From the NCBI RefSeq assembly GCF_000331245.1, contig NZ_ANFZ01000006.1, forward strand, positions 1 to 64,000: a stretch of 64,000 nucleotides of DNA, read 5' to 3'. The position numbers were made by a program, and so were the translations under genes. This DNA is from Blastomonas sp. AAP53. GTDB taxonomy: Bacteria > Pseudomonadota > Alphaproteobacteria > Sphingomonadales > Sphingomonadaceae. Positions 1 to 64,000 of this stretch are shown here, one piece after another (the first letter of the stretch is position 1; each line of letters opens with the position of its first letter). The notes under the pieces were generated by a model. The model was given only the letters and a program-made list of their open reading frames with translations. It made no database searches and was not told where the DNA came from.

Positions 1-9
1 CCCCCCCCA

Positions 10-885
10 TCACCCCCAAACCCCACCAATCCGCTCCGCTAGTACCCCGCGCACCCGCGCCATCACCGCCTCTGGCACCGCGTCCGCCTTGCGCACCAGC
101 AGCCCCAAAGTCCGCATATGCGCGAAGTCTTCCATCGGCACGCGCGCCACGCCCGGTGCGGTGAAACAATCCGGCATCACCGTCACGCCGACGCCTGCTG
201 CGACCAGCGCCAGGATGCGGTCGTCGTTGCGGGATCTTGCCGCGAAGAAGGGGCGGACGCCTCTTGCCGTGAAGTGCTGGCTGGTCGCAGTGAGCAGCTC
301 GCAATGGCGGCGCACCAGCATCACGTTGTCGGCGAGCTCGTGCGCGGCGATTCTGGCGCGCTGGGCAAGCGGGTGGCTGGCGGGCAGGGCGAGGCCATAG
401 CCTTCGGTTGCGACGGGATCGAACTGCGCGCGGTGGCGTCCCTGCGGCTCGGTGGTGATGGCCATGTCGATCCGCGCCGCGTCCAGCCGGTCCTGCAACT
501 CGCTCGCGCGGCCCTCGACGAACTCGGTGCGCAGGCCGTCGATCTCGCTCAGGCTATGCGCGATCGCGGCGATGATGCCCGAGGGGAGGGTGGAAAGCAC
601 GCCCAGCCGCAGGATCGCATCGGGCCGATGCTGCTTCATCGCCTCTTCGGCCAGGTTGAACTGCGCCTCGATCCGCCGCGCGTGCTCGGCGAACTGCGCT
701 CCCGTTGGCGTCAGGTCGACCCGCCGGTTCGATCGGTGGAACAGCCGCTGCCCCACGCTCTCCTCCAGCCGCGCGATGCCCACCGACAGCGTCGGCTGGG
801 TGACGTTGCAGCTTTCCGCCGCGCGGGTGAAATTGCCATGCTCGACCACGGCGAGGAAGTAGCGCAGCAGATAGCGTTCGATCAT
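10..885 (-). CDS. LysR-family transcriptional regulator
   Basis: This is a 291-residue LysR-type regulator. An N-terminal winged helix-turn-helix (about residues 1-60, with the typical N-F-T-R-A-A and Q-P-T-L-S elements) is followed by a two-lobed co-inducer-binding domain. The gene is divergent from the isovaleryl-CoA dehydrogenase gene with about 100 bp between the starts, the usual arrangement for a LysR protein controlling its neighbour. It probably governs the liu genes. Many proteobacteria use the MerR-type LiuR for this job, so a LysR here is a variation. The ligand is unknown. The family call is certain; the target is inferred from position. Confidence 0.9.
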   Translation of the reverse strand: MIERYLLRYFLAVVEHGNFTRAAESCNVTQPTLSVGIARLEESVGQRLFHRSNRRVDLTPTGAQFAEHARRIEAQFNLAEEAMKQHRPDAILRLGVLSTLPSGIIAAIAHSLSEIDGLRTEFVEGRASELQDRLDAARIDMAITTEPQGRHRAQFDPVATEGYGLALPASHPLAQRARIAAHELADNVMLVRRHCELLTATSQHFTARGVRPFFAARSRNDDRILALVAAGVGVTVMPDCFTAPGVARVPMEDFAHMRTLGLLVRKADAVPEAVMARVRGVLAERIGGVWG

Positions 886-916
886 AGATGCCGTCTAGGA
901 TAAACCCCGGTCGATA

Positions 917-934
917 TCAATTTTCCTTTGTTGA
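917..934. promoter_or_regulatory. candidate LysR binding site in the liu divergent promoter
   Basis: The inverted pair TCAA-N10-TTGA lies midway between the LysR start and liuA. The spacing resembles LysR boxes, but the arms are only 4 bp, so chance is a real possibility. Confidence 0.25.
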
Positions 935-985
935 CGGATGGCGATAAAACCGGCGCAATCATAAGCCTCTGGAGAGGATGCCATA

Positions 986-2143
986 ATGTCCAATATGCCC
1001 GATTTCGACTTCGCTCTGGGCGAGGCCGCCGACATGATCCGCGACACCACCGCGCGCTTTTCCGCCGACAAGATCGCGCCGATCGCCGCGAAGATCGACG
1101 CCGAAGACTGGTTCCCGATCGAGCTGTGGCCGCAGATGGGCGCGCTCGGCCTGCACGGCATCACCGTGGGCGAGGAAGACGGTGGCCTGGGCCTTGGCTA
1201 TCTGGAACACGTCATTGCGATGGAAGAGGTGAGCCGCGCGAGTGCCTCGCTGGGCCTGTCGTATGGCGCGCACTCGAACCTGTGCGTCAACCAGCTGCGC
1301 CGCTGGGGCAATCCGGAGCAGAAGGCCAAGTATCTGCCCGGGCTGATCTCGGGCGAGCATGTCGGATCGCTGGCGATGTCCGAAGTGGGCGCGGGCTCGG
1401 ACGTGGTCTCGATGAAGCTCAAGGCAGACGCGGTTGCGGGTGGATACCGGCTCAACGGCACCAAGTTCTGGATCACCAACTCGGCTTATGCCCAGACGCT
1501 GATCGTCTATGCCAAGACGGGTGAGGGATCGGGCGGGATTACCGCGTTCATCATCGAAAAGGACATGCCGGGATTCAGCATCGGCCAGAAGATCCAGAAG
1601 ATGGGGATGCGCGGCAGCCCCACGGCGGAGCTGGTGTTCAACGATTGCTTCGTGCCGGAAGAGAACATCATGGGCCCGCTGAACGGGGGCGTCGGCGTGC
1701 TGATGAGCGGGCTGGATTACGAGCGCGCGGTGCTCGCTGCCGGGCCGCTGGGCATCATGCAGGCGTGCCTCGACGTGGTGCTGCCCTATGTGCGCGAGCG
1801 CAAGCAGTTCGGATCGCCCATCGGATCGTTCCAGATGGTGCAGGCCAAGGTCGCCGACATGTACGTCGCGCTGAACAGTGCGCGCGCCTATGTCTATGCG
1901 GTGGCGCGGGCGTGCGATGCGGGCAAGACGACGCGCTTCGATGCCGCAGGCGCGATTTTGCTGGCCAGCGAGAACGCGGTGAAATGCTCGCTCGAGGCGA
2001 TCCAGGCTTTGGGCGGGGCAGGCTACACCACCGACTGGCCGGTCGAACGCTTCCTGCGCGATGCCAAGCTGTACGATATCGGCGCGGGGACGAACGAGAT
2101 CCGCCGCTTTCTGATCGCGCGCGAACTGATCGGAGCGCGGTGA
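986..2143 (+). CDS. liuA: isovaleryl-CoA dehydrogenase
   Basis: This 385-residue acyl-CoA dehydrogenase should oxidise isovaleryl-CoA to 3-methylcrotonyl-CoA in leucine breakdown, using FAD and passing electrons to ETF. The catalytic glutamate is in the helix position typical of isovaleryl-CoA dehydrogenases (Glu246 in G-L-D-Y-E-R-A-V-L), not the C-terminal position used by short-chain enzymes. The FAD-contact motif W-I-T-N-S and the C-terminal G-A-G-T-N-E-I-R-R are present. A GGAGAGG ribosome site precedes the ATG. The stop overlaps the start of the next gene by one base (TGATG), so the two are translationally coupled. Confidence 0.93.
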
Positions 2144-3744
2144 TGACCGCGCCCACGCTCGATACCAAGATCGACACGAATTCAGAGTCTTACCGCGCAG
2201 CATACGCGCACAACGTCACCTTGCGCGATGAGCTGTGGACCAAGGTCGCCGAGGCTGCCTTGGGCGGCAATGCCAAGTCGCGCGAGCGGCACACATCGCG
2301 GGGCAAGCTGCTGCCGCGCGAACGCGTCGAACGGCTACTCGATCCGGGCTCGCCTTTCCTCGAGATCGGCCAGCTGGCAGCGTGTGATCTGTATGATGGC
2401 GAGATCCCCGGCGCGGGCATGATCGCCGGAATCGGTCGCGTCTCGGGCCGCCAGTGCATGATCGTGTGCAACGACGCCACCGTCAAAGGCGGCACCTATT
2501 ACCCGATGACGGTGAAGAAGCACCTTCGCGCGCAGGAGATCGCCGAGGCCAACCGGCTGCCGTGCATCTATCTGGTGGACTCGGGCGGCGCGAACCTGCC
2601 GCACCAGGCCGAGGTCTTCCCCGACCGCGACCATTTCGGCCGCATCTTCTTCAACCAGGCGAACATGAGCGCGAAAGGCATTCCGCAGATCGCCTGCGTG
2701 ATGGGCAGCTGCACCGCGGGCGGCGCATACGTGCCCGCCATGTCTGACGAGAGCGTGATCGTCCGCAACCAGGGCACGATCTTCCTCGCTGGTCCCCCGC
2801 TGGTCAAGGCCGCGACTGGCGAGGAAATCAGCGCCGAAGATCTGGGCGGCGGCGACCTGCACGGGCGCAAGTCGGGCGTGGTCGATCATGTCGCGGAGAA
2901 TGACGAGCACGCTCTCACCATCGTGCGCGATATCGTCTCGCACCTGGGGCCGATCCCCAAGCCCAATATCGACCTGCGCGATCCGCGGCCGCCCAAGTTC
3001 GATGGCGAAGAGCTGTACGGCATCATCCCGTCGGATGTCCGCGCGCCGTATGACGTGCACGAGGTGATCGCGCGGCTGGTCGACGGTAGCGAGTTCCACG
3101 AGTTCAAGGCGCTGTATGGCAGCTCTTTGGTGTGCGGCTTTGCGCATATCTGGGGGATGCCGGTCGCGATCCTCGCCAACAACGGCGTGCTGTTCAGCGA
3201 GAGCGCGGTCAAGGGCGCGCATTTCATCGAGCTCGCCTGCCAGCGGCGCATTCCGTTGCTGTTCCTGCAGAACATCAGCGGCTTCATGGTCGGCGGCAAG
3301 TATGAGGCGGAAGGCATCGCCAAGCATGGCGCCAAGCTGGTGACCGCGGTCGCAACCGCGAGCGTGCCCAAGGTCACCGTGCTGATCGGCGGCAGCTTCG
3401 GTGCGGGCAATTACGGAATGTGCGGGCGCGCGTATTCGCCCCGGTTCCTGTTCAGCTGGCCCAATTCGCGGATTTCGGTCATGGGCGGCGAACAGGCCGC
3501 GTCCGTGCTGGCGACCGTGCACCGCGATGCCGACAGCTGGACGCCCGAGCAGGCCGAGGCGTTCAAGCAGCCGATCCGCGACGACTATGAAGCGCAGGGC
3601 AGCCCCTATCACGCCACCTCGCGGTTGTGGGACGACGGCATCATCGACCCCGCGCAGACGAGGGATGTGCTGGGCCTGGCGTTTGCCGCGTGCCTGAATG
3701 CTCCGGTCGAGGAGGGCACGCGGTTCGGCGTGTTCCGGATGTGA
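2143..3744 (+). CDS. liuB: methylcrotonyl-CoA carboxylase, carboxyltransferase (beta) subunit
   Basis: This 533-residue carboxyltransferase moves the carboxyl group from biotin to 3-methylcrotonyl-CoA, giving 3-methylglutaconyl-CoA. The reading frame stays open upstream into liuA, but the ATG overlapping the liuA stop gives the expected N-terminus and length. Crotonase-fold signatures are visible: [13 protein letters not shown] in the N-half, and [14 protein letters not shown] with S-W-P-N-S-R-I in the C-half. Its partner biotin subunit lies downstream, separated by a small inverted-repeat element with a GIY-YIG gene on the other strand. Confidence 0.93.
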
Positions 3745-3764
3745 GGGAAGGGGCAACCCAACTC

Positions 3765-3793
3765 CGTCACCCTGAACTTGTTTCAGGGCCCAT
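3765..3793 (+). repeat. left 29-bp inverted repeat of the GIY-YIG element
   Basis: This 29-bp stretch recurs exactly, inverted, at 4136-4164. Its core is the near-palindrome CCTGAACTTGTTTCAGG. It contains the stop codon of the GIY-YIG gene and starts 20 bp after the liuB stop. Confidence 0.9.
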
Positions 3794-4115
3794 GGCGCAT
3801 GCCGCGCGGCGGCACAGGATTAAAGCCAAAGCCCACCGCCAGGTCCACCCAATGCGGGTTGTCGCTCTCGATCAGGTTGATCTTCCACTGCCGGTGCCAA
3901 CGCTTGAGCTGCTTCTCCCGCTCGATGGCGCTTTCCATCCTGTCGAACAGTTCGAAGCGCATCAGACGATGGACCTGATAGCGCGAGGTGAAGCCTTTGA
4001 ATGTATCGCTGCGGTGTTCGTGCAGGCGACCGAGAAGGTTGGACGTCACGCCGATGTACAGCGTGCCATAGGGTGCGCTGGCCAAGATATAGACGCACGG
4101 CTGGCGGTCGATCAT
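3783..4115 (-). CDS. GIY-YIG nuclease family protein inside the liu operon
   Basis: This 110-residue single-domain GIY-YIG protein of the UvrC/URI type has V-Y-I-L, L-Y-I-G-V-T-S, an R-x-x-E/H pair and E-K-Q-L-K-R-W-H. Those motifs carry the nuclease fold and metal site. I place the start at the ATG at 4115. A longer frame from a TTG at 4151 would begin inside the flanking repeat. The gene is antisense between the two methylcrotonyl-CoA carboxylase genes and enclosed by perfect 29-bp inverted repeats, one of which holds its stop codon. That suggests it travels with the repeats. Small GIY-YIG genes of this kind are common in sphingomonads, but their biological role is not settled. Confidence 0.85.
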   Translation of the reverse strand: MIDRQPCVYILASAPYGTLYIGVTSNLLGRLHEHRSDTFKGFTSRYQVHRLMRFELFDRMESAIEREKQLKRWHRQWKINLIESDNPHWVDLAVGFGFNPVPPRGMRHGP

Positions 4116-4135
4116 CGCCCGGAAAATGCCGTGAA

Positions 4136-4164
4136 ATGGGCCCTGAAACAAGTTCAGGGTGACG
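4136..4164 (-). repeat. right 29-bp inverted repeat of the GIY-YIG element
   Basis: This is the exact inverted copy of 3765-3793. It ends 16 bp before the ATG of the biotin carboxylase subunit, so the AGAAGG ribosome site of that gene lies right beside the repeat. A fold-back of the two arms in the liu mRNA could affect expression of the downstream gene. Confidence 0.9.
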
Positions 4165-4180
4165 AAGAAGGTTGCGCCCC

Positions 4181-6115
<1,935 letters not shown>

Positions 6116-6218
6116 CGCGCAGTTGGATGAGGGTGATGGTGCGGCGCGTGACAACGCTGGTGTTGCTGCCCCCTCTCCCAGCTTCGACTAATTCGCTTCG
6201 CTCATAAGTCTTCGCAAT

Positions 6219-6240
6219 CCTCTCCCTCGAAGGGGAGAGG
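6219..6240. repeat. intergenic hairpin between liuD and the MaoC gene
   Basis: CCTCTCCC-TCGAA-GGGGAGAGG folds into a strong stem. A related CCCCCTCTCCC motif lies about 50 bp upstream (6169-6180). It has no T-run, so it is better called an intergenic repeat or attenuator than a terminator. Confidence 0.55.
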
Positions 6241-6270
6241 GGGCGGGACGCGAAAGGGATAGGAAAAACA

Positions 6271-6723
6271 ATGGCAGGCAAATTTTTCGACGAGTGGACC
6301 ATCGGCGACAGGATCGAGCATGAGATCCGCCGGACGGTGACCGAGACCGACAATCTGCTGTTCAGCACGATGACGCACAATCCGCAGCCGCTGCACCTTG
6401 ATGTCGAGGCGGCGAAGGCAAGCGAGTTCGGGCAGATCCTGGTCAACGGCACCTTCACCTTCAGCCTGATGGTCGGGCTGTCGGTGGGGGATACGACGCT
6501 CGGCACGCTGGTGGCGAACCTGGGCTATGACAAGCTGGTCATGCCCAAGCCGGTGTTCATCGGCGATACCATGCGCGCGACCAGCGAGGTGACCGACCTC
6601 AAGGAATCGAAATCGCGCCCCAATGCCGGGATCGTGACCTTCACGCACGAGTTGATCAACCAGCGGAACGAGGTGGTGTGCCGCTGCCTGCGATCGGCGT
6701 TGCTAAAGCGCAAGCCTGATTGA
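6271..6723 (+). CDS. MaoC-family (hotdog-fold) acyl-CoA dehydratase
   Basis: This 150-residue hotdog protein of the MaoC/R-specific enoyl-CoA hydratase family fits a hydration step on a CoA thioester. The hydratase motif region reads [10 protein letters not shown], with Thr where the canonical D-x-N-P-x-H has Asp. Related MaoC proteins that act on branched or dicarboxylic acyl-CoAs can show such changes. It is the last gene of the liu run, where a crotonase-type methylglutaconyl-CoA hydratase (LiuC) would be expected, so it may do that job. That is inference; the family is clear. Confidence 0.85.
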
Positions 6724-6731
6724 CGATCGCT

Positions 6732-6755
6732 GTTCTCCGGCTTTCGTCGGAGAAC
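6732..6755 (+). terminator. hairpin after the liu operon
   Basis: GTTCTCCG-N8-CGGAGAAC makes a perfect 8-bp stem 9 bp after the MaoC stop. No clear T-run follows, so it is a probable rather than a certain intrinsic terminator. Confidence 0.5.
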
Positions 6756-6875
6756 GGCTTAGCATTAAGCGTTGGGCAATTTTCGTATACGAAAAGCTGG
6801 TCGCCCCCTTGACCCCGCGACACTGGCCTGCGTCTAATGCGACCCACCAAACTGCTGTCCATCCGGGGTCTCATC

Positions 6876-8678
6876 ATGCGCGCATCTCCTGTTCTCCTTT
6901 CACTTCTGCTGGGCGCTGCAAGCCTTTCCGTCCCCGCGAAGGCGCAGGACGATGCGCCGCCGCCGACCGCCGCTGCCGCCAAGAAGCCTGCACCGGGCCC
7001 GATGGATGCGAAGCTGAAGGCGCTTTACGACGCCGAGTGGGAATGGCGGCAGAAGGAGAATGCGCAGGTCAGGGACGGCAAGGGCTGGGTGCAGGGCGAC
7101 CGCTTTTCCAGCGAGACCGCGGCCGATCAGGCGCGGCGGCTGGCCTATTGGACCGATGTTCTGAAGCAGCTCGATGCCATCCCGATGGACCAGCTGTCGC
7201 CCGAAGAGCAGGTCAACGCCGCCGTGTTCCGCCAGTCGGTGTGGGAGAACGCCAACAGCATCGCCTACAAGACCTATGAAGCGCCGTTCAACAGCGACAC
7301 GTTTTTCTGGGGCGGGCTGAACCCGCGCGCGGGCTATGCCAACGCTGCCGGATATCGCCGCTATCTCGGGCGGATGAACGATATCCCGCGCTATTTCGAA
7401 GAGAACACCGTCAACATGCGCGCTGGCCTTGCGCGCGGATACACCGTGCCGCGCGTCGGCATCGAAGGCCGCGACAAGACGATCGAGGCCTATACCGTCG
7501 CGGGCGAGGCGAACCCGTTCTACGACGCCTTTCGCACGATGCCCGAAAGCATCTCGGCAGCCGAGCAGGCCGCGCTGCGCGCCGAGGCGCTGAAGGCGAT
7601 TCAGACATCGGTCGTGCCCGCGTACACCAAGCTGCTCACCTTCATGCGCAGCGAATACATGCCCCAGGCGCGCACGCAGATCGACGCCTATTCGCTGCCC
7701 GACGGCAAAGCATTCTATCAGGACCAGATCAGGCTCTACACCACGCTCGACCTGACGCCGGAGCAGATCCACGAGATCGGCCTCAAGGAGGTCGCGCGGA
7801 TCGATGCGGACATGCAGGCGACGATGAAGCAGATCGGGTTCAAGGGCAGCTTCCCCGAGTTCCTCAATTTCATGCGCACCGATCCGCAATTCTACGCGAA
7901 GACCCCGCGCGAATTGCTGTCTTACGCGGCCTATGTCACCAAGAAGATGGACGGCAAGCTCAAGGAGACGTTCAACCTTCTGCCGCGCTATCGCTTCACC
8001 ATCCGCCCAGTGCCCGACGAGATCGCGCCGATCTATACCTCCGGGCGCGGCGGGCTGGAGAGCTGCCTGTTCAACACCTATGATCTGCCGTCGCGGCCCT
8101 TGTACAACATTCCGGCGCTGGCGCTGCACGAGTGCAATCCGGGCCACAGCTTCCAGGCCGCCGTCGCACTGGAGGCCCCTGACCGGCCCGATTTCCGCCG
8201 CCAGATCTATTTCTCGGGCTATGGCGAAGGCTGGGGCCTGTACACCGAATGGCTGGGCACCAAGCTGGGCATCTATGAGACGCCCTATGAGGAGTTCGGC
8301 CGGCAGACGTTCGAGATGTGGCGCGCGGTGCGGCTGGTGATCGATACCGGCATCCACACCCAGGGCTGGAGCCGTCAGCGGGCTATCGATTATCTGGCCA
8401 GCCATACGGCGCTGGCGCAGCGCGATGTCGAGACCGAGGTCGACCGCTACATTTCCTGGCCCGCGCAGGCGCTGGCCTACAAGCTGGGCGAACTGGCGTT
8501 GCGCAAGATGCGAAGCAAGGCCGAGGCCGAGCTGGGCGCAGCGTTCGACCAGCGGCCGTTCCATGATGCGTATCTCGCGCTGGGATCGGTGCCGCTGCCG
8601 GTGATGGAGGCGCAGATGGAAAAGTTCATCGCGGGCGAAAAGGCGAAGCTCGCCAACGCGGGCAAGGATGCGAAGTGA
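6876..8678 (+). CDS. secreted DUF885-family putative metallo-hydrolase
   Basis: This 600-residue protein starts at the ATG that gives a clean signal peptide ending A-K-A-Q-D (about residue 24). An ATG 39 bases upstream would bury it. The motif H-E-C-N-P-G-H at 418-424 is the H-E-x-x-P-G-H variant of the zinc-peptidase motif found in DUF885 proteins, with an expected downstream glutamate in G-E-G-W-G-L-Y. Members are thought to be periplasmic peptidases or hydrolases, but few have been assayed. It overlaps the next gene by 11 bp, so the two are likely co-expressed. Confidence 0.85.
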   Translation: MRASPVLLSLLLGAASLSVPAKAQDDAPPPTAAAAKKPAPGPMDAKLKALYDAEWEWRQKENAQVRDGKGWVQGDRFSSETAADQARRLAYWTDVLKQLDAIPMDQLSPEEQVNAAVFRQSVWENANSIAYKTYEAPFNSDTFFWGGLNPRAGYANAAGYRRYLGRMNDIPRYFEENTVNMRAGLARGYTVPRVGIEGRDKTIEAYTVAGEANPFYDAFRTMPESISAAEQAALRAEALKAIQTSVVPAYTKLLTFMRSEYMPQARTQIDAYSLPDGKAFYQDQIRLYTTLDLTPEQIHEIGLKEVARIDADMQATMKQIGFKGSFPEFLNFMRTDPQFYAKTPRELLSYAAYVTKKMDGKLKETFNLLPRYRFTIRPVPDEIAPIYTSGRGGLESCLFNTYDLPSRPLYNIPALALHECNPGHSFQAAVALEAPDRPDFRRQIYFSGYGEGWGLYTEWLGTKLGIYETPYEEFGRQTFEMWRAVRLVIDTGIHTQGWSRQRAIDYLASHTALAQRDVETEVDRYISWPAQALAYKLGELALRKMRSKAEAELGAAFDQRPFHDAYLALGSVPLPVMEAQMEKFIAGEKAKLANAGKDAK

Positions 8679-9147
8679 GCGTATCACGCTTGCGGCGCTG
8701 TTCCTGACACCCTGCGTCGCCTTTGCTCAGGCGCCGACGCCAGAGGCCGAAATCCGCAACGTCATTGCCGATATGCAGGCGGCGTGGAACCGCGGCGACT
8801 TCGAGGGCTATATGCGGGGTTTTCAGAGCCCAGGCGTGGTGTTCGTCTCGCGCGGGCAGTTCCAGGACGACTGGCAGGGCACGCTCGACCATTATGTGCG
8901 CGATTATGGCGGCGCGCCTGAGCGGCGCGGTGCCTTGCATTTCTACGATATCGAGGTGGAGATGCTGAGCGATGATGCCGCGCAGCTGATCAGCCGCTAT
9001 CATCTCGACCGCGCAGACAGCCCGCAATATGGCATCAACACCCGGCTGATGCGGCGGGTCGGCGGACGCTGGGTGATCGCGCTCAACCACGTATCGTCGA
9101 CGGCAACGCCTGATCCGAACGATCCGGTCGCAGCGCACCGGCCATGA
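8668..9147 (+). CDS. secreted NTF2/SnoaL-like (DUF4440-type) protein
   Basis: This 159-residue protein has a short signal peptide (A-F-A-Q, cleavage near residue 22) and an NTF2-like fold recognisable from A-x-W-N-R-G-D-F-x-x-Y in the first helix and R-R-V-G-G-R-W-V-I near the end. Such proteins are small periplasmic folds with varied or unknown ligands. It begins inside the end of the DUF885 gene and is followed by a strong terminator, so it closes that two-gene unit. Its function cannot be stated. Confidence 0.75.
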   Translation: MRSERITLAALFLTPCVAFAQAPTPEAEIRNVIADMQAAWNRGDFEGYMRGFQSPGVVFVSRGQFQDDWQGTLDHYVRDYGGAPERRGALHFYDIEVEMLSDDAAQLISRYHLDRADSPQYGINTRLMRRVGGRWVIALNHVSSTATPDPNDPVAAHRP

Positions 9148-9180
9148 AAAACCCTCCCCATGGCGAGCACGGGGAGGGTC
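9147..9180. terminator. bidirectional terminator
   Basis: The stem ACCCTCCCC-N11-GGGGAGGGT, with an A-run on its left side, sits between convergent genes. It serves the leftward gene best (A-run read as U-run on the minus strand). Confidence 0.7.
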
Positions 9181-9201
9181 TCTCGAAATTCCAGCGAAAG
9201 C

Positions 9202-9501
9202 TTATGCCTTGCGCGTGCCAGTCATCGCCATGGTACCGAAGGCGCCTGCCTTGACCTGGCCGGTGATGGTGTCGCCATCGACGGTGGCGGAGCCTTCCAG
9301 CTTCATCGGCATCGGCACCTTCATATCCATCGTCCAGGTCAGCGTGTTGCCGTCGACCTTGCCGTCGGTGATGTCGAGCGCGCCCATCTGGCCGGCGTTC
9401 GATCCGGTCCAGCTGTCACCATCGACATTGACGGTCAGAACCGACTTCTGGTCGCCCATCGGCGATTTGGTCACGCAATCATATTGTCCAGCTACTGACA
9501 T
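9202..9501 (-). CDS. small uncharacterised beta-rich protein
   Basis: This is a 99-residue cytoplasmic protein without signal peptide. Its alternating pattern (V-L-T-V-N-V-D-G-D, G-S-A-T-V-D-G-D-T-I-T-G) suggests a small beta-barrel or sandwich. I place the start at the ATG at 9501 because AGAGGA lies just upstream; the frame is open further but lacks a ribosome site. It lies downstream of the M16 peptidase gene on the same strand with a 40-bp gap and could be co-transcribed. I do not recognise a characterised family. Confidence 0.7.
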   Translation of the reverse strand: MSVAGQYDCVTKSPMGDQKSVLTVNVDGDSWTGSNAGQMGALDITDGKVDGNTLTWTMDMKVPMPMKLEGSATVDGDTITGQVKAGAFGTMAMTGTRKA

Positions 9502-9541
9502 GTTCAGTCCTCTCTTGGGTGGTTGAAGTAAAATTACAGGC

Positions 9542-12466
9542 TTATTTGTCTCCGGCTGCCGGGGCAGCACGGCGAACTTCGATCGGCATGTTCAATGCCT
9601 TGAGCTGTTCCTCGATCTTGGCGGCATCGCCCACGATCACCCAGGTCAGCGTCTTGGGGTTGAGCGCTTCGCGCATCGCTCCGTTAAGCTTTTCAGCACT
9701 CATCGCGCGATATTTCGCCGCCAGGCTTTCGGCATAGTTGGTCGGGCGGCCGAACAGGGCATCCGACTGCATCTGCGACAGCACCGAAGCCGAGCGCTCA
9801 TAGGTGCCCGCCAGCTCCAGGCTGTTGCCCTTCACCGTACGGTCCAGCTCTTCGGGCGTCACGCCCTTGTCACCGATGAAGCCGTTCATCTGCTCGATGA
9901 TCGCGGCCACCGAAGGACCGGTCTGGTTGGTCTGCACCGGAGCGAAGGCGAGGAACGGCACGTCGTTCTTGGGTCGCTGGATCAGCGTGCGGGTGCCGTA
10001 GGACCAGCCCTTGGTCTCGCGCAGGTCCATGTTGATGCGCGACAGGAAATCACCGCCGAGGATGTCGTTGGCGGTTTCCAGTGCCAGCAGGTCGTCGGTG
10101 CCCTTGGCCTTCAGCACCTGGCCCGCCAGGATCAGCGACTGCGGCGAATTGGGACGGTCGATCAGGATGATGCGGCCCTGACCTTCGGGGATCGCTGCGC
10201 TGAAATCCTTCTGCATCAGCGCCATGCGGTTCGATGGCCACTTGCCGAAGCGCGCCTCGAGTATCGGCATGATGTCGGTGAGCGTGGTGTCGCCGACAAC
10301 GAAGATCGACGCGCGCTCGGGCCGCATCCACTGGCTGTGATAGGCCGCGATCTGGTCGCGAGTCAGCTTGGAGACCACCGCCGGGTCACCGGTTCCGGTC
10401 AGCGGCACGCCATAGGGGTGGCTGGTGCCATAAAGAAGCGGCGGCAGGTTGCGCAGCGCGATGCCCTGGGGCTGGGTGTTTTCCGCCTGGATGCGGGTGA
10501 GCTGCTGCACGCGGACGCGCTCCAGCTCCTTGGCATCGAAAGCAGGCGTGCGGATGATATCCGCCAGCAGGTCGAGCGAGGCACCCAGGTTGGGCTTCAT
10601 CGCGCTCATCGACACGATGGTGCGGTCAAGGTCCGACGATGCATTGATGTTGGTGCCCAGCCGCTCCTGCGCTTCGGCCAGCTGCACCGAATTGAGCTTT
10701 TGCGTGCCTTCCTGCAGCAGCGCGATCATCAGGCTGTTGGTGCCCAGCGCGTCCTTGGGATCGCTGGCAAAGCCCGCATCGAAGCTGACGGCGACACGCA
10801 CCACCGGCACGGCGGTCCGGCGGGCAAAGCGCACCTTGACGCCGTTGGACAGCGTCGCTTCCTCGACATCGGGGAAATCGAGATCGGGCACCGCGCCTGC
10901 TTCGGGGAACTTCGAACGATCGATCGCCGCCAGCGGCTGCTTGCTGGCAGAGCCTGCCGCGATCGCATCTTCGGCCATGGTCGAATAGAATGCGGGTGCT
11001 GCCAGAACGCCCGTTCGAGCCAGGGGGGTGCGCATGGCGGGGCCAGAGCCGGTGGCCTGGCCAGCGCTGCCGCCGGCGACCTCTTCATACGCGTCGCGTT
11101 CGCCCGGCAGCACGTGCAGCTTGGCGACGGGGCGCGTCAGCCACTTCTTCATCGCGGTCGTGACCTTTTCAGGCGTCATCGCCGCCAGCATGTCGAGCTG
11201 CTTCTTGTAGAACGCAGGATCGTCCGAATAGAGCGCGCCTTCGGCCAGCGTGACGGCCTTGCCGCTGAAGCCGCCGACCTGTTCCAGGCCGGTGATGCGG
11301 CCTGCAGCTTCGCGCGTCGCAACGCGCTGCACTTCGTCGGCCGTGGGGCCATTGGCGATGAAATCGGCAAGGATGGCATCGAACCGCTTCGATACGGCAT
11401 CGACGTCCGCGCCCGGCTTCACGTCGACATAGGCTTCGAACACACTGCCATGGACGAACGGTTGCGCAGATGCCGTGACAGCAACTGCGGTCTGCTCTTC
11501 CCGAACCAGAATGTTGTCGAGCCGCGAGCTGGCAAGTCCGCCCAGCACAGTGGCGGCCACATCAAGCGCGGCATAATCAGGATCGTTCAGTCCCGGCACG
11601 GTCCAGAAGCGATACAGGCGCGCGGTCGGCACCTTGTCCTTCATCACTGCGACCTTCTCGGCATCGAGCGTCGGCAGCGGTGGGTTCAGCCTGGCAACAT
11701 CGGGCCCCTCGGCAATGTCGCCGAAATACTTTTCGACCAGCGGCCGGGCTTCGGCCACGTTGATGTCACCGGCGAGCACCAGAATGGCGTTGTTGGGCCC
11801 ATAATGATCGGTGAACCACTTCTTCATGTCGTCGAGCGAGGCTGCCTGCAGGTCCGCCATCGATCCGATCGTCGAGTGGCCATAAGGATGCTCGGGCGGG
11901 GTCAGCATCTCGATCTGCTTGTATTCGACCAGGCCATAAGGCTGGTTGTCACCCTGGCGCTTTTCGTTCTGCACCACGCCGATCTGGTTGGTCAGCTTTT
12001 CCTGGGTGATGCCGTTGAGCAGATGGCCCATGCGGTCGCTTTCCAGGAACAGCGCGCCTTCGAGCCCTGCCTTGGGGACGGTCTGGAAATAGTTGGTGCG
12101 ATCGAACCAGGTGGTGCCGTTGTAATCGGTCGCGCCCAGCTTTTTCAGATACTCGAAATAGTCGCCTTCGGCGTTTTCGGAGCCGTTGAACATGATGTGC
12201 TCGAACAGATGGGCATAGCCGGTCTTGCCCTTGGGCTCGTGCTTGGAGCCGACATCATACCAGATCGACACCGCGACGATGGGCGCCTTGCGATCCTCAT
12301 GGATGATCACGGTCAGCCCGTTATCGAGCATGAACTGCTGATAGGGGATGTTGACCGTCTTGACGAGGTCGGCGACCGGGGCTGCCTGCTGGGCATGTGC
12401 CGGGGCGAGCGCCACGGCCAGGGCCAGCGAGGAAACGGCAATAAGCGAACGGAAGGGCTTGAGCAT
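9542..12466 (-). CDS. secreted M16-family zinc peptidase (two-half pitrilysin type)
   Basis: This 974-residue protein has a signal peptide (A-P-A-H-A-Q-Q, cleavage near residue 26) and two tandem M16 halves. The first half carries the inverted zinc motif H-L-F-E-H at 86-90 and the downstream third-ligand region N-E-K-R-Q. The second half has the fold but not the motif, as usual for this family. It should be periplasmic and degrade peptides or processed outer-membrane fragments. The start at 12466 follows AGAGG and gives the signal peptide; a start 132 bases upstream would add a charged, unlikely leader. Confidence 0.9.
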   Translation of the reverse strand: MLKPFRSLIAVSSLALAVALAPAHAQQAAPVADLVKTVNIPYQQFMLDNGLTVIIHEDRKAPIVAVSIWYDVGSKHEPKGKTGYAHLFEHIMFNGSENAEGDYFEYLKKLGATDYNGTTWFDRTNYFQTVPKAGLEGALFLESDRMGHLLNGITQEKLTNQIGVVQNEKRQGDNQPYGLVEYKQIEMLTPPEHPYGHSTIGSMADLQAASLDDMKKWFTDHYGPNNAILVLAGDINVAEARPLVEKYFGDIAEGPDVARLNPPLPTLDAEKVAVMKDKVPTARLYRFWTVPGLNDPDYAALDVAATVLGGLASSRLDNILVREEQTAVAVTASAQPFVHGSVFEAYVDVKPGADVDAVSKRFDAILADFIANGPTADEVQRVATREAAGRITGLEQVGGFSGKAVTLAEGALYSDDPAFYKKQLDMLAAMTPEKVTTAMKKWLTRPVAKLHVLPGERDAYEEVAGGSAGQATGSGPAMRTPLARTGVLAAPAFYSTMAEDAIAAGSASKQPLAAIDRSKFPEAGAVPDLDFPDVEEATLSNGVKVRFARRTAVPVVRVAVSFDAGFASDPKDALGTNSLMIALLQEGTQKLNSVQLAEAQERLGTNINASSDLDRTIVSMSAMKPNLGASLDLLADIIRTPAFDAKELERVRVQQLTRIQAENTQPQGIALRNLPPLLYGTSHPYGVPLTGTGDPAVVSKLTRDQIAAYHSQWMRPERASIFVVGDTTLTDIMPILEARFGKWPSNRMALMQKDFSAAIPEGQGRIILIDRPNSPQSLILAGQVLKAKGTDDLLALETANDILGGDFLSRINMDLRETKGWSYGTRTLIQRPKNDVPFLAFAPVQTNQTGPSVAAIIEQMNGFIGDKGVTPEELDRTVKGNSLELAGTYERSASVLSQMQSDALFGRPTNYAESLAAKYRAMSAEKLNGAMREALNPKTLTWVIVGDAAKIEEQLKALNMPIEVRRAAPAAGDK

Positions 12467-12598
12467 GGGAATGAGCCTCTCTTGGGAGCGTGTCTGTTTG
12501 TCTTGTTCGGGTGTCACCGGTCGGTCGATACACCGCCGGCGCCGCCACCCGTTGCTGATTGAAACCATAAGGACTGTCCGCCTCGTTTCAAGCTGCAA

Positions 12599-14746
12599 TC
12601 ATGGGCGATACCGTCGTTTGGCATGGGGCATCAGCGCTTCTCGGGTGAAATAGACGGGCTTCGTTTTGTGTTCGACGAACAGCTTGGCCTGATCGGTGTA
12701 ATGCGGGCTGTCGGGCCGCGTGGTTGCTGCGCCAAAGGGCTGGATCGAGCGCGATACGACATTGCCGTCCGCATCCCATTCGACGAACTGGATGAAGCTG
12801 TCGCCATGGCGCACGGCAAAGCGGCCGTCCTTTTCGTCGACATCCCACAGCGTCGCCGCGCGCAGGGTATCCGATCCGCCGTCCATCGGCAGATCGACCT
12901 TGCCCTGGCGCAGCCGCAGCACGGTGCCCAGCTTGGGGTCGAGCGAGCCGAAATGCTTTTCCAGATGATCGATCGCGGCCACCAGCTCTTCGCGCGCATC
13001 GGGTAGCGGCAGGCGGCGATAGCTCTGCCGCATCGCCGGGCGCATCAATATCAACGCCAGCGCGTCACCCTTGCCCTTGCCGTCCATCTGCCAGTCCCAC
13101 GCGCGCAGCAGCGCCTGCGCCTGTGTGATCCTCTTGTCGCCTGCGGGCTTCACCGCGAGCAGCGCGGTGACCCATCCGGTCGCGTAATCCGATTTGTCAT
13201 AGCCGACATCGTACTTGATGCGATCCAGCGTCGCCGCATCAATGGGTCCAGTCGCCTCGAACAGCTTGATCGCTTGGCGCGCGCGGTTGGTCATGTCGGT
13301 TTCGATGCCCATCAGCGGGGAGAAGCTGGCGGGGTCAAGCTCATCGCCGGGGCCGGCGGCGACATAGGGCGTGTTGTTGGCGTTCATGATATAGCCCGAG
13401 GCCGGATTGACCAGCAGCGGCACCTGGCTCCACGGCAGATGGCTCTTCCAGATCAGCTCGCTGCGATTGCCCGGAAGCACGCCACGCCAGTCTGCGCCGG
13501 GCTTGCGCGCCGGGAACAGCGCATTGTACGACATCGCGATATTGCCCTTGGCATCGGCATAGATGAAGTTGGTCGCGGGCACGCCCTGGATCGCCATCGC
13601 CGCCTTCCACTCGTCAAAATCGCGCGCCTTGTTGATGCGGAAATACTGTTCGAGCATCTTCAGTTCGTCGATCCCGGCATAGCGGATCGCGAACGCGCCC
13701 TTGGCGTTCACGATCACCGGACCGTGCGCCGAACGATAGACGGTCTGCGGATAGGGCAAGGTGAACGGCCCCATCTTGACCTTCAGCCAGACGCGCCTGG
13801 CTTCAAGATTGCGCCACGTTCCGTCGAGCCGATACTGCGTCTTGTCGTCGTTGAGTTCGAGCTTGTAGACGTCGATCAGGTCGGGGCGGTTGACCGTGTT
13901 GGTCCAGCCCAGGGTCTTGTTGTGCCCCAGGAACGGATAGGGCGACCCGGGGAAGGTCGCGCCGGCGAAATCCCAGCCTTCTTCGGAATGCACCACCAGT
14001 TCATACCACGCCACGCCGCCGCGCCAGGGCTGGTGCGAGTTCGAGACCAGCCGGGTGACATTGTCGGCCGATCGGGCAGGCGCAACGGCAAAGGCGTTCG
14101 ATCCGTTCATGTCCGGCTCGGGACCGATCGGCGTCACGCGCGCCAGCTCCTTGCCGGTGAGCCTGGGGCCGCCTTCGATCGGTAGATCCTTGTCCTCGAC
14201 CAGCGCGCCAAGCACCGAATCAAGCCCGAAGAAGAACGGCGAGCGCAGCACGAATCCTGCGGCGATATCGCGGCCATTGAGCGGGAACAGGCCTGACAGG
14301 CGGACTTCGTCGGGGTGCTTGTCGGCGTAATGATTGAGGCCCGCCGCATAGGCATCGAGCAGCGCGCGGATGTCGGCGGGCAGGGTCTCGTACTTGCGGT
14401 CCACGGTGCCGCGAATGTCGAGCAGATGCGCGGCAAAATCGACTTTCGCGCCATCCGCCCCGGTCAACGCCCCGGTACGTGCGCGGGTCATTGCGGCGAC
14501 CTCCTGGATCGTCGAGAAATCGTCCTCGCTATGCGCATAGGCGACGCCGTAAGCGACGTCGGCGTCGGTCCTGCCGAAGATATGCGGCACCCCGAAATCG
14601 TCGCGGACAATCTCGACGTCATAGGTGCGCTCAGGTGGCGCCTTGACCGACTCTGCAACCAGTGGCTCCCAGACGGCGAGCGCGATGGCGGTGACAGCGA
14701 TGAGGACGACGAGGCCGAGAGCCAGGCGCTTGAGGATACGGAGCAT
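12599..14746 (-). CDS. penicillin acylase family protein (Ntn hydrolase)
   Basis: This 715-residue protein has one N-terminal membrane segment (about residues 7-26) and the penicillin-amidase fold. The chain should be cut autocatalytically so that Ser216, in N-G-S-N-A-F-A, becomes the N-terminal nucleophile. A short conserved stretch R-D-x-x-G-V-P-H-I lies near the start of the alpha chain. Relatives hydrolyse amides, including acyl-homoserine lactones in some bacteria, but the substrate cannot be read from sequence. It is followed by the M16 peptidase gene on the same strand with a 130-bp gap. Confidence 0.88.
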   Translation of the reverse strand: MLRILKRLALGLVVLIAVTAIALAVWEPLVAESVKAPPERTYDVEIVRDDFGVPHIFGRTDADVAYGVAYAHSEDDFSTIQEVAAMTRARTGALTGADGAKVDFAAHLLDIRGTVDRKYETLPADIRALLDAYAAGLNHYADKHPDEVRLSGLFPLNGRDIAAGFVLRSPFFFGLDSVLGALVEDKDLPIEGGPRLTGKELARVTPIGPEPDMNGSNAFAVAPARSADNVTRLVSNSHQPWRGGVAWYELVVHSEEGWDFAGATFPGSPYPFLGHNKTLGWTNTVNRPDLIDVYKLELNDDKTQYRLDGTWRNLEARRVWLKVKMGPFTLPYPQTVYRSAHGPVIVNAKGAFAIRYAGIDELKMLEQYFRINKARDFDEWKAAMAIQGVPATNFIYADAKGNIAMSYNALFPARKPGADWRGVLPGNRSELIWKSHLPWSQVPLLVNPASGYIMNANNTPYVAAGPGDELDPASFSPLMGIETDMTNRARQAIKLFEATGPIDAATLDRIKYDVGYDKSDYATGWVTALLAVKPAGDKRITQAQALLRAWDWQMDGKGKGDALALILMRPAMRQSYRRLPLPDAREELVAAIDHLEKHFGSLDPKLGTVLRLRQGKVDLPMDGGSDTLRAATLWDVDEKDGRFAVRHGDSFIQFVEWDADGNVVSRSIQPFGAATTRPDSPHYTDQAKLFVEHKTKPVYFTREALMPHAKRRYRP

Positions 14747-14838
14747 GCCCGCACTGTATCAGCGTATTGCCGCGCGTCTACTGACAATGATGTAGGTAGG
14801 CGCGCGACGTGCAGGTCACCGCGCGCCCGATCAATCGC

Positions 14839-15918
14839 TTAAGCCGTTTCCGCCGCGATCGCCTGCTCGATCATCCGGCGCGAGCGCACCCCGCCCGCGT
14901 CGATGTTGAGCAGCAGCAGCTTCCGTTCGGGATAGCGGTCGAGGTTCTTCTGCTGGCGCTCGAGCATCTCCATGTCCTCGGCGAAGATCTTGCCCTGGCC
15001 GTCGCGGATCGAATCGGTGAGCTGCGTATCATCCACCGCAAACCGGCGCGCCATGCCCCAGAAATACCAGTGCGAGCCCTCGGTCTCGGGCGTCATGAAA
15101 TCGACCACCACCGAATAGGCCTTGCGGTCGAGCGGCGCATCATAGCCGCCTTCGCCGACCGGTGCGACGCCGACCTCGATCTCGACGCTGCTCGGCAGGT
15201 GGAAATGGCAGACCTGCCAGCGATCGACCGGGCCGTCATCGGGCAGGCCAGCGCCGCGCAATGCCATCGCCCAGAACGGCGGGGCGCTGATCGCGTCCAT
15301 GAAGCGGCTGGTCACCACCTCGTCGCCGACGATCCGGGTCTTGACCGGAGCCTCGTCGATTTCCTTCTGGCCGATGCTGGTCGAATGCACATAGGTCTCG
15401 TGCGTCAGGTCCATCAGGTTGTCGACCATCAGCCGGTAATCGCAAGCGATGTGATACAGTCCGCCGCCATAGGACCAGCCTGTGTCCTCGGCCCATTCCA
15501 GGTGGCGCAGCTTGGCGGGGTCGGCCTGATCGGCATCGCCGGGCCATACCCAGATGAAGCCATAGCGTTCGATCACCGGGAAGGTCCGGATGGGCGGAAA
15601 GCCGCCGACGCGCTGGCCGGGCATGCCAGTCGTCTTGCCTTTGCACCCCATCGCGAGGCCATGATAGCCGCAGACAAGCGCGCCATCGCGCAGGAAGCCA
15701 AGCGAGAGCGGCGCGCCGCGATGCGGGCAGAAATCCTCGAGCGCCGCGACTTCGCCTTCGGGGCCGCGAAAGAACACCATCTGTTCGCCGCAAATGGTGC
15801 GGCCGAGTGGCTTGCCGTCGATCTCGTCCGGCATGCAGGCGACATACCAGGCGTTGCGCGGCCAGGGGGCCGTCGCGCCCTGCGCTGCGCGGTCTTCCAG
15901 ATCGGGGGCGGTGGCCAT
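14839..15918 (-). CDS. vanA: vanillate O-demethylase oxygenase subunit (Rieske)
   Basis: This 359-residue Rieske non-haem iron oxygenase should demethylate vanillate to protocatechuate and formaldehyde. The [2Fe-2S] ligands are C64-P-H66 and C83-x2-H86, and the mononuclear iron site includes H-E-T-Y-V-H. The N-terminal block (R-N-A-W-Y-V-A-C-x-P-D-E-I) and C-P-H-R-G-A-P-L-S-L-G are hallmark VanA sequence. I use the ATG at 15918; the frame is open upstream but crosses the promoter. It is divergent from a VanR-type GntR gene with a palindromic operator between them. No vanB reductase gene lies in this window. Confidence 0.9.
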   Translation of the reverse strand: MATAPDLEDRAAQGATAPWPRNAWYVACMPDEIDGKPLGRTICGEQMVFFRGPEGEVAALEDFCPHRGAPLSLGFLRDGALVCGYHGLAMGCKGKTTGMPGQRVGGFPPIRTFPVIERYGFIWVWPGDADQADPAKLRHLEWAEDTGWSYGGGLYHIACDYRLMVDNLMDLTHETYVHSTSIGQKEIDEAPVKTRIVGDEVVTSRFMDAISAPPFWAMALRGAGLPDDGPVDRWQVCHFHLPSSVEIEVGVAPVGEGGYDAPLDRKAYSVVVDFMTPETEGSHWYFWGMARRFAVDDTQLTDSIRDGQGKIFAEDMEMLERQQKNLDRYPERKLLLLNIDAGGVRSRRMIEQAIAAETA

Positions 15919-15941
15919 GAACGTCTCTCCCTGCAATGTTC

Positions 15942-15957
15942 TTATTGGATCCAATAA
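15942..15957. promoter_or_regulatory. VanR operator
   Basis: TTATTGGATCCAATAA is a perfect 16-bp palindrome containing ATTGGATCCAAT, which I recall as the operator of Caulobacter VanR. It lies 23 bp upstream of the vanA ATG and overlaps the -10 region of a plausible leftward promoter (TTGCAC at 15979-15974, 17-bp spacer). VanR bound here would block vanA, and vanillate would relieve it. Confidence 0.85.
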
Positions 15958-16030
15958 TATCGTTTTGTGATCGGTGCAAGCAGGAACAGGGGGCTTGCCG
16001 CGCGATACGCAACGGCTATGAACACGCGGC

Positions 16031-16720
16031 ATGGATCAAGCGATGAAGCCCGGCCAGCGCGTGCTGTTTGCGCTGCGCAAGATGATCGTTTCGGGCGAGA
16101 TTCCCGATGGCACGCGGATCGCGGAGATCGGCACGGCAGAGCGTTTCGGCGTCTCGCGCATGCCGGTACGCACCGCGCTGCGCACGCTCGAGCAGGAGGG
16201 ACTGGTCGCCCGGCTCGGGCGGCGCGGCTATGCCGCGCGCGGGCCCACGCCGACCTCGATCGAGGATGCGATCGAGGTGCGCGGCGTGCTCGAAGGGCTG
16301 GCGGTGCGGATCATCGCCTCAAGGCCGATTGCGCCCGCCTTTGCGCGCAAGCTCAAGGCGTGTCTGGCGCAAGGCGACGCACTGTTTGCAGGCGACGATT
16401 TCGTGGCCGACGATATCGACCGGTTCTACAGCTACAACCTCGCGTTCCACGACCTGCTGCTCGACGCGAGCGGCAACAGCGCGATCACGGTTGCCCTGTC
16501 GCGCAACAACCACCTCCCGCTGGCCTCGGCAGGCGCGCTGGCCGTGGATTGGGACGACCTCGCCAGCGCCCGCCACCACCTGCACGCCGCGCACCAGGAC
16601 CATCACGCGGTTGCCGCCGCGATCCTTGCAGGCCAGCCGGACGAAGCCGAGTCCCGCATGAGACGCCACGCCCGCGCCGCGCTGATCCCCGGCATGATGC
16701 CGCTGGTCGGGCCGCTTTGA
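16031..16720 (+). CDS. vanR: GntR-family regulator of vanillate demethylase
   Basis: This 229-residue GntR regulator of the FadR/FCD subfamily has an N-terminal winged helix (about residues 10-75, with R-F-G-V-S-R-M-P-V-R-T-A-L-R) and a helical C-terminal FCD domain with metal-binding histidines (F-H-D-L-L-L-D, H-H-A-V-A-A-A). Together with divergent vanA and a perfect ATTGGATCCAAT palindrome, it fits VanR, the vanillate-responsive repressor. The second methionine at 16043 is an alternative start. Confidence 0.85.
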   Translation: MDQAMKPGQRVLFALRKMIVSGEIPDGTRIAEIGTAERFGVSRMPVRTALRTLEQEGLVARLGRRGYAARGPTPTSIEDAIEVRGVLEGLAVRIIASRPIAPAFARKLKACLAQGDALFAGDDFVADDIDRFYSYNLAFHDLLLDASGNSAITVALSRNNHLPLASAGALAVDWDDLASARHHLHAAHQDHHAVAAAILAGQPDEAESRMRRHARAALIPGMMPLVGPL

Positions 16721-17131
16721 GGGGGGCGAGGGGGGCGAGGGGGGCGTAGATTGACTCTCCTCCCGTGCACGTGGGGAACGTCTAATTCCTTCCCGATCCG
16801 GATGCGAAACTAACCACCCGCGCTCATTCCTGAAACAAGTTCAGGACAGGCCCTGAGCCGCGGGCTTCAAGAAAGCTGCCTTGTAGCAAGCGACCCGATA
16901 TCAGCCTTTTGCATTTTCCGCATTATGAGGCTTGCTGGCGATTGAAAAAGCGAAGATGTTTCAAAAACGCGGGCGCGCTGGCAGCTTACCTTGTATGCTT
17001 GATGCTTTGTTTTGTTTTGTATCGTGCTCATCTCATCGACAGCTACCCGTTTTCCAGCTAATGATGGCTCGAATAGAAATAAAGCTTCGACAATGTGATA
17101 TTCTACCCACAGAACAGAGCCGGGGTACAGG
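16721..17131. other. 411-bp gene-free stretch, AT-rich towards its right end
   Basis: The left end has a short G-rich tandem repeat (about three units of GGGGGGCGAG, 16721-16747). The middle has one CCTGAAACAAGTTCAGG repeat (16829-16845). From about 16900 the DNA drops to roughly 40-50% GC by my count. I see no credible gene. The right part probably holds the promoter of the OLD-family gene. Confidence 0.6.
16829..16845. repeat. solo copy of the CCTGAAACAAGTTCAGG repeat
   Basis: This is the same 17-bp core as in the inverted repeats around the GIY-YIG gene (3765-3793 and 4136-4164). It stands alone here, at the left edge of the low-GC OLD-nuclease patch. Confidence 0.8.
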
Positions 17132-19108
17132 ATGCAAATAAGACGACTGCGGGTGCGGAATTTCCGCTCTATACGGGAGGAAACTGTCGAGTTCGGAGCC
17201 CAAACGGCCCTTCTCGGTCCCAACGGAGCAGGCAAATCCACCATCCTTCGCGCTCTGGATCGCTTCTACGGCCAATCTACCCAGATGGACCCTGACGACT
17301 TTTTTGGGCGCAACTTCGCGGAACCCATTGAGATCGGGATTACTTTCGGGTCCTTGTCAGAAGCTGAGCTTGAGCAGTTCGGATCACGGGTTCAGGGCGG
17401 CGAAATGACCGTCGTGAGGATATTCGAAGCCGGCGCCCGAAACACTGGACGGTTCCACGGGATGGCTTTTCAGCACGCCGGCTTTCAACCCATCCGTACC
17501 GCCGACAACGGAGTGCTCCGCCGGCAGACCTACTCTGCCATCCGAAACCAGGGCGGAATTTACGCGGACCTCGCAACCGCCACGAACGCCGATCAAGTCA
17601 CTAAAGGCATGGCCGAATGGGAACAGCATCATCCCGATCAGTGCGAGCCGATGCTGGATGATGGGCAGTTTTTTGGGTTTACCAACGTCGCCAAAGGGAT
17701 GCTCAATAAGGCGAGTATGCTAGTGTTCATCCCTGCCATCCGGGACGTCGTCGCAGACGCTGCAGACTCGAAGGGCGCTGTTGTCGCTCAACTTATCGAA
17801 CTGCTGGTGCGAAGCGCCATCCAGCGCCGTAATGACGTTCGCGATTGGCAAGCGAGGGCGTCCGAGGAGTATCGTGCGCTCACCGATCCAGAGAACCTCC
17901 ATGAACTTGGAGAGCTTTCGGACCAGTTGTCCGACACCCTACGTGTTTTCTACCGGGACGCTGCGGTCGCCCTGCAATGGAAGCCCGCCGTGGATATCTC
18001 TGTTCCCCTTCCAACGGCTGATGTTCGCTTGGATGACGACGGGTTTGAGGGACCAGTCGACCGCAAGGGCCACGGTCTCCAGCGAGCACTCATTCTCACG
18101 CTGCTGCAGCACCTTGCGGTTGCGGTCTCGGCAAACGCCAACGACCCCAATCAAGACGAAGCAGAAGAACTTCAAGATGAAGTTCCGGAGGCCCAAGGCG
18201 GTGGCTGGGAAATGCCCGGGTTGATTTTGGCGGTTGAAGAACCCGAGCTTTACCAGCACCCTACGAAACAGCGTCATTTTGCTTCGGTCTTGACGAAACT
18301 AAGCAGCGGCGCATTGCCGGGTGTCGCCACCAACACCCAGGTTATTTTTGCCTCACACTCCCCGCTTTTTATCTCTACAGACCGCTTCGACGAGATACGT
18401 CTGGCTAGGCGGAGATTGGTCGCCGGACAGGACTTCAAAGAGTGCCATCTATCGAGTGCCAGCTTGGATCAGATTGCGAGGCGGCTTGAGGAAATTCACG
18501 CAGTTCCCGAGGGCAACTTCAACGCGGAGAGCGTCAGGGCTCGGCTCCACGTCCTTCACCAAGAGGTTGCAGAAGGGTTCTTTGCCGACTTGGCTGTTCT
18601 TGTTGAGGGGCCTGGCGATAAAGCAGCATTGCTCGCTACAGCCGGGATGCTCGGGATTGATCTCGAAGGCCTCGGGGTTGCCATACTGCCGATCGGCGGC
18701 AAGACGCAGATCGACCGACCGGCGCTAATCTTCGAGGTCCTTGGTATCCCCACGTTCGTCCTGTGGGATTGCGACAATGGCGAGGCTGCGGAATGCAACC
18801 GCGCCCTGCTGCGGATGTGCGGTGTTCCCAATGAACAGCTCGTCAATGCAGTGCACAAGATCGAACCTCGTTTCGCTTGCTTTGAGGACAAACTGGAGAC
18901 GATCTTGGAATCGGAAATCGTTGACCTAGAAGCTCATATTAACACGGTACGCAATGCGTTTGGCATTCAAAAGAAGGCGCAGGTTCTCAAGTCAGAGTTT
19001 GCAATGAGGGAAGTTCTGGTTCGCGCTGGTGAAGCGGGGCAGCGAAGCGCTACAATCGAGAACATCGTCCACGCTATAGCTGCTTTGGCGGGACATGTAC
19101 CGACCTAA
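17132..19108 (+). CDS. OLD-family ATP-dependent nuclease (AAA ATPase plus TOPRIM)
   Basis: This 658-residue overcoming-lysogenization-defect (OLD) protein has an ABC-type ATPase domain with Walker A G-P-N-G-A-G-K-S (29-36), a signature-like G-H-G-L-Q-R-A (313-319), Walker B and catalytic acid in L-A-V-E-E-P-E (366-372) and the switch histidine in F-A-S-H-S-P. A C-terminal TOPRIM nuclease follows, with Glu492 in V-E-G-P-G-D-K and the D-C-D pair at 546-548. Gabija-type class 2 genes pair with a UvrD-like helicase. None lies beside it, so this is a solitary class 1 type. Such proteins act in phage exclusion. Its lower GC content suggests acquisition by transfer. Confidence 0.88.
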   Translation: MQIRRLRVRNFRSIREETVEFGAQTALLGPNGAGKSTILRALDRFYGQSTQMDPDDFFGRNFAEPIEIGITFGSLSEAELEQFGSRVQGGEMTVVRIFEAGARNTGRFHGMAFQHAGFQPIRTADNGVLRRQTYSAIRNQGGIYADLATATNADQVTKGMAEWEQHHPDQCEPMLDDGQFFGFTNVAKGMLNKASMLVFIPAIRDVVADAADSKGAVVAQLIELLVRSAIQRRNDVRDWQARASEEYRALTDPENLHELGELSDQLSDTLRVFYRDAAVALQWKPAVDISVPLPTADVRLDDDGFEGPVDRKGHGLQRALILTLLQHLAVAVSANANDPNQDEAEELQDEVPEAQGGGWEMPGLILAVEEPELYQHPTKQRHFASVLTKLSSGALPGVATNTQVIFASHSPLFISTDRFDEIRLARRRLVAGQDFKECHLSSASLDQIARRLEEIHAVPEGNFNAESVRARLHVLHQEVAEGFFADLAVLVEGPGDKAALLATAGMLGIDLEGLGVAILPIGGKTQIDRPALIFEVLGIPTFVLWDCDNGEAAECNRALLRMCGVPNEQLVNAVHKIEPRFACFEDKLETILESEIVDLEAHINTVRNAFGIQKKAQVLKSEFAMREVLVRAGEAGQRSATIENIVHAIAALAGHVPT

Positions 19109-19293
19109 CCATCTGGGACGCAGCGAAGATTTTGACGTTATCTGATCATGGCTTTTCTATCATCGTTCAAAGGAAGAGTCGCCTTCTCTGGCCCAAGGAT
19201 GCGAATGGCATGTCTCCACCAAGATGCCACCAGTCCCCCCGATAGCACTTCACCCGAAACGCAGCCGCCAACTGAAACGCCGCTTCCAGCCGC

Positions 19294-20010
19294 TTATCCC
19301 CCAACCGCTATCGCAATCCACTCCACCAAAGCCGCGCTGACGGCGTCTGGCGTTTCCATCGGCGCCATATGGCCTGCGCCCTCGAACACGACCATGCGCG
19401 CGTTCGGGATAGCGGCGGCCATCGGTTCATGCTGGTCAGGCGGGCTCCAGCGGTCGAGTTCGCCGACGCCGATCAGGACGGGGCAGGCGATCTGCGGGAG
19501 CAAAGGCGCGGCGTCGGGGCGGTTCACCAGCGCTGTGATCTGCTGGCGGTGAATCGCGGGGGTCATGCGTTCGACCATCGCGTACAGCTGCGCGCGCAGG
19601 ACGGTGTCGCTTTCCAGCAGGCCGGGTTTGACCATCGGCGGCAGCCAGATATCGGCGAGCGCGGTCATGCCTTGCCCGGCGCTGATATCGAGCATCGCCT
19701 GGCGCTTGGGTAGCTCCTCGGCGCTGGCCGGGTGCACGCCGGTATCGAGCAGCGCGAGCCGGGTGACTCGTCCTGGTGCCTGCCGCCAGACCTCGAGCGC
19801 CACGCGCGCGCCCATCGAATGCCCTGCGATCGCAAACCGTTCGGGCGCGAGGCTGAGCACGTGCTCAGCCATCGCGGCCATCGAATCCTGCTGCGTCAGC
19901 GCGGGGATGATGACGTCGTAATGCTCCGACAGGGCAGCAGTCTGATGCTCCCAGACCACTGCATCGCACAGCAGGCCGGGGACGAGGATGACGGTTTCGC
20001 GGGTGCTCAT
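19294..20010 (-). CDS. alpha/beta hydrolase (enol-lactonase-like), last gene of the meta-cleavage operon
   Basis: This 238-residue alpha/beta hydrolase has its nucleophile in G-H-S-M-G-A-R and catalytic His in G-A-G-H-M-A-P-M-E; the acid is probably the Asp of G-E-L-D-R-W. It resembles the enol-lactonase and carboxylesterase group common in aromatic pathways. It is the promoter-distal gene of an 11-gene leftward operon, 4 bp after the cupin gene. It could hydrolyse a lactone or ester intermediate; the exact reaction is unknown. Confidence 0.82.
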   Translation of the reverse strand: MSTRETVILVPGLLCDAVVWEHQTAALSEHYDVIIPALTQQDSMAAMAEHVLSLAPERFAIAGHSMGARVALEVWRQAPGRVTRLALLDTGVHPASAEELPKRQAMLDISAGQGMTALADIWLPPMVKPGLLESDTVLRAQLYAMVERMTPAIHRQQITALVNRPDAAPLLPQIACPVLIGVGELDRWSPPDQHEPMAAAIPNARMVVFEGAGHMAPMETPDAVSAALVEWIAIAVGG

Positions 20011-20014
20011 GATG

Positions 20015-20512
20015 TCAGGGCTCTACATCGGGCAGGGGCACCCCGTCCACTGTCACCGGTGCGGCCTCGATCAGCACGAAGACGATCCGGCATGTCTCAG
20101 TGGCCGACGGATTGCGCCACAGGTGGATCGTGCCGCGCTGGACGATGATGTCGCCCGCTTGTGCTGTGGTCACAGCGCCGTCGTCGAGCTCGAGCTCGAC
20201 CGCGCCCGACAGCACGATGCCGTAATCGATGCTGCTGCTGCGGTGGAATGGGGACGTGCCCCCTGGAACCATGTCGACGATGCGGATCACCGACCCCTGG
20301 TGCAGCGTTAGCCCGGCTTCGCGAAGGCGGCCGTCGGTCTCGTCGTTGTTGTCGGCGGGAACGGTGGCGGTGGTCCACACGAGGCTGAACGCTGCGTCGC
20401 CCGAGGGGATCGGCTCGACCGGCAGCAGGTCGTCGCTGCGGATGATCGCGCGGCCGCCCGCGTCATGGCCGGTGACGATGCGGCGGACGGGAGGCGAGGC
20501 GGGGGCGCTCAT
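20015..20512 (-). CDS. cupin-domain protein
   Basis: This 165-residue single-domain cupin has a barrel motif around F-H-R-S-S-S-I-D-Y-G and a second motif near G-D-I-I-V-Q-R-G-T-I-H-L-W. It is too short for a two-domain gentisate or homogentisate dioxygenase. Such cupins can bind a metal and serve as isomerases, decarboxylases or small-molecule sensors. Its start overlaps the stop of the FAH-family gene by 4 bp (ATGA), so the two are coupled. Its role in the pathway is not known. Confidence 0.8.
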   Translation of the reverse strand: MSAPASPPVRRIVTGHDAGGRAIIRSDDLLPVEPIPSGDAAFSLVWTTATVPADNNDETDGRLREAGLTLHQGSVIRIVDMVPGGTSPFHRSSSIDYGIVLSGAVELELDDGAVTTAQAGDIIVQRGTIHLWRNPSATETCRIVFVLIEAAPVTVDGVPLPDVEP

Positions 20513-21474
20513 CCCTTGACCACCTTCTGGTCGATCGCGCCGAACAGCACGCTGCCATCGGGCAGGCGGCTTTCCATGCGCACGGTATCGCCAAAGCGCA
20601 TGAACTGGGTGCTGGGCTTGCCTTCGTCGAGCATCTCGATGCCGCGCCGCTCGGCGATGCACGAAGAGCCGATCTCGCGGAAGTTGCTGTTCGAGACCGT
20701 GCCCGATCCGATGATCGTGCCCGCGCACAGCGAACGCGTGCTCGCGGCATGCGCGACCAATTCGTGGAAGCCGAACTCCATGACCCCGCCCAATGCATCG
20801 CCGAACCGCTTGCCGTTCCAGTCGACGCTGAGTGGAAGATGCACGCGGCCTTCGCGCCAGGCGTCGCCCAGCACGTCGGGCGTCACCGCGAATGGCGCGA
20901 ACGAACAGGCGGGCTTGGCCTGTACCCAACCGAAGCCGGTCTTCATCTCGATCGGCGCGATGGCCCGCAACGACCAGTCGTTGATCTGCACCAGCAGCTT
21001 GATGTGCGCCATCGCCTCATCAGGAGTGACGCCCATCGGCACGAAATCGGTAATGATGCCGAACTCGCCCTCGAAATCGATGCCGTCTTCCTCGCGCGGC
21101 AACGGAACATCAGCGGTAGCGGAGAGGAACTCGTGCGACAGGCCCTGATACATCAGCGGACGCCCCGGCGGCGGCGGTTCGGTACCGAACAATGTCTCCA
21201 TCAGCTCGCCATGGCTGCGGAAGGCGGAGCCATCGAGCCATTGCCACGCGCGCGGCAACGGCGCGGCAAAAGAAGCGCTATCGGTGCCGTCGCCTTCGCC
21301 AGCCGCCAGCCGGTCGGCGAGGGCGCGCAGTGCGGGTTCGGCGGTGGCCCAGCTCTCGATCGCGGCCTGCAGCGTGCCAGCGACGGCGGTGGCAGGGAGG
21401 TAATGGCTGCCATCGGCGCTGACGACGACCAGCGCGCCATCGGGCATACCGTTATCCAGGGTGGCGAGTTTCAT
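20509..21474 (-). CDS. fumarylacetoacetate hydrolase family protein
   Basis: This 321-residue FAH-fold enzyme has metal ligands in D-F-E-G-E-F-G and I-N-D-W-S-L-R and the loop G-T-I-I-G-S-G-T-V-S-N near the C-terminus. Members cleave C-C bonds in beta-diketo acids (fumarylacetoacetate, acylpyruvates) or hydrate dienoates in meta-cleavage pathways. It lies in the operon with an extradiol dioxygenase, so a lower-pathway hydrolase or hydratase role fits. The ATG at 21474 is chosen because it gives the standard N-terminus. Confidence 0.87.
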   Translation of the reverse strand: MKLATLDNGMPDGALVVVSADGSHYLPATAVAGTLQAAIESWATAEPALRALADRLAAGEGDGTDSASFAAPLPRAWQWLDGSAFRSHGELMETLFGTEPPPPGRPLMYQGLSHEFLSATADVPLPREEDGIDFEGEFGIITDFVPMGVTPDEAMAHIKLLVQINDWSLRAIAPIEMKTGFGWVQAKPACSFAPFAVTPDVLGDAWREGRVHLPLSVDWNGKRFGDALGGVMEFGFHELVAHAASTRSLCAGTIIGSGTVSNSNFREIGSSCIAERRGIEMLDEGKPSTQFMRFGDTVRMESRLPDGSVLFGAIDQKVVKG

Positions 21475-21497
21475 GGGGTTGGCGGTCCTTTCGTGAA

Positions 21498-22416
21498 TCA
21501 AAGGTCGGCAAGGGCGTGATCGACCAGGGCAGCGAGGCTGCCATCGTGGTGCAGGCCCAGAGCGTCGGCGGCGAAGGTGGTGAGCGGCGGCTGGCAGCCA
21601 AAGGCGGCTTCTATCGCCGGATCGGGTGCGTAGCCGACCAGTGCCGCTTCGTGCCCGGTCTGGCGAGCCACCTCGGCCACCAGATCGCCGATGCGCACAC
21701 GCAGCGCGGGCAGGTTGAGGCGGCGGCTGGCAGGATCGTTCTTCAGGTCGAGCGCCGCAACCAGTTGTCCGGTCAGCGCGCGACGCGACAGCAGCCAGCA
21801 CGTCGCTTGCGCAGAAACCGGCAAGGTGATCGGCTCGCCTGCCTTGATTGCGTGAAACAGGTTGCTCAGGAACGCCGATTTCATGCCGGACGGAGCCATC
21901 GGACGCGCGACAATGCCGGGCAGCCGCAGCGAAAGCCCGCGCACTCCGCCGCGCCGGGTCAGCGTGGCGATCCACTCCTCCATCATCGCCTTGTGCGCGC
22001 CGTAGCGCAGCATGGGGCGCACAAGCGTATCGTCATCGACATGCGCAGGCAGCGGTTCGCCGAACACCGCGATGCTGCTGGCGAACAGCAGGCGCGGGGC
22101 GTTGCCGTGCGCGGCGGCGGCGTCGATCAAGGCCATGGGGGCAGCGACATTGATCCGCGCGGCCAGCGCCGGGTCGGTTTCCGCAGCTCCCCCGGGGATG
22201 GTGGCAAGGTGGATGATCGCGCTCAGGGGCTCTGCGGTCAGCTGTGCGACCAGCGCCGGATCGTCGATTTCGCCGGGCAGGGCGGAGACGCTGGACAGGC
22301 CGGCGCAATCCAGGTTCGTCCGGTCAGTGGCGATGACACGGTGGTGCGGGGCGAGCGCGCGCACCAAAGCCTGACCGACAAAGCCGCCCGCGCCGGTGAC
22401 GAGGATCGGAGGGCGT

Positions 22417-22427
<11 letters not shown>
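21498..22427 (-). CDS. NAD-dependent epimerase/dehydratase family protein
   Basis: This 309-residue extended-type SDR has a nucleotide-binding motif V-T-G-A-G-G-F-V-G (residues 7-15) and the catalytic Y-G-A-H-K. The start at 22427 places the Rossmann motif at the N-terminus as expected and overlaps the upstream SDR gene by 11 bp. Related D-erythronate-type dehydrogenases act on hydroxy acids. In this operon it could oxidise or reduce a hydroxylated pathway intermediate. The substrate is unknown. Confidence 0.82.
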
Positions 22428-23184
<757 letters not shown>

Positions 23185-23187
23185 CGA

Positions 23188-23967
23188 TCAGTCTTCGATG
23201 ATCGCCACTGCACGCGTCCAGCCCGCCGAAGCGCCGCGGATCTTGTGCGGAAAGCAGCTGACGGTAAAGCCGTGCGGCGGCAGGCTTTCCAGATTGTGCA
23301 GCTTTTCGAGGTGGCAATAGCCGATGTCGCGTCCGGCCTTGTGGCCCTCCCAGATCAGCGATGTGTCGCCGCTTTCGGCGACCTTCTGGGCGGTGTAGCT
23401 GAACGGGGCATCCCAGCTCCAGGCATCGGTGCCGGTAACGCGGATGCCGCGTTCAAGCAGATACATCGTCGCTTCATAGCCCATGCCGCAGCCGGTATCG
23501 ACAAAGTCGGGCTTGCCGACCGCGCCGCCCGCAGCGGTGTTGACCAGCACGATCTCGAACGGCTGCAACTCGTGGTCGATGCGCTTGAGCTCGGCCTCGA
23601 CATCGGCGGCGGTGACGACATAGCCGTTTTCGAAATGGCGGAAGTCCAGCTTCACGCCGGGGTTGAAGCACCATTCGAGCGGCACCTCGTCGATCGTGAT
23701 TGCGCGCTGGCCGCCATCCATGGTCGGGTGGAAATGCCAGGGCGCATCCAGATGCGTGCCGTTGTGCGTGGTCAGCGTCACCCATTCGGCAGCGGCAAAG
23801 CCCGCGCCGTCGGGCAGTTGCTCGGCGGTGACTCCGGGGAAGAAATGGCCAAGCTCGGTCACCGTATCGGCATGCTGCTGATAGGTGATCTTGGGTCGCA
23901 TGAACGGCGGATCGGTGATCACGTCGTTTTCCAGATAGATCGAAAGGTCGATGAATTGGCGGGCCAT
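23188..23967 (-). CDS. cyclase-family (kynurenine-formamidase-like) metallo-hydrolase
   Basis: This 259-residue protein carries the family motif H-N-G-T-H-L-D-A-P-W-H-F, whose His and Asp residues bind the metals. Related enzymes hydrolyse N-formylkynurenine or other amide, ester and enol-lactone substrates, including isatin hydrolase. It sits 3 bp from both neighbours in the operon. A ring-opening hydrolysis step is plausible, but sequence alone does not show which. Confidence 0.86.
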   Translation of the reverse strand: MARQFIDLSIYLENDVITDPPFMRPKITYQQHADTVTELGHFFPGVTAEQLPDGAGFAAAEWVTLTTHNGTHLDAPWHFHPTMDGGQRAITIDEVPLEWCFNPGVKLDFRHFENGYVVTAADVEAELKRIDHELQPFEIVLVNTAAGGAVGKPDFVDTGCGMGYEATMYLLERGIRVTGTDAWSWDAPFSYTAQKVAESGDTSLIWEGHKAGRDIGYCHLEKLHNLESLPPHGFTVSCFPHKIRGASAGWTRAVAIIED

Positions 23968-23970
23968 GGT

Positions 23971-24420
23971 TTATCCTTTTGTCAGCGCGGCGCGCACTGC
24001 AGGTGGTGTGATGATCAATCCCAGAAGCGCCCCGTATGCGACCTTGATAGCAAATGCGGCGGTCCAGTCGAAGGTCACGATACCGCTGAGCTTCAGCGTC
24101 CCTATGACGACACCGGCCAACCCCAATGCCAGCAGTGCTAGCAGGATAGCGCGCACGACGATCGAGCGAACGCTTGGCGGCGTGCCCGGAAGCTGACCTT
24201 TCGCAATGGCAGCGCGGGCCTGCAGCGCGGGCATCAGCGCCGCCATAAAGGCTGCTGCCCCCGATTGCGGCAGAAAATCGAGCGCCAGATTGTTGGGTGC
24301 CCATACCGCAATCGGATCGATGCTGCCGAAAACCAGCAGGAAGAACCCCGCGCTGATCGCCATCGTGATGACGACCGAGATCATCGTCTGCTTGCGCACA
24401 TAGCCGCGCGGACCGGTCAT
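23971..24420 (-). CDS. small membrane protein, four predicted helices
   Basis: This 149-residue protein has hydrophobic segments near residues 12-32, 50-65, 87-108 and 118-138, and no recognisable enzyme motif. It could be a transport accessory or a membrane anchor for the pathway. Its start overlaps the stop of the DUF2218 gene by 4 bp. I do not recognise the family with confidence. Confidence 0.7.
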   Translation of the reverse strand: MTGPRGYVRKQTMISVVITMAISAGFFLLVFGSIDPIAVWAPNNLALDFLPQSGAAAFMAALMPALQARAAIAKGQLPGTPPSVRSIVVRAILLALLALGLAGVVIGTLKLSGIVTFDWTAAFAIKVAYGALLGLIITPPAVRAALTKG

Positions 24421-24737
24421 CCGTCGGTCCAGTTATAGGCCAGCGGCACCTCGCGGAAGGCAAAGCGGTCGATATGCCGCTCCAGCGCACCCTTCAGGCC
24501 ATCGCGCTGCCCTTCGGCGCTGGCGGAGATGGTGCAGACGAGCGCGTCATCCTGAGCATCGAGCGTCACCAGCGCGTCGGCGGGCCAGTCCGCCCCGCGC
24601 GCATCCTTGGCAAAGGTGATCTCGCCATGATCCTTGTCAAAGGTCACCGGCAGATTGTGCTCCCAATGCTTGCAGACCTGCTGCAGATATTTGGACGCGC
24701 TCTGCGTGGGGATGCGGGCGGTGGCGACATAGCTCAT
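24417..24737 (-). CDS. DUF2218 domain protein
   Basis: This is a 106-residue protein matching the DUF2218 pattern: A-T-A-R-I-P-T near the start, Y-L-Q-Q-V-C-K-H-W-E-H, and an R-F-A-F-R-E C-terminal stretch. The family is small, cytoplasmic and of unknown function, often beside siderophore or redox genes. It is 2 bp after the alpha/beta hydrolase gene in the operon. Its Cys and His residues could bind a metal, which is conjecture. Confidence 0.75.
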   Translation of the reverse strand: MSYVATARIPTQSASKYLQQVCKHWEHNLPVTFDKDHGEITFAKDARGADWPADALVTLDAQDDALVCTISASAEGQRDGLKGALERHIDRFAFREVPLAYNWTDG

Positions 24738-24739
24738 GG

Positions 24740-25906
24740 TCAGGCGGCTCCCGATGTGTGACCGCCCAGCGTTTCGGCGAACCAGTCGGCGATATAGTCG
24801 CGACCATAAGACATGTTGTCCGCGCCGACATGCTCAACACCGCCCTCGCGCGCGGTGAAGATCTTCAGCTCGCGCTGCGGGCTGTTGGTCAGCTGCTCAT
24901 AGCTCTGGTGCGCGTATTCGAGGCCGATCTGACGATCGTGCTCGCCGTGCGTCACCAGGAACGGCACCTTGATCCGCTCCATCACGCCGTTCAGCGTCAT
25001 GTCGGCCGACTTGACGTGGAAATCGTCCATGTCGGTTGCGCCGAACACCCACATCACATGGCCCCAATAATGCGGGACGGGGTTCTCGCCCTCGCGGCGC
25101 AGACGCTTCTGCTGGACTTCGGCCCAGTTGTGGTTCGCACCCCAGACCGCGCCGGATGCAAAGCGCGGCTCGAAGGCGACGGCGCGTGGGGCGAAGTGAC
25201 CGCCCAGCGAAATGCCGGTCATGCCGATGCGGGCAGGGTCGACATCCGGCTGCTGGAGCAACCAGTCCACTGCGGGCGTTGCCCATTTTTCCGAATGCGG
25301 CGTCGCCGGCAGGTTGTAGATCCGCAGCGCCTCACCGGTGCCCGGCTGGTCGACGCACAGGGTGGAAATGCCGCGCGCAGCCAGCGCATGCGGCAGCTTC
25401 GACCAGTAGAGCAGCTCCTTCGAGCTATCGAGGCCGTTGCAATACATCACCACGGGCTTGGGGCCTTCGCCCGGCGCGCGGCAATACAGCGCAGGATATT
25501 CGCTGCCTTCGTACGGGATCATCACACGCTCGACCGGGTGCTTGCCCAGCGTCATCGCCTTGGCAAACGTGTCCTGCGCCTTGGCGAAGGTGGTTACGCG
25601 CTCGGGATTGCCATGGCCCTGCATGCGTTCGCCGACCAGCAGGTACAGCGCAGCACGCTCCAGCTTGGCGGCGGCCGACAGGCTGCGGCCCCTGGCTTCG
25701 TCTTCTGCGGCAAGGCCGATCAGCTTGTCGCCCATCGCCACCCATTGCTGCAGGAACTGCGCCGTTCCGGCATCGGCGCCATTGGCCGCCGCATCGCGGA
25801 TCGGCTGGCACATGTCGATGATCTCGCCGATCTGGCCGCCGCTTTCGATCGCAATGGAGACCGACAGGTTCCAGATATAATTGGGGAAATATTCAAAAAG
25901 GGCCAT
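24740..25906 (-). CDS. alpha/beta hydrolase related to 2,6-dihydroxypseudooxynicotine hydrolase/FrsA
   Basis: This 388-residue hydrolase has a long helical N-terminal cap (about residues 1-130) before the alpha/beta core. The nucleophile is in G-I-S-L-G-G-H, the acid in T-H-G-E-H-D and the histidine in G-V-E-H-V-G. This architecture matches the FrsA and DHPON-hydrolase group, which includes C-C bond hydrolases. It follows the extradiol dioxygenase gene by 5 bp, where a meta-cleavage product hydrolase would be expected. I infer it hydrolyses the ring-fission product. The ATG at 25906 gives the family N-terminus. Confidence 0.85.
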   Translation of the reverse strand: MALFEYFPNYIWNLSVSIAIESGGQIGEIIDMCQPIRDAAANGADAGTAQFLQQWVAMGDKLIGLAAEDEARGRSLSAAAKLERAALYLLVGERMQGHGNPERVTTFAKAQDTFAKAMTLGKHPVERVMIPYEGSEYPALYCRAPGEGPKPVVMYCNGLDSSKELLYWSKLPHALAARGISTLCVDQPGTGEALRIYNLPATPHSEKWATPAVDWLLQQPDVDPARIGMTGISLGGHFAPRAVAFEPRFASGAVWGANHNWAEVQQKRLRREGENPVPHYWGHVMWVFGATDMDDFHVKSADMTLNGVMERIKVPFLVTHGEHDRQIGLEYAHQSYEQLTNSPQRELKIFTAREGGVEHVGADNMSYGRDYIADWFAETLGGHTSGAA

Positions 25907-25911
25907 GGGGC

Positions 25912-26814
25912 TCAGACTCCTGCAGGCTGGAAAAGGCCTGCGTCGGGCGCAGGATGGGGCATGGTTTGCGGGCCGCCGATGCCGATGCCCCATTGGTCCA
26001 TCACCAGCGGCGCAGGAGCATGCACGGTCGCCTGCCATGTGGCGTCGTCGACCTCTTCCAGATCGGCGGTATATTCGACCGCGAAGCCGCCCGGCGTCGT
26101 GAAATAGCTGAAGGTGTTGTTGCCAGCGGTGTGGCGACCGGGGCCCCAGCGAATATCGGTGCCCTTCTGCTTGAGCCGGTGGATGCCGCGCATCATGTCA
26201 TCGACACCCAGCATGTCATAGGCGACATGGTTGAGACACGCAGGGCCCGGCAGCAGGGCGATGCGGTGGTGCCACTGGTTGCAGCGCAGGAAGCACATGA
26301 AGTCGCCCAGCCAGTCGCTGACCTTGAAGCCCAGCACATCGGTGAAGAAGCGCACCATCTCCTGATGGTCGGGCGAATGCAGCACGATATGGCTGATCTT
26401 CTGCGGAATGCCTTCCCAGCGGGTCAGTTCGCGCGACGTGCCACGTGCGACATCGCTCGAAATCTCGAACGGCAGGCCATCCTTGCTGAAGAAACGAAAG
26501 CCATAGCCGCCGCCATGTGTTTCGAGTTCCCTAGGCGCGAACACGATCTGGCAGCCATAGTCGGCCACCTTGGTGTGCAGCGCATCGACATCGGCGCGGC
26601 TGTCTGCTGCCAGGGTGATAATGTCGATCCGCTGCTGGTCTGCCGCGCGCAGGCGCACGACGTACAGCTCGTCATTTCCTTCGGCGGCAAAGTGCAGCAT
26701 GCCGTCCTTTTCGCCGGCGTCCTTCAGACCCCAGACATCACGATAGAATGCTGCCTCTGCAGCCAGATCGGTGACGGCATAGCCGACATGGCGGATTTCA
26801 CTTACGCGTGCCAT
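25912..26814 (-). CDS. type I extradiol (VOC-fold) ring-cleavage dioxygenase
   Basis: This 300-residue two-module vicinal-oxygen-chelate protein has the iron-ligand set of BphC-like dioxygenases: His142 (I-S-H-I-V-L), His196 (L-N-H-V-A-Y-D) and Glu247 (A-V-E-Y-T). The N-terminal module lacks the metal set, as usual. It should cleave a catechol-type ring next to the hydroxyls. It is the second gene of the operon, after the FAD monooxygenase that would provide the dihydroxylated substrate. The substrate is unknown. Confidence 0.88.
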   Translation of the reverse strand: MARVSEIRHVGYAVTDLAAEAAFYRDVWGLKDAGEKDGMLHFAAEGNDELYVVRLRAADQQRIDIITLAADSRADVDALHTKVADYGCQIVFAPRELETHGGGYGFRFFSKDGLPFEISSDVARGTSRELTRWEGIPQKISHIVLHSPDHQEMVRFFTDVLGFKVSDWLGDFMCFLRCNQWHHRIALLPGPACLNHVAYDMLGVDDMMRGIHRLKQKGTDIRWGPGRHTAGNNTFSYFTTPGGFAVEYTADLEEVDDATWQATVHAPAPLVMDQWGIGIGGPQTMPHPAPDAGLFQPAGV

Positions 26815-26858
26815 GATATAGATAACTCCTTGAACCCATTAGAAAGACTGCCAGCCGA

Positions 26859-27977
26859 TCAGATCGGCTCAGCTACCTTGATGAACATTTCCCGGGTGGC
26901 CGTGGCATTGTCGACCAGCGGTCCCTTGCCGATCTGGCCAAAGCAGATGGCGCGCGAGGATTCGACGATGTAGCGGCAGCGCTCGAAGCGACGGTCGCGA
27001 TAAGCGGTGAGCGCATCCTCGATCGTCTCGGCTGCGAGCAGTTCCTCGGTCAGCACCAGCGCATCCTCGATCGCCATGCCGGCGCCCTGACCCAGATGCG
27101 GCGTCGTGGCATGCACGGCATCGCCGAGCAGGGCGACCCGGCCCTTGTGCCACGGACCTTCCAGGAACATCCATTCGAGCGGCTTGTAGACCACCTCGTC
27201 GTCCTGGGTGATCTGGCCGACCAAGGCCTGGATGGCGGGCGAGGGGACACCGGCGATCTTGCTGCGCATGGCGCTGGCAAGATCTTCCTTGGCATACCAC
27301 GGATTGCCCGGCTCGGGCGTGGTGACATACATGTACATCAGCTCGTCGGACAACGGCACCAGGCCGATGCCGGTTTCGCCTTCATAGGCCTGCAGTGCGA
27401 TGACATCGGGCGTGCGCTGGAAATTGTAGCGCCACACCGACTGGCCGGTGAACTCGGGCCTGGGTGCATCCGGAAAGATGGCGCTGCGCGTCTGCGAATA
27501 CAGGCCGTCGGCACCGATCACCAGATCGTAGCGGCCCGTGCTGCCATCGCTGAACGTGACCGATACGCCTTCGCCATTATCGTCGAGCACGTCTGCGGTG
27601 ATGCCGAGGCGGATGTCGGCGCCTGCACCCTTGGCACGGTCGCCCAGCACCTTGTGCAGCGCGCGCCGTCCGATACCGACATTGCCGGGATAGCCTTCGA
27701 CCAGCCGGGGCGTGGGGATGTCCGCAACGCACTGTCCGGTGGGGATATAGACCTGGACGCGGTCAAAACCGAAGCCGGCGCTGATGTAATCGTCGATCAG
27801 GCCCAGCTCGGTCATCGCGCGGACAACATTGCCCTGCTGGATGATGCCGACGCCGTAGACGGACCAGTCGGGGTCGCGCTCGATCACGTCGACGTCAAAG
27901 CCTTTGCGGCGCAGGGCGATCGCAGACGTGAGCCCACCGATGCCACCACCAATGACCAGAATTCGCATGTCTTTCAT
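26859..27977 (-). CDS. FAD-dependent aromatic monooxygenase, first gene of the meta-cleavage operon
   Basis: This 372-residue class A flavoprotein hydroxylase has G-G-G-I-G-G-L near the N-terminus (FAD), the D-L-V-I-G-A-D-G segment (FAD/NADPH) and G-D-A-V-H-A-T-T-P (FAD ribityl). It probably hydroxylates a phenolic ring to a catechol or hydroquinone. The start at 27977 has GAGAGGG eight bases upstream. It opens an 11-gene leftward operon and is preceded by a LysR gene and an inverted ATCCAT-N17-ATGGAT motif. It resembles 3- or 6-hydroxybenzoate-type hydroxylases, but the substrate cannot be read from sequence. Confidence 0.87.
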   Translation of the reverse strand: MKDMRILVIGGGIGGLTSAIALRRKGFDVDVIERDPDWSVYGVGIIQQGNVVRAMTELGLIDDYISAGFGFDRVQVYIPTGQCVADIPTPRLVEGYPGNVGIGRRALHKVLGDRAKGAGADIRLGITADVLDDNGEGVSVTFSDGSTGRYDLVIGADGLYSQTRSAIFPDAPRPEFTGQSVWRYNFQRTPDVIALQAYEGETGIGLVPLSDELMYMYVTTPEPGNPWYAKEDLASAMRSKIAGVPSPAIQALVGQITQDDEVVYKPLEWMFLEGPWHKGRVALLGDAVHATTPHLGQGAGMAIEDALVLTEELLAAETIEDALTAYRDRRFERCRYIVESSRAICFGQIGKGPLVDNATATREMFIKVAEPI

Positions 27978-28075
27978 GCAGTAAACCCTCTCCCGTGCCC
28001 GGCACCAGCGCCCGGGCATCTTCATCCCGCTTTCAATAGGGGGTGAGGGTATAATCTGTAAATTTTATTGTATTG

Positions 28076-28104
28076 ATCCATAGGCATTAGGTTTATGAAT
28101 GGAT
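28076..28104. promoter_or_regulatory. candidate LysR site upstream of the meta-cleavage operon
   Basis: ATCCAT-N17-ATGGAT is an inverted pair about 100 bp upstream of the FAD monooxygenase start. Its GATCCAT half also occurs at the other LysR-controlled promoter (29023-29029). Confidence 0.4.
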
Positions 28105-28110
28105 TGGGCC

Positions 28111-29016
28111 TCACTGGATGGCGCTGTCGCGGCGCAGTTCTTCACGGAGCCATTTCAGCCCCTCATCGGCGCTGCGCGCGTGGTTGAACTGCATCATTTC
28201 GCGCATGACCGGAAAGGCGAAGGGAATGGGCGCGATGGCCAAAGGAAACATGCGCGCCATGCACAAAGCCAGCCGCTCGTGCATCAGCGCCAGCCGGTTG
28301 GTCTCTATGATCAGCCAGGGGACGACGGTGAACGACGATGCAGTGACATCCATCCGCCGGAAGCGACCCGATTGCTCCATCGTGCTGTCGGCAAATGCGG
28401 CGGTGCGCTGGTTCCCCATCTGGATGCCGACATGTCCGGTCTGCATCAGGTCGTCTTCTGTCAACGGCCGGCTGAACACCGGGTTCTTGGTCCATCCGAC
28501 CACGACATGCCGTTCCTCGAACAGCAGTTCGGCGGGTTGGCTGGGGTTGATGAACTCTTCCGGGGTGATCAGCAGGTCGAACGCCCCTTGCGCGATCAGG
28601 TCTGCGCTGCCGTCCGACGGCAGCACCGCTTCGAGCCGGATGCCGGGCGCGATCTGTGCCAGCCTGCGCGAAAGCGGGGCGATCACGGCGGCGGTGATAT
28701 AGTCCGATGCGATCAGCCGGAAGATGCGTTGAGAGGTCGCCGGGTCGAAGTTGGTCGAGGTGGTGATCAGTGCATCGATTCGGCGCAAAGTATCCTGCAC
28801 GCCTGGAACCAGCGATTCGGCATAAGGTGTCGGGAACATGCGCTTGCCGTGCAGCACCAGCAGATCATCGCCGAAATAGTCGCGCAACCGGCCCAGTGCG
28901 GCGCTCATGGCCGGCTGGCTCAGGTGCAATTGCTCTGCAGCACGCGAAACGCTGCGCGTCTCCATCAGCACGTTGAACGCGACCAGCAGGTTGAGATCGA
29001 GACCCTTGAAGCGCAT
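28111..29016 (-). CDS. LysR-family regulator (NodD-like branch)
   Basis: This 301-residue LysR protein begins with the D-L-N-L-L-V-A-F-x-x-L-x-x-x-R-S-V-S pattern seen in the NodD/PcpR/LinR branch, whose members respond to phenolic compounds in several sphingomonads. The winged helix covers about residues 5-65. It lies between the 11-gene operon, same strand, and the divergent TonB receptor gene, and probably controls both. The inducer is presumably the pathway substrate. Confidence 0.88.
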   Translation of the reverse strand: MRFKGLDLNLLVAFNVLMETRSVSRAAEQLHLSQPAMSAALGRLRDYFGDDLLVLHGKRMFPTPYAESLVPGVQDTLRRIDALITTSTNFDPATSQRIFRLIASDYITAAVIAPLSRRLAQIAPGIRLEAVLPSDGSADLIAQGAFDLLITPEEFINPSQPAELLFEERHVVVGWTKNPVFSRPLTEDDLMQTGHVGIQMGNQRTAAFADSTMEQSGRFRRMDVTASSFTVVPWLIIETNRLALMHERLALCMARMFPLAIAPIPFAFPVMREMMQFNHARSADEGLKWLREELRRDSAIQ

Positions 29017-29027
29017 CGGATAGATCC

Positions 29028-29046
29028 ATCCATTTAATTATTGGAT
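29028..29046. promoter_or_regulatory. candidate LysR box between the regulator and the TonB receptor
   Basis: ATCCA-N9-TGGAT is a perfect 5-bp inverted pair 11 bp upstream of the LysR start, overlapped by a GATCCAT half-site. The geometry fits a LysR box that also gives autoregulation. Confidence 0.45.
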
Positions 29047-29153
29047 GATGATTAAAACAAAAGATTTCACCTATGGCTAGCCCTTGCCTTACATCCACAG
29101 TCAACAAGGCGATGGCCCGTGGAGGCTTTCGGCGCATTTTGGGGAGATGAAAA

Positions 29154-31460
29154 ATGAAGGCATGTTTGCTGGCGACCACCTTTCTGGCCGCATTGGCCAT
29201 TCCAGGGGCCGCATTCGCGCAGGACGCCACCACCAACGCCGCTGAAGATCCGCAGAGCGAAGGGCTGAGCGAAATTGTCGTCACCGCCCAGCGCCGCGAG
29301 GAAAGCCTGCAGCGCGCCGCCGTTGCGGTGACTGCCGTCACTGGCGATGATCTCACCAAGTCGGGCATTACCGAAACCGCCAACCTGGGCCGCCTGGTCC
29401 CGTCGCTGGTGGTCCAGCCCACCGGCGGAACGACCAGCTTCTTCCTGCGCGGTGTCGGCACCAATTCGCAGAACTCGTTCGCCGAAAACGCGGTCGCGTT
29501 CAACTTCAACGGCATCTATGTCGGCCGCCCCACCGCGCCTGCTGGCGTGTTCTACGATCTGGAACGCGTCGAGGTGGTAAAGGGACCGCAGGGCACGCTC
29601 TATGGCCGCAACGCCACCGGCGGCGCGATCAACGTCATCCCCAAGAAGCCGGTGCTGGGCACATTCAGCGCCGAAGGCTTGTTCGAGTATGGCAATTACG
29701 ACAGCAAAAAGGCCTCGCTGGCGCTGAACGTTCCGCTCGGTGAAACCGTTGCGCTCCGCGTGGCCGGGCAGATCGTCGATCGCGATGGCTTCATCTCGGA
29801 CGGCTATGACGACGACAAGGGCGAGGCTTTCCGCGCATCTTTGCTGATCGAGCCATCCGACATGTGGTCGATGACGCTGGTTGCCGATTACTACAACCAG
29901 CGCGGCAAGGGTGCAGGCGCGGTGCTGCTGCCCGAAGCACGCTATGCCGTTCCGCCGCTGGAAGATCGCGTGAGCATTTCCGATCCGCGTGCGCAGGCAT
30001 CGATCCGCCAGCTGGCATCGGGCATCTTTGCTCCGCCGTTCTGCGGTGGCTTCGGTAATTTCGTCAACAGCGGCTGTGTCGCTCTGGCGGGAACCGACGG
30101 TTTCCTCGACAACCAGTTCTTTGGTGTCAGCGCTACTGTCGTCGGTGACATGGGCTTTGGCACGCTGACCGTCATTCCGGCCTATCGCCGGTCCGACGTG
30201 AGCGTTCTGACCTATCTGCCGGGCTTTGCCGGTACGATCCAGGATGTCGCCGAGCAGACCTCGCTGGAAGTGCGGCTCGCCTCGAACGAAGACCAGCGGC
30301 TGCGCTATGTCCTGGGCGCATTCTATTTCGGCGAAAACCAGGTCACCGAGAACTTCTTTCGCCAGGGCAACATCTCGACGACCCGCTTCACGCCGCGGCT
30401 GAGCACGGAAAGCATCGCCGCGTTCGGCCAGCTGACCTTTGACATCGCCGATACTCTGCGCATCGTCGCGGGTGGCCGCTATACCAGGGAAGACAAGGAG
30501 CAGTTCACCTCCGTCGCCGCTGGCGGACTTCCCGGTCCCATCAACCCTCCGCTCAGCGCGCCCTTTACTGGTGATCTTTCGTTCGAGAAGTTCACTTGGA
30601 AGGCCGGACTGGAATGGGATGCCGGGCCAGCATCTTTGGTCTATGCCAATGTTGCGACCGGCTTCAAGTCGGGCGGCTTCTTCGTCGCCCAGCCACCTGC
30701 CAACACCTTCGCTCCCGAAGAGCTGACCGCCTATACGGTCGGTGCCAAGAACCGCTTCTTCGGCAACAAGCTGCAGTTGAACATCGAAGCGTTCTACTGG
30801 GACTACAAGGACCAGCAGATCACGTTTGTCGGCGGCGTGCGCACCGCAGGCGGCATCTTCGCGCAGGGATCGACCACGGTCAACGCGGGCAAGTCGCGCA
30901 TCTATGGCGCCGAGTTCGAGGCCAAGTTCGCGCCCAGCCGCAATGATCTGTTCAATCTCAACGTCCAGTATCTCAACGGCAAGTACAACAGCCTGACAAC
31001 GGCCAACTTCTCGCCCACCGGCGCGCCGGTCACGACGGGATGCACCACCCTGGGCAGCCGCCTGGCCAATCCGGGCGTCAATGGTGCGCGCTTCTTCGAC
31101 ATCGATTGCTCGGGACGGCCGACGGTCAACTCGCCGAAATGGGCGATCAACCTGGGGTATGAACGCACGTTCGAGCTGAACGGCGATCTGGACCTGATCT
31201 TCGGCGCACGAGGGAATATCGAAAGCAGCCGGTTCCTCAACTCGAACTATCGGCCCGAGGAGCGTCAAGGCGGTTTTGCCATGGCTGATGCCTATTTGAC
31301 GCTGGAAAGCGCAAGCGGCTGGAATGTGACCGGCTTCATCAATAACATCACCGATGAAGTGGTGCTGGCGCGCGCGGGCACCCGCCCGATCCTCGACTTC
31401 CCGGTGGGCACGCTGCGCCCGCCGCGGACCTATGGCGTGCGGTTCGGGTTCAACTTCTGA
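29154..31460 (+). CDS. TonB-dependent outer-membrane receptor
   Basis: This 768-residue receptor has a signal peptide (A-A-F-A-Q, cleavage near 23), a plug domain starting at I-V-V-T-A-Q-R-R-E-E, and a beta-barrel ending in aromatic F-G-F-N-F. It belongs to the large sphingomonad group that takes up aromatics and plant-derived compounds rather than only iron chelates. It is divergent from the LysR gene and so probably imports the substrate of the 11-gene operon. Its stop overlaps the start of the metallo-hydrolase gene (TGATGG). Confidence 0.92.
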   Translation: MKACLLATTFLAALAIPGAAFAQDATTNAAEDPQSEGLSEIVVTAQRREESLQRAAVAVTAVTGDDLTKSGITETANLGRLVPSLVVQPTGGTTSFFLRGVGTNSQNSFAENAVAFNFNGIYVGRPTAPAGVFYDLERVEVVKGPQGTLYGRNATGGAINVIPKKPVLGTFSAEGLFEYGNYDSKKASLALNVPLGETVALRVAGQIVDRDGFISDGYDDDKGEAFRASLLIEPSDMWSMTLVADYYNQRGKGAGAVLLPEARYAVPPLEDRVSISDPRAQASIRQLASGIFAPPFCGGFGNFVNSGCVALAGTDGFLDNQFFGVSATVVGDMGFGTLTVIPAYRRSDVSVLTYLPGFAGTIQDVAEQTSLEVRLASNEDQRLRYVLGAFYFGENQVTENFFRQGNISTTRFTPRLSTESIAAFGQLTFDIADTLRIVAGGRYTREDKEQFTSVAAGGLPGPINPPLSAPFTGDLSFEKFTWKAGLEWDAGPASLVYANVATGFKSGGFFVAQPPANTFAPEELTAYTVGAKNRFFGNKLQLNIEAFYWDYKDQQITFVGGVRTAGGIFAQGSTTVNAGKSRIYGAEFEAKFAPSRNDLFNLNVQYLNGKYNSLTTANFSPTGAPVTTGCTTLGSRLANPGVNGARFFDIDCSGRPTVNSPKWAINLGYERTFELNGDLDLIFGARGNIESSRFLNSNYRPEERQGGFAMADAYLTLESASGWNVTGFINNITDEVVLARAGTRPILDFPVGTLRPPRTYGVRFGFNF

Positions 31461-32428
31461 TGGCGGGGGGCGCCATCGTGTCGGTGCTGGCAGCCTTGCT
31501 GGCCGCTGCACCGGCTGTGGCACAACCAGTGCCTCAGGGGGATGGTTTCGTCACGCTGGGCACCATGGGGGGGCCAGTGCCCGCGCCCGACAGGGCGCAG
31601 CCATCCAATGCGCTGATCCATCAAGGCCAGGTGTATCTGGTCGATGCAGGCGACGGGACCGTACAGCAGCTGGCGCGCGCAGGGATCCTGCTGCCCCGCG
31701 TCCGCGCGGTGTTCCTGAGCCATCTGCATGCCGACCACACCGGCGGGCTGTCCGCCGTGCTAGCCTTACGCAACCAGACCAATGTGCGCGATCCCATCAC
31801 CGTTTATGGTCCACCAGGGACGCGCGAGCTGGTGGGGGGCATGGTCGCATCGATGCAGCCTGCAGCGCATGTCGGCTATGGCATTCCGGGCCAGCCCTGG
31901 ACTCCGCCTGCCGACACGGTCAGCGTGATCGAGCTGGCCGATGGCGAGCGCGTGCCGCTCGGCGACATGGCGGTGACGGCAGCGCAGAACTCGCATTATG
32001 ACTTCGCGCCGGGCAGCGTGGAAGACCGCAACTACAAGTCGCTGAGCTTCCGCTTCGATCTGCCGGGTCGCTCGATCGTCTATACCGGCGATACCGGGCC
32101 GAGCGCGGCGGTCGAAACGCTGGCGAAGGGCGCGGACCTTCTGGTCAGCGAGATGATCGACATGGGCGGCACCATGGCCAATGTCGCGCGCAATTCACCC
32201 AACATGCCGCCCGAGGCGAAGCAGCGGCTCGAACAGCATCTCTCCACCCATCATCTGACGCCCGATGCCGTGGGGCAACTGGCTAAGCGCGCCGGCGTCA
32301 AGGCGCTGGCGATCACGCATTTTGCTGCAGGCACGCCCGATCCTGAGCGGACCAAAGGCTATGTCGCGCAGATCCGGACGCATTTTCAGGGGCCGGTCAC
32401 GCTGGCCAACGACCTCGACCGGTTCTGA
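31460..32428 (+). CDS. secreted metallo-beta-lactamase-fold hydrolase
   Basis: This 322-residue MBL-fold protein has a signal-like N-terminus (cleavage near A-V-A-Q-P, residue 22) and the dinuclear zinc motif H-L-H-A-D-H-T-G-G, with further ligands in Y-T-G-D-T-G-P and T-H-F-A. It resembles periplasmic arylsulfatase/lactonase-type MBL proteins. Overlapping the receptor stop, it is probably co-translated and may act on the incoming substrate, for example by ester or lactone hydrolysis. It ends 7 bp from the convergent ligI gene, with a small CTGAGC-GGC-GCTCAG fold between. Confidence 0.85.
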   Translation: MAGGAIVSVLAALLAAAPAVAQPVPQGDGFVTLGTMGGPVPAPDRAQPSNALIHQGQVYLVDAGDGTVQQLARAGILLPRVRAVFLSHLHADHTGGLSAVLALRNQTNVRDPITVYGPPGTRELVGGMVASMQPAAHVGYGIPGQPWTPPADTVSVIELADGERVPLGDMAVTAAQNSHYDFAPGSVEDRNYKSLSFRFDLPGRSIVYTGDTGPSAAVETLAKGADLLVSEMIDMGGTMANVARNSPNMPPEAKQRLEQHLSTHHLTPDAVGQLAKRAGVKALAITHFAAGTPDPERTKGYVAQIRTHFQGPVTLANDLDRF

Positions 32429-32435
32429 GCGGCGC

Positions 32436-34421
<1,986 letters not shown>

Positions 34422-34429
<8 letters not shown>

Positions 34430-35093
34430 ATTTCAGGCCCATCTCTGCCAGACGTGGGCGCATGTTGTAGATGTCGAGCCCCAGTTCACCTGCCGCCAGC
34501 CGCTGGCGCTTGGCCTCTTCGGCGGCTTCGCGCGCCTGCGCCTTTTCGAGCACGGAGGCGGCATCGGCGCGCTTGACCACGCACACGCCATCGTCATCGG
34601 CGACGATGACATCGCCGGGTTCGATCGCGGCACCGGCGCACACGATCGGCACGTTGACGCTGCCGAGCGTGTTCTTGACCGTCCCTTGTGCAAACACCGC
34701 CTTCGACCAGACCGGAAAGCCCATCTGGGTGAGATCGCGAACATCGCGCACGCCTGCATCGATCACCAGCCCGCGACAGCCGCGCGCCATCGCACTGGTC
34801 GCCAGCAGATCGCCGAAATAGCCATCGACGCACGGGCTGGTGGGGGTGAGCACCAGAATGTCGCCCGGCTGCAACTGCTCGATCGCGACATGGATCATCC
34901 AGTTGTCGCCCGGGGGCGCCGAGATGGTGACCGCATTGCCCGCGATCCGCGCACCGGCATAGATCGGGCGCATGTGATGCGCGAGCAGGCCGATGCGGCC
35001 CTGCGCCTCGTGCACCGTCGCGACGCCCGCCGCGCCAAGGCCATCTACCACCGCAAGATCGGTGCGCTCGATATTCTGGACCACAATTGCCAT
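34422..35093 (-). CDS. ligK: 4-carboxy-4-hydroxy-2-oxoadipate aldolase (RraA-like)
   Basis: This 223-residue class II aldolase of the RraA-like fold should split 4-carboxy-4-hydroxy-2-oxoadipate into pyruvate and oxaloacetate, the last step of the pathway. The metal/substrate loop [10 protein letters not shown] and [11 protein letters not shown] are present. The ATG at 35093 follows AAGGAG. It is the first gene of the leftward lig operon and divergent from the LysR regulator. Confidence 0.9.
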
Positions 35094-35140
35094 CGTCAAA
35101 CTCCTTGTTGTCCCGCCGTGCCCGCGTGGCTGCCCCTTCT

Positions 35141-35150
35141 GCCAATCCAA
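35141..35150 (-). promoter_or_regulatory. candidate lig regulator site upstream of ligK
   Basis: On the minus strand this reads TTGGATTGGC. TTGGATTGG recurs on the plus strand at 36409-36417, ahead of the other lig operon, so it is a candidate shared operator. Confidence 0.4.
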
Positions 35151-35190
35151 CTTGTGGACAGGCAATAAGTTTTTGCTATGTCTTGTGGCC

Positions 35191-36396
35191 ATGACGACAC
35201 CGTTCGACCTCAATCTGCGCCATCTGCGCGCGCTTGTCAGCGTCGTCGCGCTGCGCAGCCTCAACCGCGCGGCGGAAACGGCGGGTTTGTCGCAACCCGC
35301 GCTGACGCAGGGGCTGGCCAAGCTGGAGCGGCAGCTGGGTGTGCTGCTGTTCGACCGGCATTCGGGCGGGGTCGAACCGACGTTTGCTGGCATCGCATTG
35401 GCCGAGCGGGTCGAGCGCGCGTTCGCGCATCTCGCCGCCGCCGTGCGCCGGCCCGGGCGATCGGCAGCGCGCGGCTTTTCGCGGCCCGAACAGCTGATGA
35501 CCGCGACTCAGCTACAGGCGTTCCTGTATTTTGCCGATGCCCAGGGGTTTGCCGGCGCCGCGGCGGCGAGCGGGCTTTCGCAGCCCGGCATTCACCGCGC
35601 GGTGCGCGAACTCGAACAGATCAGCGGGCAGGTGCTGGCCGAACGCCGCGGGCGCGGCATGGCGCTGACGCCTGCGGGGCGGGCGATGGCGCGCGGCGTG
35701 CGGCTGGCCTCGGGCGAGATTGCCGCCGGGATCGCCGAGGCGCTGGGCGAGACGAGCGCCGCCAGCCGGATCGCGATCGGCGCGATGCCGCTCAGCCGTG
35801 CGCTGGTGGTGCCGCGTGCGATCGCGCATTTTCTGCGCGACTGCCCCGGCACCGTGGTCGATGTCGTCGAAGGATCATGGCGCGAGTTGATTGATCCGTT
35901 GCTCGACGGCGTCATCGACCTGATGATCGGCGCATTGCGCGAACTGCCCCCGCCCGAGGTGGAGCAGGTGCCGCTGTTCACCGACCGGCTGGCGGTGTTC
36001 GGGCGCAAGGGCCACCCGCTCGCGGGCAGGCGGGTAGCGCTGGACGAGCTGCAGGCGCAATCCTGGGTGGTGGGGCCGCAGGGCACGCCGCTGCGCGCGC
36101 ACTGGCAGGCGCTGTTCACGGGTGATCCGCCGCCGGTGCCGGTCGAATGCGGGTCGGTGATGGTGATCCGCGGGCTGGTGATGCAGAGCGATCTTCTGAC
36201 GCTGTTGTCGCCCGATCAGATTTCGATGGAAATGGATGCACAGATGCTGGTGCGGATCGATGTCGATCTGCCCGGAAGCGTGCGCACGATCGGGTTGACG
36301 ACGCGGCGTGGATGGCGACCCACCGCCGCGCAGCAGCGACTGGTCGATCTGTTGCATCAGGCCTCGACGGAGACCAGACTTCACGAAAACCAATAG
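35191..36396 (+). CDS. ligR: LysR-type regulator with two N-terminal HTH domains
   Basis: This 401-residue protein is about 100 residues longer than a usual LysR because it has two LysR winged helices in tandem: the first at about 5-65 ([16 protein letters not shown]), the second at about 108-168 ([14 protein letters not shown]). A normal effector domain follows. It lies between the two divergent lig operons and probably controls both, like LigR in SYK-6, though I cannot confirm that orthology. The start at 35191 lies at the N-terminus of the first HTH. Confidence 0.85.
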
Positions 36397-36408
36397 GGGG
36401 CCGTGCAA

Positions 36409-36417
36409 TTGGATTGG
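36409..36417 (+). promoter_or_regulatory. candidate lig regulator site upstream of the ligJABC operon
   Basis: TTGGATTGG, the same 9-mer as at the ligK promoter, lies 34 bp before the ATG of the DUF1932 gene. The regulator gene ends just before it. Confidence 0.4.
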
Positions 36418-36450
36418 TGGCGGATCGCGCTCGTCCTTTAGGGGACGGGC

Positions 36451-37314
36451 ATGACCAGCAACGTCACCTTTATCGGCTTCGGAGAAGCAGGCCGCGCCTT
36501 TGCCCCGGCAGGGGTACGCGCGTTCGACTTCAAGGCGCACGATACTGCGACCCGGCCCGATATGCTCGCTGCCTTTGCGTCGTCCGGGGTGGAGGGTTTC
36601 GACGATCCGGCAGAGGCCTTGTCCCAGGCGCAGGTCGTGCTGTGCCTCGTCACTGCCGACCAGGCCGTGGCGGCGGCGCGCGATTATGCACCGATGCTGC
36701 CCAAAGGCGCGCTGTGGCTCGACATGAACAGCGTTGCGCCAAGCTCCAAGCGGCGGGCGGCGGCGTTGATCGAAGCAGCGGGCGGGCGTTATGCCGATGT
36801 CGCGGTGATGGCACCGGTGCTGCCGCAGCGCCTGGGCGTTCCGCTGCTCGTGGCAGGCCCACATGCCGATGCCGCAGCAACCGCGCTGCAGGCATCGGGT
36901 TTTGCCAAGGTTTCCATCGCAGGCGAAAACGTCGGCGAAGCCTCGGCGATCAAGATGATCCGCTCGGTCATGGTCAAGGGTCTCGAGGCGCTGACCACCG
37001 AATGCGCGCTGGCCGCCGAGCGGGCAGGGGTGTCTGACGCCGTCATCGCCTCGCTCGATGCCAGCTGGAAGGACCAGAGCTGGGGGCAAAGGTTCGATTA
37101 CAATCTCGACCGGATGATGGCGCATGGCCTGCGCCGCGCCGCCGAGATGGAAGAGGTCGCCGTCACGCTCTCCGATCTGGGCGTCGATCCGGTGATGACG
37201 CGCGGTACGATCGAACGCCAGCGGGCAATCGGCGCGCTGGCTGTTTCTCCACCCGAAGGCCTGGCCGCCAAACTGGCTGCCATTCAAACCCCCGAACCTG
37301 CGAGTGCTGCATGA
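36451..37314 (+). CDS. DUF1932-type NAD(P)-dependent oxidoreductase
   Basis: This 287-residue 6-phosphogluconate-dehydrogenase-like protein has the Rossmann motif G-F-G-E-A-G-R-A near the N-terminus and a C-terminal DUF1932 helical domain (I-K-M-I-R-S-V-M-V-K-G). It is the first gene of the rightward lig operon and overlaps ligJ by 4 bp. Proteins of this type occur beside protocatechuate 4,5-cleavage genes in other sphingomonads, but the step is not assigned; reduction of a pathway keto acid is possible. Confidence 0.8.
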   Translation: MTSNVTFIGFGEAGRAFAPAGVRAFDFKAHDTATRPDMLAAFASSGVEGFDDPAEALSQAQVVLCLVTADQAVAAARDYAPMLPKGALWLDMNSVAPSSKRRAAALIEAAGGRYADVAVMAPVLPQRLGVPLLVAGPHADAAATALQASGFAKVSIAGENVGEASAIKMIRSVMVKGLEALTTECALAAERAGVSDAVIASLDASWKDQSWGQRFDYNLDRMMAHGLRRAAEMEEVAVTLSDLGVDPVMTRGTIERQRAIGALAVSPPEGLAAKLAAIQTPEPASAA

Positions 37315-38332
37315 CCCTGATCATCGATTGCCACGGCCATTACACGGTCCTGCCCAAGGCGCACGACGCCTGGCGCGAGGAGCAGAAGGCCGCGTTCAAG
37401 GCAGGGACGCCGTGTCCGCCGTACCCGCACATTTCCGACGACGACATCCGCGAGACGATTCAAGCGAACCAGCTGCGATTGATCAAGGAGCGCGGCGCGG
37501 ACCTCACCATCTTTTCACCCCGCGCCTCGGCGATGGCGCCGCATGTCGGTGACGAGGCGGTGGCACGCGAATGGGCGCGGCGCTGCAACGATCTGATCGC
37601 GCGCGTCGTCGGCCTGTTTCCGGATGTGTTCGCGGGCGTATGCATGCTGCCGCAGAGCCCCAAGGCGGATATGCAGGGCTCGATCGAGGAGCTCGAACGC
37701 TGCGTCACCGAGCTCGGGTTCATCGGCTGCAACCTCAACCCCGATCCGGGCGGCGGCCGTTTCGAGCACCCGCCGCTGACCGACCGCTTCTGGTACCCAT
37801 TCTACGAGAAGATGGTCGAGCTCGACGTGCCCGCGATGATCCACGTTTCGGGCAGCTGCAACCCGGCGATGCATGCCACCGGCGGCTATTACATCGCGGC
37901 GGACACGATCGCGTTCATGCAGTTGCTCGAAGGCGATCTGTTCGCCGATTTCCCGACGCTGCGCTTCATCATCCCGCACGGCGGCGGCGCGGTGCCCTAC
38001 CACTGGGGGCGCTATCGCGGATTGGCCGATATGCTGAAAAAGCCCGCGCTCGACACGCATCTGATGAACAACATCTTCTTCGATACCTGTGTCTACCACC
38101 AGCCGGGCATCGATCTGCTCGCCGATGTCATCGACAACAAGAACATCCTGTTCGGCAGCGAGATGGTCGGCGCGGTGCGCGGCATCGATCCCACCACCGG
38201 GCATTATTTCGATGACACCAAGCGCTATGTCGATGCGCTCGAGATCAGCGATACCGAACGCCACATGATCTTCGAGGGCAATGCCCGCCGCGTCTTCCCC
38301 CGGCTGGATGCGCAACTGAAGGAGCGCGGCCT

Positions 38333-38336
<4 letters not shown>
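37311..38336 (+). CDS. ligJ: 4-oxalomesaconate hydratase
   Basis: This 341-residue amidohydrolase-fold enzyme has the metal motif I-D-C-H-G-H-Y and a C-terminal F-G-S-E-M-V-G-A-V-R-G, the same length as LigJ of SYK-6. It adds water to the tautomerised oxalomesaconate, giving 4-carboxy-4-hydroxy-2-oxoadipate for LigK. It overlaps ligA by 4 bp (GTGA). Confidence 0.92.
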
Positions 38337-40519
<2,183 letters not shown>

Positions 40520-40523
<4 letters not shown>

Positions 40524-41698
40524 GCGCACGTCGCACCCAGGTCGCGATCATCGGATCGGGGCCCGCCGGGCTGCTGCTCGGCCATCTGTTGAAGGCCGAA
40601 GGCATCGACTGTATCGTGCTCGAACGCCAGACCCGCGAGCATGTCGAAAGCCGCATCCGCGCAGGCGTGCTGGAGACGGTGACCACTGATCTGATGCACC
40701 GGTTGGGGCTCGACGAGCGGATGAACCGCGAGGCGATGGTCGAGGACGGCTTCAACCTGGCCGATGGCGACATGCTGGTGCGCATCGACATCAAGGCGCT
40801 GACCGGCAAGACCGTGGTGGTCTATGGCCAGACCGAGCTGACCCGCGACCTGATCGCCGCCGCGCCCCAGCGCGAGCTCGAGATCGTGTTCGAGGCGCAA
40901 GACCTGGCGCTGCACGATGTCGACAGCGACCAGCCCAGCGTGACCTATACCAAGGACGGGGTCGTAACCACGCTGGCATGCGATCTGATCGCCGGGTGCG
41001 ACGGCTTCCATGGCCCCTCGCGCCGCGCCATTCCGGCGCATCTGGTGCGCGAGTACATGCACGAATATCCGTTTGGCTGGCTGGGCATCCTGGCCGATGT
41101 GCCGCCCTGCCATGACGAGCTGATCTACGCCAATGGCCCGCGCGGCTTTGCGCTCGCCTCGATGCGGTCGACCACGCGCAGCCGTTATTACATCCAGGTT
41201 CCGCTGACGGAACGCATCGAGGATTGGCCCGAGGATCGGCTGTGGGACGAGCTGGAAGGCCGCTTCAATGGCATATCGCAGCACGGCGTCACACGCGGGC
41301 CTGCGCTGGAAATGTCGATCGCACCGCTCAGGTCCTATGTGTTCGAAACCATGCGCCACGGCCGCCTGTTCCTGGCGGGCGATGCCGCGCATATCGTGCC
41401 GCCGACCGGGGCCAAGGGGCTCAACCTGGCCGCGTCGGATGTCCATTATCTGTCCGATGCGATCATCGGCTTTTACCGGCGGCAGGACGAGCAGGCGATG
41501 CTGGGCTATCAGGCCAAGGCGCTGTCGCGCATCTGGAAGGCGGAGCGCTTCAGCTGGTCGCTCACCAAGCTGATGCACAGCTTCCCCGATCAGGGTCCGT
41601 TCGAGCGGCGGATGCAGATGGCAGAGCTGGATTACCTCTCGCGTTCGCCCGCGATGCAGACCGCGATTGCGGAGAACTACGTCGGTCTGCCGGTGTAA
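40520..41698 (+). CDS. pobA: 4-hydroxybenzoate 3-monooxygenase
   Basis: This 392-residue flavoprotein converts 4-hydroxybenzoate to protocatechuate using NADPH. It has I-G-S-G-P-A-G-L (FAD), R-I-R-A-G-V-L-E, the D-L-I-A-G-C-D-G-F-H-G motif and the C-terminal G-D-A-A-H-I-V-P-P-T-G-A-K-G-L-N. Both sequence blocks and length match PobA. It is the last gene of the ligJABC operon and coupled to ligC by overlap. That puts entry and ring cleavage under one promoter. Confidence 0.93.
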
Positions 41699-41791
41699 CG
41701 CATCCGGCAGGCCCGCGCTTTCCTTTACGGTATCGGGCGTTAGCGTCCTGCCCCTCATCGACTGCCTTCAAACCGGGGGCAGTAACTTGCA

Positions 41792-41820
41792 TTGACGAAC
41801 CTTTCTCTTAGGTTTAGTAT
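41792..41820 (+). promoter_or_regulatory. promoter of the second TonB receptor gene
   Basis: TTGACG (41792-41797), a 17-bp spacer and TAGTAT (41815-41820) form a good sigma-70-type promoter 49 bp before the receptor ATG. Confidence 0.55.
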
Positions 41821-41868
41821 TGCAAGTGACCGGCGATAAGCGCTGGCGATGAGGGGAGGAACTGATTG

Positions 41869-44211
41869 ATGCCAAGCCACAATTGTGCCGCGCGTTGCCA
41901 ACTCAACCGTGTTTCGATGACCGCGCTGGGCCTGGCGCTGATGGCTGGGGTCGCTGCCCCCGCCGCCGCGCAGGATACAGGGGAGCAGGAGTCTCGGGGG
42001 CCGCAGATTGCCGATATCGTCGTGACCGCGCAGCGGCGCGATTCCACGGTGCAGGATACATCCGCCGCGATCTCGGCGTTCAGCGCAGAATCGATCGAAA
42101 CCGCTCGGATCCTGAGCTTCGAAGACCTCGCCGGGCAGGCGACATCGCTGAGCTTCACCGCGCTCTCGCCGATCGACCAGGAATTCAACATTCGTGGCAT
42201 CACCAACACGCGTCTCGACAGCCCGTCGGCTGACCAGTCGATCGGTATCTTCGTCGATGACGTCTATGTCGGCCGCTCGGGCCTGTTCAATTTCGATATG
42301 TACGATATCGAGCGGGTCGAGGTGGTGCGCGGGCCGCAGGGCGTGCTGCTGGGCCGCAATGTCGTCGGCGGTGCGATCAGCATCTACAGCGCCAGGCCGC
42401 AGGCCGACACCGGGGGCAGCCTGGCCGTGTCCTATGGCAATTATAACGAGAAACTGGCGCGCGGGCACATTACCGGCACGATCAGCGGGCCTTTGACCGG
42501 GCGTCTGAGCTTCCAGTATCGCAACCGCGACGGCTTCAACCAGGATCTGCTGCACGATGTCGATCTGGACGATGTCGACAGCATCCAGTTTCGCGGCCAG
42601 TTGATGGTCGAACCCGACGACAGCGATTTCACCGCGCGGCTGGTGTTCGATTACACCAAGGACAATTCCAACGGCTTCCATTCGGTCGCCATCGACGGGC
42701 CAGCGGCGGGCTCCGGCCCGTGGAGCGCGGCGCGCGCTGCCATCGGCACGATCCGGGGGCGTCCGCTGGGCTTGCGTGAAGGCCTGCCCGAATGGCCGCG
42801 CTACAAGGGCGACACCGCCGATACGCCGCAGCAGCTCAACCGCGAAGCCTGGGGCCTGTCGCTGCGCATGGACCAGGGGCTGGGGGGCGTCGGCACGCTG
42901 TCGTCGATCACCGGCTATCGCAAGGGCAGTGCGTTCAACGTCTATGACCAGACCGGCATCGGACCGGACAACGGCTTTGGCGTGATATCGCCGACGCTGT
43001 TCACCTTCCCGGTCAACGAGGACGAGGATATCAAGCAGTTCAGCCAGGAACTGCGCGTGGTGTCCGAAGAGCAGTCCGATCGCGGGTTCGACTGGATTTT
43101 CGGGGCCTATTACCAGAAGGACAAGGTCAACAAGTTCGACCGTTTCTGGGCAGAGGTGCCGTTGACGGTGCTCACCACGCTGTCGGGCGAAAGCCACTGG
43201 GATAACCGGGCCACCAACGAGAGCTACGCGTTCTTCGGTCAGCTGGGCTATCGCTTTTCGCCGCAGCTTCGGATCGTGGCCGGCATCCGGTATTCCAAGG
43301 ACCGCAAGTCGGGCACCGTCACCGGGATCGCGGTTGAAGGTGGCGACAAGTTCAACCCCAATGATCAGGTCGCGCTGACTCCGCTGGCAGGCACCTTCCG
43401 CGAGGGGCAGAGCTTCACCGCGCGCTATTCGGACAGCTGGAGCGAGATCACGCCGCAGGCGACGATCGAGTTCAAGCCCAATGACGACATGCTGTTCTAT
43501 GGCACGTTCTCGACCGGCTACAAGGGCGGCGGTTTCGAGGACGATCCGGCCAACGCCGCTGCAGCGGTATCGAGCTACGATCCCGAAACGGTGACCAGCA
43601 TCGAGATCGGCGGAAAGGTCGATCTGTTCGATCGAAGGTTGAGGCTCAATGTCGCGGTGTTCGACATGAAGTACAAGAACCTGCAGGTCACGCAGACCTC
43701 TGCGGCGTGCCTGTGCAACATCACCGACAACGCAGCTGACGCGAAAATCCAGGGGGTCGAGGCCGAAGCGACGGTCGCCGTGGCGACAGGGCTGACGCTT
43801 TCGGGCGGGATGACGCTGCTCGACACGAAGTACATCGCGTTCATCGATTCTCTCGGCAACAACAATTCGGGCAACTTCCTGCAGCGCACGCCCAAGGCGC
43901 AGTGGAATGTCGCAGCCGATTTTGTCACCGACATCGGCGATTGGTCGGATGCACTGCGCTTCAACGTCAATTACAGCCACCAGGCACGGCTGTTCTGGGC
44001 GCCGGACAACCTTCAGCGCGAAGGCGGCTATGGCCAGCTTGGCAGCCGGGTCTCGTTCACCCCGGGCAATGGCAACATCACCTTCTCGCTGTGGGGCCGC
44101 AACCTGACCAACACCCTGTACCGCACCAACATCATCGCGTTCTTCGGTGACGAGGTCAGCCGCCTGGGCGCCCCGCGCCAGTACGGCGCGGAGGTTTCGG
44201 TCAAGTTCTGA
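41869..44211 (+). CDS. TonB-dependent outer-membrane receptor
   Basis: This 780-residue receptor has a signal peptide ending P-A-A-A-Q (about residue 35), a plug domain starting at I-V-V-T-A-Q-R-R, and a barrel ending in V-S-V-K-F. The start at 41869 follows GAGGGGAGGA. It has its own promoter and a strong terminator, so it is a single-gene unit between the lig genes and the SnoaL/SDR operon. It probably imports an aromatic substrate, but which one is unclear. Confidence 0.9.
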   Translation: MPSHNCAARCQLNRVSMTALGLALMAGVAAPAAAQDTGEQESRGPQIADIVVTAQRRDSTVQDTSAAISAFSAESIETARILSFEDLAGQATSLSFTALSPIDQEFNIRGITNTRLDSPSADQSIGIFVDDVYVGRSGLFNFDMYDIERVEVVRGPQGVLLGRNVVGGAISIYSARPQADTGGSLAVSYGNYNEKLARGHITGTISGPLTGRLSFQYRNRDGFNQDLLHDVDLDDVDSIQFRGQLMVEPDDSDFTARLVFDYTKDNSNGFHSVAIDGPAAGSGPWSAARAAIGTIRGRPLGLREGLPEWPRYKGDTADTPQQLNREAWGLSLRMDQGLGGVGTLSSITGYRKGSAFNVYDQTGIGPDNGFGVISPTLFTFPVNEDEDIKQFSQELRVVSEEQSDRGFDWIFGAYYQKDKVNKFDRFWAEVPLTVLTTLSGESHWDNRATNESYAFFGQLGYRFSPQLRIVAGIRYSKDRKSGTVTGIAVEGGDKFNPNDQVALTPLAGTFREGQSFTARYSDSWSEITPQATIEFKPNDDMLFYGTFSTGYKGGGFEDDPANAAAAVSSYDPETVTSIEIGGKVDLFDRRLRLNVAVFDMKYKNLQVTQTSAACLCNITDNAADAKIQGVEAEATVAVATGLTLSGGMTLLDTKYIAFIDSLGNNNSGNFLQRTPKAQWNVAADFVTDIGDWSDALRFNVNYSHQARLFWAPDNLQREGGYGQLGSRVSFTPGNGNITFSLWGRNLTNTLYRTNIIAFFGDEVSRLGAPRQYGAEVSVKF

Positions 44212-44232
44212 ACCAGCCTGGCCGGGCAACAG

Positions 44233-44268
44233 AAAGGGGCAGCCGGAGCGATCCGGCTGCCCCTTTTT
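44233..44268. terminator. bidirectional intrinsic terminator
   Basis: GGGGCAGCCGG-N6-CCGGCTGCCCC is a perfect 11-bp stem, with AAA on its left and TTTTT on its right. It lies between the convergent TonB receptor and SnoaL genes. Confidence 0.9.
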
Positions 44269-44287
44269 CGTGGTGGAAACGTGAAGG

Positions 44288-44815
44288 TCAGAAGCGGCTG
44301 TAACTCAGATCCCCCGTGCCCTTTTCGCCGATATGCATGCGCGGGTCCTCGGGCTTGAACAGCCCCAGGCACCAGCCTTCAGCCATCGGCATGTCGCGGT
44401 TCCAGTCGAGCGTGATCTTGCGGTGCGCGATCCGCCATTCGCCATCGCGCTTCTCGAACCGGTCGACGATCCGCCCACCGGTGAGCGTATCCCATTTCTC
44501 GCCCTGCTTGGCAAAGCGCGCGAAGGTCAGCACATAGCATTCGGCATAAGCGAGCGTATCGCTCTCGAACTCGACATGCAGGTTGCACAGATAATGCCCC
44601 ATCACGTCGCTCGCGCGCATCCGCTCCATGGCGCCATCGATATACGCGCGCGCCGGGCCCGAATAGCTCGATCCATGTTCCTCGATGCTGTCATCGAAAT
44701 AGCAGCTGTGCAGCATCTCGGCATCGGCGCGGTCCACGCCGCGGGCATAGCGGGCGAGGCAATCGGCAATGTCCTGCTTGGCAAGCATCGTCTCGAGCGT
44801 GTTGGCGTATTTCAT
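44288..44815 (-). CDS. SnoaL-like (NTF2-fold) protein 1
   Basis: This is a 175-residue cytoplasmic SnoaL_4-type protein with Y-A-R-G-V-D-R-A-D, E-E-H-G-S, A-E-C-Y-V-L-T-F and D-R-F-E-K-R-D-G-E-W-R-I-A-H-R-K. It is a paralogue of the gene at 45566-46126, with the same motif order. Sphingomonad gamma-formaldehyde lyases such as LdpA, which make stilbenes from lignin-derived diarylpropanes, belong to this fold, and a stilbene-dioxygenase-like gene lies 4 kb away. That link is suggestive only. It is the last gene of a four-gene operon. Confidence 0.82.
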   Translation of the reverse strand: MKYANTLETMLAKQDIADCLARYARGVDRADAEMLHSCYFDDSIEEHGSSYSGPARAYIDGAMERMRASDVMGHYLCNLHVEFESDTLAYAECYVLTFARFAKQGEKWDTLTGGRIVDRFEKRDGEWRIAHRKITLDWNRDMPMAEGWCLGLFKPEDPRMHIGEKGTGDLSYSRF

Positions 44816-44816
44816 G

Positions 44817-45569
44817 TCAGCGCCTCCCATCGTGCAGCGCCTTGACCATCGAGCGCTTGAGCGTGTGCGGATCGCGCGCCAGGAACGCGCGGACCGATTC
44901 CGCATGCGGATCGGTATCGTGTTCATCGATGCGGCGTGATGCGGCCATCAGCCCCGCCTTGCCGATATCGCGCGGCGACGATTTGGCCTGCCAGGTGACA
45001 TGCTCGGCCATGCGGGTGTCGACCGAACCGACGATCAGCGCGGCGACATGGGTGCCCTGCGGCTCCAGTTCGGCGCGCAGGCAGTCGCTTGCGGCGCGCG
45101 CGGCGAACTTGCTGGGGCTGTAGCCACCCATATTGGGCACCGCGCAGATGCCGCCCGCCGACAGCACGTTGACGATGGCCCCGCCGCCATTGGCCTTGAG
45201 GATCGGCGCGAACGCGCGGACCATCGCCAGCATGCCCAGATAATTGGTCTCGATCTCGTCGCGCGCGGAACTGATATCGGGCGCTTCGAGCAACGTCACG
45301 CGGTGGAACGCGCCGGCGTTGTTGACCAGCAGGTTGACATCGGTGCAGCGCTCTGCGGCTGCTGCGACCTCGTCATGCTTCGTGACATCAAGCTGGATCG
45401 GCACGACGCGGGCATCGCTCGTCTGCGCAGCGGCGGCCTCAGCATCGGCCAGCTTGCGCGCGGCCAGATAGACGCGGGCTGCACCCTGCGCGAGCAGTTC
45501 CTCGACAAAGCCGAAGCCGATACCGCGATTGGAACCGGTGACGATGGCGGTGCATCCGTCGATCTTCAT
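44817..45569 (-). CDS. short-chain dehydrogenase/reductase 1
   Basis: This 250-residue classical SDR has T-G-S-N-R-G-I-G-F (cofactor), N-N-A-G-A and Y-S-P-S-K. It lies 1 bp from the SnoaL 1 gene and overlaps the SnoaL 2 gene by 4 bp, so it is co-translated with both. It probably oxidises or reduces a benzylic alcohol or ketone in the same pathway. The substrate is unknown. Confidence 0.86.
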   Translation of the reverse strand: MKIDGCTAIVTGSNRGIGFGFVEELLAQGAARVYLAARKLADAEAAAAQTSDARVVPIQLDVTKHDEVAAAAERCTDVNLLVNNAGAFHRVTLLEAPDISSARDEIETNYLGMLAMVRAFAPILKANGGGAIVNVLSAGGICAVPNMGGYSPSKFAARAASDCLRAELEPQGTHVAALIVGSVDTRMAEHVTWQAKSSPRDIGKAGLMAASRRIDEHDTDPHAESVRAFLARDPHTLKRSMVKALHDGRR

Positions 45570-46126
45570 GCCGCTGCCTCCGCTGTGCTGCGCTCGCGCG
45601 CCCAGGCGCCGTAGAGAATGTCGTCGGGCTTCTTCGCGCCGCGCACCGCCTTGCCCATGTCGGGGATGATCATGCCGCGACCCCAGGTCTCGTTGATTTC
45701 CATTTCGTGGTTCCATTCCCATGCCAGGCGGCGATGCGCGATCTTCCACGCGCCCTCGCGCCGTTCGAACCGGTCGACGCAGCGCGCCATGGTGAGGCTG
45801 TCGAACGATCCGCTGTCCGCCTGACGGCGCGAAAAGGTGAGGAAATAGCATTCGGTCACGGCCAGATCGTCCTCGACGAACTCGACCGAAATGTTGGTGC
45901 AGATGTGCGACATCAGCGGCGCGGTGGGCAGGATCTTGGCCATCAGCGCGACATAGTCCGCCGCTGGCCCGACATAGACTCCGCCATGATCCTCGATCGC
46001 ATCCGGATGGTAAGCGGCGTGGATCAGATCGACATCGGCGCGGTCTGCCCCGCGCGCATAGCCGATCAAGATGTCCTCTATTTCCTGCCTGTCGAGCAGT
46101 TGTTCCACGGTCAGTCGCATCCTCAT
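45566..46126 (-). CDS. SnoaL-like (NTF2-fold) protein 2
   Basis: This 186-residue SnoaL_4-type protein is clearly homologous to SnoaL 1: Y-A-R-G-A-D-R-A-D, E-D-H-G-G, T-E-C-Y-F-L-T-F and D-R-F-E-R-R-E-G-A-W-K-I-A-H-R. Both genes follow an SDR gene, so the operon looks like a duplicated SDR-SnoaL pair. It may be a lyase, dehydratase or isomerase. A second methionine two codons in is an alternative start. Confidence 0.82.
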   Translation of the reverse strand: MRMRLTVEQLLDRQEIEDILIGYARGADRADVDLIHAAYHPDAIEDHGGVYVGPAADYVALMAKILPTAPLMSHICTNISVEFVEDDLAVTECYFLTFSRRQADSGSFDSLTMARCVDRFERREGAWKIAHRRLAWEWNHEMEINETWGRGMIIPDMGKAVRGAKKPDDILYGAWARERSTAEAAA

Positions 46127-47016
46127 CCTCCGGTTTCTGGGTGTTCCATGCTGGCGTAGAGGTCGGCAAAGGCCGCCTCTGCACCGGTAAATTCGCGGGC
46201 ATCGTCCATCGCGGCGATGGCGGCGATGTTGGCCTCGACCCAGCCACTGCCGTTATCGGGTGCTGTCGCGCCGCGCCCTTCGATCGTGCGGGCGCGGCGA
46301 TAGCGGCGTCCGCCTGCGAGAAAGATCTGCCCGTTGAGGGTGCACGCTGCGCTGGCCAGATAGGCCGCCATCCCCGCTGCACGTTCAGGCGCAAGCCGGG
46401 GGTCGTCGGCCACGCCGTCCTGCGCGGTCATCGGCGTTGCGGCATAGGGGCAGAGCACGTTGACGCGCACCTGTGTCCGCTTCAATTCATCGGCCAGCGT
46501 CAGCGCCATGGCGTTGAGCGCACCCTTGGATGCTGCATAGGGGATGCGCCCGCGCACGCCGTGCAGCCCGGCAGATGAGGAAACGAACAGCATCCGTCCG
46601 GAAGGGCTGGCCAGCAGATGGGGCAGGGCTGCCTGCGCCAGCGCGGCCTGGGCGAGGAAATTGGTGTTCAGCACATCGTGCAGCGCGGACAGGTCCATCT
46701 CGGGCAGCTTGGCAGCGGGCCCCATGATGCCCGCATTGAACACCACCGCGTCGATCCGCCCAAAGGCATCGAGCGCTGCCTGCGCTAGCGCTTCGGCCGC
46801 GCCCGGGGCCGCGACATCCTGATGGTTGGCGACCGCCACCCCGCCACCGGCGCAAATCGCCTCGGCAATGGCTTTTGCGCTGTCGGGCTGGTCATTGCGC
46901 AGGCGGTTGTTGACCAGCACCGCTGCTCCGTCACTGGCGAGCGCGTGCGCAAATGCCGCGCCTAGGCCCTTGCCTGCACCCGTGACGATGACCGCGCGTT
47001 CGACGCTGGAAACCAT
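46123..47016 (-). CDS. short-chain dehydrogenase/reductase 2, first gene of the operon
   Basis: This 297-residue SDR has T-G-A-G-K-G-L-G-A, N-A-G-I-M-G and Y-A-A-S-K. The C-terminal extension (about 45 residues) resembles hydroxyacyl-CoA dehydrogenase-type SDRs of the HSD17B4 group. It overlaps the next gene by 4 bp. A perfect TCCCGATCGGGA palindrome (47028-47039) lies just upstream of its start and partly covers the ribosome site. Confidence 0.85.
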   Translation of the reverse strand: MVSSVERAVIVTGAGKGLGAAFAHALASDGAAVLVNNRLRNDQPDSAKAIAEAICAGGGVAVANHQDVAAPGAAEALAQAALDAFGRIDAVVFNAGIMGPAAKLPEMDLSALHDVLNTNFLAQAALAQAALPHLLASPSGRMLFVSSSAGLHGVRGRIPYAASKGALNAMALTLADELKRTQVRVNVLCPYAATPMTAQDGVADDPRLAPERAAGMAAYLASAACTLNGQIFLAGGRRYRRARTIEGRGATAPDNGSGWVEANIAAIAAMDDAREFTGAEAAFADLYASMEHPETGG

Positions 47017-47099
47017 GGCCTGTTCTCTCCCGATCGGGAAAGGCTAGCCAGTTTGGTATGATAATGAAAGCGTTAAATTGGCCCGCTGCTCGCAGACGA

Positions 47100-48065
47100 T
47101 CAGGCCGGAATGGCTTGATTTTCCGTGCCCGTCTCGTCGGCCATCTCGACAATGCGGAAGTCCACCTGATGCGCCTCGATCGGTTCGCGGCAATGCGAGC
47201 ACACCACCTGCGGCTCGAGCCGATGGCCGCAGTCGCGGTGGGTCAGCAGCACCGGCGGACCTGCGGGCGAGCAGTAATATTTGTCGCCCCACATCATCAG
47301 CATCAGCAGCGCGGGGTAATAATCCACCCCCTTGCGGCGCAGGCGATATTCGAAGCGCGGCGGGCTTTCGACATATTGCTGCTGGCGGATCACCCCGATC
47401 GAGGTCAGCCATGCCAGCCGCTCGGCCAGGATGTTGGTGGCGATCGCGGTGTCGCGGCGGATGTCGTCGAAGCGGTTGATGTTGGTGAAGATCGACCGCA
47501 TGATCAGGCTGGCCCAGCGGTCGCCGATGATGCGCGCGGCTTCATCGAACAGCGATGTCGCATCCTGCGTCGTCTCGCGCTGCTGGCGGCGGCGCGAATA
47601 GACCGGCTCCATCATGCCGACACCGGGGCCGGCCTCCCATTCGACCTGGGTCGCATCGATCGTCGCGTTGCACGCGCGGCACGCCGGTTCGGGTTCGAAC
47701 GTGTGGCCGCAAGTCTGGTGGGTCAGTTCGACCTTGATCTTGTTGCGGCCTAGGCCCCAGCGCTGTTCCCAGCGCAGCAACATCAGCGAGGTCCAGTAGA
47801 GGTCACGCCCCTTTTGCGTGAGCACATATTCGTGGCGGTTGCCGCCATCGCTGCTCGGGCATTTCTCGATCATGCCGTTGGCGATCAGCCGCTTGAGCCG
47901 GTCGCTGAGCAGCGCCTTCAACAGCCCGGTGCGCTTGCGCAGGGCATCGAAGCGGCGCGTGCCCAGCCAGATCGCCTCGATCACCAGCACCGTGGGGGCA
48001 TCACCCACCACTTCCAAAGCGCGCCAGATCGAGCAGGTACGGATTAATTGCGGTTCAACAGTCAC
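47100..48065 (-). CDS. tandem HxlR-type transcriptional regulator
   Basis: This 321-residue protein has two HxlR winged-helix domains in a row (about residues 10-100 and 170-265). Each is followed by a short zinc-ribbon-like tail: C-G-H-x-x-E-P-x-P-A-C-x-x-C and C-G-H-x-L-E-P-x-x-V-C-x-x-C. The duplication of the whole unit is clear. HxlR proteins usually work as dimers of single domains and sense aldehydes or redox signals. This would be a fused dimer. The GTG start lies inside GTCACGCCCGTGAC. It is next to the SDR/SnoaL operon and probably controls it. Confidence 0.85.
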   Translation of the reverse strand: MTVEPQLIRTCSIWRALEVVGDAPTVLVIEAIWLGTRRFDALRKRTGLLKALLSDRLKRLIANGMIEKCPSSDGGNRHEYVLTQKGRDLYWTSLMLLRWEQRWGLGRNKIKVELTHQTCGHTFEPEPACRACNATIDATQVEWEAGPGVGMMEPVYSRRRQQRETTQDATSLFDEAARIIGDRWASLIMRSIFTNINRFDDIRRDTAIATNILAERLAWLTSIGVIRQQQYVESPPRFEYRLRRKGVDYYPALLMLMMWGDKYYCSPAGPPVLLTHRDCGHRLEPQVVCSHCREPIEAHQVDFRIVEMADETGTENQAIPA

Positions 48066-48079
48066 GGGCGTGACAATAA

Positions 48080-48120
48080 GCGCGCCGGAGCGTTCCGTCG
48101 AGCCTTTCGCTCCGGCGCGC
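48080..48120 (-). terminator. hairpin between the NTF2-like and HxlR genes
   Basis: GCGCGCCGGAGCG-N15-CGCTCCGGCGCGC is a perfect 13-bp stem, 7 bp after the NTF2-like stop and 15 bp before the HxlR start. It has no clear T-run, so it may act as an attenuator rather than a full terminator. Confidence 0.55.
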
Positions 48121-48126
48121 TCACCT

Positions 48127-48654
48127 TCAAGGCGCTGGCGCGTGGAATTCTTCCTTGATCCCCATCTCGCGCAGCAGCTCGGCGCGGTCGTAATATTCGC
48201 GCCAGACCTTCACATGATCGCCCTCGACTTCCAGGATACCCACCACCGGCACCTTGCCCTTGTGGCCGTTGTAGGTGAACTCGTCGGTGCGCTCGATCAC
48301 CACGACATCGCCGATGCGGCCGATATTGTGGATGTGCAGCGTGATGCTTTCGATGCCCGCGCCCAGTGCATTGATCCGTTCGGCGATCGCCGGGCGGCCG
48401 TTGACCGGTTCGATCATCATCGAATGCAGCACGCCGTCTTCGGAAAACAGGTCGCCCACCATCTTCCAGTCGCGGCGGTTCCAGGCGTCGATCATCTTCT
48501 CGACGACGGCAATCTTGGGGTCGGTCATTGCGCTCTCCTTGGCTGCGGAACTGGCTGCCACGTCATCCTTCGCCCAGGCCGTGCCGGGCATCGCCGCGCC
48601 TGCGGTCAACGACAGGGCGGCAAGCGCCCATGCGGCGGTACGGAATTGGGTCAT
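48127..48654 (-). CDS. exported NTF2-like (epoxide-hydrolase/ketosteroid-isomerase type) protein
   Basis: This 175-residue protein starts at 48654, the ATG that gives a signal peptide ending P-G-T-A-W-A-K (about residue 28). The mature part is a limonene-epoxide-hydrolase-like or SnoaL-like fold (M-I-D-A-W-N-R-R-D-W, W-R-E-Y-Y-D). It is divergent from the carotenoid oxygenase gene. Export is unusual for this enzyme group, so it may instead be a periplasmic ligand-binding or hydratase protein. Confidence 0.78.
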   Translation of the reverse strand: MTQFRTAAWALAALSLTAGAAMPGTAWAKDDVAASSAAKESAMTDPKIAVVEKMIDAWNRRDWKMVGDLFSEDGVLHSMMIEPVNGRPAIAERINALGAGIESITLHIHNIGRIGDVVVIERTDEFTYNGHKGKVPVVGILEVEGDHVKVWREYYDRAELLREMGIKEEFHAPAP

Positions 48655-48682
48655 GGCATCCTCCTTGTTGATTGTGATGCGA

Positions 48683-48714
48683 CCGGTGCACCCGGCCTGC
48701 TGCATCGGTGTACC
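48683..48714. promoter_or_regulatory. two GGTGYACC sites, 22 bp apart
   Basis: CCGGTGCACC (48683-48692) and TCGGTGTACC (48705-48714) are direct repeats of a near-palindrome, two helical turns apart, in the divergent promoter. They are a candidate operator, possibly for the tandem HxlR protein. Confidence 0.4.
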
Positions 48715-48788
48715 GCAAACAGACTTGCGTAACCAGACCATTCTGCTATCCGATCATCATAGGACTGAAAAACCCAGAGGATGAGGCC

Positions 48789-50291
48789 ATGGCCATGAGG
48801 ATCGAACGGTTGCCTGCGATCCGTTCCACGTTGCAGCCCAGCAATCACCCCTATCTCACCGGGCCCTGGACCCCGCAGTACGAGGAGGTGAATGCTTTCG
48901 ATCTCGAAGTCATCGAAGGCGCGATCCCCGAGGATCTGGACGGCATCTACCTGCGCAACACCGAAAATCAGGTGCACCAGCCGCTGGGCCGTTACCATCC
49001 GTTCGACGGCGACGGCATGATCCACCAGATCGATTTCCGCCGTGGCACCGCGCATTATCGCAATCGCTTCGTCCGCTCGCGCTGCTTCCAGGCGGAGCAG
49101 GAGGCGGGCGGATCGCTGTGGGGCGGGCTGCAGGACAGGCCCAGCCTTTCGCGCCGTCCGGGCTTCGGCGCGCATGGCAGCCTGAAGGACAGCGCCTCCA
49201 CCGACATCATCGTGCATGCCGGCCAGGCGATCGCCACCTTCTATCAGTGCGGCGAGGGCTATGTGCTCGACCCCGAAACGCTCGAATCCATGGGCCCTGC
49301 GCCTTGGGTGCCGATCGACGGCATCTCTGCGCACCCCAAGGTCGACGAGCGCACCGGCGAGCTGCTGTTCTTCAACTATTCGAAGCACGCGCCGTTCATG
49401 CATTACGGCGTGGTCGATGCCGAAGGACGGTTGACCACCTATGCGCCGGTGCCGTTGCCCGGTCCGCGTCTGCCGCACGACATGGCGTTCAGCGAGAACT
49501 GGGCGATTCTCAACGATTTCCCGGTGTTCTGGGACGAGCAGCTGCTCGAGAAGAATATCCATGCGGTGCGGATGCACGATCTGCCCTCGCGCTTTGCGCT
49601 GGTGAACCGCAACGATCCGTCCGACATCCGCTGGTTCGATGCCGCGCCCACCTATGTGCTGCACTGGCTGAACGCCTGGGAAGAAGGCGAAGAGGTGGTC
49701 CTCGACGGCTATTTCCAGAACAATCCCACGCCCGATCCGCTCGAGCATGAGGGCGGGCACGGCGCGATGATGGCGCATATCGACGAGAACAGCTTCAAGC
49801 CCACGCTTCACCGCTGGCGGTTCAACCTGCGCACCGGCGAGACGCGCGAGCAGTCGCTGGGCGATCAGCTGGTCGAGTTCGGCATGATCAACCAGCGTTA
49901 TCTGGCGCAGCCCTATCGCTATGCCTATTCGACCACCACCCGGCCCGGCTGGTTCCTGTTCAACGGCTTCGTCAAGCACGACCTGCACACAGGCGAATCG
50001 ACCACGATCACCCTGCAAGAGGGGCGGTACGCCTCGGAAGCGCCGTTCGCGCCGCGCGTCGGGGCGCAGGACGAGGACGATGGCTATCTGGTGAGCTTCG
50101 TTATTGACGAGAACCAGGGCACGTCGGAATGCATCATCATCGACTGCAAGCGCTTCGCCGACGGCCCCGTCTGCCGCATCGCGCTGCCGCACAAGATCAG
50201 CAGCGGCACCCATTCGCACTGGGTTGAGCGCGATGTTCTGGAGCGCGACAAGGCGGCGCGCCGCGACCGGGCGATGGGAGTGGCGGCCTAA
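48789..50291 (+). CDS. carotenoid oxygenase family, lignostilbene-dioxygenase-like
   Basis: This 500-residue seven-bladed-propeller oxygenase has four iron histidines at the expected spacing: His182 (S-A-H-P), His230 (L-P-H-D), His292 (V-L-H-W) and His475 (S-G-T-H). Lys133 (G-S-L-K-D-S-A) fits the lysine that holds the phenolic hydroxyl of the stilbene in NOV1 and LsdA. The matching tyrosine near residue 101 seems to be Phe100 here, so substrate preference may differ. It should cleave a stilbene or related alkene into two aldehydes. It ends overlapping the convergent acyl-CoA ligase gene by 4 bp. Confidence 0.85.
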   Translation: MAMRIERLPAIRSTLQPSNHPYLTGPWTPQYEEVNAFDLEVIEGAIPEDLDGIYLRNTENQVHQPLGRYHPFDGDGMIHQIDFRRGTAHYRNRFVRSRCFQAEQEAGGSLWGGLQDRPSLSRRPGFGAHGSLKDSASTDIIVHAGQAIATFYQCGEGYVLDPETLESMGPAPWVPIDGISAHPKVDERTGELLFFNYSKHAPFMHYGVVDAEGRLTTYAPVPLPGPRLPHDMAFSENWAILNDFPVFWDEQLLEKNIHAVRMHDLPSRFALVNRNDPSDIRWFDAAPTYVLHWLNAWEEGEEVVLDGYFQNNPTPDPLEHEGGHGAMMAHIDENSFKPTLHRWRFNLRTGETREQSLGDQLVEFGMINQRYLAQPYRYAYSTTTRPGWFLFNGFVKHDLHTGESTTITLQEGRYASEAPFAPRVGAQDEDDGYLVSFVIDENQGTSECIIIDCKRFADGPVCRIALPHKISSGTHSHWVERDVLERDKAARRDRAMGVAA

Positions 50292-51997
50292 ACCGCCCCG
50301 TCCATCGCTGCCAGCACAGCCTCGCGCAGATCTGCGCGCACCACCTTGTTCATCGCGTTGCGCGGCAGCGCGGGCAGCATCACCAGCCGTTCCGGGCGCT
50401 TGAACACCGCGACGCCGGCCGCTGCCAGATGCGCACCGATGCTCGCGATATCCGGCGGGTTCGTGCCGTCGTCCACCACCACGGCCACCGCAATCCGTTC
50501 GCCCAGATCCGCATCGGGAATGCCCACCACTGCGGCCTCTCGGACGTTCGGAAGGTTGACCAGCAGCTCGTCGATTTCCGCCGGTGAGATATTCACGCCG
50601 CCGCGCACGATGATCTCCTTCGATCGCCCGACGAAGCGGTAGAAGCGCGCGAGTGGTCCTGTCCCTGCGATCTCGAACAGGTCGCCGGTGCGAAACCAGT
50701 CGCCGTCGAAGGCGGCGGCGGTCAGCTCGGGCGAGCGCCAATAGCCGGACATGACGTTGCCGCCTGCAATGTGCATCTCGCCGGACTGGCCGGGCTCGGT
50801 GATCACCGAGCCGCTCGAAGGATCGACCAGCCGGGTGCGCATCACCCCCGAAACCGGGTTGGACCATTCGACACCCTCGGCACCGAAGCGGGGGAAATAA
50901 TGCGCGCGCTCGGTGCGGTCGGGGACGTCGCCGGGCGAGGACATCAGCGCCATGCCCTCGTTCGATCCGAAAATGTTGCAGATCTCTATGCCGTGGTCGT
51001 TCGCCCAGCCCTCGATCAGCCAGGGGGTGAGCGGCGCCGAACCGCTGCCGATCGCGCGCAGCGATGACAGGTCCACCGAGGCGGCAATCTGTGGCTGCTT
51101 GAGCAACGCCGTCAGCACGGCGGGCGGCGCGATGGTATAGGTCACACGCTCGGCCTCGATCTGCTTGAGGAATACGCCGAGGTCGAACGGATGGTGCAGC
51201 ACCAACGTGCCGCGCACCTCCAGCCAGGGCAGCACCAGCCCGCCGATCGAGGCGATGTTGACCAAGGGGAAGGGGTTCAGCAGCACGTCGCCTGCCACCA
51301 TGCCGGTGCCCCAGACGATGACCTTGGCGTTGAGCACCCAATGGTTGTGATCGCGCGGCACGCCTTTGGGGCGTGCCTCGGTGCCCGACGTCCAGCAGAT
51401 CGTCAGCACCTCGCCGCCATCGACGGGGTTCACCGCGCACCACTCGGCGACGGGCGCAGGGTCGGCGGTGGCGGCGAGCGCCTTCAGGTCAGTGCCGCAC
51501 TCTGCCGGGCCTATCGTCAACACCTGCATTCCGGGGCGTGCCTCGGCCAGACCTGCCGCCATCGCAGCATGGTCATGGCCGTGGAAAGCGGGCACGGTGA
51601 CGAAGGCGCGCGCATCGGTGAGCGACAGGATATGCGCTAGCTCATGCTCGCGATACTGCATCACCACCGGGCTGATGATCAGCCCAAGCCGGGCCGCAGC
51701 AAGGAACAGGATCACCGCATCGACCGTATTGGGCAGTTGCGCGCAGATCACATCGTCCCTGGCGAGCTCCAGCCCGATCAGCGCGGCGGCCATCGCATCA
51801 ACACGTGCATCCAGTGCCGTCCAGCTCAGCTGTTCGGGTGCGCACCCATCAAGCGCCTCGCGGTTCATCGGATCGACGATTGCAATTGCTTCACCGCGTT
51901 CGGCCACAGCACGGCGCAGCATGGCATCGACGCTGATCCCCTCCCACCAGCCGCGCGCCATATGGTCCGCAATCCGCTCTGCCGAGGTCAGAAACAT
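50288..51997 (-). CDS. class I adenylate-forming acyl-CoA ligase
   Basis: This 569-residue AMP-binding enzyme has the P-loop-like T-S-G-T-E-A-R-P-K-G-V, the acid-binding Y-x-F-V-G-R-S-K-E and catalytic C-terminal Lys in N-A-M-N-K-V-V-R. It should activate an aromatic or aliphatic carboxylic acid to its CoA thioester. It is divergent from the DapB-like dehydrogenase gene, and a 20-bp palindrome lies between. The substrate is unknown; the context suggests a phenolic acid or a side-chain acid. Confidence 0.88.
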   Translation of the reverse strand: MFLTSAERIADHMARGWWEGISVDAMLRRAVAERGEAIAIVDPMNREALDGCAPEQLSWTALDARVDAMAAALIGLELARDDVICAQLPNTVDAVILFLAAARLGLIISPVVMQYREHELAHILSLTDARAFVTVPAFHGHDHAAMAAGLAEARPGMQVLTIGPAECGTDLKALAATADPAPVAEWCAVNPVDGGEVLTICWTSGTEARPKGVPRDHNHWVLNAKVIVWGTGMVAGDVLLNPFPLVNIASIGGLVLPWLEVRGTLVLHHPFDLGVFLKQIEAERVTYTIAPPAVLTALLKQPQIAASVDLSSLRAIGSGSAPLTPWLIEGWANDHGIEICNIFGSNEGMALMSSPGDVPDRTERAHYFPRFGAEGVEWSNPVSGVMRTRLVDPSSGSVITEPGQSGEMHIAGGNVMSGYWRSPELTAAAFDGDWFRTGDLFEIAGTGPLARFYRFVGRSKEIIVRGGVNISPAEIDELLVNLPNVREAAVVGIPDADLGERIAVAVVVDDGTNPPDIASIGAHLAAAGVAVFKRPERLVMLPALPRNAMNKVVRADLREAVLAAMDGAV

Positions 51998-52070
51998 CGC
52001 GCTCTCCTGTCTTGTGCTTTACAGCTTTCATAAAGATACCTAAACCCTTCGCAAGCCAAAGCTGCGGCCC

Positions 52071-52090
52071 GGGGGCGATTAATCGCCCCC
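52071..52090. promoter_or_regulatory. perfect 20-bp palindrome in a divergent promoter
   Basis: GGGGGCGATTAATCGCCCCC has no mismatches and lies 30 bp before the GTG of the dehydrogenase gene and 73 bp before the acyl-CoA ligase start. It looks like a dimer operator. No cognate regulator gene is adjacent. Confidence 0.6.
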
Positions 52091-52119
52091 TCAAAAGAAA
52101 CGGAACCGGGGAGGCGGGC

Positions 52120-53163
52120 GTGACCTGCAAAGTCATCCAATGGGCGACCGGCGCGATGGGGCGCACGGCGCTCCGCCGGATCATCGACGATCCGGCGCTC
52201 ACCCTTGCAGGCGTCCATGTCTATTCGCCCAAAAAGGCGGGCAAGGATGCAGGCGAGATCGCGCGCCGTCCGCTGACCGGCGTGCTGGCGACCGCCGATC
52301 TGGCCCAGACGCTGGCGATCGACGCCGATGTCGTCATCCACACGCCGCGCATCACCTTGCCCTATGACGCGCTGGTCCCCGACGTCGAGGCGCTGCTGCG
52401 GTCGGGCAAGAACGTCATTTCCACCGCCGGTTTCCATTGGCCGGCGGCGCAAGGGCCGGACTATGCCGATCGGCTGCACCGCGCCGCGATCGAGGGTGGC
52501 GCGACGCTGGCGGGCGTCGGGGTGAGCCCCGGCATGATCGTCGAGCGGATCGCGCTTGCGGCTACTGCGATGTCGGTCGAGGTCGATCATATCCATGTCA
52601 GCGAGACCGTTGATGCCTCAGCGATGGCAAGCGCTGCGTTCGTGTTCGATCTGATGGGGCTGGGCAGCGACCCTGCGGTCCGCGATATTCGCACTGGGCC
52701 TTTGGCGGAGCTTTACCGCGCGCTGTTTTCCGAGGTGCTGGTCTTTGCTGCGTACCAAATGGGTACGCAAGTGGATCGGATTGAACCAGATCATCAGTTG
52801 ACACTGGCACCTGCCGATATCGTGATCCCGGCAGGAGCGATTCCCCAGTGCACCGTGGCGGCGACCGAATGGCGCTGGACCGCGCATTACACCTGCGGCA
52901 CGCGCTTTACCCTCGCGATCCTGTGGACCGCCGATCCCGCGCTGCACGAGGGCGGGCGCGGGCACTGGGATGTGCGCATTGAAGGACGACCCAACATCCA
53001 CCTGACGATGGACATCGCCGAGGCCGATCCGAACGCGCCGCCTTCGCGCGCGCTCACCGATGCGACCGTGGCGGTGGCGATCAACGCCATTCCCGCCGTC
53101 ATCGCTGCGCCGCCGGGGCTGTTCGCATTCCAGCCGCCCAGCGCGTGGAGGGCACCGGCATGA
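52120..53163 (+). CDS. DapB-like NAD(P)H-dependent dehydrogenase
   Basis: This 347-residue protein resembles dihydrodipicolinate reductase-like dehydrogenases (the 2,4-diaminopentanoate dehydrogenase group): Q-W-A-T-G-A-M-G near the N-terminus, V-I-H-T-P-R, V-I-S-T-A-G and G-V-G-V-S-P-G. The GTG at 52120 has GGGAGG upstream; the open frame before it crosses the palindrome and divergent promoter. It overlaps the thiolase gene by 4 bp. Relatives occur in actinobacterial and sphingomonad lipid and steroid clusters without an assigned reaction. Confidence 0.78.
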   Translation: MTCKVIQWATGAMGRTALRRIIDDPALTLAGVHVYSPKKAGKDAGEIARRPLTGVLATADLAQTLAIDADVVIHTPRITLPYDALVPDVEALLRSGKNVISTAGFHWPAAQGPDYADRLHRAAIEGGATLAGVGVSPGMIVERIALAATAMSVEVDHIHVSETVDASAMASAAFVFDLMGLGSDPAVRDIRTGPLAELYRALFSEVLVFAAYQMGTQVDRIEPDHQLTLAPADIVIPAGAIPQCTVAATEWRWTAHYTCGTRFTLAILWTADPALHEGGRGHWDVRIEGRPNIHLTMDIAEADPNAPPSRALTDATVAVAINAIPAVIAAPPGLFAFQPPSAWRAPA

Positions 53164-54305
53164 GCGAGGCGTATCTGCATGTCGCACTGCGCACCCCGCG
53201 TGGACGCGCGCGGCCCGATGGCGGTCTGGCGAGCGAGACGCCGCATGGCCTCGTCGCGCACCTCGTCGATGCAATGGAGGCGCGCGGGGTCGAGCCGCGT
53301 GGACGCGCCGAGCGGATGACCTTGGGCTGCGTGGGCCAGGTCGGCGCGCAGGGCGGGCATATCGCTCTGGTCAGCAAGCTGAAGGCCGAACTGCCCGATA
53401 GCGTAGCGGTGCACACGCTCAACAACTTCTGCGCCTCGGGACTGTCCGCCGTCGGTGCAGCAGCCGCGGCGGTCGCCTCGGGCCAGGCGCAATGGGCGCT
53501 CGGCGGCGGGGTGGAGATGCTGTCGAAGGTCGCGTTCATGGCCGACAAGGCGGACTATTATACCGCCGCCGACATGCCGCCCGCCCGGCGGTACATCCAG
53601 GTCGCGCTGGCGGCCGACATGCTCGCCGAAAAGGAGGGCATTACCCGCGCCGAGCTCGATGCAGTCGCGATGACCTCGCAGGCGCGCGCGGCGGCTGCGG
53701 AAGGCACGCCCGAACTGCTCGCCTCGCGGATCGCGGTGGCGGGGCTGGATCGCGAGGAAGCGGTGCGCCCGATGACGCTGGAGCGACTGCAGGCGCTGCC
53801 ACCTGCATTTCCGGCGCTGGCCGAGGGTTATCGCGATATCCTGGGCGACCGGGTGATCGACCATCGTCACAGCGTCGCGCACGCCCCGCCGATGACCGAT
53901 GGCGCGGGGCTCGCGCTGGTCGGACCGCGCGAAGGGGCGACCGCGCGCATCGTCGCGCATGTCGAGGTCGGCGGCGATCCGTGGGATTCGCTCACCGCAG
54001 GCTTCACCGCGATGGACCGGGCGCTCGCCAAAGCGGGGTTTGCGCTAGCGGATATGGACCGCATCGAGTTCATGGAAGCGTTCGCGGTCACCCATGCCAA
54101 GTTCCTGCGCGACCGTGCACCCGATCCGGACAAGGTCAATGTCAGCGGCGGGCATGTCGCCAAGGGGCATCCGATGGGCGCGACCGGTGCGATCCTGCTC
54201 TCGACGCTGATCGATGCGCTGACGGCATCGGGCGGTACTCTGGGCCTCGTGGTGGCGACCGGTGCGCAGGGCGTGGGCGTGGCGACAATCGTGGAGCGAA
54301 TTTGA
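53160..54305 (+). CDS. thiolase-family acyltransferase lacking the C-terminal Cys
   Basis: This 381-residue thiolase has the nucleophile in N-N-F-C-A-S-G-L-S and the G-G-H-V-A-K-G-H-P-M-G-A-T-G motif. The usual C-terminal C-x-G-x-G region reads A-T-G-A-Q-G-V-G, so the acid/base cysteine is missing. It may do a different Claisen-type or acyl-transfer reaction, or serve with a partner. It starts at 53160, overlapping the dehydrogenase stop, and is followed without gap by the nitronate monooxygenase gene. Confidence 0.82.
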   Translation: MSEAYLHVALRTPRGRARPDGGLASETPHGLVAHLVDAMEARGVEPRGRAERMTLGCVGQVGAQGGHIALVSKLKAELPDSVAVHTLNNFCASGLSAVGAAAAAVASGQAQWALGGGVEMLSKVAFMADKADYYTAADMPPARRYIQVALAADMLAEKEGITRAELDAVAMTSQARAAAAEGTPELLASRIAVAGLDREEAVRPMTLERLQALPPAFPALAEGYRDILGDRVIDHRHSVAHAPPMTDGAGLALVGPREGATARIVAHVEVGGDPWDSLTAGFTAMDRALAKAGFALADMDRIEFMEAFAVTHAKFLRDRAPDPDKVNVSGGHVAKGHPMGATGAILLSTLIDALTASGGTLGLVVATGAQGVGVATIVERI

Positions 54306-55229
54306 ATGATGATCGACAGATTGCGCCTGCCGGTGGTGGCTGCGCCGATGTTTCTGGTGTCTGGGCCGGAGATGGTGATCGCGGCAGCACGCTCGGGCAT
54401 CATCGGCTCGTTCCCCACGCCCAATTGCCGCACGGTCACCGATCTTGACGCCTGGATGACGCGGATCGCGGCGGAGGCGGCAGGGGCGCCCGGCCTATGG
54501 GCGGCGAACCTCGTCACGCACAGCAGCAACCAGCGGCTCGCCGATGATCTGGCGCTGATCGCGAAGCACAAGCCGCCGATCGTGATCACTGCCCTTGGCA
54601 GCCCGGCCCCGGCGATTGAGACGGTGCACGGCTATGGCGGCATCGTGCTCGCCGATGTCATCACCGTGGCCTTGGGTCGCAAGGCGGCGGCAGCGGGCGC
54701 GGATGGCCTGGTCTGCGTCTCGGCAGGGGCGGGCGGGCACACCGGCTTCCTCTCGCCCTTCGCCTTCATCACCGCGTTGCGCGCCGAGTTCGGCGGGATC
54801 ATCTGCGTCGGCGGGGGAATTTCCGATGGCGCGGCGCTGGCGGGCGCGATCGCGGCGGGTGCGGACCTCGTCTATATGGGCACGCGGTTCCTCGCAGCGG
54901 AAGAAAGCATGGCGGTGCCGGGCTACAAGCAGATGGTGGTCGACAGCGGGCTCGAGGATCTCGTCGTCAGCCCCGCGATCACCGGCACGCCCGCATCCTG
55001 GCTGATCCCGTCACTCGTCGCGTGCGGCTATGATCCCAAGGACTTGGGTAAGCCCGCCACCCGCGATTACGGCGGCGATCCGCATGCCAAGTGGAAGGAC
55101 CTCTGGGCGGCAGGGCAGGGTGTCGGCACGGTCCGGAGCATCGAACCCGTCGCCACAATCGTGGACGAGATCGAAGCCGGTTTCCGCGCCGCCGCCGAGC
55201 GACTGGGGCAGCGGGCCGGGACCCACTGA
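54306..55229 (+). CDS. nitronate monooxygenase family FMN protein
   Basis: This 307-residue TIM-barrel flavoprotein of the 2-nitropropane dioxygenase family has A-A-P-M-F-L-V-S near the N-terminus, V-S-A-G-A-G-G-H-T-G (FMN/catalytic His) and G-G-G-I-S-D-G. Members oxidise nitronates, but several homologues in catabolic clusters act as enoyl reductases or have unknown roles. It is the third gene of the 52120-55229 operon, starting one base after the thiolase stop. Confidence 0.86.
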   Translation: MMIDRLRLPVVAAPMFLVSGPEMVIAAARSGIIGSFPTPNCRTVTDLDAWMTRIAAEAAGAPGLWAANLVTHSSNQRLADDLALIAKHKPPIVITALGSPAPAIETVHGYGGIVLADVITVALGRKAAAAGADGLVCVSAGAGGHTGFLSPFAFITALRAEFGGIICVGGGISDGAALAGAIAAGADLVYMGTRFLAAEESMAVPGYKQMVVDSGLEDLVVSPAITGTPASWLIPSLVACGYDPKDLGKPATRDYGGDPHAKWKDLWAAGQGVGTVRSIEPVATIVDEIEAGFRAAAERLGQRAGTH

Positions 55230-55243
55230 CCCAAGGGCCAGGC

Positions 55244-56032
55244 TCAGCCACGTTTCGGCGGCAACGGAATGAAGCCCGAGGTGCGTGCGACATACTCCGC
55301 ATAGCCCTCGCGCGTCTTCGCCAGTCGCCGCTCGACCGTCGGCGCGCCCGACCATTTCATCAGCGTCCAGGTGAGCAGCACCGGGCCGACGATGGCGGCA
55401 AGGCCGGTCGAGGTCTCGGCCGCGATCAGCCACAGCCCCCACCAGGTCGTGGCATCGCCGAAATAATTGGGGTGACGGGTATAGCGCCACAGGCCGCCGG
55501 TCATCAGTTTGCCCTGGTTTTCGGGCCTGGCCTTGAACGCCACCAGCTGCGCATCGCCGATCGTCTCGAACGCGATGCCGAACAAGGCTATACCCGCGCC
55601 GATCAGGCCCAGAGTGCCGAACGCGGGCTCGGCATCGATCTGCCCCAATTGAACGGGGAGGCAGACGACGAACAGCAACGGGGCCTGAGTCGCGAACACC
55701 AGCTGGCCCGAGGCGCGGGCGAAGCTCCAGCCCTTGTGCTGCTGTGCCTTGCCGAGCAGCGCCGAATAGCGCCGGTCGGGCCCATGGCTGCGCCAGCGCC
55801 ACAGCATGAAGCTGCCCAGCCGTGCCGCCCACAGGCCGCAGATGCTGAGCAGCGCCAGCATCCGCGTCGGGTCGCCTTCGGCCTGCACATAGGTCGATGC
55901 CGCCATCACCAGCATGCCCCACGCCCAGAAGCTGTCCACCGGGGTCACGTCGCGCGTGCCTAGGCAGATCAGCCACAGCGCGACAAAGCACCCCACCAGC
56001 ACAGCGGCGTTGATCGCCAGAATCGTCAGCAT
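55244..56032 (-). CDS. DUF1295-family membrane protein (steroid 5-alpha-reductase-like)
   Basis: This 262-residue integral membrane protein has several hydrophobic helices and the R-Y-T-R-H-P-N-Y-F-G-D motif typical of DUF1295 and related reductase or methyltransferase folds. The C-terminal half carries the NADPH- or SAM-binding face in those families. It is convergent with the nitronate monooxygenase gene, 14 bp apart, and upstream of none of the pathway genes. A lipid or steroid reductase role is possible but not shown. Confidence 0.8.
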   Translation of the reverse strand: MLTILAINAAVLVGCFVALWLICLGTRDVTPVDSFWAWGMLVMAASTYVQAEGDPTRMLALLSICGLWAARLGSFMLWRWRSHGPDRRYSALLGKAQQHKGWSFARASGQLVFATQAPLLFVVCLPVQLGQIDAEPAFGTLGLIGAGIALFGIAFETIGDAQLVAFKARPENQGKLMTGGLWRYTRHPNYFGDATTWWGLWLIAAETSTGLAAIVGPVLLTWTLMKWSGAPTVERRLAKTREGYAEYVARTSGFIPLPPKRG

Positions 56033-56069
56033 CCCGTTTTCTCCCGATTATCGTTGATAGTGCGCGGCG

Positions 56070-57848
56070 TCAGCCAGTCGCGGCGACGCCATCGCCTGGC
56101 GGATCGGCAAACACTCGGCCCACCCATTCGCGCCGCCCGTCGAGCACTGCGCGGCGGTTGATCGTGCCCTTGTCGGAGAGCTCGTGCGCAGCTGCATTGG
56201 GTGGGCTGTCGAACAGCGCCACCCGCTTGATCATTGCGCCGCCGCGCGCGTCCGCGTTGTAGCTGCGCACCGCATCAGCCACCGCCTCCAGCGTCGCGCC
56301 GGGCTTAGGCCAGGCGAGCATGGCAAGATACGGCCTGCCATCATCGGCCAAGACCAGTTCGGCGATCAGCCCTGAGCATGCCTTGAGCAGTTTCTCGCGC
56401 ACTGCGCCGCCATAGACCCAGTTGCCATTGGCGAGCTTGAACTCCTCGGCCAGCCTTCCGGCAAAGGCGAGGCCTTGGCCGGGGTCGGCCTCATCATGGA
56501 ACACCGCGACATCGCCGGTGCGGTAAAATCCCTCCTCGTCGAATGCCGCTGCGGTCTTGTCGGGCTCGCCCAGATAGCCCTGCATGACATTCGGCCCGGA
56601 CAAGCGCACCTCGTAGCGGCCATCGCAGGGCACGAGCTTGAGCGTCAGCCCCGGCGCGGGCAGGCCGATGCCGACGCGGGTCGTCGGGAAATGGATCGCC
56701 ATGCAGCCTGAGACGGTCTCGGTCATGCCATAGCCGGTGGTCATGTGGATGCGGTGGCCGGTTTCCTGCACCGCCAATGCCTGCAATCGGTCGTAGACCG
56801 GCTGGGGCAGGCCCGCACCTCCGTATAACATCAGCCGCATCTTGGCGAAGAAGCGGCTGCGCAGCTGAGCGTCGCTCTCCAGCGCCTCAACCAGCATCGC
56901 ATAGCCTGCGGGTACGTTGTTGAAATAGGCCACCGAAATCTCGCGCAGGTTGGCGATCGTCTGGTCGAACAGACCGGGCAGCGGCTTGCCCGCGTCGATA
57001 TGCAGCGTGCCGCCCTCGAGCAGGCAGGTGCGCATGACGGAAGCGCCTGCGGCATGATGCCAGGGGAGCCAGTCGAGCATGACATCGTCCCAGCCCGCCG
57101 CCTTGCCGATCATGTCGAGCCCCTGCGCGCCGCACGCTGCCAGCGTGGCCAGCGAATGCGGCACGATCTTGGGCAGGCCGGTCGAGCCGGAGGTCAGCAT
57201 GTAGATTGCCGCCGCCTGCGGATCGACGGCGGCGATGGCGTCGTCGGCGACCGCACCGGGGTCCGTCACGATGACGTCGGAATACCTTATAGCATCGCTG
57301 AAGGCGGTTTGGTCAGTGGCGATGATGCGCGCACCCGCAGGTGCGGTTTCGGCCAGCGCCCTGGCGATCGCCGGGTGCGCATCGGCATAGATCGCGGCGG
57401 GCTGCGTCCGCGTCATCACATGGCGCAGCCGCGCATGCTCGCCGCCCGCGAGGCCATAGGCCACGCTGACCGGAACGATGATGATCCCCGCTGCCCAGGC
57501 GGCGAAGGTCAGCACCGCGACCGGAAGGCTGTTTTCAGCGATGATCAGCAACCGGCTGCCGCGCGGGACATTGTCGCTGAGCCAGCGGGTCGCGCCATCG
57601 ATATCGCGCTTGATCTGCGCATAGCTGCGATAGGCCCACTGCCCGTCGGCGCCGCGCCAGCCGATCGCGGGGGCATCGCCTTTGAGGGCGGCGCGCGTCG
57701 CGAAGGCGCGGGGGATATTGGCATCAAATTCGCGCAGCGGAACGCGGCTTTTCAGCAGGATCGTGCCATCGTTGCGCCGCTCGACATCGAGGTCTACGGC
57801 CATGAACTCCGCCTCGCGAAACGGGGCCTCGGCAAGCTCCACGATCAT
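56070..57848 (-). CDS. feruloyl-CoA synthase-like AMP-dependent ligase
   Basis: This 592-residue adenylate-forming enzyme has L-T-S-G-S-T-G-L-P-K, T-G-Y-G-M-T-E-T and the C-terminal A-G-R-L-A-E-E-F-K-L-A-N-G-N-W-V. That last block is typical of the long feruloyl-CoA synthases. It should make a CoA thioester of a phenylpropanoid or similar acid. It is the last gene of a three-gene operon with the SnoaL-like and thiolase genes (4-bp overlaps). No hydratase/aldolase (ech) or vanillin dehydrogenase gene is nearby, so a different route is possible. Confidence 0.83.
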   Translation of the reverse strand: MIVELAEAPFREAEFMAVDLDVERRNDGTILLKSRVPLREFDANIPRAFATRAALKGDAPAIGWRGADGQWAYRSYAQIKRDIDGATRWLSDNVPRGSRLLIIAENSLPVAVLTFAAWAAGIIIVPVSVAYGLAGGEHARLRHVMTRTQPAAIYADAHPAIARALAETAPAGARIIATDQTAFSDAIRYSDVIVTDPGAVADDAIAAVDPQAAAIYMLTSGSTGLPKIVPHSLATLAACGAQGLDMIGKAAGWDDVMLDWLPWHHAAGASVMRTCLLEGGTLHIDAGKPLPGLFDQTIANLREISVAYFNNVPAGYAMLVEALESDAQLRSRFFAKMRLMLYGGAGLPQPVYDRLQALAVQETGHRIHMTTGYGMTETVSGCMAIHFPTTRVGIGLPAPGLTLKLVPCDGRYEVRLSGPNVMQGYLGEPDKTAAAFDEEGFYRTGDVAVFHDEADPGQGLAFAGRLAEEFKLANGNWVYGGAVREKLLKACSGLIAELVLADDGRPYLAMLAWPKPGATLEAVADAVRSYNADARGGAMIKRVALFDSPPNAAAHELSDKGTINRRAVLDGRREWVGRVFADPPGDGVAATG

Positions 57849-58276
57849 GCGGCGGGCCGGTCGAGCAGTTCCTTCACTTGGGGCGGGTAGGGCTTGCCGG
57901 CCTTGATCGCGTCGACGGTTCCCCGGTCGAGATAATCGCGCCAGCCGATGATGGTGTCGCCGCTATATTCGATCACACCGGCGTACGGCGCGGCGACGCG
58001 GACGCCATCGGTGGTGACATATTCGTCCACGCCTTCGACGAACAGCCGGTCGGCGGTTTCGGCATGCGCGAAGATGCGCCAGTTGACCTCGGCAATCGTC
58101 GCCCCGAACCGTTCGATGAACGCGCGCGCCTCGGCCTTGCCGCGCGCAGGCGGGGCGATGGCGGCGGCATAATGCCACACGACATCCTCGTGCAGCATGC
58201 CGAGCACGGCTTCGGCATCCTTGCGGGTCCAGGCGGCGATCAGTTGCTTGAACTGGTTGAAACGGGTGTCGCTCAT
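57845..58276 (-). CDS. SnoaL/limonene-epoxide-hydrolase-like protein
   Basis: This 143-residue NTF2-fold protein has A-A-W-T-R-K-D-A-E-A-V-L in the first helix and W-R-D-Y-L-D-R-G near the C-terminus, typical of the ketosteroid-isomerase-like polyketide-cyclase group. Overlaps of 4 bp with both the ligase and thiolase genes show co-translation. It may hydrate, isomerise or cyclise a CoA-linked intermediate made by its neighbours. Confidence 0.82.
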   Translation of the reverse strand: MSDTRFNQFKQLIAAWTRKDAEAVLGMLHEDVVWHYAAAIAPPARGKAEARAFIERFGATIAEVNWRIFAHAETADRLFVEGVDEYVTTDGVRVAAPYAGVIEYSGDTIIGWRDYLDRGTVDAIKAGKPYPPQVKELLDRPAA

Positions 58277-59502
58277 GCTGCCTGCTCCACGATAAAGCTG
58301 ACTGTTGTGGTGGTCGATCCGCCGATGTTCAGCGTTTGCACGCGGCGCGCGCCCTCGACCTGATTGTCGGCGGCGTTGTCCGTCACCTGTCGGTGCGCGT
58401 CGAGCAGCATCCGCACGCCGGTCGCGCCGACCGGATGGCCCAGGCCGATGAGCCCGCCCGAAGGGTTGATCGGCAGCTTGCCGCCGATCTCGATATCGCC
58501 GTTCTCGACCGCTTTCCACGCTTCGCCGGGCGCAGTGAGGCCAAGATGGTCGATCGCCATATATTCGGTCATCGCAAAGCAGTCGTGCGTCTCGACCGCA
58601 TCGATCGCCTCGACGCCAGAAACGCCCGCGCGGGTACGCGCGTCTTCGATGGCGCGCCGCACCTGCGGGAAGACATACTGGCTGTCGCCCGCCATCCGCA
58701 GCTTGTCGCGATAGCCGAGCGCCGCCGAACGATGGCCCCAGCCTGCAATGCGCGACAGCGATTCCAGCGGAATACCGCGCTTGGCGGCATATTCGCGCGC
58801 GCGGCTTTCCGACGCGAGGAAGACGACCGCCGCGCCATCGGTGACCTGGCCGCAGTCGTTCTTGCGGGTGCGGCCTTCAACGACGGGGTTGGCCTCGTCG
58901 TTCTCGGTGAAGCTGTCGGGGCCGAACTGCCATTGCCGGGTCTGTGCGTTGGGGTTGCGGCGTCCGTTGGCGAAGTTGATTTCGGCAATGCGGCCCAGAT
59001 GTTCGTAGCTCAGGCCGTAGCGCGCGTCATATTCCTCGGCGAGGTCGGAAAAGGCACGCGGCCAGACGAACTGCGCGTCGCCGAACTCGCGGCCCTGATA
59101 GGCGGCGGCACCCAGATGCTCCGCTGCCTTTTGCCCAGGCACATTGCGCATCATCTCGATGCCGATCACGCAGGCAAGGTCATAGCGTCCCGCTTCGATC
59201 TCGGCGGCAGCGGCCAGCACCGAAACGCTGCCCGACGCGCACGCCGCTTCGTGCCGCGAGGTGGGGAGGCCGTCGAGCGCGGGATCTACATAGGCGAAGA
59301 AGCCACCGAGCAGGCCCTGGCCCGCAAACAGGTCGCCGACGAAATTGCCGACATGGCCGCTTTCGATCTCGTGGGCGTCGAGCCTGGCGGCGTCGAGTCC
59401 GTTTCGGACAGTGTCGACAAAGCCATCGCCTATCGAAAGCCCCTCGCGCTGCCAGTTGCGCGCAAAGTCGCTTTGCCATCCGCCAAGCACATAGACCATC
59501 AA
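58273..59502 (-). CDS. thiolase-family protein (SCP2-thiolase-like)
   Basis: This 409-residue thiolase has nucleophile Cys in H-E-A-A-C-A-S-G and N-P-S-G-G-L-I-G-L-G-H-P-V-G-A-T-G. The C-terminus ends G-G-S-T-T-T-T-V-S-F-I-V-E without the second cysteine, as in SCP2-type thiolases that often need a DUF35 partner. No DUF35 gene is seen in the window. It is the first gene of the operon with the SnoaL-like protein and CoA ligase. A second ATG one codon in is an alternative start. Confidence 0.84.
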   Translation of the reverse strand: MMVYVLGGWQSDFARNWQREGLSIGDGFVDTVRNGLDAARLDAHEIESGHVGNFVGDLFAGQGLLGGFFAYVDPALDGLPTSRHEAACASGSVSVLAAAAEIEAGRYDLACVIGIEMMRNVPGQKAAEHLGAAAYQGREFGDAQFVWPRAFSDLAEEYDARYGLSYEHLGRIAEINFANGRRNPNAQTRQWQFGPDSFTENDEANPVVEGRTRKNDCGQVTDGAAVVFLASESRAREYAAKRGIPLESLSRIAGWGHRSAALGYRDKLRMAGDSQYVFPQVRRAIEDARTRAGVSGVEAIDAVETHDCFAMTEYMAIDHLGLTAPGEAWKAVENGDIEIGGKLPINPSGGLIGLGHPVGATGVRMLLDAHRQVTDNAADNQVEGARRVQTLNIGGSTTTTVSFIVEQAA

Positions 59503-59607
59503 ACCTCTCCTGCTTTTATGGTATGCTTATACAAGCTAAGCAGGCGGCGCAACCGCGACGTTGTGTCGTGCGGTGCGAGGATGAGGGGCCAGCCCTGGCT
59601 CCGATGA

Positions 59608-60288
59608 TCAGAACGTCATGAACAGGTTGACGTTGGCGGTGTGGTCGGACCGATCTTCGCCATCGCGGAAGACGTGCTGGTTGAGATATCCGGGCACAAC
59701 CTCGATCCCCTTTGCCAGGGGAATGGAAACGCCTGCGAAATTGCGCCAGATGGAAAGGCCGCCACGCTGGACGCTGGTCTGGTTCAGATCGACGAACGGC
59801 TCGGTATAGGCGACCAGCTTGTTGTGCGCGCTGATCGGCACGCGCAGCTGCACGAACTGGCGCAGCCGCCATCCGGTGCCATCGCGTTCCTCGAAGGTGC
59901 GCTGTTCCAGTCGGGTCCGCGAATCGAGCGTCGCACCGCCCCGGGTCTGGAGCAGGCGGACGTTAAGCTCCTGGTAGAACCGGTGTTCATTGAGTTCGGA
60001 CGGGCCCACCGGGTCGGTGAACACATAGGCATAGCCCATGCCGATGTTGACCCGGTCGTTCAGCCGGTAAGCGAGCAACGACCGCAACAGCAACTGGCCC
60101 AGCCGGTCGGCATCGTTGGTAAACCGCTCCTGCGCCTCCAGCCGGACATAGACCTTGTCGGAGGCAGGAATCGTCGCGAACTGGCCCGTCCAGATATTGA
60201 AATCGCCCTCGGTCGCGCGGGCAGGCGCTGCGAGCACACCGGCCACAAGCAGGCATGCCGACGCGCCGAAAAGCAGGCGAAAAAGCAT
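59608..60288 (-). CDS. DUF2490 outer-membrane beta-barrel protein
   Basis: This 226-residue protein has a signal peptide (A-A-P-A-R-A-T, cleavage near 24) and a repeated pattern of amphipathic strands ending in aromatic N-L-F-M-T-F. It matches DUF2490, a family of outer-membrane barrels of unknown function. The start at 60288 gives the best signal peptide; one at 60309 is also possible. A short gap separates it from the next gene. Confidence 0.8.
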   Translation of the reverse strand: MLFRLLFGASACLLVAGVLAAPARATEGDFNIWTGQFATIPASDKVYVRLEAQERFTNDADRLGQLLLRSLLAYRLNDRVNIGMGYAYVFTDPVGPSELNEHRFYQELNVRLLQTRGGATLDSRTRLEQRTFEERDGTGWRLRQFVQLRVPISAHNKLVAYTEPFVDLNQTSVQRGGLSIWRNFAGVSIPLAKGIEVVPGYLNQHVFRDGEDRSDHTANVNLFMTF

Positions 60289-60451
60289 GAACACGCAATC
60301 TGTTCCCATATGCTGTGCCGTCAAAACGCGTGTGCGAAGCGGCGGGCTTGTGCGGGAGCGAAACCTGGAGCGCTTGCCCGGAAACGTCCTCGACGCTGGA
60401 AGCGCGTTAAGCGGATTGCGGTCCGACAGCAACCTGGCTTTGCGTCAGTCC

Positions 60452-61054
60452 TTACCGGATCGTGACGGCCTGACTTTCGTCGAAATCGGTGCATCTGTTG
60501 TCAGCGTAGTTGGTGATCCTGTCATCGACACAGGCTTGAAGCACCTCGGTGACGCGCAAACGCCCTGGTTCGTCAAAGATCTCGTACATGGGCAGGCCTG
60601 TTGCCTCGTCGATGAAACGTCGCCCGGTGTCCGATGTCCTGATCGGAAAGGATATCTTTTCAGGTACATCGTAGATCACGGTCGATTTTGCCGGAAAAAA
60701 CAGATGGTGCGTGGCAACAAAATCTCGTGCAACCGGATCGAACACGGGCAAATAGATAACATAGCCTTCGCACCGTTCAGAATAACATGAGATGTCATTG
60801 TCAGGTTCGATCCGGAGCTGATATTGCAGTGTCGCGACGTCTCCTGTCTGGGCCAGTTTTGCAACGCGATATTGAACCGCCTTGTCGCCTTGCAGATAGG
60901 TCCACTTGCCCCACTTGAGCTCGGCGCTGGACGTTGCGGCTGATTGAGCGAACGCCACTCCATTGGGCTGCATCGTCCCGGCAAGCGCGGCACACGCGCA
61001 ACCCAGGCTCATAGTGGCAACCATTGTCCTTTTCGAAAAGACTCGCATCAGCAT
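60452..61054 (-). CDS. exported hypothetical protein
   Basis: This 200-residue protein has a signal peptide (A-F-A-Q-S, near 36) and no recognisable enzyme motif. Four cysteines (two in C-Y-S-E-R-C, two near the C-terminus) could form disulfides. Its DNA is somewhat less GC-rich than its neighbours. It lies upstream of the DUF2490 gene on the same strand, about 160 bp apart. I do not recognise the family. Confidence 0.7.
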   Translation of the reverse strand: MLMRVFSKRTMVATMSLGCACAALAGTMQPNGVAFAQSAATSSAELKWGKWTYLQGDKAVQYRVAKLAQTGDVATLQYQLRIEPDNDISCYSERCEGYVIYLPVFDPVARDFVATHHLFFPAKSTVIYDVPEKISFPIRTSDTGRRFIDEATGLPMYEIFDEPGRLRVTEVLQACVDDRITNYADNRCTDFDESQAVTIR

Positions 61055-61248
61055 CCGATCCCCCCTTGTTCCCCCAAGCCGTCAAGTTCAGGGTGCATCG
61101 TTTTGTGAACGAGCAGGATAGGGGTCGGCGTTGTCAAAGTAAACGCGCTGGGGAGCTGGAAAGCATCGGCCAAGCCAAGCCGTTTTCAGCACGACCATAT
61201 ACCCGCTCGACGGTGTCCAGTGGTCCCAGCAGGCTTGCTATAAAGTGG

Positions 61249-61338
61249 CGGAGACGGAGGGATTCGAACCCTCGGTACCGGATTTACCAGTACGACGGTT
61301 TAGCAAACCGTTGGTTTCAGCCACTCACCCACGTCTCC
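61249..61338 (-). tRNA. tRNA-Ser (anticodon GCU)
   Basis: The gene forms a complete class II cloverleaf: acceptor GGAGACG/CGTCTCC, anticodon stem ACGGT/ACCGT with loop TTGCTAA (anticodon at 61302-61304), long variable arm GTACTGG/CCGGTAC and T-arm GAGGG-TTCGAAT-CCCTC. An encoded CCA follows at 61246-61248. It reads AGC and AGU serine codons. No integrase or duplicated 3-prime end is seen next to it. Confidence 0.96.
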
Positions 61339-61621
61339 GCATGGCGCGCATTGTTTGCGTGCAAGCCCCTGCCAGGGGGCCGGTCGATTGGCCAGAGCGC
61401 CCTATAGCGGTGGGGTGGCCGGGGATCAACTGGTTAAGTAGCCTGTCGCGGCAGCTTTTTTGATATTCTCCGCCAACCCGGAAATCCGGCGCCTGGTGCC
61501 GCGCTTTGCCGCCATCGAGACTCGGGTCACCGCGCCATCGACTCGGGTCATCGCCGGTTCATTGTGCCCCGCGCACAAATGCGGGATTCGTTTTGGCACG
61601 TGCATGGGCGGGAGGCAGAAT

Positions 61622-62407
61622 ATGCGATTGGGCTGGTTCAGACAGGGTCTGGCGGTTTTCGCCATCACGGCGATGGGGCTTGGCGGTTCCCTTGCCGGCG
61701 TGGCGCATGCGCAGGTGCAATCCATTGACCCCAATGATGCGATCGACGCCGATCTTCAATCGGTGACGCGCTCGAGTGAGGCAGATCCGGTCACCGAAGG
61801 TCCACTCGACCAGGGCTATGATTATGGTGCGCCCGATAGCGGCGTGGCCAATGACAGCGTGATGGCTCCACCACCAGCAACGCCTGCCCAGCCCGGGTTG
61901 GAAACGGTTCCGCCGGCCCCCGGCAAGGGATACCAGAAAGACGACCTCATTGGCGCGGCTGAAGGCGTGTTCGGCAAAGGTGCCGAAGGGCTGGCCGGGT
62001 TGATCGAGGATATCCTGCGCAAGCAGGGCGAGCCCAATGGCTATATCGTCGGTCGCGAGGCGTCGGGCGCGTTCGTCGTCGGCTTCCGCTATGGTTCGGG
62101 CACGCTGCACCACAAGGTGGAGGGCGAGCGCCCTGTCTACTGGACCGGTCCGTCGATCGGCTTCGACGCCGGAGCCAACGCAGGCAACACCTTCGTGCTG
62201 GTCTACAACCTGTATGACAGCGAAGACCTGTTCAAGCGGTTCGGCGCAGGCGAGGGCGCGGCCTATCTGATCGGCGGCTTCCACACCAGCTATCTGCGCC
62301 GCGGCGATGTGGTGCTCATTCCCGTCCGAATGGGGCTGGGGCTGCGGCTGGGCGTCAACGCGGGATACATGAAATTTACCCGAAACCGCAATTTCGTCCC
62401 CTTCTGA
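61622..62407 (+). CDS. eipA: DUF1134 periplasmic protein, EipA-like
   Basis: This 261-residue protein has a signal peptide (A-H-A-Q, near 31), a proline-rich linker and a C-terminal DUF1134 domain (G-P-S-I-G-F-D, V-L-V-Y-N-L-Y, Y-L-I-G-G-F, R-M-G-L-G-L-R-L-G-V-N-A-G-Y-x-K-F-T). The family includes EipA of Brucella and Caulobacter, an envelope-integrity protein. The start at 61622 follows GGGAGG; an earlier in-frame ATG at 61460 would hide the signal peptide. It is followed by a strong terminator. Confidence 0.85.
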   Translation: MRLGWFRQGLAVFAITAMGLGGSLAGVAHAQVQSIDPNDAIDADLQSVTRSSEADPVTEGPLDQGYDYGAPDSGVANDSVMAPPPATPAQPGLETVPPAPGKGYQKDDLIGAAEGVFGKGAEGLAGLIEDILRKQGEPNGYIVGREASGAFVVGFRYGSGTLHHKVEGERPVYWTGPSIGFDAGANAGNTFVLVYNLYDSEDLFKRFGAGEGAAYLIGGFHTSYLRRGDVVLIPVRMGLGLRLGVNAGYMKFTRNRNFVPF

Positions 62408-62480
62408 TCACGGTGTCTCGAACACAAGGGAGCGCCACGCGATAGCCCGCAGGGTCGCAACTGCCAAAAGGGCAAGGGAA

Positions 62481-62518
62481 GGCCGGTTGTCGTGACGTTG
62501 CGGCAACCGGCCTTTTTT
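62481..62518 (+). terminator. intrinsic terminator after the EipA-like gene
   Basis: GGCCGGTTG-N14-CAACCGGCC is a perfect 9-bp stem followed by TTTTTT. Confidence 0.92.
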
Positions 62519-62652
62519 GCGTCGCCGGGTGGGGCAGGCGGGCTTTTGGCCTTGCCCCGGCGTGATTGGGTCGGCATGGGGTTTGCGCATTTTCCTGACG
62601 CCGGAAGGGTGTTTTCCGGCAATATTCAACCAAGCCTTTGGGGGATTGATCC

Positions 62653-63828
62653 GTGTTGGAACAACTGAAAGCGCAACCGGCAGACGCGCTGCTCGCGCTT
62701 ATCAAGCTTTACGCCGCCGACGAGCGGCCCGAAAAGATCGACCTGGGCGTCGGCGTTTATCGCACTGCCGATGGTGCGACGCCGGTGTTCAAGGCGATCA
62801 AGGCTGCCGAGGCGCGGTTGCTCGATGGGCAGGACAGCAAGAGCTATCTGGGCCCCGAAGGCGACATGGGCTTTGTCCGCGCGATCATGCCGTGGATGCT
62901 GGGTGACTTCGATCCTGCAGGCCGCATCGATGGTCTGCAGACGCCGGGCGGCACCGGCGCGGTGCGCCTGGCGGCCGATCTGCTGCTGAAGGCGGGCGTC
63001 AAGCGGATCTGGATGGGCACGCCCAGCTGGCCCAACCACGTGCAGATTTTCAACGCCGTGGGCCTGGCCTGCGAAACCTTCCGTCACATGGATGTGACGA
63101 CGCAGAAGCTGGACTTCACCTCGCTCGAAACCGCGCTGGACAAGGCCGATGCGGGCGATGCGGTTCTGCTGCATGGATGCTGCCACAACCCCACCGGCGC
63201 CGATTACAGCGAAGCGCAATGGCAGCAGATTGCCGAGACGGTGGCGGCCAAGCGCCTGTTCCCGCTGATCGACCTGGCCTATCACGGCCTGGGCCACGGT
63301 TTCGAGGCCGATGGCTATGGCCTGCGCACCGTGCTGGGGCAGGTGCCCGAGGCGCTGATCGCGTACAGCTGTGACAAGAACTTCGGCCTCTACCGCGAGC
63401 GAGTCGGTGCGCTGTACGTGATGACCGAAAGCCCCGCGCAGCAGCCCGCGATCCAGTCGAACCTCGCTTCACTGGCGCGCGCCAACTGGTCGATGCCGCC
63501 CGATCATGGTGCAGCATCGGTGCGGATCATCCTTGAAGACGAAGGCCTGACCAAGATCTGGCTCGCCGAACTCGAATCGATGCGGGCGCGGATGCGCGGC
63601 GTGCGCGATGCGCTGGCAGCGTATCAGGCGATCGGATCGGTCAACCTGGCGGCCGTCGGCCATCAGAACGGGCTGTTTTCGGTGCTCCAGCTGAACGCGG
63701 ACCAGATCGCCGCGCTGCGCGCCGATTGGGGCGTGTACATGGCAGGGTCGGGCCGGATCAACATCGCGGGCTTTACCGACGCGAATATCCCGCACTTCAT
63801 CGAAGGGCTGCGGGCGGTGACCACCTGA
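62653..63828 (+). CDS. tyrB: aromatic/aspartate aminotransferase (class I)
   Basis: This is a 391-residue PLP-dependent transaminase. The cofactor lysine is in S-C-D-K-N-F-G-L-Y-R-E-R-V-G, a signature of the aspartate/aromatic group, with H-N-P-T-G and the C-terminal S-G-R-I-N-I-A-G region that carries the substrate arginine. It starts at GTG. It moves amino groups between aromatic or dicarboxylic amino acids and 2-oxoglutarate. The exact choice between aspartate and tyrosine/phenylalanine cannot be made from sequence. Confidence 0.85.
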   Translation: MLEQLKAQPADALLALIKLYAADERPEKIDLGVGVYRTADGATPVFKAIKAAEARLLDGQDSKSYLGPEGDMGFVRAIMPWMLGDFDPAGRIDGLQTPGGTGAVRLAADLLLKAGVKRIWMGTPSWPNHVQIFNAVGLACETFRHMDVTTQKLDFTSLETALDKADAGDAVLLHGCCHNPTGADYSEAQWQQIAETVAAKRLFPLIDLAYHGLGHGFEADGYGLRTVLGQVPEALIAYSCDKNFGLYRERVGALYVMTESPAQQPAIQSNLASLARANWSMPPDHGAASVRIILEDEGLTKIWLAELESMRARMRGVRDALAAYQAIGSVNLAAVGHQNGLFSVLQLNADQIAALRADWGVYMAGSGRINIAGFTDANIPHFIEGLRAVTT

Positions 63829-63842
63829 ATTATCGGACGCAG

Positions 63843-63894
63843 ATGCGATCTGCCGCACAGCGCAACGTCATCGCGCGGTGTAGGCAGATCGCAT
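63843..63894. promoter_or_regulatory. 12-bp inverted repeat overlapping a start codon
   Basis: ATGCGATCTGCC (63843-63854) and GGCAGATCGCAT (63883-63894) are perfect inverted arms 28 bp apart. The right arm includes the AT of the next start codon. It could be an operator or an mRNA hairpin that hides the start. Confidence 0.5.
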
Positions 63895-64000
63895 GAGCCC
63901 CGATTCACACATTTTCAGATTGCGCGATCACGCCATCGCGATCCTTGCCGCTTTGGCTTGCGCGCATGCCATCGGGCTCGTCGAGTTGTCGCGCAGCATT
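63893..64000 (+). CDS. start of an unidentified gene, cut by the window edge
   Basis: The frame from ATG at 63893 stays open for 36 codons to the end of the window, with a moderately hydrophobic stretch (A-I-L-A-A-L-A-C-A-H-A). Too little is present to name it. The inverted repeat over its start supports a real regulated gene, but it could be a chance open frame. Confidence 0.35.
   Translation, partial: MSPDSHIFRLRDHAIAILAALACAHAIGLVELSRSI

What the first reader, a model, noticed from the sequence alone, without database searches (positions are those of the whole stretch)
19294..27977. Eleven-gene meta-cleavage operon of unknown substrate
FAD monooxygenase, type I extradiol dioxygenase, DHPON-hydrolase-like C-C hydrolase, DUF2218 protein, membrane protein, cyclase-family hydrolase, SDR, epimerase-like SDR, FAH-fold enzyme, cupin and a second alpha/beta hydrolase are all on one strand with gaps or overlaps of a few bases (the largest gap is 44 bp). 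A dedicated LysR regulator and a divergent TonB receptor flank it. The gene set makes a hydroxylate, cleave, hydrolyse sequence but matches no pathway I know: there is no 2-oxopent-4-enoate hydratase, aldolase and acylating dehydrogenase trio, and the FAH, cyclase and cupin enzymes are an unusual lower half. DUF2218 and the membrane protein have no known place in such pathways.
Basis: partly seen in the sequence, partly recalled or inferred. Interest (0 to 1): 0.78.

Follow-up and report, generated by a model that had tools for sequence, protein, structure and literature searches.

The report
Flavonoid-type ring-cleavage operon with nod-box-like operators
A sphingomonad-type bacterium carries an eleven-gene operon that most likely opens one ring of a plant flavonoid and sits beside the genes for digesting the other ring; its control region resembles the flavonoid switch that root-nodule bacteria use.

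Summary
The operon is real: eleven genes on the minus strand, 19294-27977, largest gap 44 bp, LysR gene upstream, TonB receptor divergent. It is not without parallel. A FAD hydroxylase, a VOC extradiol dioxygenase, a DHPON-hydrolase-like hydrolase and a cupin are the set described for isoflavone A-ring cleavage (ifc), with similarity to the naringenin operon fde. Three results support a flavonoid-type substrate. (1) The LysR protein resembles NodD (up to 41% identity); the two best nod-box-like half sites in the 64-kb window lie upstream of the operon and of the TonB gene, and 6 of 15 operon promoters tested carry a significant site (combined p about 6e-8). (2) Next door are pobA and protocatechuate 4,5-cleavage genes, which would digest a 4-hydroxyphenyl ring; ligU lies within 35 kb of the dioxygenase gene in 12 of 27 relatives, 7 of 16 genera. 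(3) DHPON hydrolase removes an acyl group from a hydroxylated heteroaromatic ring, the bond type that A-ring cleavage should leave. Substrate, reaction order and the roles of DUF2218 and the small membrane protein remain inferred. I could not obtain fde or ifc sequences for direct comparison.

The parts
28111..29016 (-). LysR regulator, NodD-like
   Evidence: about 39-41% to annotated NodD1/NodD2 over full length; HTH 59-65% identity to three NodDs, 55% to NahR; effector domain 32-36% to NodDs, 23% to NahR
28053..28077 (-). nod-box-like half site upstream of the operon
   Evidence: 18 of 24 consensus positions, joint best in the window; region conserved in close relatives L003-L008; shuffle p 0.001
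29051..29075 (+). nod-box-like half site upstream of the TonB gene
   Evidence: 18 of 24, joint best in the window, next best 15
26859..27977 (-). FAD monooxygenase (inferred: 8-hydroxylation of the A-ring)
   Evidence: PF01494; PRK06847 subfamily 476.8 bits, cut-off 372; GGGIGG and GDAVHATTP motifs
25912..26814 (-). type I (VOC) extradiol dioxygenase
   Evidence: PF00903; His142, His196 and Glu247 invariant in a six-sequence alignment; PDB 3b59 493 bits
24740..25906 (-). DHPON-hydrolase-like C-C hydrolase
   Evidence: best PDB match 2jbw; GISLGG nucleophile motif, invariant Asp and His
24417..24737 (-). DUF2218 protein, accessory
   Evidence: PF09981; also next to the C-C hydrolase in L267 and L268
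23971..24420 (-). small hydrophobic, probably membrane protein, accessory
   Evidence: no Pfam hit; homologs beside the C-C hydrolase in L046, L153, L164
23188..23967 (-). cyclase-family hydrolase (inferred: pyranone lactonase)
   Evidence: PF04199; HNGTHLDAP motif
22417..23184 (-). SDR oxidoreductase
   Evidence: PF13561
21498..22427 (-). epimerase-like SDR
   Evidence: PF01370; D-erythronate dehydrogenase-like, 193 bits, below cut-off 325
20509..21474 (-). FAH-family hydrolase (inferred: beta-diketone or acylpyruvate hydrolase)
   Evidence: PF01557 and PF18288
20015..20512 (-). cupin
   Evidence: PF07883
19294..20010 (-). second alpha/beta hydrolase
   Evidence: PF12697; PcaD-like, below cut-offs
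29154..31460 (+). TonB-dependent receptor, divergent
   Evidence: TonB receptor models, all below cut-off
31460..32428 (+). metallo-beta-lactamase-fold protein, probably secreted
   Evidence: PF12706; homolog beside FMO in L267, L268, L269, L270
32436..33320 (-). amidohydrolase, probable LigI
   Evidence: PF04909; 210.5 bits to 4-sulfomuconolactone hydrolase, below cut-off 500
33317..34429 (-). 4-oxalomesaconate tautomerase (LigU/GalD type)
   Evidence: NF033377 534.7 bits, cut-off 440
34422..35093 (-). 4-carboxy-4-hydroxy-2-oxoadipate aldolase (LigK)
   Evidence: TIGR02798 393.2 bits, cut-off 304.5
37311..38336 (+). amidohydrolase, probable LigJ
   Evidence: PF04909; no NCBIfam hit; placed by neighbours
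38333..38743 (+). protocatechuate 4,5-dioxygenase alpha subunit (LigA)
   Evidence: TIGR02792 186.2 bits, cut-off 108.6
38743..39585 (+). class III extradiol dioxygenase beta subunit (LigB)
   Evidence: NF009903 533.2 bits, cut-off 317; directly after ligA
39582..40523 (+). Gfo/Idh-type dehydrogenase (LigC-like)
   Evidence: PF01408; 87% to the gene after ligB in Sphingomonas sp. R1
40529..41698 (+). 4-hydroxybenzoate 3-monooxygenase (PobA)
   Evidence: TIGR02360 590 bits, cut-off 538.7
14839..16032 (-). VanA-type Rieske oxygenase (probable O-demethylase)
   Evidence: PF00355 and PF19112; 74% to the one beside the R1 cluster
16031..16720 (+). GntR/FCD regulator next to the VanA-like gene
   Evidence: PF07729 and PF00392; 59% to the R1 homolog

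Best explanation
A flavonoid-class A-ring meta-cleavage regulon of the fde/ifc kind. A NodD-like LysR protein binds nod-box-like sites and switches on the operon and the TonB receptor together. Inside the cell the FMO hydroxylates the resorcinolic or phloroglucinolic A-ring next to an existing hydroxyl (the 8-position in fde and ifc). The VOC dioxygenase opens the ring at the C8-C8a bond, leaving an acyl side chain on a hydroxypyranone. The DHPON-hydrolase-like enzyme cuts that acyl chain off. The cyclase-family enzyme and/or cupin open the pyranone, the two SDRs oxidise a hydroxyl to a ketone, and FAH plus the second hydrolase cleave the 1,3-dicarbonyl, freeing 4-hydroxybenzoate. PobA and the adjacent lig genes take that to central metabolism; the VanA-like oxygenase may demethylate methoxylated substrates. 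Shown here: gene content, conservation, linkage, operator-like sequence matches. Inferred: regulator binding, every reaction, their order and the substrate.
For: Same four-enzyme set as published for ifc, whose paper notes similarity of these genes to fde (PMC11069340). The regulator of fde is described as NodD-like in a paper title seen in a reference list. NodD similarity here. In the window the two best nod-box half sites (18/24; next 15) are the two control regions. 15 promoters tested, 6 with shuffle p<0.05, Fisher p 5.7e-8; 0 of 1000 column-permuted consensuses reach the observed sum. pobA and ligAB above curated cut-offs next door, ligU and ligK too. ligU within 35 kb of the VOC gene in 12 of 27 genomes and 7 of 16 genera. 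Direct synteny of lig genes and operon core in L266-L270 and the Sphingomonas sp. R1 plasmid. DHPON hydrolase is the nearest solved relative of the C-C hydrolase. A beta-glucosidase and a glycoside hydrolase family 3 gene lie near related clusters in Sphingobium TomTYG65 and Pseudomonas CIP-10.
Against: No fde or ifc sequence could be aligned. Disrupting the DHPON-hydrolase-like gene of ifc did not affect daidzein degradation. 9 of 15 promoters have no significant site, and unrelated sites in rhizobial stretches reach 16 of 24, the score of some relatives' FMO sites. A control LysR intergenic region of Massilia reaches 15. ligU is farther than 35 kb or on another contig in 15 of 27 genomes. 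The LysR tree leaves its place relative to NodD unresolved. Related clusters in Azospirillum and Massilia carry DUF1302/DUF1329/MMPL genes, which I recall with hydrophobic substrates. Two Variovorax loci hold the lower genes without a detected FMO or VOC.
Confidence: 0.67

Rival explanations
1. The substrate is another plant phenolic with one resorcinol-type ring and one 4-hydroxyphenyl ring (stilbene, dihydrochalcone, aurone). The chemistry and wiring are the same but the inducer is not a flavonoid sensu stricto.
For: The neighbouring pobA/lig genes and the C-C hydrolase logic fit any such compound; NodD-like regulators need not bind flavonoids.
Against: The published clusters with this enzyme set act on naringenin and isoflavones; stilbenes and dihydrochalcones lack the pyranone ring that would suit the DHPON-type hydrolase and the cyclase-family enzyme (inference).
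Confidence: 0.17
2. The substrate is a single-ring phenolic lipid or benzoquinone (alkylresorcinol, sorgoleone type); the lig genes are unrelated neighbours.
For: A related cluster sits on a plasmid of Burkholderia anthina SO82 from sorghum rhizosphere and root exudates; related clusters carry DUF1302/DUF1329/MMPL genes; an orcinol-type route needs FMO, extradiol dioxygenase, C-C hydrolase and acylpyruvate hydrolase (recalled).
Against: Such a route needs neither cyclase, cupin, two SDRs nor pobA; recurrent lig linkage would be unexplained; the Burkholderiales-type enzymes (L171-L180) are only about 31-60% identical to ours except the cyclase, 69-75%.
Confidence: 0.1
3. A catabolic operon for an unrelated aromatic whose nod-box resemblance only reflects LysR sites shared by a wide subfamily.
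For: The tree is unresolved; 9 of 15 promoters lack a significant site; one Azospirillum-type locus, L169, also has an 18-of-24 site beside its LysR gene.
Against: The NahR intergenic region scores only 13 of 24, and the top two sites in the window are the two control regions.
Confidence: 0.06

Closest known systems
ifc isoflavone catabolism cluster, Variovorax sp. V35 (PMC11069340)
   Same: FMO, glyoxalase/extradiol enzyme, DHPON-hydrolase-like alpha/beta hydrolase and cupin in one inducible cluster; A-ring cleavage; the authors report conserved ifc genes in Sphingopyxis among others.
   Different: Two cupins there, one here; no cyclase, FAH, DUF2218 or small membrane protein is named in the parts I read; the sequences could not be compared here.
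fde naringenin operon, Herbaspirillum seropedicae SmR1
   Same: FMO FdeE, FdeC for A-ring dioxygenation, LysR regulator FdeR called NodD-like in a title, products reported to reach protocatechuate.
   Different: FdeR sites are described as 14 potential T-N11-A boxes; the next pathway there is pca, here protocatechuate 4,5-cleavage.
NodD/nod-box regulation of rhizobia
   Same: LysR protein about 39-41% identical to annotated NodD1/NodD2; half sites score 18 of 24 against 17-21 upstream of nodZ, nodD1, nolE and nodB in three rhizobial records.
   Different: Next to a catabolic operon and a TonB receptor, not nod genes; the full 47-bp box is matched at 23 of 39 positions only.
Protocatechuate 4,5-cleavage (lig) pathway of sphingomonads
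   Same: ligAB, a ligC-like gene, ligU, ligK and pobA lie next door in the window.
   Different: It is the neighbouring pathway, not the operon itself.
2,6-dihydroxypseudooxynicotine hydrolase (PDB 2jbw)
   Same: Nearest solved relative of 24740-25906; nucleophile motif, Asp and His kept.
   Different: Nicotine pathway; no ring-cleavage partner there (recalled).

Membership tests
fde/ifc flavonoid A-ring meta-cleavage | FMO, VOC dioxygenase, DHPON-like hydrolase and cupin in one cluster | tested here: met
fde/ifc flavonoid A-ring meta-cleavage | Orthology to FdeE/FdeC or IfcA/IfcB by sequence | not tested
   no fde or ifc locus could be identified among the genomes reached, so no alignment was possible
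fde/ifc flavonoid A-ring meta-cleavage | NodD-like LysR regulator | tested here: met
   by pairwise identity; the tree does not resolve it
fde/ifc flavonoid A-ring meta-cleavage | B-ring product enters protocatechuate metabolism | tested here: inconclusive
   the genes are adjacent; the flux is not shown
fde/ifc flavonoid A-ring meta-cleavage | 8-hydroxylation and ring cleavage of a flavonoid | not testable with these tools
   needs enzyme assays
NodD/nod-box regulon | LysR protein clusters with NodD in a tree | tested here: inconclusive
   14 sphingomonad regulators form their own clade (96/99); relation to NodD unresolved
NodD/nod-box regulon | nod-box half site upstream of target genes | tested here: met
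   window sites; 6 of 15 promoters significant, 9 not
NodD/nod-box regulon | complete 47-bp nod box | tested here: inconclusive
   best full-length match 23 of 39 positions in the window, promoter p 0.005
NodD/nod-box regulon | flavonoid as co-inducer | not testable with these tools
   needs a reporter assay
Classical catechol meta-cleavage lower pathway (dmp/xyl) | hydratase, aldolase and acylating dehydrogenase trio in the operon | tested here: not met
   none of the eleven proteins matched these families
Protocatechuate 4,5-cleavage | LigA and LigB above curated cut-offs | tested here: met
   (neighbouring gene set, not the operon)

The most novel reading that the evidence does not exclude
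Sphingomonads run a nod-box regulon without nodulation: a NodD-family flavonoid sensor and nod-box operators drive a flavonoid-eating operon together with its own TonB uptake receptor. Since a NodD-like regulator also controls flavonoid breakdown in Herbaspirillum, the NodD/nod-box switch of root-nodule symbiosis may have begun as a catabolic switch for flavonoids. The operon would also supply candidates for the missing C-C hydrolase and pyranone-opening steps of the ifc/fde route.
Probability: 0.35. Interest if true: 0.75.

Novelty: new variant of a known kind. Interest (0 to 1): 0.56.

Why it matters
It assigns a probable substrate class, regulator and uptake route to an operon whose dioxygenase has a homolog in 45 of 249 genomes sampled from its family (own genome included). 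It offers candidates for a step that the ifc authors left open (X2 to X3), joins A-ring and B-ring degradation in one island, and puts nod-box-like operators outside the rhizobia, so the origin of the NodD switch becomes testable.

Tried and rejected
Massilia-type cluster (amidohydrolase, VOC, MhpA-like FMO, FAH; L044, L052-L131): first taken as fde-like and used for the single genome-contig scan, which returned the best 80 of 571 loci. Within the fetched stretches no C-C hydrolase homolog was found in 78 of the 80 loci (present in L125 and L126), and its VOC is 30-39% identical to ours, so it was set aside as a different family.

Search for the true ifc/fde locus: Variovorax genomes with the C-C hydrolase profile (51 of 101 at E<=1e-15) and the VOC profile (23 of 101 at E<=1e-40), plus 294 genomes drawn from the family of the Noviherbaspirillum genome (10 of 294 with the VOC profile). 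Of 20 fetched hydrolase regions and 15 fetched VOC regions none could be identified as ifc or fde; L243/L244 look like gentisate-type clusters by eye. Pfam scans of ten proteins from L220, L221 and L225 were inconclusive. These checks rest mainly on BLAST to a small annotated set of my own.

Lower-trio meta-cleavage was dropped on gene content. Sorgoleone reading: two paper searches; the second listed one paper holding the phrase, of which I saw only the listing. Structure prediction and fold searches were not run. The pattern (two matches at 0 mismatches, one at 2, in the whole genome) was built partly from the two sites themselves, as was that; both are circular and not counted as evidence. 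Left out of the 15-promoter test: five stretches without an FMO hit at E<=1e-60 (L151, L152, L159, L162, L163), two with FMO under 55% identity (L048, L167), and the window's near relatives (L148-L150, L005-L007); the 15 were treated as independent though some share a genus.
Full report
Observation. Eleven ORFs run on the minus strand from 27977 to 19294 with gaps of -11 to 44 bp. The 149-aa protein has no Pfam match. A LysR gene lies 133 bp upstream on the same strand; a TonB receptor gene is divergent from it.

Conservation. In 249 genomes of the same family, 45 (own genome included) hold a VOC homolog at E <= 1e-50, at 49 places. I read 20 stretches of about 20 kb from 19 of those genomes, chosen mostly from the closest matches. 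Hits of at least 60 bits within these stretches: C-C hydrolase in 18 of 20, FAH in 16 of 20, FMO in 15 of 20, cupin in 13 of 20, cyclase in 10 of 20, cyclase or cupin in 19 of 20, epimerase-like SDR in 5 of 20, membrane protein in 4 of 20, DUF2218 in 3 of 20. Only L148 and L149 have all eleven. So the core is FMO, VOC, C-C hydrolase, FAH and cyclase or cupin; DUF2218 and the membrane protein are accessories. Looser relatives with the C-C hydrolase 50-60% and the cyclase 69-75% identical occur in Burkholderiales, Azospirillum and Marinobacterium stretches; a Nitrospirillum stretch has the hydrolase at 73%. Named related clusters include Burkholderia anthina, Azospirillum sp. B510, Roseomonas mucosa and Pseudomonas sp. 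CIP-10.

Published parallel. The ifc paper (PMC11069340; sections 15-17 read in full, other passages by term) describes a daidzein-induced cluster with an FMO that 8-hydroxylates isoflavones (IfcA), a glyoxalase-type enzyme whose reaction gave a peak matching X2 although substrate remained (IfcB), a DHPON-hydrolase-like alpha/beta hydrolase, and two cupins that consume X3, 2-hydroxy-5-(4-hydroxyphenyl)-4H-pyran-4-one. It states that these genes resemble fde genes of Herbaspirillum seropedicae. Disrupting the hydrolase gene did not affect daidzein degradation, and the gene for X2 to X3 was not found. It also reports conserved ifc genes in Sphingopyxis. FdeE is active on flavanones, flavones, isoflavones and flavonols, and the fde route is said to reach protocatechuate (PMC11303751, passages). 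FdeR is a LysR-type regulator (PMC10799723, passages), called NodD-like in a title seen in that paper's reference list. Other papers opened by term only: PMC4440368, PMC6064089, PMC5596368, PMC6548992, PMC9781135. I could not obtain fde or ifc sequences, so orthology is untested.

Regulation. The LysR protein is up to 41% identical to annotated NodD2 and about 39% to NodD1. Its effector domain is 32-36% identical to three NodDs and 23% to NahR. By phmmer its best solved relatives are LysR-type regulators such as 2uye and 1utb, which I recall as DntR. The tree places 14 sphingomonad regulators in one clade (96/99) but does not resolve their relation to NodD. I tested a nod-box half-site consensus that I recalled. 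In three rhizobial records its best hits (17-21 of 24) lie upstream of nodD1, nodZ, nolE and nodB, with other sites reaching 16. In the 64-kb window the two best sites, 18 of 24 each, next best 15, lie upstream of the FMO and upstream of the TonB gene. In L148-L150 and L155 the two best sites of the stretch are again the two control regions, with FMO-side scores of 16-17; in L046 the best is, and the second ties with another site. L158 (20) and L166 (19) have their best site at the FMO promoter; L047, L153, L154, L157, L160, L161, L164 and L165 do not. With 1000 dinucleotide shuffles each of 15 FMO promoters, 6 have p < 0.05 (window, L046, L155, L156, L158, L166) and 9 do not; Fisher p = 5.7e-8; none of 1000 column-permuted consensuses reached the observed sum. 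The full 47-bp box fits less well, 23 of 39 positions in the window. Control regions: NahR intergenic 13, a Massilia LysR intergenic 15.

Neighbourhood. From 32436 to 41698 the window holds LigU and LigK and LigA, LigB and PobA, all above NCBIfam cut-offs, a LigC-like dehydrogenase (87% to the R1 gene), and two amidohydrolases that fit LigI and LigJ mainly by position. A VanA-type Rieske oxygenase with a GntR regulator lies on the other side. The Sphingomonas sp. R1 plasmid has LigA, LigB, LigC, PobA, VanA and GntR homologs beside its copy of the operon. I searched 30 of the 45 genomes that hold the VOC; 27 have LigU at E <= 1e-40 and 27 have LigB. LigU lies within 35 kb of the VOC in 12 of 27, belonging to 7 of 16 genera; six of the 12 are of the window's own genus. 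With an assumed 2% chance per genus (70 kb of about 3.5 Mb) the binomial p is 1.2e-8; with 5% it is 6e-6. In 15 of 27 it is farther away or on another contig.

Mechanism (inference). An 8-hydroxylated A-ring opened at C8-C8a would leave a 1,3-dicarbonyl acyl chain on a hydroxypyranone. DHPON hydrolase removes an acyl chain from a dihydroxypyridine (established knowledge), so its relative is a good candidate for removing this one. A lactone-opening hydrolase (cyclase family) or cupin, dehydrogenases for a flavanone-derived hydroxyl, and a 1,3-dicarbonyl hydrolase (FAH family) would then give 4-hydroxybenzoate for PobA and the lig enzymes. None of these reactions was shown here. DUF2218 and the membrane protein have no assigned role.

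Status. Works like an fde/ifc pathway: probable. Is a member: four-enzyme set and regulator type met, orthology and chemistry untested. Ten paper searches (one search failed) over an open-licence library, with 1 to 20 rows listed each, showed no report of this sphingomonad operon or of nod-box sites controlling a catabolic operon in the titles and abstract starts listed. Subscription papers, among them the fde originals, were not seen. Confidence in the main reading was lowered from 0.68 to 0.67 on recheck, for the background and control scores of 15-16.

Noticed in passing
17132-19108 (+): OLD-family nuclease-like ORF (AAA_15 plus OLD-like TOPRIM domain) between the VanA/GntR genes and the end of the operon.
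   Followed up: no
31460-32428 (+): Metallo-beta-lactamase-fold protein, by eye with a signal peptide, starts at the end of the TonB gene; a homolog sits beside FMO in L267-L270, so it may belong to the regulon.
   Followed up: partly
L183 11203-13309: In the Roseomonas mucosa plasmid relative the FMO gene is interrupted by an IS5 element, so that cluster's first step may be lost.
   Followed up: no
L179, L180, L215: Variovorax loci carry C-C hydrolase, cyclase, FAH and epimerase genes; in L179 and L180 without a detected FMO or VOC, suggesting a portable lower module.
   Followed up: partly
9542-14746 (-): M16 peptidase and penicillin-amidase-family genes next to each other.
   Followed up: no
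L184: Novosphingobium aromaticivorans pNL2 carries FAH, cupin and SDR relatives (62-67% identical, seen in the overlapping locus L051) beside hisD and another C-C hydrolase homolog.
   Followed up: partly
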